Part shown: positions 1 through 64,000 of the stretch, in pieces | Layout of the letters: each line of letters opens with the position of its first letter | How positions within the stretch are numbered: position 1 is the stretch's first letter | Assembly (NCBI RefSeq): GCF_001552535.1 | Contig: NZ_BCRJ01000011.1 | Coordinates: 1 to 64,000, forward strand | Direction of reading: 5' to 3' | Length of the DNA: 64,000 nucleotides | Source: Nocardioides jensenii JCM 1364 = NBRC 14755 | GTDB lineage: Bacteria > Actinomycetota > Actinomycetes > Propionibacteriales > Nocardioidaceae | The notes under the pieces: model-generated | Told to the model about the DNA's origin: nothing | Database searches by the model: none | The model's input: only the letters and a program-made list of their open reading frames with translations | Translations under genes and position numbers: made by a program

Positions 1-2223
1 CGGGGCAACGCGCCCGCGGTAGTCCGCCAGCGGTGACCCAACAGGCGCGTTCGCTATCGCCTCGACGACGGCCTCGTGGATCGGGAGCACGGTGTCGGTG
101 AAGGCGGAGAAGATGATGACCTTGCGCCGGTCGGCATGCGACAACCCGCGCGGGTCGACGCGCTGGGCTTCGGCCGCGACCTGGGTCAGCTCTTCGATGA
201 GCCGCTCGACCTTGGGCTCGATGCCGTCGATGACGACCTCGGCGAGGTCCCGCAGCTCGCGCAGCAGGGTGATGTCGGAGTCGACGTCGGCCTGAAGCTC
301 GGTGAGGTGGTAGCCGTCAGCTGATTCGATCTGGTCGTCCCTGTCGAACTCCAAGACGAACTCGTCGAGGTCATCGGAGTCCGAGGAGACCCACTCGCTC
401 AGTGCCTCGCCCTTGAGCACGAAGCCCTTGCCGAGCGCGTCAAGGAACGACTCGTGGGAGACGATCATCTTCTCCAGCGAAGCGTGTAGCGCCTGCGGGC
501 TCGACTCCAGTCGTTTCAGCAGCCCCGAGCGGAGAAGGCCGACATTGCTGATCTGGTATTCCTGCAAGTCGTGGTCGACCGTGTACATGCTGGACAGATA
601 GCGGGCAAGCATCAGCCGCTTGGGGTCGCGGCTGCGGTCCTCCCACGCGCGCGGCGCGTGCGGGTCGGTCGGGTCATCGAGGGCGTAAACCATGGCGTCG
701 ATGAGCGCAAGGCCATCGTCGTCGAGGTCGTAGTCGATGCGGCGGACCTTGGGCTGGGGGAACTTGATCGTCGTGGGCTTGCCGTCCGGGCCGATGATCA
801 GTTCGTTGGCGTAGTGCTCCTTGACGAACTTCCGGGTGCGGCGAACGGCGACCTGGTCCATCAAGTCGAAGAGGTGCTCGGGCGTGAGGTTGGCCGGGTC
901 GATGGCCTGCGCTTGCTTGATGTACTCGCGGATGCTGGGGATGCCGAGGGAGGCAAACCGGGCGTCGTCACGGATGAAGTACTTGACCAGCGTCTCAAGA
1001 TCGTTGAGGGAGTTGTTGACCGGCGTCGCGGTGAGCAGCACGACCCGCTTCGGGCTCCCGGCGGTGATTACGCGGTCGACGGCACCAGAGCGCTGCGCGC
1101 CGGAGTTGCGGAGGTTGTGGGCCTCGTCGATCACGACGAGGGAGTAGTCCTCGACCTCCTGAAGGAACGCGTCGATCGACCCCTTGTCGGGGTCTAGGCG
1201 GTTGCGGACCTCTTCGTAGGAGTAGACCTTCACCCAGCGGCTGAAGTCGTGGGTTTCCAGGAACGGCTCCCACATCGAGGACTTCAGCGCCGCTGGAGCG
1301 ACGATGAGCACGCGCTGGCGGTTGATATTCGCGGTTCGGTAGATGACCTCACCTGCGAGGTAGGTCTTGCCGAGGCCGACCTCGTCGGCAACCAGAACAC
1401 CGCCGTGCTCGTCGAGAAGGCGCTCCATGCGAGTCACGCCGTCGGCCTGGAACCGGGTGAGGTTGAGACCGGTGCGAACGTTCGGGTTCTCGTCGACGTC
1501 GAGGTGCTCGCCGTAGAGCTCCCAGAGCATGCGCAGGTAGACCGACCACGGGGTGTGCGGGTCCCAGAGGCGGCCGTAGAGCTCGGCGAGATCGTAGGCA
1601 TCGCTGAGGTCCCAGAAGTTTTCGAACCACTCGCGCACTTTGCCGGCCGAGCTGGTGCCACCGCCCGTGCCGAGGTTCAGCTCGGCGTTGTGGGCGAGGC
1701 CGGCGTACGTCATGTTCGACGATCCAGCGATCGCCGTCGGCGCGGCGCCGTCCTCGACGAGGTAGGTCTTGCCGTGCAGGAAGCCACCCGTGTACCGGCG
1801 AACCTCCACTCGGGCGGCGCCGTCGGGGTCGACACGCTGGAGCCACTCAACCATCCGCTTCGCCTCGGAGGTGGGCACCCGCGCGAATCCCATCGTGTCC
1901 CGCTCGGCCTCCAGCCAGGCCTGGTGGTGTGCGATCGCGGCGTCGCGACGGGCGTCTTGATCCGCGTCACCCCGGGTGATCGCCCGGACCGAGTCCTCCT
2001 GGGGCTCCGCGCCGAGGAGCAGCCGCACGCGGGGCGCGGTCTCCAGCTCGTCGGCGAGCAGGGCGAACCCGGCAGGGTTGATGTACGCCGTAGCGATCGC
2101 GATGGGCGGAGCCGTGACCTTGTTCTCGCGCAGCAGCCGGAAGAGTTCGTTGACCTTGTCGGCGACCGTTGTCTCTGGGTCGCTCGGCGCGTAGTTGGTC
2201 GCGAAGTCGGGAAGCTGCGTCAT
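1..2223 (-). CDS. PLD-domain SNF2-family helicase, C-terminus beyond window
   Basis: The protein starts MTQLPDF at 2223, and its ATG overlaps the stop of the upstream methyltransferase (ATGA), so the two are one transcription unit. An N-terminal phospholipase-D-like domain (about residues 50-200) carries HGKTYLV followed by GSSNMT, a single HxK...N motif. An SNF2 helicase core follows: motif I DEVGLGKT, DEAH in VVIDEAHNL, and motif III LLTATPVNNS. The gene runs off the left edge just after the start of the C-terminal helicase lobe (KVIIFSAFTD). PLD plus SNF2 helicase next to an N6-adenine methylase is a recurring anti-phage or restriction layout. Class 1 DISARM begins with a helicase/methylase pair (DrmD/DrmMI), but there the PLD protein is a separate gene, so the system name is left open. 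Translocation-coupled DNA cleavage is inference. Confidence 0.85.
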   Translation of the reverse strand, partial: MTQLPDFATNYAPSDPETTVADKVNELFRLLRENKVTAPPIAIATAYINPAGFALLADELETAPRVRLLLGAEPQEDSVRAITRGDADQDARRDAAIAHHQAWLEAERDTMGFARVPTSEAKRMVEWLQRVDPDGAARVEVRRYTGGFLHGKTYLVEDGAAPTAIAGSSNMTYAGLAHNAELNLGTGGGTSSAGKVREWFENFWDLSDAYDLAELYGRLWDPHTPWSVYLRMLWELYGEHLDVDENPNVRTGLNLTRFQADGVTRMERLLDEHGGVLVADEVGLGKTYLAGEVIYRTANINRQRVLIVAPAALKSSMWEPFLETHDFSRWVKVYSYEEVRNRLDPDKGSIDAFLQEVEDYSLVVIDEAHNLRNSGAQRSGAVDRVITAGSPKRVVLLTATPVNNSLNDLETLVKYFIRDDARFASLGIPSIREYIKQAQAIDPANLTPEHLFDLMDQVAVRRTRKFVKEHYANELIIGPDGKPTTIKFPQPKVRRIDYDLDDDGLALIDAMVYALDDPTDPHAPRAWEDRSRDPKRLMLARYLSSMYTVDHDLQEYQISNVGLLRSGLLKRLESSPQALHASLEKMIVSHESFLDALGKGFVLKGEALSEWVSSDSDDLDEFVLEFDRDDQIESADGYHLTELQADVDSDITLLRELRDLAEVVIDGIEPKVERLIEELTQVAAEAQRVDPRGLSHADRRKVIIFSAFTDTVLPIHEAVVEAIANAPVGSPLADYRGRVAP

Positions 2224-5200
2224 GCCTTGCCCTTCCACTCTCGATAGTGCTTTAGCACCGCTTCCAGCCGAGGCTCGTAGTCCCATCCGCGGTGGAACGT
2301 AGCGAAGACGTGCTCGAGCTGGTCCTCGGTCAGACCGAACAACAGGCCCGAGAGGGCGTCGAGCTCCTCGACCAATGCGTCCTTCTCGACAGCGGTGGTG
2401 ACAGAACCAATCGGTACTCCGACCTCGTCCGCCCACTGCGCGTAGCGCTCATCGACTGCCGCGAGTCGCCCCGAGATCTCCACTACGCGCGAGACCTTCA
2501 GATCGCTCGGCGCGAACACGGGGACGGGGAGCCAGTTGAAGATGTGGAAGTTCATGTGCAACTCGACGTATCGGCGCGAGTACCAGTCGAGCGGAATCGA
2601 ACTCAGAATGCCCAGGACATACGCTTCGGCATCAGCGCCGCCCGTTCGCCGGACCAGGAGGGGCGCGCTGTTGATGAGCACCGCCGGAGGAATCAAGGCA
2701 GCGATCATCGTCCTGGTGTTGGTTGGGTTCGTGATATCGCGGAACGCGATGCGAGGCACCTGGTAGGGCAGGCGTCCCTCCTTGACCATCGCCGCAACGT
2801 CCATGCCGCGGTAGGCGCTCGAGGAAGTGCGTACCTGCCGCTGGAGCTTCTGCACGACTCTGTCCTTGATCGCCTGTGCGCCGGCGGATCCGTGCGCGGT
2901 ACCAGCATCTGGTGCCCAGATGTCAAAGGAGGCACCTTTGAGGACCCGAACCGCCTTGCTGAAGTCGCCTACCGACCAAAGGGCTGCATCCGTCGTCTGG
3001 TTGAAGTCGCCCTGGACGGGCACCATCTCGAAGTCGTTTCGACTCTGCCCAATGCTCGGTGCCTCCCGCAGTTTCAGAAAGACGTCAAAGCTCTCTGGGG
3101 ACGGCAGGAGTGGAAATGATGCGCCCTCAGACCAGCTCCTCAGTTGGTCCTTCGACACCGGCAGGGCGCTGGCCTCGGCCTTCTCCACGAAGGTGCGTTG
3201 ATCGGTGAATGGGCCACTGACGTGCACGTCCGCGTCGGACCCCTTGTCAACAACGACCAGGGCGATTGAGTAGCGGCCATCGACGCCTTCGAACACCCAC
3301 CCGCCAGTGTTGATCAGGTTGGTGACGCTAGCGAAGGTACCGGCCGTTAGCACGGCATCGCGCCAGTCAGATGAGCCCAGCGCGGAGGTCGCCGTCCGCG
3401 GGAGGACGACCGCGAACCGACCTCCCGTACGCGTGAACTGGAGGAATCGCCACCCGAACGCCTTGTAGAGGTCAGCGTGGCCCCTCTCGAGGCCAGGAAA
3501 CGGTCCCTTGGCCAGCACCGCGCGGAGAGCGTTCGATGCATCGCGCTCGACCTCCATCTGGGCTAGGAGGTCGGGCCGGCTTTCGCGGTACTCCTCAATC
3601 AGCTGTTGCTGACGCTTGACGGGGTGCCCCTTCAGCCCAGGGAAGCGAAGCGTCCAGAACTTGATTTCCTCGTAGACAAGTTCCTCCCAGGGAGGATTGC
3701 CCACAACCACGTCGAAGCCCGGCGAGTCTCTGACGAAGACTTCTGGGAAGAGATATGGCATGTGAGCTGGCACCAGATCGTTGGCTGTCTCCTGGACCGC
3801 GGGCTTCGACAGGACCCGACGAAGCGATTCCTCATCGAGGATCAGATCCGGCTGGACAGTTCCAATCCGTGCCGCGACAGCGGCATCGAAAATCTGACGC
3901 GCAGTGTCCGCAGCCTGCCGTGCCTCTGCGAGGAGGCGCGCGCCTTGCTCAACTTCGGCCTTGTTCGCCTCGCTGGCGTTGGCGACGTCGACGAGCAGTG
4001 TCTTCGATGAGGCGAGTTGGTCGGTGAGGATCTCGTCGAACAGACTCATGTCGCCTGGGGTTCGGCCGGGCTGGAGAGCGTCGAGCGCTTCGTCGATGGT
4101 CCCGATCCCGGTGAGGCTGTTGGCGTTGACGAGGCCGTGGTCGAGATTGCTCATCGGCAATCCGGGTACGAACGTGTGGATCCAGAGTGCGAGGCGCGCG
4201 AGCTCGACAGCCATCGGGTTGATATCGAGGCCATAAATGCAGCGCCGCGCGACCTGGCGGCGAAGGAGGCCGACCTCGTCGACCTCGCTCGTGGCGACGT
4301 CGTCTGTGCCGAGGGCATCGCGAGCCACAGTTGCGAGGCGGAGCAGCTCCTCGGTGACGCCAGGCACGGCGTGCTCGGTGAGGAAGGTGCGCATGAGTGC
4401 TTCGATCTTGTCGACGGCGGCAACGAGGAAGTGCCCCGATCCCATGGCAAGGTCAGCGACGCGGAAGTCGAAGAACTCGCGGGCAGCCGCTGAGGCGTCG
4501 CCCTTGTTGAGGTAGTCGGCGACCTTCTCTAGGTGGGCGGTGAGGGCTGGCACGATGGATCGCTCGATCAAATGGTCGACGACGACCTTCGGGGTGAAGT
4601 ACGAACCGGTGGCCTTGCGTTCGCCCGATGCGGTGTGGAAGTAGACCGACGCGAATGGTGCGTAAACCTCATCGCCCGGCTTGGCCGGGACCCAGGCACC
4701 GCTGCTGTCGACGGTCAGGTCTTCCTCTGCGAGCGAGAGCGAGCTCTCCAGGAGGCCTTCGTAGATCGTGCCAAACTCGCGGACGCTCAGAGAGCGGAAA
4801 TCGACCGGGCCGAGCACACCGTCACCAGTGACGTCGATAAGGAGGCTCTTCAGTGCTGGGCCGATCACGCTGTCGGGCAGCTCGATCTTCTTGATGAGCG
4901 CGCCTTCGGGCGAGCGGTCGAGGTCGGTCGAGAAGAGTCCGCCGTTGTAGGAAGGGATCTGCCATTGCGGGTTGCCCTGGTCGATGGCGTTCCAGACCTG
5001 CACGAGGTCGAACCAGATGGTGGCGGAGTCTCCAAACTCGTCGGATTCGGAGTCGAGAAGCCGGCGCGCGTTAGTCTTGAGGCTGTTGGCGTCGAAGCCC
5101 TCGTTTCGGCCAGAGGGCAGGAGTCCGCGGTCCTCTGCGTACGCCTGGAACAGGAGCCGGAAGAGGATGCGCAGGGTGACGCGGTAGGCGAGCGAGAGCC

Positions 5201-6233
5201 CGTCGGCGTCGAGTGGCACGGCGGCGTACTTGGCGAGGCGCTGGGCGACCTCGACCGCGACGGGCGGCACGATCTCGTCGTAGATGCGCTCGCGGAGGCG
5301 CGCGCCGAGTTCGCTGGCGTAGCGCGAGCTGTCGCGGAGGAGCTCATCGGCGGTGCCGTCGGCGACGAGCGCGTCGGCCGAGAAGACCAGCGGGAGGAGT
5401 GCGGCGTACTCGGAGTCGATGGTGGAGAGGTCGACCTCGAAGAACGTTTCGGCTTGGCCCTTGGAGCCGACCCCGACGCCGTCGCGGCCGGGGTAGAGCC
5501 GGATCTGGTCCTTGCGGAGTACGACGAGCCAGGGCACCTCCTGCTTGGATGCCACCGCGAGCCCGAACGCGACCGGTGAGAGTTGGAAGCGTTGGGTCTT
5601 GGCGTCGAACTGCTCGGTGTCGTCGAGCAGGACAGCGACGGCGCGGGGCGGGTACCCCCCGATGGACAGCAGCATGGTGCCGTTCGGTCCAGGCTGGGTT
5701 CCGAACCCGAGGGCTTCGACGAGCTGCTTGCCGCGCTTGCTAAGCAGGCCCCCGGCCTTGTTGCCGAGTGCCTCCCAGTCGGATCGCTTCGGAACGTTGC
5801 TGGTGATGTGGTGCGAGGCGAAGAGGCCGCTGTTGGTGAACCCGGCGACACCGGTCGAGTCGTTGGCCTTGCGGAGGCCGGCGAACCGTTCGGTTGCGGC
5901 GAGGAGGTCGGGCTCGGCGAGCACTGACTGGAGCTGGCGCTGCGCTTGCTCGAGCGGTAGGGCGATCGGCTGGGCCTGCGGGTCGGGGCCGAAGAGGTGG
6001 ACCGAGCCGTCGTGGACAACGGCGACGACGAGTTGGACCTGCGTCCGCCCGGTTCGGGCGGTGAAGAGGTCACGGAGTCCCTGTCGCGATGGCGCAGCGA
6101 TGGCGGTCGCGACAGCGACCTGGAACCCGCCGAGGCCGTGCGGGTCGGGGCCGAGGTACACCTTCTCGGTGGTGACGCCTTCGGGCGCGGACGGATCGGT
6201 CCAATTCACGACCTTGTCGGCGGTCAGACGCAC
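2220..6233 (-). CDS. Large Eco57I-like N6-adenine DNA methyltransferase (defence-type)
   Basis: A 1337-aa protein. The SAM-binding motif I appears as DLAMGSGHFLVAA near residue 595, and the catalytic motif IV as VVGNPPWEEL near residue 860, the order seen in gamma-type N6-adenine methylases such as Eco57I, PglX and DrmMI. About 550 residues lie before motif I, far more than a plain methylase needs, and about 450 C-terminal residues could be the target-recognition region. I found no unambiguous nuclease motif in the N-terminus. The stop overlaps the ATG of the PLD-helicase. It probably modifies host DNA and discriminates self from invader for the helicase partner. A single-chain type IIG enzyme is an alternative. 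Confidence 0.85.
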   Translation of the reverse strand: MRLTADKVVNWTDPSAPEGVTTEKVYLGPDPHGLGGFQVAVATAIAAPSRQGLRDLFTARTGRTQVQLVVAVVHDGSVHLFGPDPQAQPIALPLEQAQRQLQSVLAEPDLLAATERFAGLRKANDSTGVAGFTNSGLFASHHITSNVPKRSDWEALGNKAGGLLSKRGKQLVEALGFGTQPGPNGTMLLSIGGYPPRAVAVLLDDTEQFDAKTQRFQLSPVAFGLAVASKQEVPWLVVLRKDQIRLYPGRDGVGVGSKGQAETFFEVDLSTIDSEYAALLPLVFSADALVADGTADELLRDSSRYASELGARLRERIYDEIVPPVAVEVAQRLAKYAAVPLDADGLSLAYRVTLRILFRLLFQAYAEDRGLLPSGRNEGFDANSLKTNARRLLDSESDEFGDSATIWFDLVQVWNAIDQGNPQWQIPSYNGGLFSTDLDRSPEGALIKKIELPDSVIGPALKSLLIDVTGDGVLGPVDFRSLSVREFGTIYEGLLESSLSLAEEDLTVDSSGAWVPAKPGDEVYAPFASVYFHTASGERKATGSYFTPKVVVDHLIERSIVPALTAHLEKVADYLNKGDASAAAREFFDFRVADLAMGSGHFLVAAVDKIEALMRTFLTEHAVPGVTEELLRLATVARDALGTDDVATSEVDEVGLLRRQVARRCIYGLDINPMAVELARLALWIHTFVPGLPMSNLDHGLVNANSLTGIGTIDEALDALQPGRTPGDMSLFDEILTDQLASSKTLLVDVANASEANKAEVEQGARLLAEARQAADTARQIFDAAVAARIGTVQPDLILDEESLRRVLSKPAVQETANDLVPAHMPYLFPEVFVRDSPGFDVVVGNPPWEELVYEEIKFWTLRFPGLKGHPVKRQQQLIEEYRESRPDLLAQMEVERDASNALRAVLAKGPFPGLERGHADLYKAFGWRFLQFTRTGGRFAVVLPRTATSALGSSDWRDAVLTAGTFASVTNLINTGGWVFEGVDGRYSIALVVVDKGSDADVHVSGPFTDQRTFVEKAEASALPVSKDQLRSWSEGASFPLLPSPESFDVFLKLREAPSIGQSRNDFEMVPVQGDFNQTTDAALWSVGDFSKAVRVLKGASFDIWAPDAGTAHGSAGAQAIKDRVVQKLQRQVRTSSSAYRGMDVAAMVKEGRLPYQVPRIAFRDITNPTNTRTMIAALIPPAVLINSAPLLVRRTGGADAEAYVLGILSSIPLDWYSRRYVELHMNFHIFNWLPVPVFAPSDLKVSRVVEISGRLAAVDERYAQWADEVGVPIGSVTTAVEKDALVEELDALSGLLFGLTEDQLEHVFATFHRGWDYEPRLEAVLKHYREWKGKA

Positions 6234-6380
6234 GTCGGCTCCCTCGGGGTTTGGCAGGGCCGCGAGCGTGCGGCCCCGACCTGAAACCCTACCGACGGCG
6301 GCCGCCGGAATACTCCAAAAAACCAGGGGCCCTCTACGCCGGCATGATTCGGCGCTGCCCCGCTGGGCATGACGTCCTGT
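6234..6380. other. Intergenic gap between defence pair and DUF1173 gene
   Basis: It holds the presumed promoter of the methyltransferase; a TAGGGT-like -10 element can be read on the minus strand near 6290. A 7-bp GC hairpin (arms gggccgc and gcggccc) lies near 6258-6277. No gene is seen. Confidence 0.35.
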
Positions 6381-7670
6381 TCAGTGGTCGCTGTGGGGCG
6401 TGGTGTGCCGATGGTCAGCCACGGGCGGGAGGGCCGGCATATCCTCGGTGACGACCCACGTCCAGACCTCGGTGCCGGTGTCGGTGGCGATCTGGGCGGC
6501 GGTGTCGCGGTCCTCGTCGCTGGTGAGCAGAAACGCCGCGGTAGGGGTCTCGGTGTCGGTGAACACCAGGGAGGCCATGGGCTTGTCGGGAGCGAGGTTG
6601 TAGCGCAGCGACTTGGTGAACCTGCGGCGTGCGGCGATCGCGGCGTCGAGGAGCAGCTTGTCGAGGAGCGACTCGTACGGAAGCCAGTGCTCATCGGTCA
6701 TGACCAGGGAGATCTCCTCGGCGGTGGCCAGACCGGCGCGTCCCACGGAGAAGGTCGCGATCACCATCAGGTGGCCCTCGTCGTCGGCCTGCGACAGTTC
6801 GAGCTCGTCACCGAACCGCTTGTTGAGGCGGGCCAGGAGCTTGTCGTCGATCATGAGCGGCGCGTCGGGCAGGTGCCTGACGAGGAGCTTGTGCCCGAAC
6901 CGCGCCGGCACGATGTCCTTGTATTCGCCGATGAGCATCATGAACTGCTGGCCGGCGCCGTGCTGCTGCATCGGCGCCCACGCGGAGAGGCGCCGCGCGG
7001 CGATCTCGGCCTTCTTCTCGACGTTGAACGGCTCGGGGATGTACAGCCTTGTGGCGAGCGGCTTGCCCTTGGTGAACTTTCCGCGGGCGGCCTGGCGCAG
7101 GTACCAGGAGACGATGCGCCAGTTGCGTTTGCCGTCCATACCGGGCGTCCAGGTCGCCAGGTCGGCTTCTTGCCACAGGTAGTGCAGGACGGCGCGGAGG
7201 GTGAGGCGGTTGGGGTCGGCTGCGACGGAGTCGGCTACTCCCCCGCCTCCGGCGCCGGCCGGGGCTGCTCGCTCAGCCTTGGACATGCGGAACCCCAGCT
7301 TGATGGCGGTCAGGCCGCTGTCGGTTTCTTCGGTGATCGCTGAGCCGAGGACCTGGCCGAGCCCGGAGAGCTGTTCGGGCGGCAGGTAGGAACCGCAGCG
7401 GTGCGCGTGTTCGAGGCCGGAGTCGGGCATGCGTTTGATGACGTACTTGTCGGGCCCGATCTTGGCGACGTACATGGCCACGCCGTCGGGGCGGCACAGG
7501 CACAGGGGCCGGATCCGGTCGGTGTGCGCGGCCGCGAGGAGCTGCTGGACGTCGCGGTTGTTGATGTGGGTGATCCGGTGGCCGTAGAGCTCGAAGGTCT
7601 GCCGGTCACCGGCGTGGTCGTTGCCGTGGTCTGCCCGGCCGCTTGGCGGGGCGCTGTGTGTCGTGGTCAT
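6381..7670 (-). CDS. DUF1173 family protein of conjugative elements
   Basis: About 429 aa from ATG 7670 (MTTTHSAPP); an in-frame ATG at 7739 is also possible but would reach into the divergent promoter region. The N-terminal block IRPLCLCRPDGVAMYVAK, then KRMPDSGLEHAHRC, is the cysteine- and histidine-containing signature of DUF1173, a family of unknown biochemical role found on ICEs and plasmids. It is divergent from the methylase-helicase operon, and the shared spacer carries promoter copy A and GTGGTGAG repeats, so the two may be co-controlled. The ending is rich in His and Asp. Confidence 0.75.
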   Translation of the reverse strand: MTTTHSAPPSGRADHGNDHAGDRQTFELYGHRITHINNRDVQQLLAAAHTDRIRPLCLCRPDGVAMYVAKIGPDKYVIKRMPDSGLEHAHRCGSYLPPEQLSGLGQVLGSAITEETDSGLTAIKLGFRMSKAERAAPAGAGGGGVADSVAADPNRLTLRAVLHYLWQEADLATWTPGMDGKRNWRIVSWYLRQAARGKFTKGKPLATRLYIPEPFNVEKKAEIAARRLSAWAPMQQHGAGQQFMMLIGEYKDIVPARFGHKLLVRHLPDAPLMIDDKLLARLNKRFGDELELSQADDEGHLMVIATFSVGRAGLATAEEISLVMTDEHWLPYESLLDKLLLDAAIAARRRFTKSLRYNLAPDKPMASLVFTDTETPTAAFLLTSDEDRDTAAQIATDTGTEVWTWVVTEDMPALPPVADHRHTTPHSDH

Positions 7671-7754
7671 GCCCGGAGAAGCAACGAACCCACGCGCCGA
7701 TCGGACGCCTCGCGCCGGGCCGGCCTGAACTTTTTCCACATCTTCTCGCCGAGG

Positions 7755-7787
7755 TGTCCGATCTGCGGTCCGGGTGGGTGCCTTTCG
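7755..7787 (+). promoter_or_regulatory. Conjugation promoter motif, copy A
   Basis: TGTCCGAT (7755-7762), 15 nt, then GTGCCTTTCG (7778-7787). One of five copies with identical spacing (others at 29740, 42723, 48092, 52621). It lies about 75 nt before the GTG start of the methylase-helicase operon. The second box deviates most among the copies (GTGC rather than TTGC). Confidence 0.6.
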
Positions 7788-7806
7788 TGGTGAGGGCGGT
7801 GGTGAG
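7787..7806 (+). repeat. GTGGTGAG direct repeats, 12-bp phase, helicase promoter
   Basis: Two GTGGTGAG copies at 7787 and 7799, exactly 12 bp apart, immediately after promoter copy A. The same octamer with the same 12-bp period occurs upstream of the sigma-like gene (41701, 41713, 41725), so this looks like a binding array for a shared regulator. Confidence 0.45.
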
Positions 7807-7861
7807 CCGTGGCGTGGGTGTCGCGGCCGGCGTCCTCGCCAACTGGTTGGAGGTGCCGGGC

Positions 7862-10800
7862 GTGGCGCGACGGCGTGCGAGTGTTGCTGACTCTGATCAG
7901 CTGGCGCTGTGGGATCTTGGTGAGGAACCTGGTGACCAGGCCGGTGAGGTCACCAGCGAGGGCGAGCTCCACACGGGCAGCTCCCTGCAGGTCGTGACGG
8001 AGGAAGGGGCTCGGTATGAACCCGTACGGGACGCGGATGCGGGAGCACTACGCGAAGCATCGGGCCACGGAGTTGGCGGCGATCGCCGATCCGGAGAGTT
8101 TCTTCGAGGAGCTGGGGCTGCAGATCGAGACGGAGATCGACACGTTGGCGGACGAGATCGCCGGCCCGTCGGACCCGTCGGAGGGCTACCTGGAGCGCGT
8201 GGGCCGGCTGACCGAGGCGAGGACGACGGCGGAGTCGGAGGTCCTGCGGCAGCACATGAGGCCGGGTCTGACGACTCCCCCGAACACGTAACAACCGCGG
8301 CAGACCTCGTCGTCGACGTACAGCCGGCGACTGCGACCGCTCCGACGGGAGCGCCGGCGGTGGAACCTGCCGGGCTGATTCCTTCCGGGGAGTCGCTCCG
8401 GTTCCGGCCGGGCTCGCAGCGGGACCTGGCACCGTCGACGCCACGGGAGCGGCTGACCGCGAACGTGGCTGTGCTGGAACTGCTCGCCCAGCTCGACGAG
8501 GAGAACAGGCTCCCCTCGGCGCAGGAACAGGGTGTGTTGGCGCGCTGGTCGGGTTGGGGGTCGCTGCCGGAGGTCTTCGACGACACCGCCAACCACAACG
8601 AGGCCGCGGCGCGGGCTCGCGAGCTGCTGCAGGGCCGCGTCCGTGCCGCTGCGGCACGGACCACGCTGAACGCGCACTACACCGACGCCGCTCTGGTCAA
8701 GGCTGTGTGGTCGGCACTCGGCGGAGCCGGGTTCGACGAGGCCTCCGGGGGCCGTGTCCTGGAGCCCGGCTGTGGGTCGGGGACCTTCATCGGGTTCGCG
8801 CCCGACCATGTCCGAGACGTGGTCGGCGTCGAGCTGGACCCGACCACTGCCCGGGTCGCGTCGCTGCTCTATCCGGCCGCGGACATCCGCGGCGAGTCGT
8901 TCGCCGAGACCCGGCTGCCCGAGGGAAAGCGGGACCTGGTGATCGGCAATGTTCCGTTCGCCGACGTCGTCCCGCACGACTCCACTCACAACCGGCTCGG
9001 GCTGAGCCTGCACAACTACTTCATCTACAAGAGCCTGCACCTGGTCCGCCCTGGTGGTGTCGTGGCAGTGCTGACCTCGCGATGGACGATGGACGCAGCG
9101 AACCCGGCCGCCCGGGACGCGTTCTCCGACATGGCGGACCTGGTCACCGCGTATCGGCTGCCGAACCAGACCCACCACCAGGCGGCCGGCACTGACGTGA
9201 TCACCGACCTGCTGGTCTTCCGGCGACGCCTCGAGGGCGAGGAGCCATTGGATCTCACGCCTGGCTGGCGGAATCTGGAGAGGTTGCCGTCGTTCCGGGC
9301 CGGGACCGGGCTCGAGGACGCCGAAGTCAATCTCAACTCGCTGTTCGTGCAGCAGCCGGCCCGTGTGCTGGGACGCCTCACGTCCCGCTCAGGCCGGTTC
9401 GGGCCCGAAGTCGCCGTCAGCCCACCGTTGACCAGCGAAGGTCAGAGCCTCGCCGAGTGGGTCGCAGCGGATCTGGAGCGCCAGCTCGGCTTCGACCTGT
9501 CCAACTACGCCGACGTACGGCCCCTGTTCACCCCTCCCCCGGCCCCGACTCGGCCCACCAGCGCCCCGGCGACCACGTCGTCGACGCCGAACCCGGCTGC
9601 CGGTCCGTCGATGCCGGGTATGCCGGTTCCGCATCCTCGTCGCGGTGCTGGCGAGGAGGAGCCGCTGATGCTGCCTGGGGCGGTGGTGCGGGCCGAGGGC
9701 CACTTCAGCATGGGCGCGGACGGCGGCTGGCTGCACGTGCGCGACGGCGTCCCTGAGCCACTGGAGGTGCCGAAGTCGCAGGCGCACGAGCTGCGGATGC
9801 TCACCGGGCTGCGCGACACGGTCGTCACACTGCTGGAGGCCGAGGCGACCACGCCCCTACCCGGTGACCTGCCGACGGCCGCCACCTTGCCCAAGGGGCC
9901 GAGCGCCGTGGGTGAGGAGCGGATGACGGCGCTGCGGGGGCGGCTGAACCGGCAGTACGACGCCTACGTCAAGCGGTACGGGCCGATCAACCGGGTCACC
10001 AGCCGCAACACCGGCCGGATCGACCCGAAGACCGGTGAACCGGTGCTCGCGCAGGTGCGGCCGCGGCAGGGAGGGTTCCGCGGCGACCCCCACTCTCCTG
10101 CCGTGTTCGCACTCGAGCACTACGACTCCGCGACCGGCACGGCCCGCAAGGCCGACATCTTCACCGAGCGGGTCGTCGCGCCACGGGTGTTGCGCACTCG
10201 CGCGGACTCCCCGGCCGATGCAGTGTCGCTGTGTCTGGACACCTACGGCGAGCTACGGACCAGCGAGGTCGCCCGGCTGCTCGGCGTCGACCAGACGCAG
10301 GCGGAGACCGAGCTGGAGGCGTTCGCGTTCGTCGACCCCGAAACCGTCAAGCGCACCGAGGACGGCTGGTCGGCCGCATGGGTGCCACGCGCGGATCTCC
10401 TTTCCGGGAACGTCCGTGCCCGGCTGACCCGGGTCGGAGAGGTCCTCGAGCAGCTCGTCGAGGGCGCTGCCGCGACGGGCGATGAGTCGGCACGGCCGAT
10501 GGTGCGCCGACTCCAGGCGGCCGAGACCGCGCTGACAGAGGTACTGCCCGAGGACCTGGGGCCGACCGAGATCGTCGCCCAGCTCGGCGTGCCGTGGGTG
10601 CCGGCCAAGACGGTGGAGCAGTTCCTGCGCGAGACGCTCGATGACCGCACCGTTGAGGTGGAGCATCCGGGCGGGTCCGTGTGGTCGGTGCGCGGAAACC
10701 GACACTCGGTGGCCGCCCGGAACACCTGGGGCACCGAGCGGGTCAGCGCGATCGACATAGTCCAGGCGTGTCTGGAGCAGCGGCAGATCCGGGTGACCGA

Positions 10801-11212
10801 CGAGACCCCGGATGGTCGTCGGATCCCGAACGAGACAGCCACCTTCGCCGCTCAGGAGAAGGCCGAGGCGTTGCAGGAGCGGTTCGTGACCTGGCTGTGG
10901 GAGGACCCCGACCGGTGTCAGCAACTGGTCCGCGCCTACAACGACAAGCTGAACGCGATCGTGCTGCGTTCCTACGACGTCGACGAGGCCAAGCACTACC
11001 CGGGCATGGCCCGTGTCCACGAAGGACGCCCGCTGCGGCTGCGGCCGCACCAGCACGCCGCAGTGGCCCGGATGGTGGCTCAGCCCTCGGTGCTGCTGGC
11101 CCACGAGGTCGGAGCGGGAAAGACTCTCGCTGCGGTGACAGGTGTCTCGGAGCTGCGTCGGCTGGGTCTGGTCCGCAAGCCGGCGGTGGTGGTGCCCAAC
11201 CACATGCTCGAG
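7862..11212 (+). pseudogene. N6-methylase/SNF2 helicase, N-terminal half, split by transposon
   Basis: The reading frame is open from well upstream. GTG 7862 is chosen because GGAGG precedes it by 8 nt, but the stretch to about 8290 overlaps another gene in a second frame, so the true start is unsure. The conserved part begins near 8395. A methylase domain has motif I LEPGCGSGTFIGFAP and a motif IV-like VIGNVPFAD. A proline-rich linker follows, then helicase motif I AHEVGAGKT and motif Ia VVVPNHMLE. The gene stops making sense after codon GAG (11210-11212). The next codons are transposon DNA, ending at a TGA at 11242. The matching remainder resumes at 24240. Such methylase-helicase proteins of about 1700 aa or more are common on actinobacterial conjugative elements and are thought to have anti-restriction roles. 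The helicase is cut between motifs I and II. Confidence 0.85.
8016..8291 (+). CDS. Small conserved-type hypothetical protein upstream of helicase
   Basis: 91 aa, starting MNPYGTRMREHYAKHR and containing PESFFEELGLQIETEIDTL and EGYLERVGRLTEAR. A strong Shine-Dalgarno (GGAGGAAGG) precedes the ATG, and codon choice has the high GC3 expected of a real gene here. It lies in a different frame from the helicase ORF that spans it, which suggests the helicase really starts downstream, near 8300. The protein is acidic and mostly helical. Function unknown. Confidence 0.65.
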   Translation: MNPYGTRMREHYAKHRATELAAIADPESFFEELGLQIETEIDTLADEIAGPSDPSEGYLERVGRLTEARTTAESEVLRQHMRPGLTTPPNT

Positions 11213-11215
11213 TTC
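11211..11215. repeat. Left junction repeat AGTTC of the thiamine transposon
   Basis: AGTTC occurs at the left junction (11211-11215) and again at the right junction (24241-24245). Recombination between the two joins helicase codons in frame, giving ...NHMLEFSREW. Excision at the codon boundaries instead gives NHMLEQFSREW, the expected family sequence. The exact crossover is not resolved. Confidence 0.5.
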
Positions 11216-11343
11216 TCTGCACCTGTCAAGGGCACGGCATGAGGCGCTCGTCCCGCATGCGGATCCCGCTTGGCACGGTCCGCGTGCCGATATCCCCTAC
11301 CGATGCGACTGCTGAGTCGTGGCGTATCGATAGAGTCGCCGCG

Positions 11344-11733
11344 ATGAAGACATTGGCCGCTAGCGCGGTGGTGAGGGATGCCGAGAACAAGGTTCTCCTG
11401 GTGCTTCGGTCACGGGAGCCTGATGCGGGATGCTGGAGTGTCCCGGGCGGGCGTGTCGAACTGGGTGAGTCCCTTGAGGATGCCGCGGTGCGGGAAGCAT
11501 TCGAGGAGACCGGACTCCACGTTGCCGTCGAACGAGAAGTGTGGTCGCTCGATGTCTCGAACGGCCCAGATGAGACCTTCGAGATTCACGACTTCCTGGC
11601 ACACGTTGTGGGTGGCGACCTGGTCGCCGGAGATGACGCCGCCGACGTTGGCTGGTTCGGACTGCAAGAGATGGAGGATATGCCGCTCACTCCTGACCTG
11701 GTGGCGTACCTCACTAAACACGGCGTCTTGTAG
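11344..11733 (+). CDS. Nudix hydrolase
   Basis: 129 aa from ATG 11344. The Nudix box GX5EX7REUXEEXGU is intact as GGRVELGESLEDAAVREAFEETGL (in the stretch 11446-11517). Nudix enzymes hydrolyse nucleoside diphosphates linked to another moiety. Substrate cannot be told from sequence. On this transposon, next to the thiamine genes, hydrolysis of HMP pyrophosphate, thiamine pyrophosphate or damaged thiamine analogues is a reasonable guess. The gene is complete and ends 13 nt before the IS inverted repeat, so the IS did not break it. A possible -10 (TATCGATAG) lies about 20 nt upstream of the start. Confidence 0.85.
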   Translation: MKTLAASAVVRDAENKVLLVLRSREPDAGCWSVPGGRVELGESLEDAAVREAFEETGLHVAVEREVWSLDVSNGPDETFEIHDFLAHVVGGDLVAGDDAADVGWFGLQEMEDMPLTPDLVAYLTKHGVL

Positions 11734-11746
11734 TGCAAACGAAAGC

Positions 11747-13191
11747 GGCTCTTCCCAGATGACGGTGTAGCGAGCGCTGGCGCGGCGGTCCCGGGATAGA
11801 CGTCGAGGTCTCCCGAGGATGAAGGCTCCTACACGCTCAACCCGGAAGACCTCGACGTGCCCGACGCTACCGTCGGCGAGCGCCCAGACGCGTTCGCCCA
11901 CCCCGATCTGACCACCTTCTGCCGGCTCGACGAGCTCGGCCTCGTCGTCACCGGCCAGCGCCTCGAGCCCGGTCGTGCGGTCCTCGCCTGCCGGGTCGCC
12001 GAACCAGATCAGTGGTGCCGGCGCTGCGGCTGCGAAGGATTCCCACGCGACACGGTCACCAGGGAGCTGGCCCACGAGCCGCTCGGCTGGCGGCCCACGA
12101 TCTTGCTGGTCACCGTCCGCCGCTACCGGTGCGGTGGCTGTGGGCACGTGTGGCGCCAGGACACCACCTTGGCGGCCGAGCCCCGGGCGAAGCTCTCGCG
12201 GCGTGGGCTGCGGTGGGCACTCGAGGCGATCGTGGTTCAACACCTCACCGTCGCTCGGGTCGCCGAGGGCCTCGGAGTCGCGTGGGACACCGCCAACGAC
12301 GCCGTCCTGGCGGAGGGCAAGCGAGTCCTCATCGACGACCCAGCCCGCTTCGACGGCGTCCGGGTCGTTGGCGTCGACGAGCACGTGTGGCGCCATACCA
12401 GGCGTGGCGACAAGTACGTCACCGTGATCATCGACCTCACCCCGATCCGCGACGGCACCGGCCCAGCACGGCTCCTCGACATGGTCGAGGGCCGCTCCAA
12501 GCAGGTGTTCAAGACCTGGCTCGCCGCTCGCAGTGAGGCCTGGCGCGCCGGGATCGAGGTCGTCGCGATGGACGGGTTCAGCGGGTTCAAGACCGCCACG
12601 ACCGAGGAGCTCCCCGCCGCGGTCGCGGTCATGGATCCCTTTCACGTGGTGCGCCTGGCCGGCGACGCCCTGGACCGGTGCCGGCGCCGGGTCCAGCAGG
12701 CCATCCACGGCCACCGCGGCCACAAGGGCGACCCGCTCTACTCGGCCCGCCGGACCCTGCACACCGGCGCCGACCTCCTCACCGACAAACAGACCACCCG
12801 GCTCACCGCGCTCTTCGCCGTCGACGAGCACGTCGAGGTCGAAGCGACCTGGTCGATCTACCAGCGCATGATCGAGGCCTACCGTCACGAAGACCGACGC
12901 CACGGGCGCGAGCTGATGGTCAGGTTGATCGAGTCGGTGAGCCACGGCGTCCCGGCCCCGCTGAGCGAGGTCATCACACTCGGCCGGACCCTGAAGAAGC
13001 GTGCCGACGACGTCCTGGCCTACTTCGACCGACCCGGCACCAGCAACGGGCCGACAGAGGCGATCAACGGACGGCTCGAACACCTCCGCGGCTCAGCACT
13101 CGGGTTCCGCAACCTCACCAACTACATCGCTAGAAGCCTGCTCGAGACCGGAGGGTTCCGACCGCGACTACACCCTCGATTCGGATGAGCC
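11747..13191 (+). mobile_element. ISL3-family insertion sequence with 8-bp target duplication
   Basis: A 1445-bp element. The left end GGCTCTTCCCAGATGACG (11747 on) matches the reverse complement of the right end (13168-13191, GGCTCATCCGAATCGAGG); both continue into GGTGTAG, giving 24-bp imperfect inverted repeats. ACGAAAGC flanks it on both sides (11739-11746 and 13192-13199), an 8-bp target-site duplication as expected for ISL3. It lies inside the thiamine transposon, between the Nudix gene and the end of the thi operon. Intact repeats, duplication and transposase suggest recent arrival. Confidence 0.92.
11857..13188 (+). CDS. ISL3-family transposase
   Basis: 443 aa, full length for the family. 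An N-terminal zinc-finger-like region has paired cysteines (CRRCGC and CGGCGH). The DDE transposase domain shows the ISL3 pattern: VVGVDEHVWR with the first Asp, VAMDGFSGFK with the second, and a C-terminal Glu in GPTEAINGRLEHLRG. The stop codon lies inside the right inverted repeat. No frameshift is seen, so it may be active. Confidence 0.93.
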   Translation: MPDATVGERPDAFAHPDLTTFCRLDELGLVVTGQRLEPGRAVLACRVAEPDQWCRRCGCEGFPRDTVTRELAHEPLGWRPTILLVTVRRYRCGGCGHVWRQDTTLAAEPRAKLSRRGLRWALEAIVVQHLTVARVAEGLGVAWDTANDAVLAEGKRVLIDDPARFDGVRVVGVDEHVWRHTRRGDKYVTVIIDLTPIRDGTGPARLLDMVEGRSKQVFKTWLAARSEAWRAGIEVVAMDGFSGFKTATTEELPAAVAVMDPFHVVRLAGDALDRCRRRVQQAIHGHRGHKGDPLYSARRTLHTGADLLTDKQTTRLTALFAVDEHVEVEATWSIYQRMIEAYRHEDRRHGRELMVRLIESVSHGVPAPLSEVITLGRTLKKRADDVLAYFDRPGTSNGPTEAINGRLEHLRGSALGFRNLTNYIARSLLETGGFRPRLHPRFG

Positions 13192-13248
13192 ACGAAAGCT
13201 CCGGTTGGGATCCCAAATCGGATGCCGCTGGGCTGCCTGTCGACGCGC

Positions 13249-13268
13249 GGGGCCCATGTCAGGGCCCC
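13249..13268 (-). terminator. GC hairpin after thiamine operon
   Basis: Perfect 7-bp arms ggggccc and gggcccc around a 6-nt loop, 16 nt past the stop of the last thi gene. There is no T-run, so it may terminate weakly or act as an mRNA end stabiliser. Confidence 0.4.
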
Positions 13269-13283
13269 GGCGGACATCACTGC

Positions 13284-13919
13284 TCAGGTGCGGTGACAGG
13301 CCGCGTCGAAGAACTCCAGCTCCAGCTGCATGGCCCGTCCGTAGACGGTGCGGACCTCTGCGGTGTCGTCGGCGTAGACGTCGACGAGCCGCTCGATCGT
13401 CGCTGCGAGGCTCTCGAAGTCGGGGTCGGCGTAGGTGGCGACCCACCGGCCATAGGTGTCGCTGGTCGGGAGCGACAGCGACTGCCCAAGGTGCGCGTAG
13501 AGCCGCATGCAGGGCGTCAACGCGGCGCAGGTGACGCCGATGTCTCCTCGGGCCGCGATGGTCAGCAGGAAATCGGTGTATGCGAGTGTCGCCGGCACCG
13601 GCTCGACCGTCGACAGGTCGATTCCCCACTCCGCGGCGTACGACGCGTGCAGCCGCAGCTCCTCGCGCACGCCGATGAGCAGCTCTGCGAACGTGTCGAG
13701 CGCCATCCGATCCGGACTGTGCGCGAGCCCGAACCCGTAGGCCCGGCAGAAGGCCTCGAGGAAGAAGGCGTCCTGGGCCACGAAGTCCGCGAATGACTCG
13801 CGGGGCAGCGTCCCGTCTGCCAGTCGCCGGACGAACGGGTGCCCGAGCGCTTCCGCCGCCCGGTCTGCGTTGCGTGCCCAGAGGGCCTGCGAAAGGCTCA
13901 CGGCAGCTGTCTCGTTCAC
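13284..13919 (-). CDS. tenA: TenA family, cysteine type (thiaminase II / aminopyrimidine aminohydrolase)
   Basis: 211 aa from GTG 13919, which overlaps the stop of the upstream tenA-like gene (GTGA). TenA_C enzymes use a catalytic cysteine in a segment like the CAALTPCMRLYAHLGQ seen here, and YTDFLLTIAARGD is the usual upstream helix. The known reaction replaces the amino group of aminomethyl-HMP with hydroxyl, giving HMP for thiamine salvage. It is the last gene of the riboswitch-controlled operon. With no thiC in the window, salvage of pyrimidine seems to be the main HMP source here. Confidence 0.88.
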   Translation of the reverse strand: MNETAAVSLSQALWARNADRAAEALGHPFVRRLADGTLPRESFADFVAQDAFFLEAFCRAYGFGLAHSPDRMALDTFAELLIGVREELRLHASYAAEWGIDLSTVEPVPATLAYTDFLLTIAARGDIGVTCAALTPCMRLYAHLGQSLSLPTSDTYGRWVATYADPDFESLAATIERLVDVYADDTAEVRTVYGRAMQLELEFFDAACHRT

Positions 13920-14536
13920 GCCTCGTCCCCCAGGGCCATGGCCCAGAAGCGGGACTCGGCCTCCAGGACCGCCACGAACGCGGCCTCCACGTCCGGTTCC
14001 GCGGGCCGCGTCGCCACAGCGTCCGCCGCCTGCTCCAGGTCGCCGACGTAGGTCGCGAACTGTGGCGTCGTCCAGTGCGACACGAACACCCGGTAGGCCG
14101 GGGCACCCGGAGCCGCGAAGGACCAGGCGTCGAGGTAGACCCGTTCGATGGCCCACAGCGCGGTGAGCGCGACAGCCACGTCCGCGTCGTCGAGCTTCCT
14201 CAGCAGGGCCGAGTACGTCGCGGTCTCCGGCCTCGGCGGCTCCATGAGGTCGAGCTGGTGGGTGGCCGCCAGCTCCTCGAACCAGGTCAGCTCGTCGACC
14301 AGCGCCATGGCACCGCCGGCGAGGGCCGCCTGCGCCAGGCGCGGCGCCCTGGCGAGCAGCCTTCCCTGGAACGCGAGCAGGTCGGACACGAAGTGGTAGT
14401 CCTGCACGAGCCACGCCTCGAAGGCCGACTCGGTGACTGTCCCGTCGCGCACGGCTTCGAGGAAGGGGTGCTGGGTCGCGTGGCTCCAGGCGGCGGCATG
14501 GCGCAGCGGCAGACCGCCGACCGGCGTGTGGCTCAT
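13916..14536 (-). CDS. tenA: TenA family, likely glutamate type (TenA_E)
   Basis: 206 aa. It has the TenA/PqqC helical fold signatures (WSHATQHPFLEAVRDG, FEAWLVQDYHFV), but the catalytic-cysteine position reads ALWAIERVYLDAW with no Cys, so it belongs with TenA_E enzymes that use glutamates. Known TenA_E proteins act on formylamino- and aminopyrimidine breakdown products of thiamine. ATGA overlap with thiD upstream and GTGA overlap with the second tenA downstream. Two complementary TenA types side by side suggest a full salvage route. Confidence 0.85.
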   Translation of the reverse strand: MSHTPVGGLPLRHAAAWSHATQHPFLEAVRDGTVTESAFEAWLVQDYHFVSDLLAFQGRLLARAPRLAQAALAGGAMALVDELTWFEELAATHQLDLMEPPRPETATYSALLRKLDDADVAVALTALWAIERVYLDAWSFAAPGAPAYRVFVSHWTTPQFATYVGDLEQAADAVATRPAEPDVEAAFVAVLEAESRFWAMALGDEA

Positions 14537-15338
14537 CGGTGACTTCCTGTGAAGTGGTCCAGGGGGCCATGACCGTGACCGAGCTGCCAGGACGCCCCCC
14601 TGCTGAGCGCCAGGGACACGTAGTCCTTCGCCGTCCGGAGCGCCGTGGCCGGTACCGCTCCACCCGCCATCGCCGCGGCTGCTGCTGCGGCAAAGGTGCA
14701 GCCGGTGCCGTGGTTGTTGACCGTGTCGACGCGGGGCGCTGACAGCTCGTGGATCGACGTACCGTCCCAGACGACGTCGACGGCTTGCTCGGAACACTCG
14801 GAGACCGGGTGGCCGCCCTTGATCACGACGACGGCCGGGCCGAGCGCTCCCAGTGCGCGAGCAGCCTCGCGCTGCTCGGTGAGGCAACGGATCGTGGTGC
14901 CGAGCAGCACCTCTGCCTCGCGCAGGTTCGGGGTGAGGATGCGGGCGTGTGGCAGCAACGACTCGACGTAGAGCGACTCCGCCTCGGGATCGAGCAAGCG
15001 ATCGCCGCTGGAGGCCACCATCACGGGGTCGACGACGAGGTTCGGCAGTCGACCCGCCGCCGCGAGCTCCGCGACCGCGGAGACGATGGCGGGCGTGGCG
15101 AGCATGCCGGTCTTCACCGCGGCGACGGGCAGGTCCTCGAGGACCGCTTCGACCTGCTCGACGACGAACTCCGCGGGCACGACGTGGATGCCGTTGACGC
15201 CGCGGGTGTTCTGGGCGGTCAGTGCCGTGATGGCAGAGGCGCCGTAGACGCCGAGGGCAGCGAAGGTTTTGAGGTCGGCCTGGATGCCGGCGCCACCGCT
15301 GGAGTCCGAGCCGGCGATGGTCAGTGCGACGGCCGGAG

Positions 15339-15342
<4 letters not shown>
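14533..15342 (-). CDS. thiD: HMP/HMP-P kinase
   Basis: 269 aa from ATG 15342 ([19 protein letters not shown]), with an ATGA overlap to tenI upstream. It has the ribokinase-like signatures of ThiD: the N-terminal [41 protein letters not shown], and the C-terminal anion-hole motif [15 protein letters not shown]. It phosphorylates 4-amino-5-hydroxymethyl-2-methylpyrimidine twice to HMP-PP, the substrate joined to thiazole phosphate by ThiE. Single-domain length, not the ThiD-TenA fusion seen in some organisms. The two separate tenA genes follow directly. Confidence 0.95.
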
Positions 15343-18051
<2,709 letters not shown>

Positions 18052-18068
<17 letters not shown>

Positions 18069-18690
18069 CGTGGGCCCCCAACAGCCGCAGGAGCGTCCGC
18101 GTTGCCTCGACGGGATCGGGCGCGTCCGAGATCGCGGTCACCACGGCCACCCCGTGCACACCGGCCGCCACCAGGTCGGGAACGTGCTCGGCCCTGACTC
18201 CACCGATCGCGATGACCGGAACGTCGACCGCGCTGGCCACCGCGCCGATGGCGTCCGGACCCAGCGGGCCCGGCAACCCCGCCTTGGTCACCGTGCGGTA
18301 CGCCGGTCCCACGCCGAGATAGTCGGCGCCCGCAGCGACCAGCGCAGCCGCCTGCTCGGGACCGCGTGCGGTGCCTCCGATCAGATGCCCCGGCCCCGCG
18401 ACCCGACGTACCGCCGCGACCGGCAGGTCCTCGGCGCCCAGATGGGTTCCCGCGGCGCCGACGGCGAGTGCCACATCGACGCGGTCGTTGACGATGCACG
18501 TCGCCCGCGCCGGTGCGCAGAGCTCCATCACCCGACGCGCGAAGTCGTACAACTCGAGGTCGGTGCAGTCCTTTGCGCGGACCTGCACCACGGGAGCACC
18601 GGCGGCGACCGCCGCAGCCACCACACCGAGTGCGTCCCGGCCGTCGCGCGCATCGCTGACCACATGGAGACGACCCAGCTCGGTGCTCAT
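18052..18690 (-). CDS. thiE: Thiamine-phosphate synthase
   Basis: 212 aa from ATG 18690, overlapping the cytX stop (ATGA). It carries the canonical ThiE motifs that tenI lacks: VVQVRAKD, the pyrophosphate-binding CIVNDRVDVALAVGAAGTHL, and ADYLGVGPAYRTVTKAG, plus VIAIGGV. It couples HMP-PP and thiazole phosphate to thiamine monophosphate. Confidence 0.93.
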
Positions 18691-20039
18691 CGCAGGCGTC
18701 CTTCTCTCCGGGCGCGCACCGCGGTCGGCAATCCGACGATCGCGGTGAGAGCCATCGCGACACCGAGGCTGACCAGGGAGGCCGACATGCCGTTGGCGGG
18801 GTCGATGCCCAGGTCCCCCTGGCGGGCGGACCACCACGCGGTCCAGCCCGCCCCGGGGCCGGCGAAGAAGGTCGGCAACGTGAGCTGGTAGGCAACGAAG
18901 CCGACTGCCCAGGGCACCACCAGCAGTGGCCTGGCCGGTGCCGTCGCCGACACGTTCCACGCTCCGCGGGGCAGCAGGTAGTAGGCCACGATCAGGACTC
19001 CGATCAACGGCACGAAGACCGAACCGATCAGGAACAGGAACGGCTCATAGGCCACGATGTCGAAGCTCAGTGCGAGCAGGGTCGCCACCGTGCCCACGCC
19101 CACAGCGAGGACCCGACGGTCCCACCGAGCCGCGATGTTCTGGCTCGACACGGCAGTCGAGTAGACGTTGGCGAAGGCCTCGTCCAGCTCCACGACCACC
19201 AGGACCAGGAGCGCGAGCCCACCCAGCGGGAGCGCCAGCAAGGCATCGATGACGTCCAGGCCCCCGGCGCCGTACGCCACCAGCGCGAGCATCCCCAAGG
19301 TGAAGAAGACGATGGTCGCCGCCCCGTAACCGACCGCCGCGCCCAGCCCGGCAGCCCGGGCGCTGCGAACGTGACGGGTGTAGTCGGCGGCCAACGGTGC
19401 CCACGAGGCCGGCAACGCGATGACCACGTCGACCGCGGTCCAGAACGACGTCGCGTTCCCCCCCGGGGCCCGGGCCGGCAAGGGTTGGCGGAGGACCTGG
19501 ACGTACAGGTACGCCACTGCCGCGAGGGCGACCCAGACCGCGTACCGCGCCAACAGCCGCACCACGCCCAACGGACGGAGGGCCATCAAGGTGGCCAACA
19601 CCCCCGCCGCGACGACGAACGGCCACCGCGGCGCGCCGACGATCCGAGAGGCCGCTTCGGCGATCACCACGATCTCGAACGTCGCCCACCCCACGCACTG
19701 GGCCAGGTTCGCCACCGTCGGCACGTACGACACCCGGCCGCCGAGCAGGCCACGCAGCAGCACCATCGCAGGGACGCCTTCACGTGCCCCCGGCGCCGCC
19801 GCCAGCCCCAACAGGACGCCGCCGATGACGGCGCCGACCACGATCGCGAGCAGGGTCGTCGACAGTGGCCGGTCCGGCAGTACGACGTACACGGCGGCCA
19901 CCGGCAGCAGCAGGCTGATGCCCAGGTTCCACCAGAACGCCGTGTTCGACGCGAGGCCGAGCGGCCGAGGCGGAGGTCCCTCCAGAGTCAGCGGAGCGTC
20001 CGGCACTCCGGCCACGTCATGCTTGACAGATGTATCCAC
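18687..20039 (-). CDS. cytX: NCS1-family permease, probable HMP transporter
   Basis: 450 aa with about 12 hydrophobic segments (first near residues 33-55: WWNLGISLLLPVAAVYVVL) and the NCS1 cytosine-permease layout. CytX proteins behind TPP riboswitches are predicted to import hydroxymethylpyrimidine. It is the first gene of the operon and starts with GTG 20039 only 5 nt after the riboswitch. The AGGGAG ribosome-binding site is the 3' end of the riboswitch itself. Confidence 0.85.
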   Translation of the reverse strand: MDTSVKHDVAGVPDAPLTLEGPPPRPLGLASNTAFWWNLGISLLLPVAAVYVVLPDRPLSTTLLAIVVGAVIGGVLLGLAAAPGAREGVPAMVLLRGLLGGRVSYVPTVANLAQCVGWATFEIVVIAEAASRIVGAPRWPFVVAAGVLATLMALRPLGVVRLLARYAVWVALAAVAYLYVQVLRQPLPARAPGGNATSFWTAVDVVIALPASWAPLAADYTRHVRSARAAGLGAAVGYGAATIVFFTLGMLALVAYGAGGLDVIDALLALPLGGLALLVLVVVELDEAFANVYSTAVSSQNIAARWDRRVLAVGVGTVATLLALSFDIVAYEPFLFLIGSVFVPLIGVLIVAYYLLPRGAWNVSATAPARPLLVVPWAVGFVAYQLTLPTFFAGPGAGWTAWWSARQGDLGIDPANGMSASLVSLGVAMALTAIVGLPTAVRARREGRLR

Positions 20040-20043
20040 GCGC

Positions 20044-20134
20044 GCTCCCTACGCCGGCATTACCCGGTCAGGTTCAAGCGGTCAGCGGCACATCCAGCCG
20101 CTATCTCAGCCCGGTTCGTCCGAGCTCCCGCACA
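20044..20134 (-). promoter_or_regulatory. TPP riboswitch (THI element)
   Basis: Read on the minus strand it contains the conserved CTGAGAT block, then CTTGAACCTGACCGGGTAAT and GCCGGCGTAGGGA, the classic thi-box sequence with its pyrimidine- and pyrophosphate-sensing arms. The terminal GGGAG doubles as the Shine-Dalgarno of cytX, so TPP binding should block translation initiation directly. A TAGGGT hexamer at 20146-20151 (minus) could be the -10 of the operon promoter. Confidence 0.95.
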
Positions 20135-20283
20135 CAACGACGCCCACCCTACACGTCGGTCGCAGGCCCGCCCGGGTCGAGCAAGTCGCAGACCTGACTG
20201 GCGAACGTCCCACAGTGAACGACGTACGAGAGCTGGGTGCGCCGGGCGCCGGCAGCAGATTTCGTCACCGCAAGCGGAACCCC

Positions 20284-20433
20284 CTACGGCAACGCCACAG
20301 GTTCACCGCGCCTGCGTGTGTACGAGCGTGCCGCAAGCCCTGTCCGCGACGATTCCCGGTGACGGGGCGACAACTGGGGTGAGCTGCCCGGCGAGTTCTG
20401 CGGCGTCGCCGGGTCGAGGTCGACGCTGCTCAC
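20284..20433 (-). CDS. 49-aa ORF coupled to tnpB, possible tnpC relic
   Basis: Its GTG (20433) overlaps the tnpB stop as GTGA, exactly where tnpC follows in Tn554-type operons. The product is short, rich in Ser, Pro and Arg, and shows no recognisable TnpC/DUF6262 helix-turn-helix. It is either a decayed tnpC or a chance coupled ORF. Confidence 0.3.
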   Translation of the reverse strand: MSSVDLDPATPQNSPGSSPQLSPRHRESSRTGLAARSYTRRRGEPVALP

Positions 20434-22862
20434 GCTTGTACTCCAATCGTGGGCATGCCGAGGACGGTGACGGTATCGCGGCCTCGGTCGACGTCGGCGA
20501 GTCGTCGGGTCTCTGCGCGTTTCTCGGCGAGGAAGCGCAAGGTGAGGTCGATGCCTTCGATCTCCCCGAGCCAGCCTTCAGTCTCGGCGTGTGCGCGGCG
20601 GGCGAGCAGGTCGGTGTGGATCTCGTCGAGCCGGGGGATCATCTTGGGGTCGACGAGCAGCATGGGGCAGCGGATGCAGGCGTGCTCGTGTTCGCAAGGT
20701 GTCGCGTAGGGGCGGCCGCATTGCCCGAGTTCGACCTTGCGATTGTCGAAGTGCTCCTCGAACTCGCCCCATTCCTGGTCGGTGACGGGCCGGTAGTCGG
20801 CTGCTGGGCGGGCGGCGCGGCGGTTGGCCAGGTGGGCCTGGTAATGGCGGATGACGTCTTCTTGGAACACGGTCACGTAGCCGTGGAAGGTCTGCACATC
20901 GAGGTGTCCGAGCAGGGCTGCGCCGATGTGGATGGGCAGCCCGTTGTTGGCCAGGTCGGTGGCGAACAAGCGCCGGAAGTCATGCGGAGTAAACCGGATC
21001 TTCGCCAGCTGCGGATGCTGCTTCGCGAGGCTGTGGCTGAGCCGGATCAGCATCGTGCGCAGCGCCGAGGGAGTGATCACCTCGGTGCGCTGCCCGATGG
21101 TGCGTTGGAACAGGAACGGCTGCGGTTCGCTGGTGACGTGCTCGTGCCGGTCGTAGCGGGTGGCCAGCGCGATGGTCGGACGGTCACGGGTCAGGCGCCG
21201 GATGATCGTGGCGATGACGTGGAACAGTTCGGCCGTCATCGGGATGACTCGTTCCCGATCGCTCTTCGAGGGGGCGATGACCAGCAGCGCGATCACCTCG
21301 CCGTTGGGTCGGACGTATTGCCGGATGCTGAGCTGGGACAGCTCGAGCATCTCTTCGTTGCGGACGCCGGTGTGGCGCAGGGTCTCGATGCAGGCCCACG
21401 TCCAGAACGCGGCGTCCTCGGCGTCGGTGAGGTTGATCGTCGTGCCGCTCTGTTCGTCGTTGACCCGAACGTTGGCGGCCCCGTGGTAGCGCTGATGGCG
21501 TGCGTCGCCGGCGCTGAAGATCCTGCTGTAGTGCCGACCGTCGACGACCAAACGTTGGCCGTGAACGGCGTCGGTCGCGGCAGTGAGCAGTGCGGCGAGG
21601 TGGTGGCGTCGCTGGTCGGCTGCTGCGACCAGGACCGGCAGCAGCGGCTGCAGGGTTCGGGTGCGGTGGTCGGTGCGTTCCTTGGCGCGTCGCAGCGCCT
21701 GGGTTCTGGCGCGGCCGTCGCGGCCGCTGATCGGGCAGGGCGCTGCCCAGCGGGCCCAGTGTTCGGGTTCGTGGGTGGCCCAGCCTTGGATGTCGAGGTA
21801 GAGGGCTCGGACGTTGGTGACGATCCCGCTGGCGCCCAGTCGTGGCTTCCCGTCGCGTCGGACATCGACCGCGGCCCGCCACGCCTGGTAGGTCTCCTCG
21901 GACAGGGCGAGATCGGTCTGGGCGGGATTGATCGTTTCGATCTCGCGCCAGAAGAGGTCGCAGAGGTCCCGGGCAAGCCCTCGCAGGGTCGAGTGGTCCA
22001 GGTCGTGGCTGCGGCGCGTCAGGTAGGCCGTCAACATCTCGGTCACGTCTCGGTTGGCCAGATCGTAGGAATCGACAAGCTGAGCCGGGGTCATCGCCGG
22101 GGCGCGCATCGCGCCGCGCAGCGTGGCGGGCACACCGGGTGGGAAGTGCCCGCTGTGGTGCAGGACCTGCCAGGCGAGGTGTCCGATGTGGTGCTCGTAG
22201 CCGGCGCCGTAGCGGCCGCGGCGCGTCTCGACCGCGTGGTGCAGGAACCCCTCGGCGGTCAGGTCGGCCAGCTCGATGCCCTGGGTGGTCAGGGCGCCGG
22301 CAACATCCATCCTCGCGCAGCGCTTGTAGTGGAGCGAGGTGTTGGTCTGATCGACCAATGCCAAGAACCGCTCCAGACTCGGATCCACTTGGGCAGCCTC
22401 GAAGTCCTGGAAATAGTGTTTGAACCGGTTCCCGCGGAATGCAGGCAGGGACGGGCGGATCACCCGCAGGCAAAACAGCAGCTTCAGCGCGTGGCCTGCG
22501 TGCTCGCGGTGCGACGGCATGGTGAACAGGTCGCGAACCGGGGTGATACCCGCGTCCAACCCGGACGCGAGCCACCGTTCCTGCCACGTCTCGCCCGGAT
22601 GCTCGGCCAGGCGTGCGAGCAGGTGGCGCAGCCCGATGCGGCGCTCCGAGGAGCGGGACTGAACAACCGGCCAGATCTCGTCGGCGATCCCTGCGATCTG
22701 TTCCGCGGTCGCAGTGTCCAGGTTCCCATGCGGGCGTGGCGGGACCGCGGGGGCCGGGGACGGTGACGGGGTGATCACCTGCCGGGCAGCCAGCTGCCGA
22801 CGCGGGCGCGCCGGGGCTTCGGGGCGCAGCGCGCGTTGCTTGGTGTGTCGTCGCTCAGCCAT
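20430..22862 (-). CDS. tnpB: Tyrosine recombinase, TnpB of Tn554 type
   Basis: 810 aa from ATG 22862 (MAERRHTKQ), 2 nt beyond the tnpA stop; an ATG at 22889 is an alternative. Catalytic residues of the tyrosine recombinase family are visible: Arg in TGVRNEEMLELSQL, His-x-x-Arg in FTPHDFRRLFATDL, the second His in LLGHLDVQT, and Tyr in FHGYVTVFQE. The C-terminal cysteine/histidine cluster CGRPYATPCEHEHACIRCP is a hallmark of the long TnpB-type recombinases. The extended N-terminus of about 350 residues is also usual. It acts with TnpA in site-specific insertion. Confidence 0.9.
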   Translation of the reverse strand: MAERRHTKQRALRPEAPARPRRQLAARQVITPSPSPAPAVPPRPHGNLDTATAEQIAGIADEIWPVVQSRSSERRIGLRHLLARLAEHPGETWQERWLASGLDAGITPVRDLFTMPSHREHAGHALKLLFCLRVIRPSLPAFRGNRFKHYFQDFEAAQVDPSLERFLALVDQTNTSLHYKRCARMDVAGALTTQGIELADLTAEGFLHHAVETRRGRYGAGYEHHIGHLAWQVLHHSGHFPPGVPATLRGAMRAPAMTPAQLVDSYDLANRDVTEMLTAYLTRRSHDLDHSTLRGLARDLCDLFWREIETINPAQTDLALSEETYQAWRAAVDVRRDGKPRLGASGIVTNVRALYLDIQGWATHEPEHWARWAAPCPISGRDGRARTQALRRAKERTDHRTRTLQPLLPVLVAAADQRRHHLAALLTAATDAVHGQRLVVDGRHYSRIFSAGDARHQRYHGAANVRVNDEQSGTTINLTDAEDAAFWTWACIETLRHTGVRNEEMLELSQLSIRQYVRPNGEVIALLVIAPSKSDRERVIPMTAELFHVIATIIRRLTRDRPTIALATRYDRHEHVTSEPQPFLFQRTIGQRTEVITPSALRTMLIRLSHSLAKQHPQLAKIRFTPHDFRRLFATDLANNGLPIHIGAALLGHLDVQTFHGYVTVFQEDVIRHYQAHLANRRAARPAADYRPVTDQEWGEFEEHFDNRKVELGQCGRPYATPCEHEHACIRCPMLLVDPKMIPRLDEIHTDLLARRAHAETEGWLGEIEGIDLTLRFLAEKRAETRRLADVDRGRDTVTVLGMPTIGVQA

Positions 22863-24192
22863 CGACCTCACCCGCCGAACTGTCGCCACCGAACACAGTC
22901 TTGAAGTCGGCGTCGTCGTAGCCCGGCGTCGGCGTGGTCGCGGGGCGGGCCGCGGCGTAGTGCTTCTGCAGCCGGTCGAAGACCTCTTCGACCCGGGGTC
23001 GCAGATAGGGGTCCAGGGACGTCACATGCTGGTGCCGGGTGACGGTCATGACGTCCTCCAGCGTCAGGTTGGGGTCAGCGGTCATCCGCTCGATCGTGGT
23101 GTGCCGCAGATCGTGCAGCGTCCAGTCCGTGCCCAGCAGATCGTTCGCGCGTTGCAGCACCCGCCGTGCGGCGAAGTACGACAGCGGCCGTGGCTGGCTG
23201 CGCAGGGTGCGCCAGATGACCTCGTCGCCGGCGGGCGTGCCGCGCTCGTCGAAGTAGACCGCCAGCAGCCGCAGCGCCTCCGGCGAGGTAGGAACCGGCT
23301 GTAAAGCGCGTGTGCCCTTGCTGATTACCCAGAGCTGCTGTCGGGTCCAGTCCACCCGGTCGCCGGTGACGCCAAGCAGTTCGCTGGCCCTGGCCCCCGT
23401 GGACAGGAACAAGGCCAGTAGCGCCCGGTCGCGCGCGTTACGCATCGCAGCGAGCAGTTCGGCGGCCAGCTCGTCTGGGAGAGACCGCGGGACCAGCTCG
23501 GCCGACTTCTGTCGCAGCGGCGCGCGGCGGTGCTGCGGCCGCGGTTCGAGCGGACTACGGTGCGCCAACCGTGCGCGGCGAGTAGAGCTCGCCGGCACCG
23601 GGTTGCTGACTGGGCCACGGCCGAACTGGGCGTGGAAGGCGTAGAACGAGGACAGCACCGAGAGGGTGTGGTTGATCGTCGCCGGCGCGTACCCCGACCC
23701 GAGCGCGCGCTTGCCTGTGCGATGGTTGACCGACGCCATCGACGTCGACGTCGATTTCGATGTCGACGGGTTGCGGCGGCGTTGCGGGTTGTCGGCTGTT
23801 CGCATCCAGCCGACCAGAACCTCGACATCGGCGCGCGTCGCACGATCCCAGTCGACCTCGAGCGCGTGAAGCAGCCGACACCAGCGCAGCAGGTCCTGGG
23901 CGTAGGAGCGCGCGGTGAGCGGGCTCATGTCGGTGAGCATCAGGTCCCGCAAGAACGCCGAGAACGGCTCGACCTCCTCGCCGTGCTCGTCGACGACAAC
24001 GAACGGCAACGACGCCGTTACGCCGGCGCGTACCGCTCCCGTTCGAGGCAATTGCTCGCCACCATCCATCAGAGCCCGTCGGATCTCATTCACCATCGCG
24101 TCCAGCGCCTTCCGCTCAACCCGCCGGCGCGGGTGTCGCTGCCGGATGACGCCTGACCCATGGGAACCAGCCCGGGAATAAAGGGGGGTCAT
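22855..24192 (-). CDS. tnpA: Tyrosine recombinase, TnpA of Tn554 type
   Basis: About 445 aa if started at ATG 24192; in-frame ATGs at 24204 and 24096 are alternatives. An N-terminal SAM-like core-binding domain (LTARSYAQDLLRWCRLL) precedes a catalytic domain with Arg in STGARASELLGV, His-x-x-Arg in LHDLRHTTIERM, His in VTRHQHV, and Tyr in SLDPYLRP. A TTGACT (24228-24233) and TGAAAT (24204-24209) pair spaced 18 nt on the minus strand makes a promoter placed at the very tip of the element; with it, ATG 24192 would be almost leaderless. The long Ser/Thr/Arg-rich insert near residues 130-160 is unusual. Confidence 0.9.
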   Translation of the reverse strand: MTPLYSRAGSHGSGVIRQRHPRRRVERKALDAMVNEIRRALMDGGEQLPRTGAVRAGVTASLPFVVVDEHGEEVEPFSAFLRDLMLTDMSPLTARSYAQDLLRWCRLLHALEVDWDRATRADVEVLVGWMRTADNPQRRRNPSTSKSTSTSMASVNHRTGKRALGSGYAPATINHTLSVLSSFYAFHAQFGRGPVSNPVPASSTRRARLAHRSPLEPRPQHRRAPLRQKSAELVPRSLPDELAAELLAAMRNARDRALLALFLSTGARASELLGVTGDRVDWTRQQLWVISKGTRALQPVPTSPEALRLLAVYFDERGTPAGDEVIWRTLRSQPRPLSYFAARRVLQRANDLLGTDWTLHDLRHTTIERMTADPNLTLEDVMTVTRHQHVTSLDPYLRPRVEEVFDRLQKHYAAARPATTPTPGYDDADFKTVFGGDSSAGEVDG

Positions 24193-24239
24193 TGCACTCG
24201 GCAATTTCAGGGCGGGTTCCGAAGTGCAGTCAACAGGAC

Positions 24240-26711
24240 CAGTTCAGCCGGGAGTGGCTGCAGGCCTACCCGCAGGCCCGCATCCTCACCTGTGGCACCG
24301 AGGATCTGGTCAAGGACAAGCGACAGCTGTTCGTCGCCCGAGCCGCGACCGGCGAGTGGGACGCGGTCATCATGTCCCGCTCGGCGTTCGAGAAGATCCC
24401 GGTCTCCAAGGACACCGAGGAGGCTTACCTCGACGAGCAGTTGACCCAGCTGCGGATGTGGCTGGCCGCCTCGAAGTCCGAGCGCGGCCTGTCGGTGAAG
24501 CGGCTGGAGGGCACACTGGCGCGGGCCGAGGAGCGGTTGAAGAAGCTGCGCGACGTCGAGCGTGACCCCGCGATCACCTTTGAGGCCACCGGGATCGACT
24601 ACCTGTGCGTGGATGAGGCGCACGGCTACAAGAACCTCCGGCTGGCCTCCAACATCCCCGGTGTCGCCGTGGACGGGTCGAACCGGGCCACCGACTTGGA
24701 CTTGAAGATGTCCTACCTACGCGGCCGCCACGGCCGCCGGGTGGCCACGTTCATGACCGCGACCCCGATCGCCAACAGCGTGGCCGAGGCGTACACGATG
24801 CTGCGCTACCTCGCCCCCGCTGACCTGGAGGCGGCGGGGATCAGCGACTTCGACACTTGGGCGGCCACCTTCGGCCAGGTTGTCACCGACCTCGAGCTCT
24901 CCCCGTCCGGGACGGGCTTCCGGATGAAGGCCAGGTTCGCGAAGTTCAACAACGTCCCCGAGCTGCTGCGGCTGTGGCACCAGGTCGCCGACGTGAAGAC
25001 CGCCGACGACCTCAGCCTGCCCACCCCCGACCTCGAGGGTGGAGCGCCGGAGACGGTGGTGGTGCCGCCGAGCCAGGAGCTGGTCGACTTCATGGCCTTG
25101 CTCGCGCAGCGGGCCGATGCCGTTTCGTCGCGGGCGGTCGACCCGAGCGAGGACAACATGCTCAAGATCAGCGGCCACGGCCGCGCGGCCGCGCTCGACC
25201 TACGGCTCGTCGATCATCAGATCGACGGCCTGGGCGCGTTCTTGGACCGTGAGCCCTCGAAGGTCGATGCGGTTGCCGAGCGGGTCGCCGGCATCTACCA
25301 CGACCACGCCGACGTGGTCTTCGGCGCCGACCCGGAGCCGGGCGCGCTGCAGCTGGTGTTCTGCGACCTGGGTACGCCGACCGGGGCGGGCTGGAACGCC
25401 TATGAGGAGCTCAAGGCCCAGCTCGTCGCCCGTGGCGTGCCGGCGCCGAAGGTCCGGTTCATGCACGAGGCCAACAACGACCGCGCGAAGGCGCGGCTGT
25501 TCGAGCAGGCCCGCACCGGCCATGTCGCGGTACTGGTTGGGTCGACGGAGAAGATGGGTGTGGGCACCAACGTGCAGCGCCGCGCGGTCGCGTTGCATCA
25601 CGTGGACTGCCCGTGGCGGCCCGCCGACCTTGCGCAGCGCGACGGCCGCATCATGCGGCAGGGCAACCTGAACGAGTCCGTCCGGGTGTACCGATATGTC
25701 ACCGAGTCGAGTTTCGATACCTACCTGTGGCAGACGGTGGAGCGGAAGGCGAAGTTCATCAACCAGCTGATGCGCGGCCGGCTGGATGTGCGCGAGATCG
25801 AGGACATCGGCGACTCTGCGCTCTCCTACGCCGAGGTAAAGGCCCTCGCGTCGGGCGACCCGAGGATCATGGAGTTGGCCAAGGCCGAGACCGACACGAC
25901 CAAGCTGGAGCGACTCGAGCGGGCCTGGAGCGCAGCCCAGCGCAGCCTCGCGGCGACGATCCGGGAGGCCGGCCCCCGGCTGGAACGACTCGCGACCGAC
26001 CGCGAGCAGCTGATCGCGGCGATGCCACTGCGCCGCGACACCGACGGCGACGCGTTCTCGATGCGTATCAACGGCGCGGCCTACGGCAAGCGAGCCGACG
26101 CCGCCCCGGCCCTGCAGCGGGCCCTGCTCGCGGTGCAGCCATACCAACGCGACCCCCAGCCGCTCGGTGACGTGGGCGGGCTGCACCTGCAGGCGACCGC
26201 GGACTCGTGGATGGGCCAGCCCCGCTACGTCGTCTCACTCGTCGAAGTGCCGCGCGTGCACCTGCTCGTCGAGGCCGGCGACGTCCGTCAACCGAACATC
26301 GGCCTGGTGACGCGGGCCGAGAACCTCCCCCGGCGCCTGGAGCGGGTGCTCGACGAGGTCGAGATGGACACCACCAAGATCACCCGCGAGGCCGAGAAGG
26401 CCCAAGCGGGCCTGGCCGACGCCTTTCCGCGTGCCGGCGAACTCGCCGAGGTCCGCGCGACGCGGGACCGGCTCTCGGCCGAGCTGGCCGCCGACAGCGC
26501 CGAGAAGGCCACCGCCGAACACGCGACCGAGCATGACCCCACTGCCCCGGGTACCCCTGCGGTTAACGGATACCGGCCCGACACCCCACCCAGTCCGCCT
26601 GCCCAACCGGGTGAGACGAGTCGCCCCGCGATCGCGCCGCCGGCCCCTTCCCCGCCCGCTCGACCTGGCGAGCGTCCGCGGCCACCGGGCACGCCGGGGT
26701 GGTCACGATGA
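24240..26711 (+). pseudogene. N6-methylase/SNF2 helicase, C-terminal half
   Basis: Continuation of the gene broken at 11212, starting QFSREWLQAYP. It carries helicase motif II (CVDEAHGYKNL), motif III (FMTATPIANSVAEAYTM), and the C-terminal lobe with VLVGSTEKMGVGTNVQRR and motif VI RDGRIMRQGN, then a coiled-coil-like tail and a Pro-rich end. An in-frame TTG at 24192 inside the transposon could give a truncated product, but helicase motif I would be missing, so no ATPase is expected. The coding frame has stayed clean, which points to a recent insertion or to reversible excision. Confidence 0.88.
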
Positions 26712-26865
26712 GCACGGGCTGGTCCAACTCCTGCCCACAGGCGGGGCGTGGCCGACTGTTGTCCACCGGTTCGGGCGCGCCGGATGCGCTGTGCTGGCCG
26801 ATTCTGTTGCACTGGGCAGCGGGGTAGAACTCCACTGCCGACCCCTCTGGAAAGGACCACAACTG

Positions 26866-27315
26866 GTGGCTGTTCCTACCACTGATCGCGCCGGGGATGT
26901 GTACGACGCGGCCCCGGACTTCGTCTACGCGGTCTCGCTGCTCGCCGCGCTCGAGGACGCGACCGGGCAGGAGGAGCACGCCATCGTGTTGCCGTTCCTG
27001 GGCATGGCCCGCGCCGAACTCACCGAGTTCGGGCAACGGCGGCCCTCGCACTACGTCCCGGTCGAGGTGGGTGACCTGCGGTCGGGGCTGGCCGACCTCG
27101 AGCAGCGCCTCACGGCGCTCCTCGCGGACTCGCAGGTGCTCCAACACAGCCTCCGCCTCCACTCAGCCCGCAGGCTGCTACGTCGCGGGGCCACGCTGCA
27201 CCGCCGGGGCGCGCTCGCCTCGACCAAAGAGCCCCGCTCGCTCACGGCCACCCCCGAGCGGAGGCCCGGCCGGACCCGGTCAGTGTCGGACGGTCTTGGG
27301 AGAGTTGACCCATGA
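26866..27315 (+). CDS. Hypothetical protein of the conjugative element
   Basis: 149 aa from GTG 26866, chosen for AAAGGA 9 nt upstream; the frame is open further upstream with no better start. The N-terminal part (DVYDAAPDFVYAVSLLAALE) looks helical. The C-terminus is Arg-rich and probably disordered. Its stop overlaps the ATG of the DUF1016 gene (ATGA), which confirms the frame. Function unknown. A 39-aa ORF (26708-26827) overlapping the helicase stop is an alternative coupled frame. Confidence 0.6.
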   Translation: MAVPTTDRAGDVYDAAPDFVYAVSLLAALEDATGQEEHAIVLPFLGMARAELTEFGQRRPSHYVPVEVGDLRSGLADLEQRLTALLADSQVLQHSLRLHSARRLLRRGATLHRRGALASTKEPRSLTATPERRPGRTRSVSDGLGRVDP

Positions 27316-28385
27316 GTGAGCCGACCCCGCCGAGTCAGGAGCGCGGCATCAGCCCGGTGCGCCGGTCCCCGGCCGGTGAGGCTGCGACGCCAGACGACCT
27401 GGTCGAGCGGGTGTCGTCGCTGGTCCGTGAGGCCAGAGAGTCGATCGCGTCCTACGCCAACGCGACGTTGACGCTGACCTATTGGCAGGTCGGTGCGCTG
27501 ATCGACTCCGAGGTGCTCGGCGGGGAGCGGGCTGACTACGGGTCGCAGATTGTCGCGTCAATGGCGCGAGAATTGACTGAGCGATTCGGACGGGGCTTCG
27601 AGGAGAAGAACCTGCGCCGCATGATCAAGTTCGCCCAGCTGTACCCCGACGCCCAGATTGTCGCGTCGCTGGCGCGACAATTGAGTTGGACCCACTTCGT
27701 GACCCTCATGCCGCTCAAGTCGCAGGAGGCCCGGGCCTTCTACGCGGATCAGGTGGCCGCCGGGCGGCTCACGGTCAGGGAGCTCAAGGGCGCCATCAAG
27801 CGCAAGGCCTACGAGCGCCGCGAGATCGCCAACTCGCAGATCGAGCCGGGGTCGATGGTGCCGGCTGACACGTTCAGCGATCCCTATCTGCTCGACTTCC
27901 TCGGCCTCCACGACGGATACGCCGAAGCGGACCTGGAGGCTGCGATCCTCCGGGACCTGGAGGCCTTCCTGCTGGAGGTCGGCACCGGCTTCAGCTTCGT
28001 CGAGCGCCAGAAGCGCGTGATCATCGACGGCGACGACTTCCACCTCGACCTTCTCTTCTACAGCCGCCCCTTGCGGCGCCTGGTCGCCGTCGAGCTCAAG
28101 ATCGGGAAGTTCGATGCCCGACACGAGGGCCAGATGAAGCTGTATCTCAAGTGGCTCAACCGGTACGAGCGCACTGAGAGCGAAGAGGCACCGATCGGCC
28201 TGATCCTGTGCACAGAGGCCAGCCGCGAGCAGGTCGAACTGCTGGAGATGCACAAGGACGGGATCGTCGTCGCGGAGTACTGGACGGCGCTCCCGCCGAA
28301 GGCGGAGTTGGAGCAGCGGCTCCAGGCGATCCTGCGCGACGCACGTGAGCGCCTCGCTCGCCGGGGACTGCCCTCCGGCGAGTGA
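27312..28385 (+). CDS. DUF1016 / YhcG-type PD-(D/E)XK nuclease
   Basis: 357 aa. The N-terminal DUF1016 helical domain (SYANATLTLTYWQVGALIDSE; WTHFVTLMPLKSQEARAFY) is followed by a nuclease domain with the PD-(D/E)XK pattern FHLDLLFYSRPL...AVELKIGKF. YhcG-like proteins occur beside restriction genes and on mobile elements; their substrate is not established. It is translationally coupled to the gene before it and ends 8 nt before a strong hairpin, so it closes the methylase-helicase operon. Confidence 0.85.
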   Translation: MSEPTPPSQERGISPVRRSPAGEAATPDDLVERVSSLVREARESIASYANATLTLTYWQVGALIDSEVLGGERADYGSQIVASMARELTERFGRGFEEKNLRRMIKFAQLYPDAQIVASLARQLSWTHFVTLMPLKSQEARAFYADQVAAGRLTVRELKGAIKRKAYERREIANSQIEPGSMVPADTFSDPYLLDFLGLHDGYAEADLEAAILRDLEAFLLEVGTGFSFVERQKRVIIDGDDFHLDLLFYSRPLRRLVAVELKIGKFDARHEGQMKLYLKWLNRYERTESEEAPIGLILCTEASREQVELLEMHKDGIVVAEYWTALPPKAELEQRLQAILRDARERLARRGLPSGE

Positions 28386-28392
28386 GCGGGAA

Positions 28393-28422
28393 GTTCGTCC
28401 ACCATCACGGTGGTGGACGAAC
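28393..28422. terminator. Bidirectional terminator-like hairpin
   Basis: Perfect 12-bp inverted repeat (gttcgtccacca / tggtggacgaac) with a 6-nt loop, between convergent genes ending at 28385 (+) and 28473 (-). No T-run. Confidence 0.6.
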
Positions 28423-28472
28423 CCGAGGCTTGGTTTGCCGGCCCACGACGGTGGGCTGGAACTGGGTGTTTT

Positions 28473-28859
28473 CTAGCCCGCGGCCTGGCGTTCGACGTCG
28501 TCGAGAAGGTTGCCCTGGCGCTCGAGGAACGCTCCATCGCGCGCGGTGGCTCCGTTGGGCAGGAGTGCTGCCTGCTCGAGGTCGGGGGTCGCTGGCCATT
28601 CGTCGAGGGCAGGGGTGGCGAGACGTTGCGCGGTTAGCCCGTAGCGGAGTCGGTGGCGATCCCAGGCGGCGACGGAGGCGCCTCGCTCGGCGGGGGAGAG
28701 GGCCTTGAACCCTTGATTACGCGCTTCGCTGCGGGCGACGTGCTCGTCGGCCGGGACGCTCCGTAGCCAGGTCTTGTACTGATCGAGCTCGTGGAGGCCG
28801 GCGCGGATGCGTCGCCCGGAGAGACGGGACTTCAGCGCAGACTGCTGGCTGATCGACAT
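28473..28859 (-). CDS. Hypothetical protein, possibly frameshifted at its N-terminus
   Basis: 128 aa from ATG 28859 (MSISQQSALKSRL). It is helical, with LHELDQYKTWLRSVPADEHV and LSPAERGASVAAWDRHRLRYGL. In the same frame, coding-like sequence continues upstream of the ATG (ERTAAKRLEFDQ). A good start, GTG near 28955 (VARNSAAEKPWWDNLSPAAR), is in another frame, so a single frameshift near 28900 may have split a longer gene. Function unknown. Confidence 0.5.
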   Translation of the reverse strand: MSISQQSALKSRLSGRRIRAGLHELDQYKTWLRSVPADEHVARSEARNQGFKALSPAERGASVAAWDRHRLRYGLTAQRLATPALDEWPATPDLEQAALLPNGATARDGAFLERQGNLLDDVERQAAG

Positions 28860-28970
28860 CTGATCGAACTCGAGGCGCTTCGCTGCGGTGCGTTCCGGCG
28901 CGGGCGGCCGGGGAGAGGTTGTCCCACCAGGGCTTCTCCGCCGCGCTATTCCGCGCCACCGGCCTCGCTC

Positions 28971-29327
28971 CTACTGATCCTGCTCGGGGTCGGGAAGAGG
29001 GCGACCAGCGACGTAGTCGATCCAGATCTTGCCGACTTCCTCAGCGCGGGCGGGGTCGGTCTCCCACAGCACAACCCGCCCCTTTGCACGGCGGTCGCCC
29101 CGCGGGTGGTCGGCGGTGACCAGTCCCAGGTCCTCGAGCGCAGATAGGTGACGGCGCACCTGACTGGGGTCGACGCCGATTGCCTTGGCTAGTTCCGGCG
29201 CGCTCATGGCCCGGAGTGAGAGGTGCCGCAGGATCTCGGTGCGCGCACTGTTGCCAATCGCGTCGATGATTGCCAGCACCCCCTCGGGCATCGTGGGCGG
29301 CTTCGACAGACGTGGCACGCGCTGCAT
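28971..29327 (-). CDS. ArsR-like winged-helix regulator
   Basis: 118 aa. A winged-helix domain: ARTEILRHLSLRAMSAPELAKAIGV is the stretch before the recognition helix DPSQVRRHLSALEDLGLV, and the wing has KGRVVLWE (stretch 29062-29258). No metal-binding cysteines are seen, so it is probably not a metal sensor. It reads away from the lipoprotein/Tad operon. The spacer contains a candidate operator (29373-29405) and promoter copy E, so it could regulate itself and the pilus operon. Confidence 0.8.
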   Translation of the reverse strand: MQRVPRLSKPPTMPEGVLAIIDAIGNSARTEILRHLSLRAMSAPELAKAIGVDPSQVRRHLSALEDLGLVTADHPRGDRRAKGRVVLWETDPARAEEVGKIWIDYVAGRPLPDPEQDQ

Positions 29328-29372
29328 TGTGCCGGAACGCGAAACTCGCCGGACCTTTCGTTATGACGTGTC

Positions 29373-29405
29373 TTTAGCACCTGTCATGTGTCATGCTCAG
29401 GGTAA
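29373..29405. promoter_or_regulatory. Candidate ArsR-like operator
   Basis: ATGACGTG (29373) and TGTCATGTGTCATG (29392-29405) form related TGAC/GTCA half-sites about 45 nt upstream of the ArsR-like start. Assignment rests on position and dyad shape only. Confidence 0.3.
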
Positions 29406-29739
29406 TGCAGAACAGGATCCGGTGGTGGGAACCACGGGTCAGTCCAGAGCGTCGGGCTTGACGGCGTCTTGGACAATGAAGGCCCCGGTTCGGGCCGGGG
29501 CGGGAAGGACGCGCGGTCTTGGGGATGCGTCAGCAGATCCGACAACCGGGGGCACAGACGCCCCCGGCGAGATTCGGTGCGCCAGACTCCCCGCTCGCTG
29601 ATCCGCGTGGAGCTGCGACCCGCGGCATCGATCAGCCGCCGCTGGTGGCCGGGCCACCGCACCAGCTGCCGCGTCTGACGCTGCGACACCCCATTCAACT
29701 GAGGCGCGCGAGCGCGTTCCGAAGATTACTCGCCGCCGG
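29406..29739. other. Non-coding spacer before the Tad operon
   Basis: No convincing gene. A 7-bp GC hairpin lies at 29482-29501 (gccccgg / ccggggc). Short ORFs on both strands lack ribosome-binding sites. Confidence 0.4.
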
Positions 29740-29772
29740 TGTCCGATCTGTACTGCCGCCGGTTGCCTTCGC
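29740..29772 (+). promoter_or_regulatory. Conjugation promoter motif, copy E (Tad operon)
   Basis: TGTCCGAT (29740-29747), 15 nt, TTGCCTTCGC (29763-29772). It precedes the lipoprotein-Tad-LysM/BTAD gene run (29916-41465) with no other promoter candidate of note between, so it links the pilus genes to the T4SS promoters B, C and D. Confidence 0.65.
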
Positions 29773-29808
29773 TGTTAGAGAGCCCCACCCAGAGGGAAGG
29801 ACGTCACC

Positions 29809-29919
29809 TTGAACCCGACGCGCAGTACGGCGCGGTCGGCAACCCGTCGGCCATGTCGTCAAGACTGGTGCCCCAGGCCCGTGCATCGGGCGACTCGGGC
29901 TCAGGAAGGACGCTCATGA
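29809..29919 (+). CDS. 36-aa Arg-rich leader ORF coupled to lipoprotein
   Basis: TTG start with AGGGAAGGA 7 nt upstream, and a stop that overlaps the lipoprotein start (ATGA). Too short for homology. It may simply deliver ribosomes to the downstream start or act as a leader peptide. Confidence 0.35.
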   Translation: MNPTRSTARSATRRPCRQDWCPRPVHRATRAQEGRS

Positions 29920-30539
29920 AGCGCACTCTCATCGCTGCAACCGCTCTCGCCCTGGCGGGAACCCTCGCCGGCTGCGGGGGTAACGACGAGCCGAAGGCCG
30001 ACCCGACGCAACCACCCACTACGAGTTCGTCGCCGACCCCTACCAGCGACGCAGGCGGCCCGCCAACTGACTGGGAATCGAACTTCACCCAGGCAGAGCT
30101 GGCCGCGGGCAAGAAGGCCCTCGCCCGCTGGCAGAAGTGGCGCCAGCTCTCGGCCGAGATCTACCGGAACGGCGTGCTCACCCCGGGAGCCAAGGCCACG
30201 CTCCAGGAGTACGACTTCTGGTGGCAGCGCGACATGGTGACTTTGGGTGAGACCTACGAGAAGGGCGGCCTGCGACGAGAGACCGACGTCGAAGCTCTGT
30301 GGTCCTACGTGAAGTCAGTTCGGCTCAACAACGGTGGCAAGTCAGGCGAAGTAGTGATCGTCGAATGCACCGACTACGAGCCTCTGCGCTACACCCGAAA
30401 CGGGAAGCCGCAGAAGATCAACAAGCCGAAGCATCTCGTGACGCCGCTGCTGATCACGATGACCAAGCCGGACGAGCAGCATGGCTGGATGTATTACGAG
30501 ACAGATCTGAAGGACAAGAAGTCGTGCGCCGCGGAGTGA
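29916..30539 (+). CDS. Secreted lipoprotein
   Basis: 207 aa from ATG 29916, with AGGAAGGA before it. The signal peptide MKRTLIAATALALAGTLAGC ends in a lipobox (LAGC), then comes a Thr/Pro/Ser linker (about 35 residues) and a globular domain with ALARWQKWRQLSAEIYRNG. The domain resembles the SnoaL/NTF2-like cores of lipoproteins near actinobacterial pilus or T4SS genes, but I do not recognise a family. First structural gene of the Tad operon. Confidence 0.85.
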   Translation: MKRTLIAATALALAGTLAGCGGNDEPKADPTQPPTTSSSPTPTSDAGGPPTDWESNFTQAELAAGKKALARWQKWRQLSAEIYRNGVLTPGAKATLQEYDFWWQRDMVTLGETYEKGGLRRETDVEALWSYVKSVRLNNGGKSGEVVIVECTDYEPLRYTRNGKPQKINKPKHLVTPLLITMTKPDEQHGWMYYETDLKDKKSCAAE

Positions 30540-31447
30540 GTGCTGCGGCAGCAGCCGCGATGTTGGTCTCGTTTGTCGTGGTTCTGGTGATCGGCACCAG
30601 CAGCCCTGCAATGGCGGACTGCCCTCCTGACCCGGTCGACGAGACGGGACTTTGCCTCTCCGACACCGTCCCAGGGAACCCGGGGGATACTGATCCCGGC
30701 GACCCGGGGGATGCGGGCGATGGGCCTAGCGGACCGGCTTGCCCCGGCGCTCCGAATGGGATCTGCGTCAACGACTACGGCTTCATCTGGAACAGCGCCC
30801 ACAACTGCTACGCATTCCCGCTGGACCCGCAGCCCGAGGCGAACAGCCCCCTTTGGGGTGGCCATGACCCGGCCGAAGGCACCATCTGGTCGTGCGATCC
30901 CACGGTCTCGGTTCCCGAGAACGTGTGGTTCGTGCCCAACGGGGCGGCGGTGATCGACCCGGGCCAGGTGGCGCAGCAGCTCGTGGAGCGGGCTCCGTTC
31001 GAACTGGCCAACGCGCACATCGCGCCGCCACCGACCTACCACACGTACATCAGCTACTCGAATTGGATGTGGATCCCCGAGGGCCAGTGGCACGACGTGT
31101 CGGTGAGCCTGACGGTTGCGGGCGCGACGGTCACATTGACGGCGACGCCGGACTACACCTCGTGGGACATGGGCAACGGAGCGACCGTCTCGTGTGTGGG
31201 TCCCGGCCGTGAGTGGGTCAAGGGGATGCCTGAGGACGCGCCGACGAACTGCTCGTACGCCTACGACGAGATGAAGGACCCCGAGGGCGACAAGTGGACG
31301 GTGTCGGCTCGGATCAACTACTCGGTCGGCTGGACCTGTACCGGCAACTGCGGCGGCCAGACCAGCGGCGACCTCGGCGACGTGACCGCGCTCGCCGGTG
31401 ACTCGACCTCGATCACGGTGTATCAGCGACAGACAGTAGTGAGGTAG
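30524..31447 (+). CDS. Secreted protein of the Tad operon, unknown function
   Basis: 307 aa from GTG 30524, overlapping the lipoprotein by 16 nt. The signal peptide (VSAAAAAAMLVSFVVVLVIG, then SSPAMA-D) is followed by a Gly/Asp/Pro linker with GNPGDTDPGDPGDAGD and a domain with six or more cysteines (NSAHNCYAF, WSCDPT, VSCVGPG, NCSYAY, WTCTGNC), probably disulfide-linked outside the cell. PKD/Ig-like beta pattern in SLTVAGATVTLTATP. Tad operons of actinobacteria often carry such an ATP-GTP-free secreted protein here. Confidence 0.75.
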   Translation: MRRGVSAAAAAAMLVSFVVVLVIGTSSPAMADCPPDPVDETGLCLSDTVPGNPGDTDPGDPGDAGDGPSGPACPGAPNGICVNDYGFIWNSAHNCYAFPLDPQPEANSPLWGGHDPAEGTIWSCDPTVSVPENVWFVPNGAAVIDPGQVAQQLVERAPFELANAHIAPPPTYHTYISYSNWMWIPEGQWHDVSVSLTVAGATVTLTATPDYTSWDMGNGATVSCVGPGREWVKGMPEDAPTNCSYAYDEMKDPEGDKWTVSARINYSVGWTCTGNCGGQTSGDLGDVTALAGDSTSITVYQRQTVVR

Positions 31448-31449
31448 AT

Positions 31450-32229
31450 GTGACCAGCCTGGATTCTTGGACGTCGCGCCGGGCCAACGACCGACGTGCG
31501 GCGCCGCTGCCGGGCGGCCTGCCTGGTGCGGCCTCGCTGTCGAAGGCGGTGTCGAAGGCTCCGCGGAAGTACGGCCAGATGCTGATGAGCGTGCTGGTTG
31601 TGATCGCGGCGGTGATCGCGGGCGGTTGGCTCTATGTCAACAAGGGCGGCGTGGAGGAGGTGTTGGTGGTTGCCCAGCCGATCCCGGCTGGGCACCCGAT
31701 CACCGAGGACGATGTCCGCACCTCCAAGGACCCGCTCCTGGTCTCGCGAAGCGTGTCTGGCATCGACGGGGCGATCCTGGTCTCCGATGTCGACTCGGTG
31801 TTCGGGCAGCGCACCACGGTCGCACTGTTGCCGGGTCAGGTGCTGACACAGGACTCGCTGACCAGCGACCTGCTGCCGCAGGAGGGCAAGCGCCTGATCG
31901 CGGTGAACCTCCCGGCCGGCCGGGTGCCTGAGACCTTGGCCCCTGGTTCGGTGGTCGACGCGATCGCGGTGCCGCAGGAGGGGCAGGCGGGTGACCCGAA
32001 GGCTCTCGATGACCCGGTGGTGATCTCGGCCGGTGCCACGGTGTACTCCTCGAAGCAGTCGCATGACGGCACCGTGGTGGTCACGATCCTGATCGCGGAG
32101 ACCGACGCGAAGACGGTGGCGGCGTACGGGGCGGTGGGGCAGCTGACGCTGCTGCAGGCCCCGATTACCGAGGGTGACCCAGCTGACTCCGCCCCGCAGG
32201 ACGACGGCGCTGCCGGAGGGCAGGGCTGA
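31450..32229 (+). CDS. cpaB: CpaB/RcpC-like SAF-domain pilus assembly protein
   Basis: 259 aa from GTG 31450. A membrane anchor (residues about 39-58, MLMSVLVVIAAVIAGGWLYV) is followed by a SAF domain: VVAQPIPAGHPITEDDVR is the typical entry, then LLPGQVLTQDSL and GKRLIAVNLPAGRVPETLAPG. CpaB/RcpC proteins act outside the membrane in Tad pilus assembly. 2 nt after the previous stop. Confidence 0.82.
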   Translation: MTSLDSWTSRRANDRRAAPLPGGLPGAASLSKAVSKAPRKYGQMLMSVLVVIAAVIAGGWLYVNKGGVEEVLVVAQPIPAGHPITEDDVRTSKDPLLVSRSVSGIDGAILVSDVDSVFGQRTTVALLPGQVLTQDSLTSDLLPQEGKRLIAVNLPAGRVPETLAPGSVVDAIAVPQEGQAGDPKALDDPVVISAGATVYSSKQSHDGTVVVTILIAETDAKTVAAYGAVGQLTLLQAPITEGDPADSAPQDDGAAGGQG

Positions 32230-33062
32230 TGCTCATCGCTGTGTGCTGCGACCGCGGCGCCCCGGGGTCGACGACGACGTCGTTGGCGCTGGGCGTCTCG
32301 ACACCGGAGCCCACGATCGTGGTCGAGGCCGACCCGTACGGCGGTGACCTCGCCCTGGGGTGTGTAGCACCCGGTGGCCATGGTGAGGCGTTCCCGCCGA
32401 CTCCGACGGTGCTGACCTTGGCGACCGAGGCACGTACGTCGGTGACCCCCGGTCTGGCGGCCAGCAAGGCCCATGAGTTCACGGGATCGACGCGGATAGT
32501 GCCGGGACACTTCTCGGCCGAGCAGGCCGCAGGCGTGAAGAACTGGGCTCCACTGGCCGAGGCGCTGCGCGCCTCTGCATCGCGCGTCGTTGCCGACCTC
32601 GGACGGATCCACTCCAGTTCGCCGAGCATCCCGGTGGCGGCGGCCGCCGATGTGGTCGTGATGGTGACCCGCCCCGAGGTGGGTGCGGTGATGCACCTCA
32701 AGGACAGGCTGGAGCGGCTCGCTCCGGTGCTGGCGAACATCCGCAACGCCCCGCCGATCGTGGTGCCGGTGGTGGTGACGCCGAAGCGGATCGCCGGGTC
32801 GGTGCTCGAGCACGTCGGTCGGATGCTGGCGCCGAGCAACGCCGCCGGCGTCATCGCCGGGATCGGCTGGATCGCGCTGGACCCCACAGGGGTCGAGGCG
32901 ATTCACGCCGGCCAGGTCGGCGGCAAGAACGAGCGCACGCCGCTGCTGAGGTCCGCGGGCGTACTCAACGACCAGATCAACCAGGCCGCTGGTGTCGGGC
33001 CGTACGGCGCGCATGAGGCTGCAGCGGTGGACGCGTACGCCGGCCAGGGGGGAGAGGCGTGA
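32229..33062 (+). CDS. tadZ: TadZ/CpaE-like ParA-family protein with degenerate P-loop
   Basis: 277 aa. The N-terminus keeps the ParA/MinD fold start, but the deviant Walker A reads RGAPGSTTTS, without the lysines of KGGxGKT. VVEADPYGGDLA and VVADLGRIHSS mark the switch regions. TadZ/CpaE proteins localise the pilus machine and often have poor ATPase motifs. Start and stop overlap both neighbours. Confidence 0.75.
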   Translation: MLIAVCCDRGAPGSTTTSLALGVSTPEPTIVVEADPYGGDLALGCVAPGGHGEAFPPTPTVLTLATEARTSVTPGLAASKAHEFTGSTRIVPGHFSAEQAAGVKNWAPLAEALRASASRVVADLGRIHSSSPSIPVAAAADVVVMVTRPEVGAVMHLKDRLERLAPVLANIRNAPPIVVPVVVTPKRIAGSVLEHVGRMLAPSNAAGVIAGIGWIALDPTGVEAIHAGQVGGKNERTPLLRSAGVLNDQINQAAGVGPYGAHEAAAVDAYAGQGGEA

Positions 33063-34561
33063 TGAACAGCAACAACGGAGCCAGCTCGAATGGCCGTGGC
33101 GCGCACGTGAACGGGATGCACCTGAAGCAGCTCGTGCCGGTCGACCAGGTACTGGTCAAGCGTCTCCAGTCGCGCGTGGGTGCTCGCCGCGGGAAGGCGC
33201 TGGAGGAGTTCCGCCGGAACAGCCAGCCGATCCCCAAGGGCGAGGACGCCCGGCAGCACACCGAAGCCCTGCTGGCCTCGGTGCTGGCCGAGTACGAGTC
33301 CGACCTGGTCGAGGACGGCCACAACCCGCTGGAGGAAGACGCCCGGGACCGGCTGGAGGCCGCGCTCAAGGCCCAGTTGTTCGGCGCGGGCAACCTCGAT
33401 CAGCTGCTGGAGGATCCCGAGGCCGAGGACATCGTGATCAACAGTTGGCAGAACGTGTTCGTCACCTACGCCGACGGCACCAAGGCGCAGATGCCGCCGG
33501 TCGCCTCCTCGGACAAGGAGCTGGAGGAGATCGTCAAGACGATTTCTGCCCACGACGGCCTGTCCACCCGTCCCTTCGATCTGATCAACTACAACGTCAC
33601 CCTCAGGCTGCACGACGGCTCACGTCTGCACGCGGTCCAGGGGGTGAGCGCGAACGGTCTGTCGATCTCGATCCGCAAGCACCGCCACAAGAGGGCCACC
33701 CTGCTTCCGCTTCCCGGGCTGGCCGAGCGGGAGCGCGCCGCCGGGGTTCCGGAGTCGCTGCGCACCAAGGACCTGCTGAGCGAGGGAACCGTCGACCACG
33801 ACCTCGCCGCGTTCCTGTCCGCGCTGGTGAAGGCGCGTCAGAACATCATGATCGCCGGAGCCGTAAGTGCGGGGAAGACCACGCTTGTGCGGGCGCTGGC
33901 CTCCGAAATAGACCCGATCGAGCGTCTGGTCACCGTGGAGCGGTCCATCGAGCTCGGCCTGCATGAGGACCCCGAGCGCCACCCCGACATCGTGCCGCTC
34001 GAGGAGCGGCTGGCGAACGTCGAAGGAGAAGGCGCAATCGGGTTGGCCGACCTGGTGCGCAACTCGCTGCGGATGAACCCCTCGCGGGTGATCGTGGGCG
34101 AGGTCTTGGGTGATGAGGTCATCACGATGCTCAACGCCATGGCCCAGGGCAACGACGGGTCGCTGAGCACGATCCACGCGAACTCCTCGCGCGATGTCAT
34201 CGGGAAGATCCAGACCTACGCTCTGCAGGCTCAGGAGCGGTTGCCGTTCGAGGCCACCAACGGCCTGATCGCGAACGCACTGAACTTCATCGTGTTCCTT
34301 CGCCGGATCCGCACCGAGGACGGCCGTCAGCGCCGGATCGTCGAGTCGATCCGTGAGGTTGCCGGACGTGATGAGGACGGCGTGAAGACGACCGAGTTGT
34401 GGAAGTACAACAGGGCCACCGGTCGCACCGAGTTCACCCGGAAGGCGATCATCCGCGAGGAAGCCCTCCTCGATGTCGGCTGGGACCCCGATGGCACGAC
34501 GGACCTGAACAGGTTCGCCGAGCCGAGCGGTGCCAACGGCGATGAGGGGTGGCAGATCTGA
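33062..34561 (+). CDS. tadA: TadA/CpaF secretion ATPase
   Basis: 499 aa from ATG 33062 (GTG 33059 also possible). VirB11-type ATPase: N-terminal domain with PEAEDIVINSWQNVFVTYADG, Walker A AGAVSAGKTTLVRAL, Asp box RNSLRMNPSRVIVGEVLGDE with Walker B, and the His box GNDGSLSTIHANSSRDV. It powers pilus extension, and probably retraction, at the inner membrane. As in other CpaF proteins, about 200 residues precede the ATPase core. Confidence 0.93.
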   Translation: MNSNNGASSNGRGAHVNGMHLKQLVPVDQVLVKRLQSRVGARRGKALEEFRRNSQPIPKGEDARQHTEALLASVLAEYESDLVEDGHNPLEEDARDRLEAALKAQLFGAGNLDQLLEDPEAEDIVINSWQNVFVTYADGTKAQMPPVASSDKELEEIVKTISAHDGLSTRPFDLINYNVTLRLHDGSRLHAVQGVSANGLSISIRKHRHKRATLLPLPGLAERERAAGVPESLRTKDLLSEGTVDHDLAAFLSALVKARQNIMIAGAVSAGKTTLVRALASEIDPIERLVTVERSIELGLHEDPERHPDIVPLEERLANVEGEGAIGLADLVRNSLRMNPSRVIVGEVLGDEVITMLNAMAQGNDGSLSTIHANSSRDVIGKIQTYALQAQERLPFEATNGLIANALNFIVFLRRIRTEDGRQRRIVESIREVAGRDEDGVKTTELWKYNRATGRTEFTRKAIIREEALLDVGWDPDGTTDLNRFAEPSGANGDEGWQI

Positions 34562-35436
34562 TGACCCTCTTCGTGGCCTGCGTCCTGGCGGTCAGCCTCG
34601 GCATCATCGGGGTGATCCGCACCGCCCGCGGCAAGAACCTGCTCCCGGCGCGGGTGACCACGGCCCGGCGCAAGGTGGCCGACCCCCAGCAGGCTGCCCG
34701 GCAGGTCACGATCGCGCTGATCGTCGGCGTCGTGGTCGGGATCTTGACCCGTTGGCCGGTGGCCGGGCTGATGGCGGTCGCTGTGGTGATCTTGTGGCCG
34801 AAGCTGGCGCGCTCGGGTGCGATCGAGAAGCACAGCGTGGCCAAGATCGAGGCGATCGCGAACTGGACGGAGTCGCTGCGCGATGCCGCTGCCTCCGAGT
34901 CGGGGCTGGAGCAGGCGCTGCCGGCAACCCTGGACGGTGCGCCGGCGCTGCTGCGCCGGCCGTTGCGGAACCTGGTCAACGCCCTGGACCTGCGTACGCC
35001 GCTGCCGGTCGCGTTGGCCCACTTCGCCGACGAGGTCGATGACCGGGGCGCCGACAAAGTCGTGATCGCACTCTCGCTGACAGCCCAGCAGCGTGCCGGG
35101 AGCCTCAAGCGGGTGCTCACGACGCTGGCCTCCAATACTCGTGCCGAGCTGGAGATGCGCCGCAAGGTGCTCACCGAGCGCAACGGCGTCCGCCGTCAGT
35201 CCAACCAGGTCGCGCTCGGCCTGCTCGCGCTGGCCGGGCTGCAGGCGGTCTTCCTGCGCGGCTGGGTCGAGCCGTACAGCACGGTGTACGGACAGATGGT
35301 CCTCGCCGTGCTGGCCGCGGTCTACGTGGGCCTGCTGGTGCGGTTGCAGCGGCTGGCCTCCCCTGAGCCACACCCCCGATTCCTGTCCGGGGCAGACGCC
35401 CTGGCACAGGCCACGGGCCGGGAGGTGGCCTGGTGA
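34561..35436 (+). CDS. tadB: TadB-like inner-membrane platform protein
   Basis: 291 aa from ATG 34561, overlapping the tadA stop. Type II secretion F-domain: WTESLRDAAASESGLEQALPAT and the repeat-like LTAQQRAGSLKRVLTTLA. Hydrophobic segments lie at residues about 1-20, 55-85 and two near the C-terminus. It pairs with TadC to form the platform on which TadA acts. Confidence 0.88.
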   Translation: MTLFVACVLAVSLGIIGVIRTARGKNLLPARVTTARRKVADPQQAARQVTIALIVGVVVGILTRWPVAGLMAVAVVILWPKLARSGAIEKHSVAKIEAIANWTESLRDAAASESGLEQALPATLDGAPALLRRPLRNLVNALDLRTPLPVALAHFADEVDDRGADKVVIALSLTAQQRAGSLKRVLTTLASNTRAELEMRRKVLTERNGVRRQSNQVALGLLALAGLQAVFLRGWVEPYSTVYGQMVLAVLAAVYVGLLVRLQRLASPEPHPRFLSGADALAQATGREVAW

Positions 35437-36341
35437 TTCCGATGCTGATCGTCTCCGCGGTGGCGGGCCTCGGGCTGCTGCGGCTCCACCGGCTGGCGTT
35501 CCCCTCCGCGCCGCCGCTGGCCGACCAGGCGGCTCGGTGGGAACGGGCACGCGCCCGGGCCGGTCGCCGTGCCCGTCTCGACATCGCACCTGAGGACCAG
35601 ACCTGGTCGAAGAGGGCCGCGGAGTGGTTCGCCGAGCAGCTGCGCACCCGCCGCCCCGACGACATGCAGACCTACGAGCGTGACCTCGCCGTCACGGGTC
35701 AGCCGATGGAGGAGTGGCTGGCCAAGCTTCTGGTGTGGTTCCTCATCGGCCTTCTCGGCCCGGTCGCGCTGGTGCTGCTCGGCAACGCCGCCGGACTGGG
35801 TATCCCGATCCTCGTCGCTCCCGCCCTGGGGCTCGTGAGTGCCGTGGTCGCGGTGATCGGCGAGGTCCGCCAGCTGCGGGAGACCGCCGGCAAGCGCCGC
35901 GAGGCACTGTGCGACGCGCTCTCGGACTTCCTCGACCTGGTCGTGATGTCGATGGAGGGCGGCCGCAGCCACGCCGACGCGCTGCCCACCGTGGCGCAGA
36001 TCGGCACCGGGTGGGCCTTCCACGCCCTCTACGACGCGATCGACAACGCCCGGCCCAACGGCATGACCCCGTGGGAGGCGCTGGGCGAGGTCGGTGAGCG
36101 GTTCGGCGTCGTGGAGCTGCTCGACCTCCGGGCATCGCTGAATCTGGCGCAGGACGAGGGCTCCAGCATCCGCAACACCCTCATCGCCCGCGCCCAGTCG
36201 ATGCGTGATGCCCGACTGGCCGATGCCCACGCCCGCGCGAACAAGTCCACCGACGCGATGCGCAACAACCTGATGGTCATGGCGCTGGTGGCCGCCGCGT
36301 ACGTGATCCTCGCCCGCGTCCTGTTCCTGTTCACCGCCTAG
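35433..36341 (+). CDS. tadC: TadC-like inner-membrane platform protein
   Basis: 302 aa. F-domain with LCDALSDFLDLVVMSMEGGR and LNLAQDEGSSIRNTLIARAQ. Transmembrane segments at about residues 1-14, 105-150 and the C-terminal NLMVMALVAAAYVILARVLF. ATGA overlap with tadB. Confidence 0.88.
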   Translation: MIPMLIVSAVAGLGLLRLHRLAFPSAPPLADQAARWERARARAGRRARLDIAPEDQTWSKRAAEWFAEQLRTRRPDDMQTYERDLAVTGQPMEEWLAKLLVWFLIGLLGPVALVLLGNAAGLGIPILVAPALGLVSAVVAVIGEVRQLRETAGKRREALCDALSDFLDLVVMSMEGGRSHADALPTVAQIGTGWAFHALYDAIDNARPNGMTPWEALGEVGERFGVVELLDLRASLNLAQDEGSSIRNTLIARAQSMRDARLADAHARANKSTDAMRNNLMVMALVAAAYVILARVLFLFTA

Positions 36342-36377
36342 CCCGAACCTCTACTGCTTGAAGAAAGGAACCATCTC

Positions 36378-36575
36378 ATGAACGAGTCCACCCACCTGAA
36401 GATGGCGATCGAGTACTGGCGCTCCCGCTGGGAGGTCGCCCAGCGAGACGAACGCGGAGCCTCGGCACCGGAGTACCTGGTGCTGCTGCTCGGCATCCTG
36501 GCGATCGCGGCACTGGCGATCATCGCCGTGCGCACCTTCGTCACCAACAAGGGCAACGAGCTCAACGGCCAGTAG
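36378..36575 (+). CDS. Flp-type pilin
   Basis: 65 aa, a typical actinobacterial Flp pilin. Prepilin cleavage site RDERG/ASAPEYLVLLLG with Glu at +5 of the mature protein, then a hydrophobic helix to about residue 55. The major pilus subunit is inferred from size and position. Good ribosome-binding site (GAAAGGAA). Confidence 0.85.
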   Translation: MNESTHLKMAIEYWRSRWEVAQRDERGASAPEYLVLLLGILAIAALAIIAVRTFVTNKGNELNGQ

Positions 36576-36624
36576 GACCGCAGATCCACGCTGCTACTGG
36601 ACAACGCGACGAAGAAGACCAGCC

Positions 36625-37038
36625 ATGACCATTCGGAAGCGCCTCCGGCCCCTGGGGTGCCTGCTGCCGCGCCGCCGCGACGAGCGCGGCATCGCGGCCC
36701 CGGAGTTCGTGGTCGTCATGCCGCTGGTGATGCTGGTCTTCCTGATGCTGGTGCAGTGGTCGGTGCAGTTGTACAACGACCGGATCGTGCACGCCGCGGC
36801 CCGTGAGGCAGCGGTCGACGCGGCCTCCTGGGAAGGCACCGAGGACGCTGGCAGGCAGACCGCCAACGAGTACCTGGCCGACTCTGGCAGCGACCTGTCC
36901 AACACCAGCGTCAAGATCAAGGTGGGGGCGACCGAGGTCACCGTCACCGTCTCCGGCGAGGTGATGACTCTCGTGCCCGGCTTCACCAAGCAGGTCTCCG
37001 CGACTGCCACCGTGCCACGGGAGAGGTTCGCAGAATGA
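36625..37038 (+). CDS. tadE: TadE-like minor pilin
   Basis: 137 aa. RRDERG/IAAPEFVVVMPLVM has the same pre-cleavage motif as the Flp pilin and Glu at +5, then a transmembrane helix and an extracellular beta-rich domain (KIKVGATEVTVTVSGEVMTL). Overlaps the next gene by 4 nt. Confidence 0.85.
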   Translation: MTIRKRLRPLGCLLPRRRDERGIAAPEFVVVMPLVMLVFLMLVQWSVQLYNDRIVHAAAREAAVDAASWEGTEDAGRQTANEYLADSGSDLSNTSVKIKVGATEVTVTVSGEVMTLVPGFTKQVSATATVPRERFAE

Positions 37039-37751
37039 CGCGGCCGCCGAGCGCGACACCAGACTGGCGAGACGTCATCGGCTCCTTCAGCCACGACGGC
37101 CCCGGCGGCGATGAAGCGCTCGCAGTCCAGCATCCGGACCTGATGGCCGCTCTCCAGGAGCTGACGCCCGACGACGAGCCGCTGAAGATCGGCGGGGAGA
37201 GCGTCACCCGCCAGACAGATGGGTCTTGGCGAGTCGGACGCGACAGGAACCTTGCCTCGCCGTGGGTCGTGGTCCAGTCGCTCCGTTCCTCCCGCCACCC
37301 CTACTCGCGCCACGGCCGTTCCTGGCGAGAGCGTCTTCGCGCACCCCGGGACGAGCGTGGCTACGCCGCCGTCGAGCTGCTGGCGATGACTACCGTGCTC
37401 GTCGGATTTATCACCGTCGTCGTCGGCGGCGGACGGATAGTCGACTCGAACAGCCAGGTTGATGACGCTGCCTATGCGGCCGCGCGGGCAGCATCCCTGG
37501 AATCGAACTTCCAGGCAGGACAGATCGCCGGCCGAGACGCTGCGGAGGATGCGCTGGCCGACCGGGGCAAGGCCTGCACCCGCCTGACCGTGTCGTTCGC
37601 GGGAACCGACTTCCGCACCTCAGGACACGTGAGGGTCGAGGTCACCTGCCACGCGAACCTGAGCGACGTTGTCGGGTTCGGCCTGCCTGGCGCCAAGAAC
37701 TTCACCAGCACGGCTGTGGTCCCTATCGAGCAGTACCGGCGGCTGCCGTGA
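37035..37751 (+). CDS. TadE-like minor pilin with long N-terminal extension
   Basis: 238 aa. The pilin core starts late: RDERG/YAAVELLAMTTVLVG lies near residue 108, so about 107 residues precede the prepilin site. The extension (DWRDVIGSFSHDGPGGDEAL, then KIGGESVTRQTDGSWRVGRD) is polar and would sit in the cytoplasm until cleavage. Prepilin leaders are normally 5-30 residues. A downstream start near residue 90 is possible but lacks a clear ribosome-binding site. The extracellular part has two cysteines. Confidence 0.75.
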   Translation: MTRPPSATPDWRDVIGSFSHDGPGGDEALAVQHPDLMAALQELTPDDEPLKIGGESVTRQTDGSWRVGRDRNLASPWVVVQSLRSSRHPYSRHGRSWRERLRAPRDERGYAAVELLAMTTVLVGFITVVVGGGRIVDSNSQVDDAAYAAARAASLESNFQAGQIAGRDAAEDALADRGKACTRLTVSFAGTDFRTSGHVRVEVTCHANLSDVVGFGLPGAKNFTSTAVVPIEQYRRLP

Positions 37752-38191
37752 CGGGTTCACGATTTCTGACGTCCCCGATGAGCCGACGGCTGCGGCGTCG
37801 GCGCGATGAGCGGGGTGTGGTCTCGACGTGGACGATCCTCATGGCCTCGGGGGTGTTCCTGGTGCTGCTGGGCCTGGTCTATGACGGCGGCAACGCCATG
37901 AATCAGCGGATCGCGGCGCACCGCGCCGCTGAGCAGGCCGCTCGTGCGGCCGCCGACGAGATGCGCGGCGTCCGTGACGGCACCGAAGGAATCAACCAGG
38001 CGACCGCGACCGCCCGCGCCAACCAGATCCTGCAGCAGGCCGGCTGGAGCGGCACCGTGAACATCGACGGCCTCGACGTCACGGTGAGGGTGACCGGTGG
38101 ATCGGACAACGCGTTCCTCAATGTCCTCGGCTTCACAAGCTTCCCGGTCGACGAGACCGGCACCGCAACGTCCATCACGGGCCCGAACTAG
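37748..38191 (+). CDS. TadE/TadG-like pilus protein
   Basis: 147 aa. RRRDERG/VVSTWTILMASG repeats the RDERG leader motif, but the Glu at +5 of typical pilins is replaced. The following helix and RIAAHRAAEQAARAAADEMRG are typical of the Tad/helicase-like N-terminus of TadG. Without Glu5 it may not enter the fibre in the usual way. ATGA overlap upstream. Confidence 0.78.
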   Translation: MTGSRFLTSPMSRRLRRRRDERGVVSTWTILMASGVFLVLLGLVYDGGNAMNQRIAAHRAAEQAARAAADEMRGVRDGTEGINQATATARANQILQQAGWSGTVNIDGLDVTVRVTGGSDNAFLNVLGFTSFPVDETGTATSITGPN

Positions 38192-38216
38192 GTTCCCGGG
38201 AGAGAGAAGAAACATC

Positions 38217-41200
38217 ATGCTGGGATTGGTCAAGCGACTCGGAGCCCTCGCACTGCTGCTGGGCCTCCTCGTGGGGTTCCCTGCCCTGCTGCTCGCTGCT
38301 GTGGGCAACGCGTGGCCTGACGGCGGGTTGAACGAGCTGTCGCTCATGAGCAACTCGGCCGTGCTCGGGATGGTCTCGCTGTTGGGCTGGTTCGTGTGGG
38401 CGCAGTTGCTGCTGTGCACCCTGTGGGAGATCCCGCCCGCATTGCGACACGAGACCGAGGGGGCCTCGAGGCTGCCGATCGCGGTCGGTGGCCAGCAGAG
38501 GTTCATACGGATGCTGGTCCACACCGTGCTCGCGGTCGGAGTCACCTCGACGACGCTGCTCGGTTCGCACGCAGGCACCTCGGAGGCTGCCCCGGCGGCA
38601 CCTCTGCGGCCTGTCACCCATGTGGCGCACCAGGCTCCGGTCGCGAACCCGGGGGCCAGTCCCGCCGCCTCGCCGGTCAAGGGGGCCCCGGACAGCACCC
38701 AGGACCAGCGGGCCGACCATCCGAGGATCGTTACTGACAAGGGCGACACCTTGTGGGGCCTGGCCGAGAAGCACCTTCGCGACGGGTTCCGCTGGCAGGA
38801 GATCGCGGACCTGAATCAGGGGCGGGCCATGTCCGACGGCCGCACCTTCACAAACCCGCGCAGCATCGAGCCTGGTTGGGAGCTGCTGTTGCCCGTCGAT
38901 GCGACCAACCTGCCCGGCGACCAGGTCCCCGGCGCAGAGACCGAGCACGCCGTCGCGGCCGGTGAAACGCTGACCGGGATCACCAAGGAGACCACCGGCG
39001 ACCCCGACAACTGGCAGGCGCTGTACGAGGCCAACAAGGACGTCATCGGCAGTGACCCCGACCTGATCTACCCCGGACAGGTTCTCGTACTGCCGGGCGC
39101 TGGTGACGTCGACCCGGCCACGGGCACCGGCCGGCCGCCCCAGCGAGAGCCCGGGCAGCGCGACCACGTGCCCGGCAAGTCCACCGACGGCCAGGACGGT
39201 CAGGGAGACGACACGGGGGCCGACGGTTCCGGCGGAGACATCGACGCTGCGCAGGACCAGCAACAGACGCCCGCGGAGCCGGCTACGCCGACCGCACCGT
39301 CGCAAGGATCGGCACAGGTGGCCCCGGGCAGCACGGAGCAGGTCTCCACCGAAGCCGACGAGGCCAGCGACGAGGGCGGGATCACGGGCCTGCGGGCGCT
39401 GCTGGCCACCGCCGCGTGTCTGTCGGTGGGAGCCCTGGGACTGGTGGCCGGCAACCGGCGTCGCCAGTTCCGGAGGCGCCGGATCGGCCGCACGATTGCC
39501 TCGACGCCCGACGAGCTCGTGGAAGTGGAACAGGCGATCCTCGAGCACGGCTCAGAGGCGCAGGAGGACGTCGCGTTCCTCGACCGGGCTCTTCGGCACA
39601 TCGCCGCGTGCTGCAAGGTGGCAGGCCACCGGCTTCCCCAGCTTGGCGCCGCCGTGCTGGGCGATGAGGACCTGACCCTGCTCTTCACCGACCCCGCCCC
39701 CGGCGAAGCGCCGGAGGGCTGGACCGCGACCGATGACGCCCGGGCCTGGATGCTGCCGCGCTGGACCTTCCTCGAGGAGGACCTTGAGAACCAGCCGGCC
39801 CCGTACCCGGCGTTGGTGACCATCGGCCAGGACGAGGGCGGTCGTACCTGGCTGCTCGACCTGGAGACGCTGGGCATGTGCGGGATCGGCGGCGATCCGG
39901 CGCAGGTGGCTGACCTGGCGCGGTTCATGGTGGCCGAGCTGGCGGTCAATGCATGGTCGGAGGGGAGTGAGGTGCTGCTGGCGGACCAGTTCGGGACCGA
40001 GACGATCGGCCTCAACCCCGCCCGTCTGCGGCAGGTCCAGCGCAGCGACGCCCTGGCCCGGGCAGCTGTGCTGACCGGTGAGATGGGCGAGGGCGAGCAG
40101 AACCTGGATGCTGATGTGTTGACGCGCCGCCGCGATGGGCTGCTGCTGGACAGCACCAACCCGGTGGTGGTCGTGGTGTCCTCCCGTCCCGAGGGCGAGT
40201 TCGTCGCCGACATCGAGGACCGGGACCGCTCCCGGGTCGTGGTCGTGCACGGGGCTGAGGAGACGCCGGCCGTGGAGTTGGCCGGCGACGGGATGGCGTT
40301 CTTGTCGATGTGGGGCATCAGCGTCAAGGCCTTCACGCTGCCGACCTCCGAGGCGGAGGCCATGGCGGCGCTGATGGCCTCGACCCGCAACCTCGAGGAC
40401 GAGCCGGTGCCGGCCACGCAGTCCGACGATGGTCCGCTGGGCAAGTACGCCCGTGCCGACGGGTCGCTGCGTGAGGAGTACACCGAGCCGCGGCGCACCG
40501 AGGGCAACGACCCGTCCTCGATGCTGCCCGATGCCGACGAGGTCTACCTGGCCACCGCGGCCACGACCACCGAAGACCTCGCCTCGGCCGCGCCGAGTGT
40601 TCCCGAGGAGGTCCGCGTCGAGATCGCGGCACTCGACCCGACGCTGGACCAGGACGTCGCTGACTGGTTCGACGAGTCCTCGCCGCGGCCCAAGGTGCAC
40701 CTGCTCGGTCCGGTCTCGGTCACCGCACTCAACGGCGGCGACCCCGCGGCGATCGACAACGCTGGGGGCACGGTCTCCTTCATCGCCTACCTGGCCGTTC
40801 AGGACCAAGGGGTCACGGGGGAGCGTGCCGCCGTAGCGTGCGGGTGGAAGACGCAGAAGACGGTTCAGAACCGTGCCACCAACGCCCGCTTCCTGTTGGG
40901 CACCCGGCCCGACGGGAGCGACTGGCTGCCGGACGCAAGCATGAGCGCTGGCGCCCGGCGGGGCACCAGCCCCACGTACGAGCTGGTGCGGGGGACCGGC
41001 GGGGTCCTCAACAGTGCGGACTTGTTCGTGCGGCTCAAGCACCGGGCCGAGCGCCGTGGTGACAACGGCTGCGAGGAGGACTTGGTGACCGCGCTGTCGT
41101 TGGTGACTGGTGCCCCGTTCGAGGCGGCTACCGAGAGCCGGTTCAAGTGGTTGTTCAAGTCGGGGCAGCAGCGGTGGGACGAGCTCCTGGTGGGGGCCAT

Positions 41201-41465
41201 CCATGACGCGGCCCACATCCTGGCGACGCGGGCGGTCACGGCTGGCCGGACCGACTTGGTCCGGGTGGCCTGTGACGCAGCCAGGAGGGCCAGCCCTCAT
41301 AGTGACATCGCGTGGCTCGACGAGGCCGCGGCCACCGAAGCCGAGAGCGGTCGTGACGCCGCTGGCGAGCTCATCCGCGAGCAGGTCCTCGACCGGTACG
41401 ACGAGGACCTCCCGCCGCGTTCGGAGGCCGTCGTGGAGCAGCGCGAGTGGGGTGCCACCGGGTAG
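38217..41465 (+). CDS. Membrane LysM-BTAD regulator-like protein
   Basis: 1082 aa from ATG 38217. Three N-terminal transmembrane segments (about 8-30, 45-68, 98-117), two LysM peptidoglycan-binding modules (about 168-220, starting IVTDKGDTLWGLAEKHL, and about 240-295 with WQALYEANKDVIG), a Gln/Asp/Pro-rich linker, another helix near 390-410, then a large cytoplasmic region. The C-terminal 250 residues look like an OmpR-type DNA-binding plus BTAD pair (KVHLLGPVSVTALNGGD; then helical repeats to the end) as in SARP regulators. LysM-BTAD proteins accompany actinobacterial conjugation and Tad loci; signalling from the wall to transcription is a guess. Last gene before the terminator. Confidence 0.85.
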   Translation: MLGLVKRLGALALLLGLLVGFPALLLAAVGNAWPDGGLNELSLMSNSAVLGMVSLLGWFVWAQLLLCTLWEIPPALRHETEGASRLPIAVGGQQRFIRMLVHTVLAVGVTSTTLLGSHAGTSEAAPAAPLRPVTHVAHQAPVANPGASPAASPVKGAPDSTQDQRADHPRIVTDKGDTLWGLAEKHLRDGFRWQEIADLNQGRAMSDGRTFTNPRSIEPGWELLLPVDATNLPGDQVPGAETEHAVAAGETLTGITKETTGDPDNWQALYEANKDVIGSDPDLIYPGQVLVLPGAGDVDPATGTGRPPQREPGQRDHVPGKSTDGQDGQGDDTGADGSGGDIDAAQDQQQTPAEPATPTAPSQGSAQVAPGSTEQVSTEADEASDEGGITGLRALLATAACLSVGALGLVAGNRRRQFRRRRIGRTIASTPDELVEVEQAILEHGSEAQEDVAFLDRALRHIAACCKVAGHRLPQLGAAVLGDEDLTLLFTDPAPGEAPEGWTATDDARAWMLPRWTFLEEDLENQPAPYPALVTIGQDEGGRTWLLDLETLGMCGIGGDPAQVADLARFMVAELAVNAWSEGSEVLLADQFGTETIGLNPARLRQVQRSDALARAAVLTGEMGEGEQNLDADVLTRRRDGLLLDSTNPVVVVVSSRPEGEFVADIEDRDRSRVVVVHGAEETPAVELAGDGMAFLSMWGISVKAFTLPTSEAEAMAALMASTRNLEDEPVPATQSDDGPLGKYARADGSLREEYTEPRRTEGNDPSSMLPDADEVYLATAATTTEDLASAAPSVPEEVRVEIAALDPTLDQDVADWFDESSPRPKVHLLGPVSVTALNGGDPAAIDNAGGTVSFIAYLAVQDQGVTGERAAVACGWKTQKTVQNRATNARFLLGTRPDGSDWLPDASMSAGARRGTSPTYELVRGTGGVLNSADLFVRLKHRAERRGDNGCEEDLVTALSLVTGAPFEAATESRFKWLFKSGQQRWDELLVGAIHDAAHILATRAVTAGRTDLVRVACDAARRASPHSDIAWLDEAAATEAESGRDAAGELIREQVLDRYDEDLPPRSEAVVEQREWGATG

Positions 41466-41498
41466 CTCGCGGCAGGCTCCGACGGGGCTCTCGAGGAC

Positions 41499-41549
41499 GG
41501 CTTCGGCCCTGTCTCACCTGGATGGTGGGACAGGGCCGAAGCCCGTTTT
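41499..41549 (+). terminator. Strong rho-independent terminator of the Tad operon
   Basis: A 15-bp perfect stem (ggcttcggccctgtc 41499-41513 with its complement 41529-41543), 15-nt loop, then cgtttt. It lies 34 nt after the LysM-BTAD stop and separates the pilus operon from the regulator/T4SS genes. Confidence 0.9.
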
Positions 41550-41668
41550 CTGGTCGCCCACGGGGGTGTCCGCAACCGTTCGGACGCACTTTTCTGACTT
41601 CTTCTCGGAGGGGGCTGGTGAGCGGCCTCACCGGCTCTGACCTGCGGTTTTGCGTTTGGTGAGCGGGT

Positions 41669-41732
41669 GTGGTGAGCGGTCACCGGGCCGGTCCGGGGGT
41701 GTGGTGAGCGCTGTGGTGAGCGAGGTGGTGAG
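41669..41732 (+). repeat. GTGGTGAG repeat array upstream of sigma-like gene
   Basis: GTGGTGAG at 41669, 41701, 41713 and 41725, the last three with an exact 12-bp period; looser GGTGAGCG copies occur at 41617 and 41658. The array ends about 50 nt before the sigma-like ATG. The same octamer at 12-bp period follows promoter copy A. Probably an operator array; an iteron-type origin cannot be excluded. Confidence 0.55.
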
Positions 41733-41783
41733 GGGTCGGTTCTGCAGTAGGCGCGTCCTGATCGCCTCTCTCGGAGGACCGCC

Positions 41784-42683
41784 ATGTCGGCCAGTCACCC
41801 CGTCCACGAAGTCACCATCGGCGCCGCATCCCAAATCCCGAACCCACGCCTGTCGTGGAGCGACGGCCAGCACCGGCGGCGCAAGGCCCAGAGTGCCCTG
41901 GCGACCTCGGTCATCAGCAGCTTGGAGGGGTCCGGGAAGTGGACCGAGTGGCAGCAGGTCGAGCCCCGGCTGGCCGGGTTCGCCAGCCTCGAGGACGCAC
42001 GCGAAGGATGGCGTCGACGCGACAAGCGCTGCTATCAGGTGGTGGCCGGCCTAACCGCCCTCGGGTCCCGGCGCGGGGGCGACGACGACGACGCCGCGCT
42101 GGCAGTGGCGGTGCTGCTCGAGGACGGTGTGAACCGGGTAGCCATGACCCTGGCCGACGTGTGCGAGATCGACGACGTCAACGCCACGGTGTGGGAGGAG
42201 GTCAAGGGAGCCGAACCGCAGGTGGGCTGTCACGCCGCCACCTACCTGCTGCGCCGCGCCCGGCAGCGACTGAGCCGCCCGGCCGCCGGTATGGTCTCCC
42301 GGATCGACACGACGTCCCTGGACGCACGGACCGAGACGAACAACTCGTTGGTGCTCGGCAGCCATACCGACGGCGCGGGCCGCTCCAGCCGCGCCAGCCA
42401 GGACCGCGACCTGATCCTCGCGGTCCCCGACGTCGAGGACCCGGTCGAGGACCTGGCCGACCTGCTCATCTGGGCGCGCGAGGTCGGCGTGATCGACACC
42501 GAGCAGATCGACCTGCTCGTCGAGCTCCTTGCCGCGGAGAACGACGGCCTCGGTCGCGAGGAGGCGCAGCGGGTCGTCGGCGAGCGCCACGGCGTCGCGA
42601 TGCGGACGATCCGGCGTCGCCGCGACCGCACCGCCGCGCGGCTGCGGGACGCCGCCCCGAGGTACCTGGCCGCCATCGCCTGA
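41784..42683 (+). CDS. Sigma-70-like / HTH regulator of the conjugative element
   Basis: 299 aa with a good ribosome-binding site (GGAGG). The middle (ADVCEIDDVNATVWEEVKG, then CHAATYLLRRARQRL) is reminiscent of sigma region 2. The C-terminus (GREEAQRVVGERHGVAMRTI followed by RRRRDRTAARL) is a region-4-like helix-turn-helix. Between them lies an acidic linker. Not a canonical ECF: it is longer and region 2 is weak. Its place between the pilus and secretion operons and next to the repeat array makes it the prime candidate to read the five TGTCCGAT promoters. Confidence 0.65.
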   Translation: MSASHPVHEVTIGAASQIPNPRLSWSDGQHRRRKAQSALATSVISSLEGSGKWTEWQQVEPRLAGFASLEDAREGWRRRDKRCYQVVAGLTALGSRRGGDDDDAALAVAVLLEDGVNRVAMTLADVCEIDDVNATVWEEVKGAEPQVGCHAATYLLRRARQRLSRPAAGMVSRIDTTSLDARTETNNSLVLGSHTDGAGRSSRASQDRDLILAVPDVEDPVEDLADLLIWAREVGVIDTEQIDLLVELLAAENDGLGREEAQRVVGERHGVAMRTIRRRRDRTAARLRDAAPRYLAAIA

Positions 42684-42714
42684 GCACCTCGCTCAGCATT
42701 CTCGAAGAACCTCG

Positions 42715-42745
42715 CCGCGCCCTGTCCGATCCGGACAGGGCGCGG
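42715..42745 (+). terminator. 13-bp hairpin overlapping promoter copy B
   Basis: ccgcgccctgtcc / ggacagggcgcgg with a 5-nt loop. It starts 32 nt after the sigma-like stop, so it can end that transcript. Its left arm and loop contain the TGTCCGAT box of the next promoter. Confidence 0.6.
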
Positions 42746-42755
42746 TTGCTTCTCC
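42723..42755 (+). promoter_or_regulatory. Conjugation promoter motif, copy B
   Basis: TGTCCGAT (42723-42730), 15 nt, TTGCTTCTCC (42746-42755), then AAAC and the ATG of the next gene at 42760. The start codon lies 4 nt past the second box, with no ribosome-binding site, which points to a leaderless mRNA. Confidence 0.75.
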
Positions 42756-42759
42756 AAAC

Positions 42760-43008
42760 ATGAGCGAGCAGGCACACACCGCAGTCACCGTCCCCGAGCC
42801 GACCCCCGAGGTCGCCGCGCAGCTGCTGGACGTGGTGGCCGACCACAGCGTCGACCACGCGCTGTCCGACATCGAGCGGATGATTGCGCGTCTGCGCGCC
42901 GACGCCGTCGAGGCCGCGGAGGCACGCGAAGTACTCCGCAACACCCCCGCCGCCGTTCTCCGTGAAGCGCTGCGGCTCCGGGCAGCCCGGATCGAGGCGA
43001 CCCGATGA
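42760..43008 (+). CDS. Small helical protein, first gene of T4SS operon 1
   Basis: 82 aa (MSEQAHTAVTVPEPTPEV...). Acidic start, then a long amphipathic helix (LSDIERMIARLRADAVEAAE). Probably leaderless: the ATG follows promoter copy B by 4 nt. Stop overlaps the next gene (ATGA). Function unknown. Confidence 0.75.
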   Translation: MSEQAHTAVTVPEPTPEVAAQLLDVVADHSVDHALSDIERMIARLRADAVEAAEAREVLRNTPAAVLREALRLRAARIEATR

Positions 43009-43952
43009 GCACCAGCACCGCGACCCGGTACTCCACCCGCGAGCTGCGGGCTGCCGCTGCCGCACTGGCGGCCGGCAAGTTCGCCACCCCGGCCACGCGA
43101 CCCTCGACACCGGAGACGGCCGGGGACCAGGACCCGCGCGCGACCCTCGAAGTGACCGCCGCGACCGAGGGGGAGCGTGACCGTGCCTCCCGTGGTGACG
43201 GCTCCACGCCGAGCCCGGGCGCCACGTCGGCGGTGTCGACGGTGTCGACGGGGGCCGGGCCGCTGGTGCGGGTGCGTGCCGCCAACGCTGGCGCTGGGGC
43301 CTCGACGATCGCCCTCGCCCTGGCCGAAGTCGCAGACGCCGCGGGTATCCGCACCCGTGTGCTTGATGCCGCCGCTCCGGCGTGGTCCGGACTGCTGGGC
43401 GCCACGGTCACCGAGCTCGGCGCCGCTGAGGGATGGCGCCGCGGCCGCCGCGGCGACGGCGTGCTGATCGACCGCGTCGAGGAACCGGTACGGATGCCCG
43501 GGGAGGTGCCCAGCCCGAGGTCGGTGGACGGCGTCGACCTGACGGTTCTGGACGCCGGCTGGTCGATGCGTGAGCTCGCCGCCTCCGGGGCGGGTTCCTG
43601 GGTCGCCACGACCCCGGCACGCGCGGAGGTCCTGGTGACCCGGCCGCATGGACTGGCACTGAGCCAGACCGAGGCGGCGCTGGCGGACCTCGAGGACCAG
43701 CTCACCCGCGACGGGGTCGTGGTCGTCGTCGTGGGCGCGGCCCGCTGGAGCGACCGCGAGTTCGCCCCCGCCGGCCGGCTGCTGCGCGTAGCTCGACAGC
43801 AGGAGGCCGTTCTGTTCGCGCCGCTGCTGCCCGCCAAGGCCCTGCCGAGTCTGGGCCCCGACCCACTGCCCAAGCAGCTCACAAGCCCCTCCCAGCGCCT
43901 GCTGAAGCGGATCACCACCATCACCGGCCCGCTGACGGCGAACCGGACCTGA
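43005..43952 (+). CDS. ParA/MinD-like protein, probable DUF6668
   Basis: 315 aa. About 80 disordered N-terminal residues, then a P-loop-like fold start AANAGAGASTIALALAEVAD, lacking the Walker A lysine, and LDAGWSMRELA plus VVVVVGAARWSDREF as switch-like strands. This matches ParA-like proteins coded with actinobacterial T4SS genes. Catalytic activity is doubtful. It probably helps position the machine. Confidence 0.7.
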   Translation: MSTSTATRYSTRELRAAAAALAAGKFATPATRPSTPETAGDQDPRATLEVTAATEGERDRASRGDGSTPSPGATSAVSTVSTGAGPLVRVRAANAGAGASTIALALAEVADAAGIRTRVLDAAAPAWSGLLGATVTELGAAEGWRRGRRGDGVLIDRVEEPVRMPGEVPSPRSVDGVDLTVLDAGWSMRELAASGAGSWVATTPARAEVLVTRPHGLALSQTEAALADLEDQLTRDGVVVVVVGAARWSDREFAPAGRLLRVARQQEAVLFAPLLPAKALPSLGPDPLPKQLTSPSQRLLKRITTITGPLTANRT

Positions 43953-43971
43953 AAGGAAAGAAGGAGAAGAA

Positions 43972-44301
43972 ATGATCATCGAGACCATCTCGGAGGTCGC
44001 CATCCAGATCGCGGCCGCCGGAAACATCAAGGCCGAAGGCGTCGGCGACGTGTGCGCTCAGGCCCCGACCGGAGTCAAGCCGTACGTCAACGACATCCTC
44101 GGCTGGGTCAAGTACGGCGTGATCGCCATCATCATCGGCGCCGGCTTCGCCTCCGCGGGGGCGCTGATCGTGGGGAAGTTCGGCCAGATGGGCCGGGCCG
44201 CTCAGATCGGCGCCTCGGGGCTGTTCTGGACCGTGATCGGCGCGATCGCGTTCGTCTGCATCTACGCCATCCTCAACGGCATCGTCGGGAACGGCTGCTG
44301 A
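43972..44301 (+). CDS. VirB2/TrbC-like T4SS pilin-type protein
   Basis: 109 aa with two hydrophobic helices (YGVIAIIIGAGFASAGALIVG and LFWTVIGAIAFVCIYAILNG) joined by a short KFGQMGRAAQ loop, the VirB2/TrbC topology. Preceded by a strong purine-rich ribosome-binding site (GAAGGAGAAG). Two cysteines (C-terminal and residue 27) may pair. Confidence 0.75.
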   Translation: MIIETISEVAIQIAAAGNIKAEGVGDVCAQAPTGVKPYVNDILGWVKYGVIAIIIGAGFASAGALIVGKFGQMGRAAQIGASGLFWTVIGAIAFVCIYAILNGIVGNGC

Positions 44302-44302
44302 C

Positions 44303-45121
44303 ATGCTCACCCGGACCCGACACGTCTACCAGTCAAAGCTGGTTGACCCCGACACCGAATGGACCCGCCGCAGGCTCCAGATCCTGCTGGGGGCCGTGGC
44401 CGTCGTCGTCCTCGCCATGGCAGCGGGGGCCGTGTGGTCGGTGGTCAGCATGCTCACCGGCTCCTCGTCCGGCGACGGAACCGGGTCCGATTCGGCACAG
44501 CCCGCCCAGGACCAGCTCGCCGACAAGCAGCTGCCCGACGCGCCCTTGGAGGCCGCACAGCCCGGAAGCCTGTCCTCGGGCGAGACCGGCACCCTCCAGA
44601 TCCCGGCACCGATGGAGGTGGGGGAGGTCGGTGTTGCGACCGGGTTCCCGCACACGCCGGAGGGCGCCCTGGCTCAGCTGGCCGCGATCGACACGACCGC
44701 GTTGACCTCGGCGTCGGTTCGAGTGGCCCAGGAGGTCATCACTGCGTGGGCCGCCCCTGGTGGCCCGACGGCCGAGAGCTGGTCGGGTGTGCGGGGCCTG
44801 GCCGCGCTCCTGGAGTCCGCCGGAATGTCCTCGGAGGCGCAGAACACGATCACGATCGGCGCAGAGCCGAAGATGGGGTTCATCAAGGGCACGGTCGGGG
44901 ACGACTTCGTCATTCCGTGCATCGACTTCATCATCACCGCCACCACCGCGTCAGGCCAGCCGCAGCAGGTCGCGGCCGCCGACTGCCAGCGCATGGTGTG
45001 GCAGGACGGCCGATGGGTGATCGGCGAGGGCGAGGAGCCGTCACCGGCGCCGTCGCTGTGGCCCGGCTCCCAGGCCTCCTTCGACGCCGGCTACCAGTGG
45101 CTGGAGGTGCCCCAGTCATGA
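44303..45121 (+). CDS. VirB8-like T4SS inner-membrane protein
   Basis: 272 aa: a short cytoplasmic tail with WTRRRLQILLGAV leading into one transmembrane helix (about 27-50), an Asp/Gln/Pro linker, and a periplasmic-type domain whose C-terminal half (IGAEPKMGFIKGTVGDDFV, CIDFIITATTASG, WQDGRWVIGEGE) has the NTF2-like beta pattern of VirB8/TcpC proteins. 1 nt after the VirB2-like gene. Confidence 0.72.
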   Translation: MLTRTRHVYQSKLVDPDTEWTRRRLQILLGAVAVVVLAMAAGAVWSVVSMLTGSSSGDGTGSDSAQPAQDQLADKQLPDAPLEAAQPGSLSSGETGTLQIPAPMEVGEVGVATGFPHTPEGALAQLAAIDTTALTSASVRVAQEVITAWAAPGGPTAESWSGVRGLAALLESAGMSSEAQNTITIGAEPKMGFIKGTVGDDFVIPCIDFIITATTASGQPQQVAAADCQRMVWQDGRWVIGEGEEPSPAPSLWPGSQASFDAGYQWLEVPQS

Positions 45122-46506
45122 GCTCAGTCATGAGCACGCAGACCGTTGCGGGCATCGTCCCCATGATCGATCTCAACCCCTTGGACTGGCTTGGGGACAA
45201 GGCCAAGGAGGGCCTGGCCGACGGGTTCACGTCGATGATGATGTCGATCTGGTCGGGCGCATTGTGGCTGCTCAAGACCGCCTTCGGACTGATCGACAAC
45301 TTCACCCCCAACGTCGCCGACCCCGACCTGGCCAAGCTGTACTCGGTCACCTTGTGGATCGCCCTGGTGATCGCCCTGGTGATGGCGTTCGGCCAGATCG
45401 GCCTCGCGGTCATCCGGCAGGACGGCCGTGGGTTCGGCACCCTGGCGGCCGGGGTGGTCCAGTACGGCGTCGTCCTGTCCTGCTGGATCACCGTGAGCGC
45501 TGGGTTCATCGCCGCCGCCTCCGGGCTGACCAAGGGCATCTTGGACACGCTGCTCGGTGTCGACAGCTTCTCCGGCTACGCGGCCGGCGACGGGTTCGTG
45601 GACCGCGTCTCGGGCACGACCCAGGCAGCCACGCTCGGGATCTGTGCGCTGTTCATCCTGATCCCGGCGTCCTTCGGTCACATGGTGATCATGATGGTGC
45701 GCTCCGCGGCGCTGCTGATCCTGGTGGCCACCATGCCCATGGCTGCCGCGGGAGCGCTGTCGGAGGGCACGAAGTCGTGGATGTGGAAGTCGATCCGCTG
45801 GTTCTTGGCCTGCGTGCTGATGGAGCCGCTGCTGGCGCTGGTGGTGGGAATGGGCACGCAGTTCGCCTGGGCCGGCATGCCCGACGGCCAGGAGAAGGGC
45901 CTTGGCGACAATCCGCTGCACTTCTCCTCGACGTCAGAGAACATCGGCATGTCCGTCGTCGGGTCGATCATCATGCTGGTGGCCTGTTTCATGCCGCTGG
46001 TGTTGTTCCGGCTGCTGGCCTTCGTCGACCCCGGCACCGCTTCGGGTGCCTCGTTCCGGTCGACGATGGACGCCAACGGCGGCGTCGCCGGACTGCTTCG
46101 GGGCAAGGGCGCCGGCGGCCAGGCGTCCGGCTCTGGTGCTGCCAGCGAGACCGCCTCGGACGGCCGCACTACTTCAGAGAACGGTGCTGACGCTGAAACC
46201 GCGAACCGGTTCCAGTCCTCGGGGTGCAAGAAGCTCGGCGGCAAGGTCGGCGGGGTCGTCGGCGGGGCGATGGAGAAGACCGGGAATGTCGCCCAGGCCG
46301 GCGCCTCGATGAGCGTCGACGTGCTCGGCCAGTCCGGCATCGGCAACCAGGGCTACTACCCGACCGACCACACCCCCAAGCAGAAACGTCAGGGACAGCA
46401 GGGACAGAAGCTCCGGCCCCTCAACGACACCAACGGCGACGGCGTCGCCAACGACATTCCACCCGAGGCCCAGGCCGCAGTTGAGGACGGAGCATTCATC
46501 GCATGA
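45118..46506 (+). CDS. VirB6/TrbL-like T4SS channel protein
   Basis: 462 aa from ATG 45118, overlapping the previous stop. Six or more hydrophobic segments between residues 40 and 330 (e.g. LWIALVIALVMAFGQIGLAV, ALLILVATMPMAAAG), then a polar Gly/Gln-rich C-terminal tail of about 140 residues ending near NDTNGDGVANDIPPEAQ. VirB6/TrbL proteins form part of the inner-membrane channel. Confidence 0.82.
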   Translation: MSSVMSTQTVAGIVPMIDLNPLDWLGDKAKEGLADGFTSMMMSIWSGALWLLKTAFGLIDNFTPNVADPDLAKLYSVTLWIALVIALVMAFGQIGLAVIRQDGRGFGTLAAGVVQYGVVLSCWITVSAGFIAAASGLTKGILDTLLGVDSFSGYAAGDGFVDRVSGTTQAATLGICALFILIPASFGHMVIMMVRSAALLILVATMPMAAAGALSEGTKSWMWKSIRWFLACVLMEPLLALVVGMGTQFAWAGMPDGQEKGLGDNPLHFSSTSENIGMSVVGSIIMLVACFMPLVLFRLLAFVDPGTASGASFRSTMDANGGVAGLLRGKGAGGQASGSGAASETASDGRTTSENGADAETANRFQSSGCKKLGGKVGGVVGGAMEKTGNVAQAGASMSVDVLGQSGIGNQGYYPTDHTPKQKRQGQQGQKLRPLNDTNGDGVANDIPPEAQAAVEDGAFIA

Positions 46507-48041
46507 GTGTCTACGGAGCATCCGCGACCCGTGACCGGCAGGCCTGGCTCTTCGGGCTCACCGGCCCCCAGTTCTTCATGGTGCTGGCCGCCGGGTTCCC
46601 GACCTGGATGGCGATCGCCATCGGGCAGTGGCTCGCACTGCTCGGCCTCGTCCCGATGTGGGGCGTGATTGCGCTACTGACCTGCCTACCGATCCGAGGC
46701 CACTCGGCCTTCCAGTGGATCGGCGTCCTGTTCCGGCACCTGGCCGGGGCAGCGTTCGGCTGGTCCCGGTTCCAGTCCAAGGCCGCCGCCGGTGACCTCG
46801 ACCTCGGCGACGCCGACGACGATGAGGACGACGGCGACGCGGGCGAGGCGGACCTGCCCGGCATCCTGTCCAGCATCCAGATCCACGACGGCCCGCCGAT
46901 GACCGGACAGACCGCACGCCCGGCGATCATCCAGAACCACGCAACCCGCACGTGGGCGGCCACCGCGCGGGTCGTCCACCCCGGCATCGGGATGAGCGAC
47001 GACGCAGATCGGTTCCGCATGGGCGCCGGCCTCACCGAGATGATGGAGGCCGCGACCGCCGGCAACCAGATCGACCTGGTCGTCGTTCAGGTCCGCACCA
47101 TCCCCGACGACGGCACCGAGCGCGACGAGTGGGTGCGTCACAACGCGCGCCCCGACGAGCCCGAGGTTTCAGCCCGGGTCAACGCTCAACTGGAGTCGAT
47201 GACCGCCGGCGCGGCCGTGCGCCGCGAGGCGTTCATTACCGTGGTGGTTCGCGAGGACGTCATCAACAAGGACGCCAAGCGCGCCGGGCGAGGCGTGATG
47301 GGCCGGGCGAGGATCCTGTACTCGGTGCTGGCCGAGGTCGAGGCCCGACTAACCGGGTCGATCGGCTGCACCCGGGTGTACTGGCTCGACAGCTCCGAGC
47401 TCGCAGTGGCGATCCGCACCGGGTTCGAGCCCGGTGATGCGCCCGCGCTCGCGGACGCGGCGATCCACCACCGCGAAGCCCCGGCGATCACGGCCGGTGT
47501 CCCGCTTGGCGCCGCCGGTCCGACGAACGCGTCGACCGCGCTGCGGTCCTACCGGCACGGGGAGTGGGAGTCGATCTCCTCCACCATCCTGCTGCCCCGC
47601 AAAGGCGCCCGGATGGGTGCGCTGGCGCGGGTGCTGGTCCCATCGCAGCCAGGCGAGCGGCGCGCGCTGACGGTGTTCTACCGGCCCGTCTCGCAGCAGG
47701 CGGCCGACCGGGCCACCGGCCGGGCGCAGATGTCAGCGGTGATGGCCGGCACGCTGCGCGAGAAGGCCGGCAAGGTCGAACGGGCCAAGGACCGCCAGTC
47801 GGTCGGCAAGCTGCACGAGCGCGACGAGAAGCTCGAGATGGGTCGCTCACTGGTCAAGGTGTCCTCGGCCGTCTCGGTCACGGTTCCGGCAGGGTGGAAC
47901 ATCCAGGACTTCGGCCGCCGTCTCGACGCCTCCATTCGTATCAGCGGCTTCACCCCACTCCCTCTGGACGGGGCACACGACGCGGCCTTCGCCGTGTCCG
48001 CGATCCCGCTGGGGGCAGGCCTGCCGAAGAAGCGCCGCTAA
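46503..48041 (+). CDS. SCO6880 family T4SS protein (VirB3/VirB4-N like)
   Basis: 512 aa. Two close transmembrane helices at the N-terminus (QFFMVLAAGFPTWMAIAIGQ; LVPMWGVIALLTCLPI), an acidic stretch near residue 100 (DADDDEDDGDAGEAD), then a large domain lacking a P-loop. In actinobacterial T4SS the SCO6880 protein sits directly before VirB4 and supplies the VirB3/PrgI-like membrane part. ATGA overlap upstream. Confidence 0.85.
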   Translation: MSVYGASATRDRQAWLFGLTGPQFFMVLAAGFPTWMAIAIGQWLALLGLVPMWGVIALLTCLPIRGHSAFQWIGVLFRHLAGAAFGWSRFQSKAAAGDLDLGDADDDEDDGDAGEADLPGILSSIQIHDGPPMTGQTARPAIIQNHATRTWAATARVVHPGIGMSDDADRFRMGAGLTEMMEAATAGNQIDLVVVQVRTIPDDGTERDEWVRHNARPDEPEVSARVNAQLESMTAGAAVRREAFITVVVREDVINKDAKRAGRGVMGRARILYSVLAEVEARLTGSIGCTRVYWLDSSELAVAIRTGFEPGDAPALADAAIHHREAPAITAGVPLGAAGPTNASTALRSYRHGEWESISSTILLPRKGARMGALARVLVPSQPGERRALTVFYRPVSQQAADRATGRAQMSAVMAGTLREKAGKVERAKDRQSVGKLHERDEKLEMGRSLVKVSSAVSVTVPAGWNIQDFGRRLDASIRISGFTPLPLDGAHDAAFAVSAIPLGAGLPKKRR

Positions 48042-48091
48042 CCCGAGAAGCGCGCAGACCCGGCCCGGCCTGAAACAACCCGGTCGTCAGA

Positions 48092-48124
48092 TGTCCGATT
48101 TGGCGGCCGGGCTGTTGCTTCTCC
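48092..48124 (+). promoter_or_regulatory. Conjugation promoter motif, copy C
   Basis: TGTCCGAT (48092-48099), 15 nt, TTGCTTCTCC (48115-48124), AGGC, then ATG 48129. The second box is identical to copy B. It lies in the 87-nt gap between SCO6880 and the VirB4 operon, where CCCGGCC/GGCCGGG arms could also form a hairpin. Confidence 0.75.
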
Positions 48125-48128
48125 AGGC

Positions 48129-48287
48129 ATGGAGCACCAATCCGCCCTGCCGAAGGAGACACCTGTGATGTCGACGCGATCGAGGAACCGCTCGGACCTG
48201 GGCGCGGCGGGACCGCCGCTGGTCGGTCGCCTGCACGCGATGGCGACCACGCACCCCTCGCCGCGCGTGACGACGGGGGAGTGGTGA
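48129..48287 (+). CDS. 52-aa probable leaderless ORF before virB4
   Basis: Starts MEHQSALPKETPV, 4 nt after the second box of promoter C, without a ribosome-binding site. Its stop overlaps the virB4 GTG (GTGA), so its translation would feed virB4. Basic, Ser/Thr/Arg/Pro-rich; no family recognised. Internal GTG/ATG at 48165-48170 preceded by AAGGAG is an alternative start. Confidence 0.5.
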   Translation: MEHQSALPKETPVMSTRSRNRSDLGAAGPPLVGRLHAMATTHPSPRVTTGEW

Positions 48288-49825
48288 GCGTGGCGGCGAC
48301 CAAGACCCGCGCTCGTGGTGGCTCGAAGACCTCGCGGCCGTCGTCGCGGACGATCGACGACCTGCTGTCGGACTTCGGGACCACGATGCCGCGCAAGGCG
48401 GCTCCGGTCGCGGATCCCCCGGCTGAAAAACTGTTCCCCGGTTCGGTCAAGCCCAACGGCGTACGCCGGATGGGGCATGGGTGGGCGGCCACGATGCCGC
48501 CGCTGGCCGGCTATCAGATGACCTCGGAGGAGACCCCGGTCCTGTGGCCTCTGATCTCCGGTGACGGGCTCCCGCCGTGGGGTGCCGAGATGGGATACGA
48601 CGTCCTCTCGGGCGGCAAGTTCTACTGCGACCCGATGGGCTGGGTGCTCGACGACTCGATCCCGGTCACCAACCCCAACATCTTCATCTTCGGCAAGCCG
48701 GGCCGCGGGAAGTCCGCGACCGTCAAGGCGTTCATGCTCCGGATGATCCGATACGGCTACCGGTCCCTGGTGCTCGGCGACGTCAAGGACGAGTACGAGG
48801 ACCTCGCCCGGTTCCTCGGCGTCGACCCGTTCCGCATCGGCCCCGGTCTCGCGGGCCGGATCAACCCACTCGACCTCGGCCCGCTCGGCGTGGACTGGGA
48901 CAAGCAGACTCGCGAGGAGCAGCACCGCCGCGCGAACGTGACCTTCAACCGCTGGCTGTTCCTGATCCGGGGCCTGATCGGCTCCCAGGGCGTGACGTTC
49001 ACCCCGACCGAGGAGCGGGTCATCAACAAGGTGCTGCGGCACCTGACCGGCTGGTCTGTTGGCGCCTCCCGGCTCAAGCCGGTCACCATCCCGCAAGTGT
49101 GGGCAGCACTGGACTCGCCCACGAAAGACCTGGTCGCGGACTGCCGCTACGCCACCGAGCAGGACTTCTACGACGGCACCCGGCCGCTGCGCGACGCGCT
49201 GGGTGCGCTGTGCGAGGGATCGCTGCAGGGCATGTTCGACACCGAGTCGACCTTCAACCCCGACTGGCGTGCACCGATCCAGACGCTGTCGCTGCGCTCG
49301 CTTCACGAGACCGGCAACAAGGTCGCCGTGGGCATCGCGCTGATGTGCCTCAACTCCTGGGGTCAGGGCATGCGGGAGACCGCATCGGCAGGTGATCGGC
49401 GGATCGTGCTCCGAGACGAGGCGTGGCTGCAGACCCGGCTGTCGCTGGACGCGGTCATGGCGCTGGACGCCAACCTGCGGCTTTCTCGCACCGAGGGCGA
49501 CATCCAGCTGGTGACCTACCACAAGCCCTCCGACCCGCTCTCGGCCGGCGACGAGGGCAGCCAGGCCGCTCAGATCGCCAAGGACCTGCTCAACCTCTCC
49601 GACGTGCGGATCTTGATGGGTCAGGACGACTCGGTCGCCGACGAGCTCGGCCGTCTGATGGGGCTCTCGGAGATGCAGCAGTCCGTGATCACGAACTGGG
49701 CGATGCAGGAGAAGGGCCGCGCCCTGTGGATGGTCGGCGACCAGCGGTACAAGGTGCAGACGCTGCTTACGCCTCTCGAAAGGCGGCTCACGTACACCAA
49801 CGACGCGATCGACCCGGTGACCTGA
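48284..49825 (+). CDS. virB4: VirB4-like T4SS ATPase
   Basis: 513 aa from GTG 48284. Walker A FGKPGRGKSATVKAFMLR near residue 130, LVLGDVKDEYEDLARFLG after it, Walker B-like RRIVLRDEAWLQTR, and the Gln/His motif DIQLVTYHKPSDPLS. It lacks the N-terminal VirB4 domain, which is consistent with SCO6880 just upstream providing that part. ATP-driven core of the secretion machine. Confidence 0.9.
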   Translation: MSVAATKTRARGGSKTSRPSSRTIDDLLSDFGTTMPRKAAPVADPPAEKLFPGSVKPNGVRRMGHGWAATMPPLAGYQMTSEETPVLWPLISGDGLPPWGAEMGYDVLSGGKFYCDPMGWVLDDSIPVTNPNIFIFGKPGRGKSATVKAFMLRMIRYGYRSLVLGDVKDEYEDLARFLGVDPFRIGPGLAGRINPLDLGPLGVDWDKQTREEQHRRANVTFNRWLFLIRGLIGSQGVTFTPTEERVINKVLRHLTGWSVGASRLKPVTIPQVWAALDSPTKDLVADCRYATEQDFYDGTRPLRDALGALCEGSLQGMFDTESTFNPDWRAPIQTLSLRSLHETGNKVAVGIALMCLNSWGQGMRETASAGDRRIVLRDEAWLQTRLSLDAVMALDANLRLSRTEGDIQLVTYHKPSDPLSAGDEGSQAAQIAKDLLNLSDVRILMGQDDSVADELGRLMGLSEMQQSVITNWAMQEKGRALWMVGDQRYKVQTLLTPLERRLTYTNDAIDPVT

Positions 49826-49898
49826 ATGTTCGCCGGATTTCTGACGGTTTCGCGTCGAACTTGCACCCGCTCGGCGTCTGCGTGAGGAGGCCGCAGTC

Positions 49899-52565
49899 GT
49901 GAAGAAGGGCATCCTCCTCGGCCTGCCGCTGGTGCTGATCGCTCCGCTGATGCTGCTCATGCTGGGCATGGGGAGCGCGAACATCGAGGCGGTCCGCGCG
50001 GCATGCGCCACCACGACCAACTCAACCGCGGGCGGGTCCTTCGGGATCGGCACGCTGAACTGGCGCGGCGCTTCGCACTACAACAAGAACCCCCACCCCG
50101 GCGAGCGGCCCTACAGCCAGCGTGTGCCGAACATGGCGACCAAGATCGGCGCCTCAGGGGCCTCGATCATCGGGTTCCAGGAGTTCGAGCCGCCACAGGC
50201 TGAGGCCTTCCTCGAGGCCACAGACGGGGCGTGGAAGATCGTGGCCGGCAAGCGCCGAGGGCACTCATCCACGGCGGACGCGATCGCCTATCAGCCCTCG
50301 GCCTGGAACGTCGACGAGGTCCGCTACGTCTCGATCAGGTACGGCGGCCCGATGATCCAGGTCCCTCTGGTGCGGTTCACCTCCACTTCAGGACTCGGGT
50401 CGATCTGGGTGCTCAACACCCACAACCCCGCCAACGCGGTCGGCGGCTCGGACGCGATGCGCGATGCCGCCGTCCGCGCCGAGGCCGAGGCGTTGGGGAA
50501 ACTGCAAGCCGCCGAGCCGAGCACGCCGCTGTTCCTCGTCGGCGACATGAACGACAAGGCCCGGTTCAAGCGACTGTTCTTGTCCCTGGCGTCGGGCTGG
50601 TCGGCCGCCAACCCCAGCGACCAGCAGATCGACTGGATCATGGGCAGCCCTGCCGTCACCTTCTCCGGCACCGTGGTCGACCGGAGCACCAACGACAAGG
50701 CGCACAACTACACCGACCACCCCTTCGTTCACACCACCGCCCAGCTGGCCGGCTCAGAGTCCGGTCGACCAGGAGCTAGCGCTGGTCTGGGTGTGATGCC
50801 CGCCAGCATCACGGCCACGCCCGGTGGGCCAGTCCGCGGTCAGGTGCTGGTCGCGAACGCCAACATCAAGACCCGCGGCGGCTTCAACCCCGGTGTCCGC
50901 GCCCTCGCCGGCCCGTCGCCGGACTTCATCACGCTCAACGAGGTCGAGGACGTGCCGCTGTCGCAGATGCGTTCCGCCGCGCCCGGCTACGACGCCTACC
51001 GCGAGGCGCAGCCGGCGGACACAAATGATGCTGGGCAGGCCATGGGGAGCGCGATCATGTGGCGCGCGGACACCTGGACGATGCTCGACGGTGGCCGCGT
51101 CAAGATCGTCGACGACGACCACACCGTGTTCAAGGGCACGAACAAGCTGTGGGACCGGTACGCCGCCTGGGGCATCTTCCAGCGCTCCGACGACGCGGTC
51201 GTCTCGATCATCGCGGTCCACCACATGAACAACGTCTATCGGTTCCCCCGCCAGTGGGGGAACCCGCCGATGAGCCGCGCCGAGCAGTACGGACTCGGCA
51301 TGGACTACCTGACCGACCTGGTCGGCGTCCTGGCCCCGTACGGGCCGGTGCTGGTGGGTGGCGACATGAACTCCCACCCCGGGGATGGGCCCAACGCGGC
51401 CGCGCCACGAATGGCGGCGGCCGGCTACCGCTACACCAAGGACTCCGGCGTCATCTACAACTTCTACGCCGCCCCCGTGGAAGTCACCAAGACCTGGGAG
51501 ATCAGAAAGGCCGCCGTCCACTCCGATCACCCCGCGTTGTTCACACGCATGGCCATGAACGGTGCCGGTCCCGGCACGAACGCACCCCCCGGCACCCAGC
51601 CCGGCGCAACCAGGCCGGCCGGCTGCCCACCGTGCCCGACCTCCGGGAACCTCGGCACACTGCTCCAGCCGGTCGCTGCGACCGGCAACCTCGAGGCCGC
51701 CAAGGTCGCGGCCTCGGCCGCCTACCAGGCCGGCTTCCGCGGGGAGGACCTGGTCACCGCGGTGGCCATCGCCCGTGTGGAGTCGACCTGGGATCCGAAG
51801 GCCACCAACGGGAGCCACTACGGGTTGTGGCAGATCTCCGCACAGCACAAAGGCAAGGTGCCCGGCTGGAACACGCAGGCCGACATCTTCGACCCGCTCC
51901 TCAACGCCCGCTACGCCTTCGCGCTCTACTCCGCTCGACCCGGGTCGGGTGAGGCCAAGTTCGCCGACTGGATCCCCTTCGAGAAGACCGACTACCACCA
52001 GTTCCTCGACGTCGCCCGCCAGGCGGTCGCCGCAACCGGCGGAGGCACCACGAACGTCGGCAACCCCGGCTGCACCGCCTCGCCGATCCAGGTCGCCGGT
52101 GAGCTCTCGGCCGCACTCAAGGCCCGCCTCGACGCCATGATGAACACCTCCAACGGCCTCTGCGGGCTGTCGTGGACCAGCGGCGCTCCCTGCACCTACG
52201 ACAACCAGTGCCCCAAGGTCGTCGACGCGCTCTACGGCGGCCCTGGCGTCGGCCGGGGCTACGGAAACGGGCAGGACGTCGCCCAAGGCATCATCAACGC
52301 CGGACTGGCCCAGTCCCACGGGACAGGCCTCGACCCGCTCCCGCCCGTGGGCGCCGTGGTCTCCTACAACACCGGCAACGGCGTCGGCCACGTGGCGATC
52401 TACGTGGGCGGCGGCAAGATCTTCGGCAACGACTACGGCTGTAGCGCGAACGGCGTCTATGGCTGCGTCGGGTTCGCCGACGTCCACACCCCCGGTGGCT
52501 CGGTCACCTGGGCCCTGCCCAAGCAGGCGTTTGACCTGGGCGGGATGCCGGCGGCGGCCGCGTAA
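49899..52565 (+). CDS. Secreted double EEP nuclease - lytic transglycosylase - CHAP protein
   Basis: 888 aa. N-terminal signal/anchor (residues 5-30). First endonuclease/exonuclease/phosphatase domain (about 48-283): IIGFQEFEPPQ, LNTHNPAN, LFLVGDMNDK, YTDHPF. Second EEP domain (about 308-555): DFITLNEVEDV, AVHHMNN, VLVGGDMNSHPGD, HSDHPALFTR. Both keep the metal/catalytic Glu, His, Asp-x-Asn and Asp-His residues. Then a goose-lysozyme/SLT-like domain (about 605-720) with catalytic Glu in AIARVESTWDPKATN and GLWQIS, and a C-terminal CHAP-like domain with Cys in DNQCPKVVDALYG and His in GHVAIYVGGGK. The last two open the cell wall for the T4SS, as VirB1/TcpG do. What two extracellular DNase-I-like domains do is not known; DNA or phospholipid cleavage are options. 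Confidence 0.85.
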   Translation: MKKGILLGLPLVLIAPLMLLMLGMGSANIEAVRAACATTTNSTAGGSFGIGTLNWRGASHYNKNPHPGERPYSQRVPNMATKIGASGASIIGFQEFEPPQAEAFLEATDGAWKIVAGKRRGHSSTADAIAYQPSAWNVDEVRYVSIRYGGPMIQVPLVRFTSTSGLGSIWVLNTHNPANAVGGSDAMRDAAVRAEAEALGKLQAAEPSTPLFLVGDMNDKARFKRLFLSLASGWSAANPSDQQIDWIMGSPAVTFSGTVVDRSTNDKAHNYTDHPFVHTTAQLAGSESGRPGASAGLGVMPASITATPGGPVRGQVLVANANIKTRGGFNPGVRALAGPSPDFITLNEVEDVPLSQMRSAAPGYDAYREAQPADTNDAGQAMGSAIMWRADTWTMLDGGRVKIVDDDHTVFKGTNKLWDRYAAWGIFQRSDDAVVSIIAVHHMNNVYRFPRQWGNPPMSRAEQYGLGMDYLTDLVGVLAPYGPVLVGGDMNSHPGDGPNAAAPRMAAAGYRYTKDSGVIYNFYAAPVEVTKTWEIRKAAVHSDHPALFTRMAMNGAGPGTNAPPGTQPGATRPAGCPPCPTSGNLGTLLQPVAATGNLEAAKVAASAAYQAGFRGEDLVTAVAIARVESTWDPKATNGSHYGLWQISAQHKGKVPGWNTQADIFDPLLNARYAFALYSARPGSGEAKFADWIPFEKTDYHQFLDVARQAVAATGGGTTNVGNPGCTASPIQVAGELSAALKARLDAMMNTSNGLCGLSWTSGAPCTYDNQCPKVVDALYGGPGVGRGYGNGQDVAQGIINAGLAQSHGTGLDPLPPVGAVVSYNTGNGVGHVAIYVGGGKIFGNDYGCSANGVYGCVGFADVHTPGGSVTWALPKQAFDLGGMPAAAA

Positions 52566-52620
52566 GCCGCGACGGAAGACAGGCGATCGCAGCGGAAGTC
52601 GAAAATCGGTCGCGCTGGTG

Positions 52621-52653
52621 TGTCCGATCGGCGCCGTTCTGGGTTGCCTTTCC
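52621..52653 (+). promoter_or_regulatory. Conjugation promoter motif, copy D
   Basis: TGTCCGAT (52621-52628), 15 nt, TTGCCTTTCC (52644-52653), AAGC, then ATG 52658. Again exactly 4 nt between second box and start codon and no ribosome-binding site. Confidence 0.75.
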
Positions 52654-52657
52654 AAGC

Positions 52658-53242
52658 ATGGACGTACGGATCGGCACCACAGTCGACGGCCAGGCCGCCG
52701 GGTTCGACACCAGCAGCGCCCGGCCGCTGATGCTGGTCGGCGACGTCGGCCGAGGCAAGACCACCACCGCGCGCTACCTCACCCGGTGGTGGCTGGCGAA
52801 CACCCGGCGGCATGCCCACGTGTACGCCCAAGCACCCAGCGAATGGGCAGACCTGCGCTGCGAGCCCGAGCACCCCGACCAGCTGGAAAACCCGGTCGGC
52901 AGCGACCGCCTCCTGGAAACCTGCCTGGTCGTGGTCGACGACATGGACCTGCTCGACGACAGCCGCATCTCCTTCCTGCCGCGGGGAAGGGCGCGAACGA
53001 TCCTGACCTCTCACGGCGGCAACACCCTGGCCGGCCGCGCGCTGCTCGACAACGAACTCGACTGCCTGGGCCTGGTCCGACGCGATCACGCCGACCCTGC
53101 CGAGGCCGCAGTCCTGGACGGGCAGGGCCGCCTGGACTGGCCGATCGGCACTGTCGCGGTCATCCCGGATCAGCGGGGGCCGATGGACTTCCCGTGTCAC
53201 CGCTGGCAGGCACCGGCCGGTGCATCGGCGGTGGCGCGATGA
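52658..53242 (+). CDS. Small P-loop ATPase of the T4SS region
   Basis: 194 aa. Walker A VGDVGRGKTTTARYL, Walker B CLVVVDDMDLLDD, and sensor-like RARTILTSHGG. It resembles a stripped-down FtsK/TraG-type motor without membrane segments. First gene of the coupling-protein operon, probably leaderless behind promoter D. A role with VirD4 in substrate handling is inferred from position. Confidence 0.78.
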   Translation: MDVRIGTTVDGQAAGFDTSSARPLMLVGDVGRGKTTTARYLTRWWLANTRRHAHVYAQAPSEWADLRCEPEHPDQLENPVGSDRLLETCLVVVDDMDLLDDSRISFLPRGRARTILTSHGGNTLAGRALLDNELDCLGLVRRDHADPAEAAVLDGQGRLDWPIGTVAVIPDQRGPMDFPCHRWQAPAGASAVAR

Positions 53243-53727
53243 GCATGGAACGTTCCCGGCGCGCCCGGTTCACCAACGTCGCCCCGACGGCGGGCGAGTG
53301 CACGGTGGCCGTCCTCCTCGCCGGGCTCTTCTTCTTCCTGATCACGCCGCTGGTCGTCCAGGGCGGTGTCGCGTGGGCCACCTCAGGGGGCTTCGCGCTG
53401 CCGAACGGGCACCTTCTGGACGCCTACGCCGGGCTGCTGCACGGCCACTTCGGTGCGGGCCTGCACCGCGGCGTCGCCGACACGCTGCCGTCGGATGCCG
53501 TGATGTGGGTGCTCACGCTCCTCGGCGAGATCCTGGTGCTCGGAGCCGCCGTCGTTGTCGGCATGTGGATGCGCGACCTGACCGGCACCGGCTCCCGGCA
53601 CGGCCTGGCAACCCCCACGCAGGCCGCGGAGGCCCTCGGGGTGCCGCGACTGCGCAGGAGCGCAGCGGTGATCCGACCAGACCTCTACGCCCGCTCCGGG
53701 CGCCGAACCCCCGTCGGCAGCAAATAG
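53239..53727 (+). CDS. Membrane protein paired with coupling protein
   Basis: 162 aa from ATG 53239, overlapping the ATPase stop (ATGA). Two transmembrane segments (about 25-46 VAVLLAGLFFFLITPLVV, and 93-113 MWVLTLLGEILVLGAAVVVG) and a basic tail. The coupling protein that follows has no membrane helices of its own, so this is likely its detached N-terminal anchor. Confidence 0.75.
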   Translation: MSMERSRRARFTNVAPTAGECTVAVLLAGLFFFLITPLVVQGGVAWATSGGFALPNGHLLDAYAGLLHGHFGAGLHRGVADTLPSDAVMWVLTLLGEILVLGAAVVVGMWMRDLTGTGSRHGLATPTQAAEALGVPRLRRSAAVIRPDLYARSGRRTPVGSK

Positions 53728-53761
53728 CCGACCCCAAATGCACAGCGGAAAGGAAGCCAAC

Positions 53762-55237
53762 GTGACCACAGCCCTCAAGCACGTGAACCCCCACGAGGTG
53801 GGCTGGCGGCTCGGCCAGGCCGGGCGCAGCGGACCCGAACTCTGGGTGCCCTTCGACCGAACCACGTGCGTGATCGGCCCCCAGGGTTCCGGCAAGACCC
53901 TAGACCTGCTGGTGCCCGCCCTGCTCGATACGCCCGGTGGCGCGCTGGTGACCCTCACGAAGCCCGAGGATCTGTTCCTCACCCTGGAGGCCCGGCAACG
54001 CGACGGCCGGCCAGTCGCGGTCCTCGACCCGTTCAACGCCGCCCCCGGCACCCCGGAGTTGGTGTGGGACCCGATCAACGGCTGTGAGGACGCGATGCTC
54101 GCTGAACGGCGGGCGAAGGCGTTCGCGAACGGAACCATCAAGGGCGCCACCTCTCAGTCCTCCGACCAGGCCGCCCGGTTCTACGCCGGCGAATGCGCCA
54201 AGGTCCTGCAGGCCTACTTCCACGCCGCGGCGATCGCCGGCATCGGTTTGGACGAGGTGCTGATGTGGGTCTCCAGCCCGCGCGAGTACCCGCAGGCCGA
54301 GGAGATCCTGCGTACCCACCCGGCCGCGGAGCCGCTGTGGGACGGTCTACTGCGCGGAGCCCTGTACGGCGACGAGCGGACCGCCGGCAACACGACCACC
54401 ACCGTCCAGCAGTCCATGGCGCTGTTCTTCCAGCGCTCGATCCGGGAACGCTGCGTCCCCTCCGCGACGCGAGCGGCGACCGACCTCGAGACCCTGATCC
54501 GGGCCCGCGGCACGCTCTATCTGCTCGGCCGCGACGACCCGTACGCGAGTGCGTCGCCGCTGATGACGGCAGTCACCGAGCAGATCCTGGACACCGCCAA
54601 GCGGCTTGGGGAGACCTCCCCGCACGGGCGGCTATGCCCACCGTTCCTGGCCTGCTTGGACGAGCTCCCGTCGACCGCGCCGATCCCGACGCTGTCGACC
54701 CGGATGGCCAACGAACGTGCCCTCGGGCTCTCCTTCATCCTCGCTGCCCAGACCTGGCGGCAATTCGTGGTCTGCTACGGCGAGGACGAGGCCCGCACCA
54801 TCTACGGGTTGTCGAACAACCTGGTGGTATTCGGTGGCGGCAAGGACATCCGCTTCTACCAAGAGCTCTCCGACCTGATCGGGTCGACCAGCCACACCGA
54901 GACCCGGTACTCGGCGCGCGGCCACGAATTGTTCGGCGTGATGGACCGGTCCTATGACCAGCGGCGGGTGCCGATCCTCGAACCGGCCGAGCTGCGCCGC
55001 ATCGAGCAGCGCAAGGCCCTGGTGCTGGCGGAGATGTACGACCCGATCATCGCGAACCTGCACCGCTGCATCGACGGCAAGCGCGGCAAGGAGCTGCTGG
55101 CCGCGCAGCAGCGTGCCCGGCTCGCAGCGCGCGGTCACGAGACCGTCGCACAGCCCATTCACCCGGTGACCGTCGAGCCCGCGACGCCGACCGAGCCGGT
55201 GGCCAGGACCCGGCAGCGGCTCGGGATGCCCAAGTAG
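53762..55237 (+). CDS. VirD4/TraG-type coupling protein, soluble ATPase part
   Basis: 491 aa from GTG 53762 with AGGAAG 7 nt before; ATG 53738 is possible. Walker A VIGPQGSGKTLDLLVPALL, Walker B FLACLDELPSTAPI, and SFILAAQTWRQF as the downstream motif of the TraD/VirD4 family. No transmembrane helix; the anchor seems to be the previous gene. It delivers DNA-relaxase complexes to the channel. No relaxase gene is visible in the window. Confidence 0.9.
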   Translation: MTTALKHVNPHEVGWRLGQAGRSGPELWVPFDRTTCVIGPQGSGKTLDLLVPALLDTPGGALVTLTKPEDLFLTLEARQRDGRPVAVLDPFNAAPGTPELVWDPINGCEDAMLAERRAKAFANGTIKGATSQSSDQAARFYAGECAKVLQAYFHAAAIAGIGLDEVLMWVSSPREYPQAEEILRTHPAAEPLWDGLLRGALYGDERTAGNTTTTVQQSMALFFQRSIRERCVPSATRAATDLETLIRARGTLYLLGRDDPYASASPLMTAVTEQILDTAKRLGETSPHGRLCPPFLACLDELPSTAPIPTLSTRMANERALGLSFILAAQTWRQFVVCYGEDEARTIYGLSNNLVVFGGGKDIRFYQELSDLIGSTSHTETRYSARGHELFGVMDRSYDQRRVPILEPAELRRIEQRKALVLAEMYDPIIANLHRCIDGKRGKELLAAQQRARLAARGHETVAQPIHPVTVEPATPTEPVARTRQRLGMPK

Positions 55238-55251
55238 GCGAGGAGCAGCCG

Positions 55252-55953
55252 ATGACGACACAAGGGCTCACCGGGCGGCACCCCTCCCATGTCGCCTCCC
55301 GCGCAGCGGGTGGGGCCGCCGCACCGAAAGGCCACGCGATGATGCCGCTGGTCGGGCTGATGGTGCGCCCGCTCCCCGAGCCCGGCCCCACCATCCGCAC
55401 GGCGATGGAGCAGCTGCAGCAGGCCAGCGTCGAACCGCCAGCCGATGAGGACGAGCTGCGCGAGCTCGCGCAGATGCCGCGGCCCTGGGACCCGGCCACA
55501 TGCACCGGGCTGATGCGCTCCGAGCTGTGGACGTGGCTGGACCTAGTCGCGATGTGGGTCAACGAGCAGCACCTGTGGAACGTGACCCGCCCCGGGATCC
55601 CTGAGTGCTGGCCCGCGCACCCGCACCTCGTGCACGACCTCGCCGTGCTGGCCTGCAGCCGCTACTACACCAGCTTCGCCGTCACCCCGGCCGCGCTGGA
55701 GGACTGGCACCGCTACGCGCTACCGGGGTTCCTCGAGCGGCTGCGAGACCGGCTCGGCGACGGCTGCCAGCCAAGCAAGCACCAGCCCCGGCCCCGGCAC
55801 GAACGCGACGAAACCCACGCCGCCACGCCCGTGCGTCGCGGCCGCAAGCAGCGCTACCGAGACGACGTCGACCGCGCCGGTGAACTGGCCGCGGCCGCCC
55901 CCCAACCCGACTACGCCAAGCCCGACCACGACGACCTTCACGAAAGGTGGTAG
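55252..55953 (+). CDS. DUF4913 protein
   Basis: 233 aa. Core with WTWLDLVAMWVNEQHLWNV and WPAHPHLVHDLAVLACSRYY, typical of DUF4913, a family of actinobacterial T4SS/ICE loci without known function. His/Asp/Arg-rich C-terminus. Start preceded by GAGGAG. Confidence 0.75.
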   Translation: MTTQGLTGRHPSHVASRAAGGAAAPKGHAMMPLVGLMVRPLPEPGPTIRTAMEQLQQASVEPPADEDELRELAQMPRPWDPATCTGLMRSELWTWLDLVAMWVNEQHLWNVTRPGIPECWPAHPHLVHDLAVLACSRYYTSFAVTPAALEDWHRYALPGFLERLRDRLGDGCQPSKHQPRPRHERDETHAATPVRRGRKQRYRDDVDRAGELAAAAPQPDYAKPDHDDLHERW

Positions 55954-56662
55954 CCGCGATGGCCACTCAGACAACAACAGCCTGCGGCTCCGGCTCGTCG
56001 ACGACCAGCAGGACCAGCCCGCCGAGGCGGCTGCACCAGATGGCGAACTCACCGCCACGCAGGCCGCCGCGTTCGCCGCGCTGGTCGCCGATGCCAACCA
56101 GACCGCGGTCAGCTACACGCTTGACCAGATGAACGCCGAGCAGCTGCGGTCGCTCGCGATCGCACTGGCCACCCAGGTCAACGCCGCCGAGACCGCAACC
56201 GGGGAGGTGGCCGACGTCGGACCAGACGGCATCTGCGCGATCGCGATCGCCACAGCCGCGCAGCCCTTCGGCACCACCCGCGACGCGGTGCTCAGCGCCG
56301 ACCGCCACCGCGCGGTGACCGACGCCCGCGCCGTGGCCATGACGGCAGCCCGGCGCGGAGGCCTGACCCTGCCGGCGATCGCGGCCTACTTCGGCAAGGA
56401 CCACACCAGCGTCATGTACGCCCAGAACAAGGTCGCGAACAACCCTCGGCTCAACGCAGTGTGCTCCCGCATCGTCGACCAACTCGATGAGCACTACGCG
56501 GAGCCGACCCGCATCCCCGCCGAGGACCCCGCCGCCCCCGGGAGCGGGCGCAGCACAACGCTGCAGCTGGCCGCCCTCGACCAGGCCCACAACGAGACCG
56601 CCCGTCGGCAGCAGGACGAAGACGGCCAGCGGCTCGCGGTCTCGGCCGCGCCCGCCAGATAG
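55880..56662 (+). CDS. DnaA domain-IV-like DNA-binding protein
   Basis: The coding frame contains AVAMTAARRGGLTLPAIAAY then FGKDHTSVMYAQNKV, the DnaA C-terminal helix-turn-helix with the DHTS signature that contacts DnaA boxes; there is no AAA+ domain. About 90 helical residues precede it. The start is puzzling: the best ATG with ribosome-binding site (55959, AAAGGTGG) is in another frame, and the only in-frame ATG (55880) overlaps the previous gene. A one-base indel near 55960-55990 would explain this. A role in element replication or ori recognition is inference. Confidence 0.7.
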   Translation: MNWPRPPPNPTTPSPTTTTFTKGGSRDGHSDNNSLRLRLVDDQQDQPAEAAAPDGELTATQAAAFAALVADANQTAVSYTLDQMNAEQLRSLAIALATQVNAAETATGEVADVGPDGICAIAIATAAQPFGTTRDAVLSADRHRAVTDARAVAMTAARRGGLTLPAIAAYFGKDHTSVMYAQNKVANNPRLNAVCSRIVDQLDEHYAEPTRIPAEDPAAPGSGRSTTLQLAALDQAHNETARRQQDEDGQRLAVSAAPAR

Positions 56663-56678
56663 GGCAGGGCCGAGCGCG

Positions 56679-56975
56679 ATGCTGAACCGGGACCAGCAGA
56701 ACTTGCTGGGCGCACTGGGCTCCGCAATGGCAGCCGACGCTCTCCTCGACAGCCTCCGCGACCGCGGGACACTGGAAGGCGGCCGTTCCGCACCGCAGGC
56801 AGGCTGCTGGATCAACTACAACCGCAAGGCGGTCTGGCTCGAAGACCACTCGGGGTTCTCCGAGGCGACGATGAAGGCAGCCGGCACTGACAAGGAGACC
56901 TGGCGCCGTATCCGGCCGAAGGTCGTGTTGGAAGGTGGCTTGGGGAGGCGGCGATCGCCGGTGCTCTTCCGCTAA
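56679..56975 (+). CDS. Hypothetical protein at end of the conjugation region
   Basis: 98 aa from ATG 56679 (MLNRDQQNLLGALGSAM). Helical start, then CWINYNRKAVWLEDHSGFSE and RRIRPKVVLEGG. No family recognised. It follows the DnaA-like gene by 16 nt and precedes a long non-coding stretch. Confidence 0.5.
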   Translation: MLNRDQQNLLGALGSAMAADALLDSLRDRGTLEGGRSAPQAGCWINYNRKAVWLEDHSGFSEATMKAAGTDKETWRRIRPKVVLEGGLGRRRSPVLFR

Positions 56976-57659
56976 ATCGTCGATGACGAGCCTGTGGACC
57001 TGCTCGAGCTTCTCGACCGGCAGCCAGCGGCGCCTGCCGTGCTGACCCAGTCCGCCGCCATCCAGGCCGGCGATTCGATGCAGGCAACCCGAAGCCCCGC
57101 TGCACTTCGCCCAGTTTGCAGCGGCGTCCCTGCGCCCCTGTGCTTCGACGGTGAGGCCTCGTTCAGCCCGACATCGAAGGCTATTCGCGGCTCAGTCGGA
57201 GATCAGCGAGGAGGGATTGTCTTAGCACGTCCCTCCGCGCTCGAGATGGCAGATGGCTTTGAGGTGTGCCACCGCGGCTCGGTGACCTACAGGCACCGCC
57301 CAGAGCGGCTTCTTCTTGCGCGAACGTGCTCTGCAAGGACTACGCGGAGTTGCGACGCTTGCTCTCGTTCTCTCATGCCTTCTTCTGACCCATGGCGGTC
57401 TATTTGTCCTCTGTGTTGCACCTACTTGAGGTAAGGCGCAGTCGCCAACGCCTCGCCACTCGTCCAAGGGGCTGGATTGGGGCGCGCTCCCACAATCCGT
57501 CGGACCTGGCGGATATGGTCATGAACGCGACTTTGGCTCAGGCAGTGAGCCGCTGTTTGTCGTCACCATGGAGGGAGGCGCCGGTGTCCGGGGCCAGCTA
57601 CACGTTCGCCGTTTCCGCTGGCGAGGATGGCACGTGATCGGTAGCGGGGGGATGAGCCG
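56976..57659. other. 684-bp stretch without a clear gene, upstream of gajA
   Basis: Lower GC than its surroundings. Short ORFs on both strands (for example 56994-57434 plus) have poor codon use and no start signals. Gene-remnant-like sequence may lie on the minus strand at 56970-57080. No tRNA or attachment repeat was recognised, though this is a plausible boundary of the conjugative element. The gajA promoter must lie in its last part. Confidence 0.4.
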
Positions 57660-59444
57660 ATGATGTTGCGACGACTCAGCATCAGGAACTTCCGCGGGAT
57701 CAAGTCCTGCGACTGGTCCATAGACCAGCGTCTGATCGCCATGGTCGGGCCCGGCGACAGTGCTAAGACCACACTGCTCGACGCCGTTGGCTTGGTCCTA
57801 AGTCCGAACTACAGCCCGCAGTTCACCGATGCGGACTTCTTCAATTTGGATATGTCGGCGCCCCTCACGATTGAAGCCGTCATCACGGAGCTGCCGGACT
57901 CGTTCGTCAAGGAGAGTCAGCTGGGCAAGGAGCGCTCTGGCCTGAAGTCAGACGGCACCCTGGTTCATGACCCACTCGACGACGCCGAGGAGTGCCTGGT
58001 CATCCGGTTGACGGTGACCCGTGAACTCGAGCCGACGTGGGAGGTCGTGCGACCGGGCTCGGATGAGACCCGTGGGATCACCGCTTCTCAGCGGCGCCAA
58101 CTCGGCTTCTTTCGTTTGGGGGAGCGGCCGGACTTCCATCTGCGGTGGGCGCGCGGGTCAGCGCTCTCGGGCCTTACTGAAGGGAGTGATGGTGCATCGT
58201 CGGTCATTCTCGACGCGCAACGCGAGGCACGCCGTGCCGTCTTCGACGCTGAGTCGAACCCGCTTCACGCGGCGGCAGGGACGGCCCAGTCGTCGGCCAC
58301 CAAGCTCGGCATTTCCCCGTTCACGAAACTGCGACCCGGGCTGGAGCCAGGCACCGCTGCATCCGCCCACGCCCTGATGCTCCACGACGGCGAGGTTCCG
58401 TTGTCGAGTTACGGCCTCGGCACCCGTCGCCTCACGAGCCTTTCTGTCCAGGACCAGGCCATGGCTGGCGGGTCGATCATCGGTATCGATGAACTTGAAC
58501 ACGGCCTGGAACCGCATCGCCTGGCGCACGTCCTGCGCTACCTCAAGAGGCGAGCGGATGACCAGCACCTGCAAGTCATCCTGACGACGCACTCCCCGAT
58601 CACGGTTGAGACCCTCGAAGTGCAGCACCTCGCGGTGATTCGTACGGACGGCGGCACGACGTCCTGCCGCGCCGTCCCGGACCACTTGGAGAATGCTCAA
58701 GGGGCCTTCCGCTCCGCCCCTTCGGCGCTATTGGGACGCCGCGCAATCGTCGGAGAGGGGGCAACCGAAGTTGGCTTCCTGCGCGGTCTGATCCGTCATT
58801 GGGATGAGCTGCGCCTTGCGGTCGAACTAAGTCTGGTCTCAGCGATCGGCACCGTGATCGTCAACGGCAGCGGAGGCACGCAACCGACACAGCGCGCCCG
58901 CAACTTTCAGAGCCTCGGCTATCCAAGCCTGCTCCTCATGGACAACGATGACCGAACGGTTGACGACGAGGTCGCTTCGGCTGTGGCTGACGGGGTTGTG
59001 GCCGAACGATGGTCCTACGGTCGGGCGCTTGAAGATGAGGTTGTGCAATCACTCACGGTCGAGGGCTTGCAGGCTCTCCTCGATCTCGCCATCGAACTTC
59101 GCGGGGAGGAGTCGATCCGTGCATCGGTCGGCGCCAAGCTCGGTGACGCACAGCTGACGGGGACCGATCTTGCGCAGTGGCAGACTGAAGCAGCGGTTGA
59201 CGAGAGCGGTCTCCGCGACGCGGTCGCCGCCGCAGCCAAGGGAACAAAGAGTAAGGGCAACGCCTGGTTCAAGCGTGAAGATGCTGGCGAGTCGTTGGCG
59301 GCAGTCGTGATGACGGACTCGGGCAACCTCGAAGGCACCGCACTGATGAACATCATCGGTCGCGTCCAGGAGTTCGCCTACTACGAAGCCCCCGTCCCAG
59401 ACGCGGCAGCCGAGCAGCAGACGGCCGAGACAGCCGATGCCTGA
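57660..59444 (+). CDS. gajA: Gabija GajA, OLD-family ATPase-TOPRIM nuclease
   Basis: 594 aa from ATG 57660 (ATG 57663 also possible). ABC-type ATPase: LRRLSIRNFRGIKSC, Walker A MVGPGDSAKTTLLDAV, in which Ala replaces the usual Gly before Lys, signature-like LSSYGLGTRRLTSLS, Walker B IIGIDELEHGLEPHRL, and TTHSPITVE. TOPRIM domain from about residue 360: AIVGEGATEVGFLRGL with the acidic Glu, and LLMDNDDRTVDDE with the DxD pair. GajA is a sequence-specific nicking nuclease that nucleotides hold in check; phage nucleotide depletion releases it. Length is close to known GajA. Confidence 0.92.
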   Translation: MMLRRLSIRNFRGIKSCDWSIDQRLIAMVGPGDSAKTTLLDAVGLVLSPNYSPQFTDADFFNLDMSAPLTIEAVITELPDSFVKESQLGKERSGLKSDGTLVHDPLDDAEECLVIRLTVTRELEPTWEVVRPGSDETRGITASQRRQLGFFRLGERPDFHLRWARGSALSGLTEGSDGASSVILDAQREARRAVFDAESNPLHAAAGTAQSSATKLGISPFTKLRPGLEPGTAASAHALMLHDGEVPLSSYGLGTRRLTSLSVQDQAMAGGSIIGIDELEHGLEPHRLAHVLRYLKRRADDQHLQVILTTHSPITVETLEVQHLAVIRTDGGTTSCRAVPDHLENAQGAFRSAPSALLGRRAIVGEGATEVGFLRGLIRHWDELRLAVELSLVSAIGTVIVNGSGGTQPTQRARNFQSLGYPSLLLMDNDDRTVDDEVASAVADGVVAERWSYGRALEDEVVQSLTVEGLQALLDLAIELRGEESIRASVGAKLGDAQLTGTDLAQWQTEAAVDESGLRDAVAAAAKGTKSKGNAWFKREDAGESLAAVVMTDSGNLEGTALMNIIGRVQEFAYYEAPVPDAAAEQQTAETADA

Positions 59445-60909
59445 CGACCCTTCCCTGGAGGATGGTGTCAGAGCGATACGCGAGGGGATGCCATGCTCGG
59501 TGTCGCTCCCTGCGGGATGTGGAAAGACCGAGCTCATCGCCGCTGTTGTCGCGGCAACGGCAGCCGACGGCGGTACAGCTCTCGTCCTCACCCACACCCA
59601 TGCCGGTGTCGACGCACTTCGGCGGCGTATGGCCAAGTTCGAGGTCCCACGGGATCAGGTAGTTGTTCGGACCATCGACTCTTGGGCCTTCGACCTGATC
59701 AGTCACTTCCCGCTCCTCGCCGAACTCGACGTCCCGCCATCACCCGACTGGAACCGATCGGCCGAGTATCACCGAGGCGCGGCCACGGCCGCGCAGTCCC
59801 AGGCAGTGCGCAAGATGTTGCGTCTGAGCTACGACATGGTGCTTGTTGATGAGTATCAGGACTGCCTCATCGACCAGCATGGTCTCGTCGTCGCCGTCGC
59901 ACAGGCAGTGCCAACAACTGTCCTCGGTGATCCTCTGCAGAGCCTGTTCAACTTCGGCGGGAACCAGCCGGTGGATTGGGCGATCCACGTGCTGCCCACT
60001 TTCCCCCTCGTCGAAGTCGACTATCGGCCGCGGCGTTGGCCCGAGAACGAAGCGCTCGGCACCTGGCTGGTCGAGATCCGGGAGAACTTGCTGCAGGGCC
60101 GGCCGATCGACTTCTCGACTGCCCCCATCGCCTTAGTGCGACGCGACGATGCACGAACGTTCGTGAGGGTCTGCTTCCGTGCCTTGAAACTCGACGGCGC
60201 CGTCGCAGTCCTCGGCCAATTCCGCAACGATTGCGTCAGCGCCGCCTCCAACCTGCAGGGCACCTACTCGGTCATGGAGGCGATCGACGAGAAGGTCCCC
60301 GCCAAGCTGGCGAGCACCATCGACACCAAGCCTGCCGCCCAAGTGGCGAAGGCGCTCGTGGACTTCGCGATCAACGCCTCGGCCGGACTGGCGGGGCACA
60401 TCCCCAGCGCTAAACGAGTTCGGCTTGGAAATGGCCAGACGTTCACGACGACCAAGGATGAGCTCAAGAGCGCGTATGCCGCGATCAACAACGTTCGATC
60501 GAAGGTATCGCCGACTGCAATCCGTGCGGCGTTGACTGAGATCGCCGCGCTACCTGGCGTCACCATCCATTGCCGGGAAGCCTGGTACGAGGTCACTCGG
60601 TCGATCGCCGTCGCAGAGACCGACGACTGCACTGTCGCTGAGGCACTTCTGCTGACTCGGAATCACGCCCGAGTTGCTGGCCGGCGACCGAGCGACCGCA
60701 TCGTGACCAGGCCCCTTCTTGCAAAAGGTCTGGAGTACGACCACGTCGTGATCCTAGATCCCAGCCGCTACTCGGCTCAGGAGCTCTACGTGGCGCTGTC
60801 GCGGGGAGCACGGTCGGTGACCGTAATCGCCGAGAGCCCAGTCCTGGCGGCCCGTCGTATGGCCGGAGGCTCCCCTGAAGAGAGCGTCCCGCCGATCCGA
60901 GCCAGCTGA
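59437..60909 (+). CDS. gajB: Gabija GajB, UvrD-like helicase
   Basis: 490 aa, overlapping gajA by 8 nt. SF1 motifs: Walker A SLPAGCGKTELIAAV, motif Ia LTHTHAGVDALRRR, motif II MVLVDEYQDC, motif III VLGDPLQSLFNFGG, motif VI-like ELYVALSRGARSVTVI. Length and motif set match GajB, the partner of GajA in Gabija complexes. The pair is complete and in the usual order. Confidence 0.92.
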   Translation: MPDDPSLEDGVRAIREGMPCSVSLPAGCGKTELIAAVVAATAADGGTALVLTHTHAGVDALRRRMAKFEVPRDQVVVRTIDSWAFDLISHFPLLAELDVPPSPDWNRSAEYHRGAATAAQSQAVRKMLRLSYDMVLVDEYQDCLIDQHGLVVAVAQAVPTTVLGDPLQSLFNFGGNQPVDWAIHVLPTFPLVEVDYRPRRWPENEALGTWLVEIRENLLQGRPIDFSTAPIALVRRDDARTFVRVCFRALKLDGAVAVLGQFRNDCVSAASNLQGTYSVMEAIDEKVPAKLASTIDTKPAAQVAKALVDFAINASAGLAGHIPSAKRVRLGNGQTFTTTKDELKSAYAAINNVRSKVSPTAIRAALTEIAALPGVTIHCREAWYEVTRSIAVAETDDCTVAEALLLTRNHARVAGRRPSDRIVTRPLLAKGLEYDHVVILDPSRYSAQELYVALSRGARSVTVIAESPVLAARRMAGGSPEESVPPIRAS

Positions 60910-60914
60910 CAGGT

Positions 60915-62138
60915 CTAACCGGTTGGGCCAGTGAGACCGTCGAACAACCCTGCCTGCTCGGCTCGGTCACCCTTGGTCTCCTGCGACAACGGTGCGGTCA
61001 GCACCTTGTCGACCGGCCCCTGCACGCCAAACTGGCCGCGCAGGAACGCTGCGATCAGGTGGACCTGACGCTCGGTCGCCTGGCTCATGTGCAGCCGACC
61101 CTGCAGGGCGACCGTGAGATCGCGTCGTCGTACCAGGCGCTCGAACAGTAGGGCGTCCATCTGCCGCGGCAGGTTGGCCGTGGTCGCGGCGTCAGCGGCG
61201 AGACGCGAGATGAGCTCGAGCAGTGGGTCGGCGTAGTCCGGTGCCAGTGGGAGGAACGCCCCCATGGCACCAGTGCGTACGTCTGCTGGGGCGTCGAGGG
61301 AGTTGAGGATCTTAGCCACGTACTCGTCGACCCGCTCGGCCTGCTTACGCATGGCGTAGTACGGGACGTCGCCGGTCGCAAGGCGCGCTGTGGCGATCTC
61401 CTGGAACGTTGCCGCGTCCATCGTGTTCGCCTCGCCCGCGATGATCGCCAGGTTCAAGGTCACGATGGAGATGGCCTCTGCGAAGAACCACCGTGCGGCC
61501 TTGGTGGCTTCCGCGTGGGTCTCAGGCGGCCAGGCCTTGCTCAGCTCGCGGATCAAGCCCAGGGTGCGCTTGACGGCGTCGAAGGGCTCGAGGAACCAGA
61601 CCTCGGACACCAGGAACCAGAAGCCGCGCTCCAACATGGCATCGGACTTCACGAACGCCAGCACTTCCTTGCGCAGCAAGGCGATCGTTACACCCTGAGA
61701 GCCGACGTCGTCGACGCTGCCGATGGCGAGCCGCTTCTCGCGCGAGGCCAGGTCATCCATGTGCTGGATGGTCACGCCGAGCCGTCGGCAAGCGTCGCGG
61801 GTGGCCGTGGTGGTCTTGAACGCCGTCGTGATCTCACCTCGGTCGGCGCCGACGAGCTCGCGGAGACCACGACTCCACAGGGCACGGTCGAGCGGACGTG
61901 GGGTGCTCTTGGAGGTGCCGGTCTTCACCTCGCCGATCTGCTTGTGGAGCGTCAGCGCCTGGCTGAAGGCGTAGCCCAAGACGTCGAGGTCGGTGACGGT
62001 CGAGACCTCGGAGCCAAAGCGGTGCTGCAGGTCGACTCCACGACGTACGTAGAAGCCGTCCCAGAACCAGGCCTGGGCCACCCGAATCTCGGCCAGGACT
62101 CCGGCATCAAGCCCAGGGGTCGTCGCGGCGCGCGGCAC
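60915..62138 (-). CDS. PD-(D/E)XK-like nuclease of an unnamed two-gene module
   Basis: 407 aa from GTG 62138, chosen for AAGGAG 7 nt upstream; it overlaps the end of the partner gene by 32 nt in another frame. N-terminal region (residues about 10-75): VLAEIRVAQAWFWDGFY, then TDLDVLGYAF and HKQIGEVKTG, the D-x-D...E-x-K arrangement of restriction-like nucleases. The remaining 320 residues are helical with no motif I recognise. Convergent with gajB, 5 nt apart. Likely a defence gene. Confidence 0.7.
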   Translation of the reverse strand: MPRAATTPGLDAGVLAEIRVAQAWFWDGFYVRRGVDLQHRFGSEVSTVTDLDVLGYAFSQALTLHKQIGEVKTGTSKSTPRPLDRALWSRGLRELVGADRGEITTAFKTTTATRDACRRLGVTIQHMDDLASREKRLAIGSVDDVGSQGVTIALLRKEVLAFVKSDAMLERGFWFLVSEVWFLEPFDAVKRTLGLIRELSKAWPPETHAEATKAARWFFAEAISIVTLNLAIIAGEANTMDAATFQEIATARLATGDVPYYAMRKQAERVDEYVAKILNSLDAPADVRTGAMGAFLPLAPDYADPLLELISRLAADAATTANLPRQMDALLFERLVRRRDLTVALQGRLHMSQATERQVHLIAAFLRGQFGVQGPVDKVLTAPLSQETKGDRAEQAGLFDGLTGPTG

Positions 62139-63423
62139 GCTGCATCTCCTTCCGCAGCTCGTGGATGGAGGCGACCATGATCTCGTGAGAGGCCCCGAGG
62201 CTCTCCTTCGTCCGGCCATCCTCCGGCGTGATGAACGTAGCGGGTCGCTGCCCGCGGGTCAGGTCGGCAGTCCCAGACGTGTCGGTGATGCGACGGATCC
62301 AGGTGAGCGCGGACTCCGCGATCTCCGGCTTGACGAGACGCAGGAAGGCCCGGCCACCCTCGTTCGGCTCGACGGCGACGACGCCGGCGGCCTCCAGCAA
62401 GTGGTAGTCCGTGCCGATGTTGGTGGCGGGCCCCACGGTGCCCCTGCGCAGCAGCGCATTAACCAGAACAGCCGGGTCCTGGACCCGGCCACCACCTAGG
62501 GCCGCCGAGTCGCGACCGAAGAGAATGTGCGCGACGAACAGCTTCCGCAGGTGGAAGGCCTCGGTGGTCGTGCAGGCGTTGTCCTCTACCTCGAGGAGGG
62601 GCGAGAAGACGTACGTCGAGGAGGCGCCGGTGGCGGAACGAACGGTGGCTGCCTGGATGAGGCCGACGTTCGTGGCACTGCGGATGATTGCCGGGTTAGC
62701 GTTCAGCTTCGACAGGTGCAGGCCGGGCGTGGACAGCACCTGCTCGCTCATGCCCAGGAGCGCCTCGCGCTCGTTGGGCGGGAGCCCGCCAAGGAAGGTG
62801 GCGAGCGACAGCTGCTTCGTGCCCCAGACGTACGGACTAAACACCACCAGCTCGTTGAGCTCGTCGGACAGCGCGTCGAGGTTGAGGCCGACAGCGCGGG
62901 CCAGGCGCAATGCCTCGAGCGCTTCTGGCTCGGTGAAGCCCCGCTTGGTGATCTCCTGCAGGTGCTGGCTCGCCGCCAGTGGCGCGATCGCGCCGATCTC
63001 CACCGAGTGCAAGAAGGCCAGGTCTGAACGCTGCGGCCCGAGCGAGTCGAGCAGGGAGACCGTCTGCTCGGTCACCGTCGCCGAGACCCCGATGTACTCC
63101 TCGAGGTGAGAGATCCGCCCAGCCTGGTCGATGCGGTAGTCGATCAGGCCAGCTGCCTTGAGCGCCGGGAGGACGGTGTTGGTCAGCTCCAGGCCGCCGA
63201 GGCCGGCGTGCTTGGCGTAGCCAACGACGAGCTCGTGGGTGAGTACGACGAGGCTCTGGTGGCCCTTCAGGCGGGCCGCGAGGTCCATGGCCTTGCCGGT
63301 GAGCAGCAGGATCTCGACCTCGGCACGCACCAGGGGATCGGTGATCTTGTGGTCGTGCTGGTGGACGAAGACAACGGCACGCCCCAGCCGCTTGACCTCG
63401 TCGCGACGCTTCTCGTCGTCCAC
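62107..63423 (-). CDS. Partner protein of the two-gene module, unknown
   Basis: 438 aa. N-terminal part looks like winged-helix repeats (VLTHELVVGYAKHAGLGGLE; LPALKAAGLIDYRI). The middle has LNELVVFSPYVWGTKQLSLA, and a second winged-helix-like unit follows (LVNALLRRGTVGPATNIGTD then YHLLEAAGVVAVE). No catalytic motif seen. Overlap with the nuclease gene indicates co-translation; a sensor or specificity role is inference. Confidence 0.65.
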   Translation of the reverse strand: MDDEKRRDEVKRLGRAVVFVHQHDHKITDPLVRAEVEILLLTGKAMDLAARLKGHQSLVVLTHELVVGYAKHAGLGGLELTNTVLPALKAAGLIDYRIDQAGRISHLEEYIGVSATVTEQTVSLLDSLGPQRSDLAFLHSVEIGAIAPLAASQHLQEITKRGFTEPEALEALRLARAVGLNLDALSDELNELVVFSPYVWGTKQLSLATFLGGLPPNEREALLGMSEQVLSTPGLHLSKLNANPAIIRSATNVGLIQAATVRSATGASSTYVFSPLLEVEDNACTTTEAFHLRKLFVAHILFGRDSAALGGGRVQDPAVLVNALLRRGTVGPATNIGTDYHLLEAAGVVAVEPNEGGRAFLRLVKPEIAESALTWIRRITDTSGTADLTRGQRPATFITPEDGRTKESLGASHEIMVASIHELRKEMQRAARRDDPWA

Positions 63424-63545
63424 CGGGTTCGACCCTCTGCTTCCTGCTCGGCGCTGGCGCCGCGTAGTCGTGTTCGCGACGAAGGTATCGCCGATCAGTT
63501 CATTCTGCCACAGAAAATGCTGGCATAGGGTGTAGATTCGGTTCC
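63424..63545. promoter_or_regulatory. Divergent promoter region
   Basis: 122 nt between divergent starts. On the plus strand TAGGGT (63526-63531) lies about 15 nt before the GTG at 63546, giving a short leader. The minus strand promoter is not resolved. Confidence 0.35.
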
Positions 63546-64000
63546 GTGACCGAGAAGACCGACATCATCAGCCAGCTCGAGGACCGTGGACTCATGGGCG
63601 CCTTGGCGTGGGCGTACACCTCCGCGGTGACCCGCACCCTCGACGACTACTCCGAGGATGCCGGGTACGACGCAGCTTGGCTGGGAAACACGCGCTTCAC
63701 CCTGTTCCGCGATCGCATCGATCGGGTGACTTCCTGTGGCAAGTACGCGCTCCACGTCGGAGCTGACTCCAGCGAGGGTCTGGATCTCGTCCATGCCGAG
63801 CTGACCGAGCGTGAAATTGAGACCATGCCCCAGTTGCCGCCGGATCTCGTTCGGCGTGCGGATCTCAACCACAGCCCCGGCTGGCGCATTGAGGACCTGC
63901 GTTTCCTGCTCGCCTCCTGCGCCTTCGGCAAGATCGACTCGCTTCCCTGGCCGCAGAAGAGTCCAACCAAGCAGTTGGTCGCCAAACAGCCGAACCCTGA
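63546..64000 (+). CDS. Hypothetical protein, cut by right edge
   Basis: GTG 63546 (VTEKTDIISQLEDRGLMGA); open to the edge, at least 151 aa. LGNTRFTLFRDRIDRVTSCG and SPGWRIEDLRFLLASCAFGK show no family I recognise. Divergent from the two-gene module and perhaps part of the same island. Confidence 0.6.
   Translation, partial: MTEKTDIISQLEDRGLMGALAWAYTSAVTRTLDDYSEDAGYDAAWLGNTRFTLFRDRIDRVTSCGKYALHVGADSSEGLDLVHAELTEREIETMPQLPPDLVRRADLNHSPGWRIEDLRFLLASCAFGKIDSLPWPQKSPTKQLVAKQPNP

Follow-up and report, generated by a model that had tools for sequence, protein, structure and literature searches.

A probable site-specific transposon of the Tn554-related actinobacterial class, with two recombinases and a thiamine operon as cargo, in a plasmid-type helicase gene of Nocardioides jensenii

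A set of thiamine genes lies inside a helicase-like gene of Nocardioides jensenii, which raises the question of what the inserted DNA is, how it came to this position, and what its genes could do for a host. By the window we mean the whole stretch of 64,000 nucleotides that was analyzed; it makes up the opening 64 kb of a contig of 88 kb in a genome of 5.1 Mb. An earlier note, made from the sequence alone, had proposed a Tn554-like transposon that carries a whole thiamine operon and is surrounded by conjugation genes. This last point is borne out by the backbone, since window positions 27190 to 52000 are 92.9% identical, across 98%, to pNOCA01 of Nocardioides sp. JS614, which is typed as conjugative in PLSDB (MOBF relaxase, MPF_T). 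We infer that the contig is a plasmid in this host rather than an integrated copy. Our reading of the insert, to which we give a probability of roughly 0.85, is that the 13,027 bp at positions 11213 to 24239 form a site-specific transposon from the Tn554-related class of two-recombinase elements known in Actinobacteria, that this transposon sits in the helicase-like gene of a pNOCA01/pTC1-like plasmid, and that it carries a foreign operon controlled by a thiamine pyrophosphate (TPP) riboswitch as cargo. The features of the element and of the split gene are listed in Table 1.

Table 1. Features of the element and of the gene that it splits, in window positions
Feature	Positions	Strand	Remarks
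Split SNF2/helicase-like plasmid gene, N-terminal part	7643-11212	+	ORF runs on to a stop at 11242 within the element
Element left end, TTCTCTGCACCTGTCAAGGG...	11213-11239		First 20 bp the same in N. lacusdianchii
NUDIX hydrolase gene, left of the IS	11341-11733	+	Family match
ISL3-family insertion sequence	11747-13191	+	Transposase 11857-13188; 8-bp repeats ACGAAAGC at 11739-11746 and 13192-13199
tenA-family gene 2	13284-13919	-	TPCMRLY motif
tenA-family gene 1	13916-14536	-	No Cys in PC motif; start chosen here
thiD, HMP/HMP-P kinase	14533-15342	-	TIGR00097 above cut-off; start chosen here
TenI/ThiE-like protein	15339-15917	-	TMP-TENI domain, below thiE cut-off; start chosen here
thiG, thiazole synthase	15914-16723	-	355 bits; start chosen here
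thiS, sulfur carrier	16729-16929	-	Ends in GG
thiO, glycine oxidase	16935-18068	-	TIGR02352 above cut-off
thiE, thiamine phosphate synthase	18052-18690	-	TIGR00693 above cut-off; start chosen here
cytX-like NCS1 permease, putative HMP transporter	18687-20039	-	TIGR02358 216.2 bits, below 309.85 cut-off
TPP riboswitch RF00059	20029-20141	-	67.4 bits versus cut-off of 54.3; overlaps cytX start region
Long tyrosine recombinase, 819 aa, labeled TnpB here	20430-22889	-	Pfam Phage_integrase
Short tyrosine recombinase, 449 aa, labeled TnpA here	22855-24204	-	Pfam Phage_integrase
Element right end, GTGCAGTCAACAGGAC	24224-24239		Same in L035, L045, and L056
Split helicase gene, C-terminal part	24240-26711	+	Helicase_C domain, pNOCA01/pTC1 alignment

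The extent of the insert was determined by BLAST against pNOCA01 and pTC1. Window positions 6377 to 11212 match pNOCA01 positions 4192 to 9000, and window positions 24237 to 27188 pick up the match at pNOCA01 position 8998. The pTC1 alignment also ends at 11212 and restarts at 24236; the few bases of play in the restart (24237 versus 24236) reflect identity at the edges. A single unbroken helicase-like CDS is annotated in both pNOCA01 and pTC1 (NC_008697, CP000475). The earlier note had said that synteny of the thi operon with the split in many distant genomes, with no uninterrupted helicase allele, would refute its proposal; such an allele is present in these two records, and it defines the ends exactly. 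Inspection by eye shows an empty site of CTCGAG followed directly by CAGTTC in pNOCA01, with CTGGAG in place of CTCGAG in pTC1. At the window junctions, CTCGAG occupies positions 11207 to 11212 and CAGTTC starts at position 24240, so the target is undoubled and there is no target duplication at the insert. Compared with both plasmids, the clean split at 11212/24240 that had been proposed is correct to the base. The inverted repeat at the termini is weak, with 10 of 14 positions matching, a level that 106 of 2,000 shuffled sequences also reach.

The paired tyrosine recombinases that the earlier note had placed at the right end are there: two minus-strand ORFs, both with Phage_integrase domains, that run in the same direction and overlap at positions 22855 to 22889. 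We aligned recombinases from 15 of the 25 loci having them, and the same set was used for divergence. Where a letter is present, R272, K296, H364, R367, H391, and Y400 of the short recombinase are invariant in 16 aligned rows, and R510, K542, H636, R639, H662, and Y671 of the long recombinase are invariant in 15 aligned rows. We take these R-K-HxxR-H-Y residues to be the tyrosine-recombinase catalytic motif in both proteins. The C-terminal end of the long recombinase has a conserved Cys/His cluster (C724, C732, H734, H736, C738, and C741) that is zinc-finger-like by appearance only. By ORF inspection, no TnpC-like gene was recognized adjoining the pair, where the longest same-strand open stretch, in positions 20141 to 20430, is 67 codons. 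The long recombinase is found at E values up to 1e-60 in 14 of 293 genomes sampled from the order, including its own, and only G196 has >60% identity over most of its length.

Pairs of this kind are already known. The sections of Van Houdt et al. 2012 (PMC3414803) drawn on here describe actinobacterial, Tn554-related pairs of a long (611 to 828 aa) and a short (about 350 aa) tyrosine recombinase, Famint41/36, some of them without TnpC, and list one such pair on pNOCA01. Compared with that class as described there, the element is alike in its adjacent, co-directional pair (819 and 449 aa), in the lack of a recognized TnpC, in its location on an actinobacterial plasmid, and in the potential catalytic motif in both proteins; it differs in that ends, target, and cargo are worked out here, whereas those sections do not speak of cargo, and that the cargo is a TPP-controlled thiamine operon. 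Our short recombinase is homologous to proteins of NC_008270 (40.3%) and NC_008537 (43.8%), both of which are records listed in the same source, so Famint36/41 would be a candidate family for the element. The same sections liken the short protein to Tn554 TnpB and the long one to TnpA, which is the reverse of our labels, and Famint41 is said there to be less related to Tn554.

The name "Tn554-like" stands at the level of the actinobacterial Tn554-related class. It also agrees with a preferred target that is not duplicated, as in the Tn554 family, at the same base in the window, in L035, and, for the right junction, in L045 (two relatives discussed below). In contrast, compared by description with the staphylococcal and enterococcal elements Tn554, Tn553, and Tn6674, our element has no TnpC beside the pair and no recognized 6-bp footprint, belongs to a different phylum, and has a metabolic cargo rather than resistance. 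The outer TTCTCT of the left end was a candidate for a footprint of the Tn554 type, but the same TTCTCT is found again at other flanks (L041, L042, and L050), and we dropped this idea. A RIT element was rejected as well: the archetype, in the part of the source drawn on here (PMC10214605), has three adjacent tyrosine recombinases of 315 to 410 aa, whereas there are two here, of 449 and 819 aa.

A scan of genome contigs with the long recombinase gave 23 loci, none of them the window's own record; L036 and L056 come from one metagenome-assembled genome, L047 and L055 from one chromosome, and L033/L034 and L035 are one contig. At locus L035, from N. lacusdianchii, the same helicase gene is split at the same base by a recombinase pair that is 87 to 88% identical in amino acids. 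The left junction there is CTGGAG followed by TTCTCTGCACCTGTCAAGGG and the right junction is GTGCAGTCAACAGGAC followed by CAGTTC, which differs from the window by one flank base. The recombinases, the base, and the ends of this element are like those of the window's element, but its cargo, about 4 kb, is different and of a metal-pump type (a P-type ATPase, an ArsR-type regulator, and an NAD-binding oxidoreductase). At locus L045, from N. caldifontis, the right junction is as in the window, and the match to the long recombinase ends at residue 314.

The recombinase DNA of the window and of L035 is 87.9% identical, while the flanking gene is 73.1% identical in its N part and 79.4% identical in its C part; the window flanks are 86.3 to 89.3% identical to the empty plasmids. 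Since the recombinases of this pair are more alike than the flanks, and the window flanks are near the empty plasmids, the simplest reading is that the window and L035 represent independent insertions at one preferred base. Between the window and L045, recombinases (89.3% identity) and flank (89.0%) have diverged to the same extent, so this pair may share one insertion, and it is the N. lacusdianchii comparison only that speaks for repeated insertion.

The terminal sequences bear on the same question. The right end, with at most one mismatch, is present in 10 of 215 genomes of the genus and is exact in 3 of them: the window's own genome; G196, which shares the N. lacusdianchii L035 contig; and G762, whose right end bears the L056 flank. 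A reversed control pattern of the right end is also found in 7 of the 215 genomes, indicating that the 7 genomes with one mismatch are background. The exact right end adjoins different flanking DNA in L056 and L180. When up to three mismatches are allowed, left-end-like sequences are found at L041, L042, and L050, and right-end-like sequences are found at many loci; some of these end-like sequences are due to chance. The left ends of L041 and L042 and the right ends of L102 and L103 are convincing because, within each pair, the inner DNA is the same while the flanks differ.

These comparisons allow us to weigh a history in which there was one ancestral insertion, now immobile, and the cargo was swapped in place by homologous recombination or by an IS, with pNOCA01 and pTC1 representing branches that lost the element by excision or were never hit. 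The base shared by the window, L035, and L045, the equal divergence of recombinases and flank between the window and L045, the halt of the long-recombinase match in L045, and the IS inside the window's element are all consistent with it. What it accommodates poorly is that the window and L035 recombinases are so much closer than the flanking genes, that the window flanks are close to plasmids with an empty site, that the exact right end stands by another flank in L056 and L180, and that the close copies L102/L103 and L041/L042 lie at different flanks. We consider this history unlikely, and we prefer a site-specific transposon.

The cargo, based on Pfam and NCBIfam matches, is one minus-strand operon with the order cytX-thiE-thiO-thiS-thiG-tenI-thiD-tenA-tenA. 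The start codons that we chose give 4-base overlaps between several neighboring genes. As the permease scores below the family cut-off, the name cytX rests on the family match together with the riboswitch and the neighbors. In 4 of 6 loci inspected, a cytX-like gene has a TPP riboswitch at its start or shortly upstream; these loci were drawn from 40 matched genomes other than the window's own. The two tenA genes differ in their PC motifs, and the presence or absence of the Cys would presumably separate a TenA_C from a TenA_E type. Neither thiC nor thiF is among the genes assigned in the element, in which stretches without an assignment are no longer than about 290 bases. The operon is therefore what the earlier note had described, a riboswitch-controlled set for import and salvage of the pyrimidine precursor HMP, thiazole synthesis, and coupling, but with thiC absent it is not a whole thiamine operon. 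Beyond this lack of thiC, the ISL3 element, the NUDIX gene, and the native thi genes of the host had gone unmentioned in the earlier note.

The ISL3-family element has its own ACGAAAGC repeat on each side, which points to a later, simple insertion. An IS-borne composite transposon, with two like IS elements bracketing the cargo, was rejected: there is a single ISL3 element, flanked by an 8-bp repeat of its own. A distance of 92 bp separates the IS from the last operon gene, and this proximity could suggest that the ISL3 element brought the thi operon by IS-mediated capture, in which case the operon would not be cargo of the recombinase transposon as such. However, the 8-bp repeat is found directly at both IS ends, as a single simple insertion leaves it, no more than one ORF for an ISL3 transposase was recognized in the element, and the operon and the IS lie together inside the two element ends. 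IS-mediated capture thus appears highly improbable, and we treat the operon as cargo of the recombinase transposon. As to the NUDIX gene, a NUDIX gene adjoins thiE on a Tsukamurella plasmid, which is no more than a lead that the one in the element may be part of the thi set.

The element does not hold the host's only thiamine genes. A second ThiG and a second riboswitch are on contig C143, where thiE-thiO-thiS-thiG run into the contig end, and contig C157 starts with the end of tenI, followed by thiD, and also has ThiC. Gene order in relatives suggests that C143 and C157 are neighbors. With native thi genes on these contigs, we rejected the idea that the cargo is the sole thiamine locus of the host. 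The cargo and native copies are 65% identical for ThiG, 44% for ThiE, 41% for ThiS, and 39% for ThiO. A third riboswitch match, on C86, has 49.4 bits, which is below the 54.3 cut-off, and is followed by a gene for a solute-binding protein; ORFs that we named by eye as a permease and an ATPase accompany it.

Quick maximum-likelihood trees were made from 57 ThiO and 55 ThiG rows, with one best tblastn piece of at least 180 residues per locus and a midpoint root. The sampling is uneven, with many rows taken from searches that sorted hits by similarity to the cargo ThiO or to the ThiG profile, and some genomes are present twice (e.g., L166/L169). In both trees, the native copy groups with 14 same-genus rows and one row from the order, and the cargo ThiO and ThiG lie across a branch from this Nocardioides clade (SH-aLRT, 100). 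We therefore rejected the possibility that the cargo is the ancestral thi operon of the genus; judged by these trees, the cargo operon is foreign to the genus. Given the long branches of the window rows, the quick method, and the midpoint root, the trees do not resolve the exact sister of the cargo copies. The nearest larger gene sets among the loci inspected are from other classes of the phylum. L169 is 65% identical to the cargo in ThiD, 72% in ThiG, 57% in ThiE, and 54% in ThiO. These closest operon relatives have no convincing counterpart of cytX or tenA (no match in L169; one cytX match in L170, 26%, E = 1e-4), and no donor with the same full gene set was found among the loci inspected. 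None of 408 matched plasmid records covers 80% of the operon DNA, and the permease has no match in viral contigs. Like the Rhizobium thiCOGE operons, the element has thiamine genes on a plasmid, and Rhizobium and Sinorhizobium plasmids have matches to the operon; in contrast to those operons, which have thiC in their name, the cargo has no thiC.

We also looked for thiamine genes on other elements of this kind. Cargo thi proteins were detected at 0 of the 23 recombinase loci (E up to 1e-8; the best ThiS match had an E value of 0.97), with 10 kb of cargo-side sequence examined at 16 loci and 2 to 4,290 bases at the other seven. No tyrosine recombinase is annotated near thiG in the stretches inspected of pDK3 and of the Tsukamurella and Dietzia plasmids, for which gene tables are incomplete; the short-recombinase match on pDK3 is far from thiG, at 511 kb. 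The search for the same pair beside thi genes elsewhere, as the earlier note had suggested, thus leaves a single case, and thi cargo on such an element could be a one-off. We found no published description of thi cargo on such elements in the titles and abstract starts of the open-license papers matched by our searches. The earlier note had regarded a vitamin cassette that moves in this way as undescribed. This stands for the cargo, which is new to us; it does not extend to the kind of element, since actinobacterial pairs are already defined in the sections of PMC3414803 drawn on here.

The ends, the empty site, the occupation of the same base by other cargo in a relative, and the conserved recombinase residues are features of the DNA itself; that the element moves, and by which route, is our proposal. 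The two tyrosine recombinases, made from overlapping genes, would bind the element ends and attach them to the preferred target, which would not be duplicated. At low TPP, HMP would be taken up through CytX and regained from degraded thiamine by the TenA proteins, and ThiD would phosphorylate it. The thiazole would come from ThiO, ThiS, and ThiG, together with TenI, and ThiE would then join the thiazole and HMP moieties. The cassette would depend on either outside HMP or a ThiC of the host, and on a host enzyme that activates ThiS. Its genes would duplicate native ones in the present host, to which it would add import, salvage, and a higher gene dosage, with a TPP control of its own. In a recipient that lacks the pathway, it would allow thiamine to be made from imported or salvaged HMP, given a ThiS-activating enzyme. 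From its gene content, the cargo is best read as a portable module for precursor salvage and coupling, set in the backbone of a conjugative plasmid.

It had been suggested that the element could spread thiamine prototrophy or salvage. Salvage is consistent with the gene content. For full prototrophy, one could point to nine thi-related genes under a TPP riboswitch and to the existence of pathway-less recipients: among 47 same-genus relatives, a strong ThiG match is present in 22 and missing from the other 25 (two of these 25, G004 and G031, are <90% complete). However, without ThiC in the cargo HMP is not made, so the cassette alone does not confer prototrophy. Moreover, ThiC is present in 9 of the 24 same-genus relatives scored for both proteins, and exactly the same 9 have a strong ThiG match; since the two co-occur in those relatives, HMP would still have to reach a recipient that lacks ThiG. 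Native thiC, thiE, thiO, thiS, thiG, and thiD are also already present in the host. That the cassette spreads full prototrophy is therefore quite improbable, and a salvage and coupling module is the reading that we retain.

A broader reading is possible, and we put it forward tentatively. This class of transposon on conjugative plasmids, with exchangeable cargo at one fixed target, may ship a salvage module put together from foreign components (a riboswitch with cytX as one unit, a block of thiE-O-S-G-tenI-D, and two tenA genes) that would turn thiamine auxotrophs into users of HMP and degraded thiamine. Vitamin auxotrophy shapes dependence among soil and water organisms, and the usual explanation is gene loss and cross-feeding. 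If the broader reading is true, there would be a transmissible vitamin phenotype in a genus in which 25 of 47 sampled relatives lack a strong ThiG match. For actinobacterial two-recombinase transposons, the element offers a usable system: its ends are exact, two plasmids with the empty site are named, and different cargo occupies the same base in a relative. A mobile unit equipped with a TPP sensor and precursor import of its own would make it possible to acquire the trait in a single step, by way of a conjugative plasmid.

Within the genus, strong matches to ThiC and ThiG co-occur, and their distribution among the relatives of the window genome is patchy. ThiG has no strong match in 25 of 47 same-genus relatives, and both proteins are missing in 15 of the 24 relatives that were scored for both. 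In other classes of the phylum, a TPP riboswitch lies at the start of the cytX-like gene in four of the six loci fetched (L134, L136, L137, and L138), and the stretches around the cytX-like genes of these four loci contain no other thi genes like those of the transposon cargo.

The genes that flank the split helicase-like gene are listed in the table below. The position of the DUF1173 gene beside the helicase gene is common to pNOCA01 and pTC1, the related plasmids in which the helicase-like gene is uninterrupted.

Genes flanking the split helicase-like gene
Gene or product	Window position	Size	Location
Eco57I/N6-methylase-domain protein	2220-6233	1337 aa	Beside split helicase
DUF1173 protein	6381-7739		Beside split helicase
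YhcG/DUF1016-type PDDEXK nuclease	27312-28385		Immediately right of split helicase

The long recombinase (window 20430-22889) carries a C-terminal Cys/His cluster (C724, C732, H734, H736, C738, and C741) that is conserved in the aligned rows and that, from the appearance of the sequence, may be zinc-finger-like. Outside the window, the contig (C11) carries a second, distant recombinase pair (L094), at 84114-85127 and about 86633-87328; its resemblance is about 31% to the short recombinase and 26% to the long recombinase.

On the P. ureafaciens plasmid pA (L103), a relative element has its right end, at 7646-7661, within an annotated ParB-family gene, which indicates that other members enter other plasmid genes.

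Follow-up and report, generated by a model that had tools for sequence, protein, structure and literature searches.

Organization of the locus

The window, by which we mean the whole 64,000-nucleotide stretch that was analyzed, belongs to an 88-kb contig (C11) of Nocardioides jensenii and contains a Tad pilus cassette at positions 29740–41465, encoding CpaB, a TadZ-like protein, TadA, TadB, TadC, Flp and TadE/F/G, followed by a LysM membrane protein. A type IV secretion system (T4SS) of the SCO6880/VirB4/VirD4 type lies 3' of this cassette. All features of the window described below are on the + strand, except for an ArsR-type winged-helix regulator gene 5' of the tad operon (28971–29327, − strand; HTH_20, 2.5e-11), whose counterpart in plasmid pNOCA01 is 94% identical. 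The operon opens with a lipoprotein gene, recognized from its sequence (29916–30539), and a gene for a secreted protein with no assigned function (30533–31447) that is kept in linked Tad cassettes, being present in 8 of 13 related loci. The next two genes encode a CpaB/RcpC-like SAF protein (31450–32229; SAF, 6e-9; pilus_cpaB, 5.4e-6, below cut-off) and a TadZ/CpaE-like protein (32229–33062), which found no family match in Pfam and NCBIfam profile searches and is named for its position only. The TadA/CpaF ATPase (33059–34561; T2SSE, 5.3e-27) has as its best NCBIfam match TIGR03819, "TadA family conjugal transfer-associated ATPase" (6.9e-60, below its cut-off). TadB (34549–35436; T2SSF, 4e-5) and TadC (35433–36341; T2SSF, 1e-3) form an adjacent T2SSF-like membrane pair with weak scores, below the Pfam cut-off.

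The major pilin Flp (36378–36575; 65 amino acids, DERGASAPEYLVLLLG) is encoded by a gene shorter than the minimum of the open reading frame list and was found by direct reading of the letters; it carries the G/xxxxE prepilin motif as GASAPEY. Three genes then encode a TadE pseudopilin (36625–37038; TadE, 1.2e-10), a TadE/F-like pseudopilin (37035–37751; TadE, 1.8e-5) and a TadG-like protein (37748–38191; Tad, 1.1e-7). No prepilin peptidase (TadV) was found near the tad locus or on C11, and two are encoded elsewhere in the genome, on contigs C4 and C17, from where they could act in trans on the Tad pilins. The set is thus rightly called near-complete, as it had been in the preliminary description.

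The cassette ends with the LysM membrane protein (38214–41465; LysM, 8e-11). Its layout comprises helices within residues 1–71, LysM repeats at about 176–295 and a helix at about 390–408 (helices by hydropathy), and its cytosolic part ends in an HTH/BTAD-like region; four of eight homologues show a BTAD match, the strongest at 0.0021. The structure model of its C-terminal part (mean pLDDT 41) was too low in confidence to use. An intrinsic terminator with a 20-pair stem and a U tail (41499–41543) separates the tad-lysM unit from the sigma-T4SS unit, and GGTGAGCG direct repeats (41617–41735), with comparable spacing in relatives, lie 5' of a sigma-like gene.

The first gene of the T4SS operon (42760–43008) has an annotated homologue in pNOCA01. 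It is followed by genes for a small membrane protein of 109 amino acids with two hydrophobic helices by hydropathy, kept in relatives (43972–44301), a VirB6/TrbL-like membrane protein (45112–46506; TrbL, 0.067 on a longer reading frame; six helices by hydropathy), an SCO6880 family protein (46503–48041; 1.1e-120) and a VirB4-type ATPase (48281–49825; P-loop match, 1.3e-12). Domain searches found two endonuclease/exonuclease/phosphatase stretches with SLT and CHAP-like domains in a cell-wall enzyme (49899–52565), and the VirD4/TraG coupling protein is encoded at 53738–55237 (TraG-D_C, 1.1e-25). Both ATPases that mark a conjugative T4SS, VirB4 and VirD4, are therefore present, and a MobF relaxase gene lies on the same contig (C11:71387–72607). 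The element had been described as an integrative and conjugative element; it may be either that or a plasmid. Its closest relatives are plasmids. The best matches of pNOCA01 ParA in this genome reach only 29–33%.

A candidate sigma factor gene

Between the tad and T4SS modules lies a gene (41784–42683) that we call sigL for the predicted sigma70-like fold of its product. In each structure search with the sigL model, the best 50 matches listed were sigma factors or their complexes. Residues 80–168 align with SigC region 2 (Z 8.1, rmsd 2.6 over 86) and residues 219–293 with SigD region 4 (Z 8.0, rmsd 2.2 over 62), so that the two folds stand in proper order in a model of moderate confidence (mean pLDDT 63). 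Foldseek returned no match at E 1e-3 or better. At the level of sequence, sigL has no sigma match in Pfam, NCBIfam or PDB profile searches, and hhalign profile comparison with an annotated sigma factor of Arthrobacter alpinus gave a probability of 0.2%; no relatives were found in viral contigs. Based on the modeled fold, the element-encoded sigL is probably a sigma factor and the putative reader of the promoters described below.

A promoter motif shared by the tad and transfer units

The tad operon is preceded by the motif TGTCCGAT-N14-GTTGC, and so are three transfer units. Four exact copies are present in the window, all on the + strand: at 29740–29766, with the lipoprotein ATG 176 nt downstream, and at 42723–42749 (T4SS operon), 48092–48118 (VirB4 unit) and 52621–52647 (coupling-protein unit), where the distance from the first T of the motif to the ATG is exactly 37 nt at all three sites. 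When up to three mismatches were allowed, the window held 7 matches against 2.08 expected, a number equaled in none of 100 shuffles. The 5.1-Mb genome contains eight exact copies, five of them on this contig, while the motif read backwards has none. A blind bipartite-motif search of the non-coding DNA of the window, which covered three of the sites with the fourth masked as coding, returned this motif alone. Among related loci there are 36 motif sites, 20 of which have the ATG at an identical distance, and the motif is missing from 222 of 245 genomes of the family. Taken together, the shuffles, the backwards control, the family-genome counts and the blind search rule out a chance occurrence and bear out the earlier claim that the T4SS operons and tad share a promoter motif.

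A variant of the promoter accompanies divergent sigL genes. In genomes G089 and G202, whose sigL products are 28% and 27% identical to that of the window, respectively, TGTCCAYT-N16/17-CTTGR is found before tad and just 3' of sigL, and in G089 also before the coupling-protein gene. Ten of its 12 genome-wide matches in these two genomes lie at or near the element; 34 other genomes contain five matches altogether. In five further elements (G148, G198 and this genome's own C3, C8a and C8b) the motif was not detected, nor was any other clear shared one, the blind search yielding nothing there beyond the reverse-strand control except for a three-site pattern in C8a that is not located at tad.

Linkage and exchange of Tad cassettes

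A class-wide VirB4 search gave matches in 116 of 296 genomes, and the family of transmissible elements, found in soil actinobacteria, extends over Nocardioidaceae and two Micrococcales plasmids. In Nocardioidaceae, a TadA-like gene lies within 50 kb of VirB4 in at least 35 of 47 loci (VirB4 at least 50% identical), a count that leaves out the second fragment of one split VirB4 gene and the second pieces of split TadA matches; among the matches listed, all linked TadA-like genes are upstream of VirB4 on the same strand. For a distant VirB4 class, linkage was seen in at least 34 of 67, based on 29 rows typed by eye. Because the elements are related, these counts are not independent. The other three VirB4 elements of this genome (C3, C8a and C8b) each carry a tad-lysM set arranged alike and a MobF gene nearby; this order, common to all four elements, rules out that Tad is a chromosomal neighbour of an insertion.

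Linkage has its limits. No Tad genes were found within 20 kb of the T4SS relatives on pCHL and on the Pimelobacter, Pseudonocardia, Dermacoccus, Streptomyces Alt2 and Arthrobacter alpinus plasmids, or, in G198 (VirB4 71% identical), over some 29 kb upstream; the pilus is therefore not obligate. The preliminary description had regarded absent or chromosomal Tad genes in most close relatives as evidence against its reading: such absence is seen further out but not inside the family. On a Streptomyces flavofungini plasmid, a tad-lysM cassette occurs but no T4SS lies within 15 kb of it, so that the cassette has a different role or partner there.

Tad cassettes are exchanged between elements, and the promoter is retained in all three cassette types. 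Compared with the window, G228 has a VirB4 that is 99% identical and a TadA that is 47% identical; the values for pNOCA01 are 96% and 99%. The tad promoters of the window and pNOCA01, of pTC1 and G228, and of G154, representing the three types, all contain the motif. Identity between relatives changes sharply near residue 400 of the LysM protein, which appears from this shift to be the hinge of the exchange.

Proposed mechanism and alternatives

Co-regulation of the tad and transfer units is well supported. Since the Tad genes adjoin the transfer machinery and share its unusual promoters, the pilus probably serves as a tool for mating, and we infer that it is made and used in mating contact. 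In the model that we consider moderately likely, a single sigL-driven conjugation regulon comprises the Tad cassette and the T4SS as its two modules. The sigL product would steer RNA polymerase to the TGTCCGAT-N14-GTTGC promoters of the tad-lysM operon and the three transfer units; the donor would extend a Tad pilus that holds or draws in the recipient, and this contact would let the short channel of the Gram-positive T4SS pass the MobF-DNA complex. Exchange of cassettes, with its junction at the third membrane helix of the LysM protein, would alter the outer, recipient-facing part and leave the cytosolic, regulatory part in place. The LysM-BTAD protein may in turn feed back on the sigL promoter. 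A more elaborate scheme, which we regard as speculative and rather unlikely as a whole, is contact-triggered conjugation, in which the pilus would grip and sense the recipient, the LysM-BTAD protein would pass a signal from the pilus or cell wall inward and activate the sigL promoter via the GGTGAGCG repeats, and sigL would then switch on the T4SS. In this scheme, the swappable outer half of that protein, together with the Tad cassette, would set mating specificity, like interchangeable heads on a single transfer engine.

Adhesion is what Tad pili are mainly known for, and the pilus might instead be general adhesion or biofilm cargo that benefits host and element, the shared promoter merely tying it to crowding. 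The Streptomyces plasmid with a cassette but without this T4SS, and the relatives with a transfer module alone, would fit such cargo. We nevertheless find this rather unlikely, as the promoters are common to the transfer units and have been kept across three cassette types and in two promoter classes, and four sets in one genome, one to each element, would be redundant for adhesion. Passive linkage, with modules inherited together behind a generic host promoter, draws on the same relatedness that makes the linkage counts dependent, but is very improbable given that promoters were retained although cassettes were exchanged, that the motif is rare in both genome and family, and that the variant motif likewise tracks the element.

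Two other roles were weighed for the Tad genes. To our knowledge, Gram-positive T4SSs lack VirB11, and TadA, which scores 1e-36 to VirB11 models, could supply the missing ATPase, with Tad parts working inside the T4SS and no pilus being made. This is very improbable: TadA comes with a complete set of pilus proteins, Flp and three pseudopilins among them, which makes a lone VirB11 unlikely, and related T4SSs without Tad have no nearby annotated substitute. Alternatively, the pilus might serve DNA uptake or surface exclusion in element-carrying cells, in line with the reported requirement for Flp pili in Micrococcus luteus transformation (PMC4322843). No competence genes were noticed within the window, however, and the regulon is shared with export rather than uptake functions, so that we consider this role quite improbable.

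Relation to known systems and significance

Among the closest systems are pNOCA01 of Nocardioides sp. JS614 and pTC1 of Paenarthrobacter aurescens TC1, which have the module order and promoter motif of the window and VirB4 proteins 95–96% identical to its own. They differ from it in that pTC1 carries another Tad type (TadA 47%) and pNOCA01 has an integrase cassette inserted between tadB and tadC, which may break its pilus. The Cutibacterium acnes plasmids p09-9, p15.1.R1 and pIMPLE-HL096PA1 are likened to the window by description: they too are actinobacterial plasmids with tad beside VirB4/FtsK conjugation genes, and they are reported to carry genes for sigma70 and an anti-sigma factor upstream of tad and to have a pilin-like protein on the surface; the excerpts consulted describe no promoter common to the two modules, no exchange of cassettes and no linkage across a family (PMC5696575, PMC3666418). 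The preliminary description called such a role for Tad pili not usual; the idea is not wholly so, since tad and conjugation loci have already been published together on C. acnes plasmids, the functional link being termed unclear there (PMC5696575).

The thin pilus of the IncI1 plasmid R64 and the conjugative pilus of PAPI-1 are type IV pili that mediate recipient contact (PMC10286972, PMC5297154). Those are type IVb pili of Gram-negative cells, whereas the window encodes components of the Tad type (type IVc) in an actinobacterium. The Flp/Tad pilus of M. luteus is likewise an actinobacterial Tad pilus in DNA exchange, but it functions in transformation and not conjugation (PMC4322843).

We found no report in the open-licence literature of an experimental tie between a Tad pilus and a Gram-positive T4SS. 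Shared promoters, conserved synteny, the retention of promoters when cassettes were swapped and a variant promoter occupying equivalent positions in other elements all indicate that Tad is wired into the conjugation programme, as first suggested from the window.

We know of no long conjugative pilus in Gram-positive T4SSs, and little is understood of how these systems bring mating partners into contact; in the present family, dedicated shared promoters of two classes tie a Tad pilus to such a T4SS. The open question in C. acnes of whether Flp pili are linked to conjugation becomes directly testable. If pilus cassettes are exchangeable, they would provide a handle on mating partners and likewise on how degradation plasmids such as pTC1 spread.

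Gene organization of the tad and transfer region

The window belongs to contig C11 (88,477 bp) in a genome of 5.1 Mb. Its co-directed tad run begins at 29916 with genes for a lipoprotein and a secreted protein, continues with those for CpaB-like and TadZ-like proteins, TadA, TadB, TadC and Flp, and ends with three genes of TadE/F/G type and one for a LysM membrane protein of 1083 residues. A strong terminator (41499-41543) closes this tad-lysM unit, beyond which lie the regulator gene named here sigL (41784-42683) and then the T4SS. The latter starts with small membrane proteins and a VirB6/TrbL-like protein, continues with SCO6880 and VirB4, and includes a hydrolase of the cell wall ahead of the VirD4 coupling protein. 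With a MobF relaxase at 71387-72607 of C11, this layout bears out the preliminary description of a Tad set amid conjugation genes. No prepilin peptidase gene was found on C11; two lie elsewhere in the genome. The hydrolase (49899-52565) has an unusual domain fusion, two endonuclease/exonuclease/phosphatase stretches ahead of SLT and CHAP-like parts, and is 86-95% identical in pNOCA01 (Nocardioides sp. JS614), pTC1 (Paenarthrobacter aurescens TC1) and the Nocardioidaceae genome G228, and 79% identical in another, G154.

Elsewhere in the window, a large SNF2/methylase-type gene (7643-11242 and 24192-26711) appears to be interrupted by some 13 kb of inserted DNA (approximately 11214-24230) containing an ISL3-like transposase, a permease, two tyrosine recombinases and thiamine genes that we take to be thiO, thiG, thiE and thiD. 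At 57660-60909, the gene for an OLD-like AAA/TOPRIM protein precedes that for a UvrD-type helicase, the composition of a candidate Gabija defence system.

Promoters shared by the two modules

Exact copies of TGTCCGAT-N14-GTTGC, the sole motif recovered from the window by a blind two-block search, stand at 29740 ahead of the tad operon and at 42723, 48092 and 52621 ahead of three transfer units. The common promoter motif previously proposed for the tad and T4SS operons is upheld. The genome contains eight copies, five of them on C11, and none of the backwards control. Further exact copies at C6:8502, C10:49668 and C10:51221 either belong to the same element or are extra regulon targets. At least one exact copy is present in 23 of 245 Nocardioidaceae genomes; counts of eight or higher are confined to the window's own genome, G228, G141 and G154, which are also the four with a VirB4 sharing 91% identity or more with that of the window. 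At 20 of the 36 sites in the loci read (the window, further contigs of its genome, pNOCA01, pTC1, G228, G141, G154 and two PD653-B2 loci), the distance from the first T to an ATG is exactly 37 nt, an arrangement like that of leaderless genes. The 22-nt spacing between the starts of the two blocks suits −35 and −10 elements with a predicted start site at the A of the ATG; the tad site has a plain A at this position and then a leader of about 140 nt.

The motif is kept in all three Tad types, represented by the window and pNOCA01, by pTC1 and G228, and by G141 and G154. These types mark an exchange of Tad cassettes: VirB4 of the window is 99% identical to that of G228 and TadA 47%, while the values for pNOCA01 are 96% and 99%. 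Between the window and G228, LysM protein identity is 32-47% before residue 400 and 93-99% beyond, a jump that coincides with a predicted membrane helix (390-408). The outer half thus travels together with the pilus, whereas the regulator and T4SS retain the inner half.

In two further genomes of the family, G089 and G202, SigL is only 28% and 27% identical to that of the window (41% to each other), and TGTCCGAT-N14-GTTGC is absent from both. A blind search in G089 yielded TGTCCA-N19-CTTG, refined to TGTCCAYT-N16/17-CTTGR, which precedes the lipoprotein-tad operon and lies just after sigL in both genomes, and also precedes the coupling-protein gene in G089. This pattern was refined on the G089 and G202 sites themselves, and the test is therefore of its specificity to the elements rather than its presence: 10 of 12 matches in these two genomes are at or near the element, against five in total over 34 other genomes and six for the backwards control over 36. 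The promoter has switched along with the regulator while tad remained in the regulon, and this regulator-linked switch is the strongest evidence of a real tad-transfer coupling.

The regulator

Sequence family searches with SigL gave no match. The structure predicted for it (three sequences; mean pLDDT 63, with 65-86 for most of the core) retrieved sigma factors as all of the best 50 matches listed in each search, with a best Foldseek E of 1.6e-3 and no match below 1e-3, and its domains, taken separately, fit region 2 of Mycobacterium tuberculosis SigC and region 4 of SigD. Since a Z near 8 may be unspecific in helical proteins, we consider SigL a probable, not a certain, sigma factor. Upstream of sigL are GGTGAGCG repeats whose similar spacing is kept in relatives. 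The LysM protein C-terminus gave weak BTAD matches in four of eight homologues, and the protein at the equivalent place of the Kineococcus tad cassette is annotated BTAD; our guess is that the LysM-BTAD protein acts on these repeats. In pKRAD01, the Kineococcus plasmid, a prepilin peptidase gene (25437-26384), the gene missing from the window's tad locus, directly follows that for the BTAD protein.

Linkage across relatives

VirB4 relatives occur in 90 of 245 family genomes. On the initial question of whether homologous elements always carry both modules, the 47 loci (36 genomes) with VirB4 at least 50% identical include 35 that, among the matches listed, have a TadA-like gene no more than 50 kb away; in every one of these it lies upstream and is co-directed (13.9-47.6 kb away). 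Chance linkage would be about 3% per locus, a rough figure, and the loci are related and not independent. Four of the 12 loci without a linked TadA among those matches lie within 7 kb of a contig end where tad is expected. Tad is absent from the G198 locus through about 29 kb upstream, and was not found within 20 kb of the T4SS in pCHL and Pimelobacter (both Nocardioidaceae) or in the plasmids of Pseudonocardia, Dermacoccus, Streptomyces Alt2 and Arthrobacter alpinus. For distant VirB4 (about 30-35% identity), TadA is linked in at least 34 of 67 loci, 33 times in the same upstream, co-directed position. Direct reading of several relatives, and of the C3, C8a and C8b elements of the window's own genome, showed Tad genes in an unchanged order, with no CpaB match found in C3. 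Beyond the Nocardioidaceae, linked Tad is present in pTC1 and in pINDO-MA30-4, where its reading frames are short and apparently broken; in a plasmid of Streptomyces flavofungini the tad-lysM cassette occurs, with this T4SS absent within 15 kb. The tie is strong within one lineage and not universal.

The window's genome by itself contains four elements (on C3, two on C8, and C11), every one of which combines MobF and VirB4 with a tad-lysM cassette of its own; a fifth MobF is on C58. In pNOCA01, an integrase cassette (24370-27630) on the opposite strand between tadB and tadC may silence the pilus.

Implications for mating contact

Type IV pili are reported to be used for mating contact by R64 and PAPI-1 (PMC10286972, PMC5297154). 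Cutibacterium acnes plasmids, like the window element, have tad next to conjugation genes; the authors call the functional link unclear (PMC5696575), and a sigma70/anti-sigma pair is noted upstream of tad (PMC3666418). As far as the open-licence literature shows, four findings are new: that the promoters are shared, that they are kept when cassettes are exchanged, that a second promoter class exists and that synteny extends across the family. These results make it very likely that tad and the T4SS are co-regulated, and tip the balance slightly towards the proposed role of the Tad pilus in mating contact.

Follow-up and report, generated by a model that had tools for sequence, protein, structure and literature searches.

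A predicted VirB1-like T4SS hydrolase from Nocardioides extended by two EEP domains

The window analysed here, a 64,000-nucleotide stretch of Nocardioides jensenii DNA, encodes an 888-residue protein that is a predicted VirB1-like Gram-positive T4SS hydrolase, a variant extended by EEP domains with respect to the hydrolase classes described in PMC12857230 and PMC12102498. We read it as the wall-opening hydrolase of an actinobacterial conjugative element, with its first EEP domain (EEP1) cutting a phosphodiester polymer of the envelope, and we put the probability of this reading at roughly 0.45. In its favour are linkage of the gene to a T4SS, the complete catalytic motifs of EEP1, purifying selection, and retention of EEP1 where the second EEP domain (EEP2) is absent. 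Little is understood of how conjugation machines pass a thick Gram-positive wall with anionic polymers in it; if a T4SS hydrolase has its own phosphodiesterase, either peptidoglycan would not be the sole barrier cut, or extracellular DNA would be managed at the contact.

Domain architecture

The gene (49899-52565, + strand) is open for 888 codons from a GTG start, and its translation, Pfam matches and homologues agree on the order EEP1-EEP2-SLT-CHAP. A lone hydrophobic segment at residues ~4-24 (49908-49970, +) may be a signal peptide or membrane anchor: mean Kyte-Doolittle hydrophobicity reaches 2.58 at residue 5, against a best value of 1.17 elsewhere in the protein. Since there is no other such segment, the enzyme domains are predicted to lie outside the membrane.

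Pfam family PF03372 (EEP) matched two stretches (E=7e-16; 59.1 bits versus a curated cut-off of 24.5), and a genome scan with PF03372 matched EEP1 and EEP2 separately (37.5 and 28.3 bits). On the combined evidence of Pfam, the alignment of relatives, the AlphaFold2 model and fold matches, EEP1 spans residues 47-285 (50037-50753, +) and EEP2 residues 310-557 (50826-51569, +). The SLT/lysozyme-like domain (51696-52043, +) was matched at residues ~606-677 by SLT_3 (E=2.8e-11; 44.2 bits versus a cut-off of 27) and by SLT (E=3.5e-08), and its sequence contains the catalytic Glu628. The CHAP-like domain (52101-52538, +) gave a weak match at residues 767-835 that is sub-threshold by Pfam (18.5 bits, E=0.003, cut-off 26), with Cys771 and His831 present. 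The domains originally predicted were recovered in one ORF: the two EEP domains by Pfam and the model, SLT by Pfam and its Glu628, and a putative CHAP domain by the sub-threshold match together with its Cys and His. This arrangement is kept at 70-95% identity in elements of several genera, and we therefore consider the ORF to be real rather than a product of chance.

Gene neighbourhood and host element

The gene sits in the order SCO6880/VirB4-like/EEP gene/ATPase/TraG, all on the + strand. Upstream are a putative VirB6/TrbL-like T4SS membrane protein (44359-46506; weak TrbL match, E=0.067, with homologues at other loci), an SCO6880-family protein (46503-48041; NF042935, 403.8 bits versus a cut-off of 60) and a VirB4-like ATPase (48281-49825; VirB4-type NCBIfam matches below cut-off), which ends ~74 bases 5' of the EEP gene. 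Downstream are a small AAA ATPase (52658-53242; AAA_22, E=6.4e-07) and a TraG/VirD4-type coupling protein (53738-55237; TraG-D_C, E=1.1e-25), and a MobF/TrwC relaxase is encoded further along the contig (C11:71387-72607). The EEP gene thus occupies the usual place of a Gram-positive VirB1-type hydrolase, between the VirB4-like ATPase and TraG/VirD4. The window protein shares with VirB1-like hydrolases an SLT domain with its catalytic Glu and a gene beside those for VirB4 and the coupling protein, and the proposal that it is a secreted, T4SS-linked wall hydrolase in the VirB1 place was supported, with export predicted from the N-terminal segment.

Among named plasmids, the closest relatives of the protein are encoded by pNOCA01 (Nocardioides sp. 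JS614; 92.6%) and pTC1 (Paenarthrobacter aurescens TC1; 85.5%). PLSDB types both plasmids as conjugative, and both share the window gene order, except for an insertion upstream in pTC1. Given this likeness, the window most likely belongs to a conjugative element of the pNOCA01/pTC1 kind.

Several further genes were recorded around this region. Tad-pilus-like genes (T2SSE ATPase, T2SSF, TadE; 33059-37751, +) lie upstream of the T4SS, and TadE/TadG-like genes are found on pNOCA01 too. A small protein with a DnaA C-terminal DNA-binding domain (55880-56662, +; E=2.3e-12) has a counterpart after the coupling protein in both plasmids. PADLOC identified a Gabija defence pair 3' of the T4SS genes (57660-60909, +; GajA, E=1.5e-173; GajB, E=4.4e-140) and a YhcG/DUF1016-type PD-(D/E)XK nuclease typed as PDC-S02 (27312-28385, +), and it gave no match for the EEP1-EEP2-SLT-CHAP protein. 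An Eco57I-type methylase of 1337 residues (2220-6233, -) could be an enzyme of the restriction-modification or BREX-like kind. Four SCO6880-type T4SS loci are present in the genome (two on contig C8, one each on C3 and C11), along with five matches to TrwC-type relaxases; T4SS loci and relaxases together lie on C3, C8, C11 and C58.

Relation to known hydrolases

SLT followed by CHAP is the arrangement of the alpha class of VirB1-like hydrolases (see PMC12857230, PMC12102498). TraG of pIP501 (SLT and CHAP), PrgK of pCF10 (LytM-muramidase-CHAP) and Orf14 of Tn916 are likewise multidomain hydrolases encoded beside VirB4 and a coupling protein, but in the window protein two EEP domains separate the membrane segment from SLT. 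The term nuclease is absent in connection with VirB1 from both PMC12857230 and PMC12102498, and searches for EEP together with conjugation, teichoic acid or CHAP found this architecture undescribed in the mainly open-access literature covered. Close counterparts are a pA-N39-type hydrolase of Pimelobacter simplex (L019) and ~20 Nocardioides relatives, which combine both EEP types with a lysozyme-like domain in the same T4SS position; they differ in their order (EEP2-SLT-EEP1-x-M23), in having M23 in place of CHAP, and in keeping the EEP2 Asp (GVDFIF) that is lost from the window protein.

Predicted fold and active sites

The original prediction had called for structure prediction, which we ran with AlphaFold2 on residues 44-559 using an alignment of 8 close rows. 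The EEP fold was recovered in both halves, but with low-confidence detail: mean pLDDT was 65 and pTM 0.51, and with so shallow an alignment the details of the model are unreliable. Structure comparison matched 285 chains at Z>=5 (top Z 21.6), with ~residues 44-286 and 313-555 (model residues 1-243 and 270-512) matching EEP structures at Z 18-22, and the model clearly predicts the four-layer alpha/beta EEP fold for EEP1 and EEP2. Matches less than 1 apart in Z were counted as ties, and the fold does not prove the substrate. The EEP superfamily spans nucleases, lipid phosphatases and sugar phosphatases, among which fold does not decide.

The best solved matches of EEP1 were 3mpr (Z 21.6), the mannosyl-6-phosphatase BT3783 (4c1r, Z 20.4), 3g6s and 3l1w. 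The Bacteroides proteins 3mpr and 4c1r share the fold with EEP1 at Z 20-22 over ~220 residues, but at 17% identity and with no known wall-hydrolase domains or T4SS link; these two alone were recovered, as weak matches, in a sequence search against solved structures. EEP2 was best matched by Nocturnin (Z 18.9) and TDP2 (Z 18.6) at 12-14% identity, with neutral and bacterial sphingomyelinases lower (Z 15.6-17.8), and its profile had no match to PDB sequences at E 0.01. TDP2 and Nocturnin are intracellular, whereas EEP2 is predicted to be exported and is without one catalytic Asp. The TDP2 match led us to consider a TDP2-like role, removal of the relaxase from the strand 5' end; we set it aside on the missing Asp, the predicted export and a match at the level of fold only.

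Catalytic columns were read from EEP1 and EEP2 domains extracted from all relatives. EEP1 carries the full set (N54, E95, H175, D216, N218, D245, D273, H274), and the Asn, Glu, His, Asp-x-Asn, Asp and Asp-His motifs are conserved in every covering EEP1 sequence, down to ~35% identity; judged by these residues, EEP1 has what is expected of a catalytically competent EEP. EEP2 retains N322, E348, H441, D489, N491, D543 and H544 and falls one Asp short of that set: in its [VI]-D-[WFY]-[IV] motif the Asp is replaced by Ile519 (GVIYNFY, versus GVDFIFF in a sister family). We take this position to correspond to Asp212 of DNase I and to the equivalent residue of other EEPs. Ile occupies it in 14/14 window-type EEP2 domains (VIYNFY, VIYQFY), with the remaining motifs present, and the Asp is kept in pA-N39-type EEP2s (VDFIF, VDFVF) and in pB-N39 (IDYVF). 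By analogy, loss of the Asp212 equivalent should strongly weaken EEP2 catalysis; most likely the domain is weakened or non-catalytic and has been retained to bind or regulate. The claim that both EEP domains have intact catalytic residues therefore stood for EEP1 and failed for EEP2.

Distribution, domain shuffling and selection

A coupling protein was encoded within 19 kb at 22 of the 23 loci with T4SS-type EEP proteins, the exception (L057) being a truncated gene remnant, and 16 of the 23 had SCO6880 and VirB4. When 40 SCO6880/VirB4 loci from across the phylum were scanned with profiles of EEP1 and EEP2 and with a generic EEP motif, EEP was detected at none, and the idea of EEP as a general actinobacterial T4SS feature is not supported. 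All 40 had a VirB4-like protein and about a third M23 or SLT hydrolases; they include two further T4SSs of the N. jensenii genome (L131 and L132, contig C8), with M23 and without EEP. We conclude from such EEP-free loci that EEP was added, in one lineage, to an ordinary VirB1 role.

Within this lineage the domains have been lost and reordered. The window-type order EEP1-EEP2-SLT-CHAP occurs on Nocardioides and Paenarthrobacter elements, and many Nocardioides carry the reshuffled pA-N39 type, EEP2-SLT-EEP1-(uncharacterised part)-M23, of ~1,040-1,050 residues. At one locus (L112, genome G647) a clean in-frame deletion of ~213 residues has removed EEP2 and left the other parts of the protein untouched, and the second EEP-bearing T4SS of the N. 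jensenii genome (L056, contig C3) has EEP1 and no EEP2. EEP1 is therefore the constant member in the Nocardioides families and EEP2 the accessory. A different C-terminal end was seen at L016. pB-N39 (L020), whose T4SS is far more distant, has SLT-EEP-CHAP with a lone EEP of EEP2 type, so the general design can do without EEP1, a point against our favoured reading. With both EEPs, EEP1 alone or EEP2 alone, and in two domain orders, these natural variants can readily be compared with one another.

Purifying selection acts on all four domains: median pairwise dN/dS (omega) among ten window-type genes was 0.27 for EEP1, 0.30 for EEP2, 0.14 for SLT and 0.18 for CHAP. EEP2 is thus about as constrained as EEP1 although it lacks the Asp, in keeping with a role that is retained but non-catalytic or altered. 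EEP omega is ~2x that of SLT and CHAP, which also counts against the favoured reading.

Two proposed origins were rejected. A recent internal duplication does not agree with a quick tree in which EEP1 and EEP2 form separate, fully supported groups, with both types recurring in both domain orders; as to a phage origin, scanning IMG/VR with the full-length protein and with each of the two domain profiles gave no relatives, and a phage collection gave none for EEP1. At three other loci, a cassette of a recombinase, an HTH protein and a ~600-residue protein lies just 5' of the EEP gene (L018, 10358-13591; L019, 8318-11626; L058, 10533-13877), as read from annotation in L018 and L019 and from ORFs in L058; absent from the window, it may mark a repeated insertion spot before the hydrolase gene.

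Substrate and role of the EEP domains

EEP1 has numerous chromosomal relatives in Nocardioides: counting matches of every kind, those of T4SS type among them, 129 of 392 genomes of the order have one. The chromosomal relatives (L053, L055 and others) are ~35% identical to EEP1 and have all of its motifs but no wall-hydrolase domains; several also carry a fused type I phosphodiesterase domain (PF01663). In a sample drawn from top-scoring, related genomes, 23 chromosomal loci held LicD-family (15/23), sulfotransferase-like (16/23), PLD-like (13/23) and glycosyltransferase (8/23) genes, and 0/16 control regions from the same genomes held any of these. LicD proteins are phosphotransferases of surface polymers, so this neighbourhood points, indirectly, to a phosphodiester-containing surface polymer as the substrate of EEP1. 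By analogy, the LicD/PLD/glycosyltransferase context suggests a DNase no more than it does a phosphodiesterase of surface polymers.

We propose that the protein is exported and has a role in mating, in which the SLT domain would cleave glycan strands, the CHAP-like domain would cleave peptides, and EEP1, as a metal-dependent phosphodiesterase, would clear a phosphodiester polymer in the same gap. For this polymer we favour one of the wall, teichoic-acid-like or a phosphoglycan, with extracellular DNA as a close rival. A wall polymer is favoured by the LicD/PLD/sulfotransferase-like context, the type I phosphodiesterase fusions and the BT3783 match, though that context belongs to relatives of ~35% identity and comes from a sample of related genomes. 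The more specific idea, that a dedicated EEP-fold phosphodiesterase fused to peptidoglycan hydrolases strips teichoic-acid-like wall polymers at the mating site, is tentative and in our judgement rather doubtful; if true, one exported protein would cut glycan, peptide and polymer there. We know of no described EEP-fold teichoic-acid hydrolase, and a literature search for one found none. EEP2 may serve in binding or regulation, like the LytM and CHAP domains of PrgK, for which such a role is reported (PMC12857230).

The strongest competitor, in line with the original prediction, is that EEP1 is an extracellular DNase, serving to remove competing or matrix DNA where the cells mate, or to release phosphate or nucleotides. 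We regard this as a real possibility, though one we would not bet on: no catalytic motif of the metal-dependent EEP nucleases is missing from EEP1, predicted export and linkage to a DNA-transfer machine suit it, and the PF01663 fusions of relatives, a type I phosphodiesterase/nucleotide pyrophosphatase domain, would fit extracellular nucleic-acid breakdown. However, EEP1 is matched best in structure by Bacteroides EEPs, a sugar phosphatase among them, rather than by DNase I-type enzymes, the chromosomal relatives lie in LicD/glycosyltransferase contexts, and the strand in transfer could be put at risk by a nuclease free at the contact. The original prediction of a nuclease pair was not supported as put forward, given an EEP2 without its catalytic Asp and dispensable in relatives, a mannosyl-6-phosphatase among the EEP1 matches and the LicD context, and no specific support emerged for an attack on the recipient.

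It is improbable that the targets of the EEP domains are membranes or lipids, with cleavage of phospholipid or sphingomyelin-like head groups helping to fuse or breach the recipient envelope: the EEP2 half does match sphingomyelinases, but these rank under TDP2, Nocturnin and the Bacteroides EEPs, and sphingomyelin is not known in the hosts. We also think it unlikely that neither EEP domain is catalytic and that the two serve the wall hydrolase as binding modules or spacers; the Asp lost from EEP2, its deletion in relatives, the raised EEP omega and the PrgK precedent for regulatory domains (PMC12857230) would all fit, but the EEP1 catalytic motifs are all kept in members down to ~35% identity. 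We continue to prefer a wall-opening hydrolase whose EEP1 cuts an envelope polymer.

The chromosomal loci (L053-L055, L059-L078) form a conserved Nocardioides cluster of one or two EEP proteins, some of them PF01663-fused, together with LicD and methyltransferase, PLD-like, sulfotransferase-like and acyl-CoA dehydrogenase-like genes.
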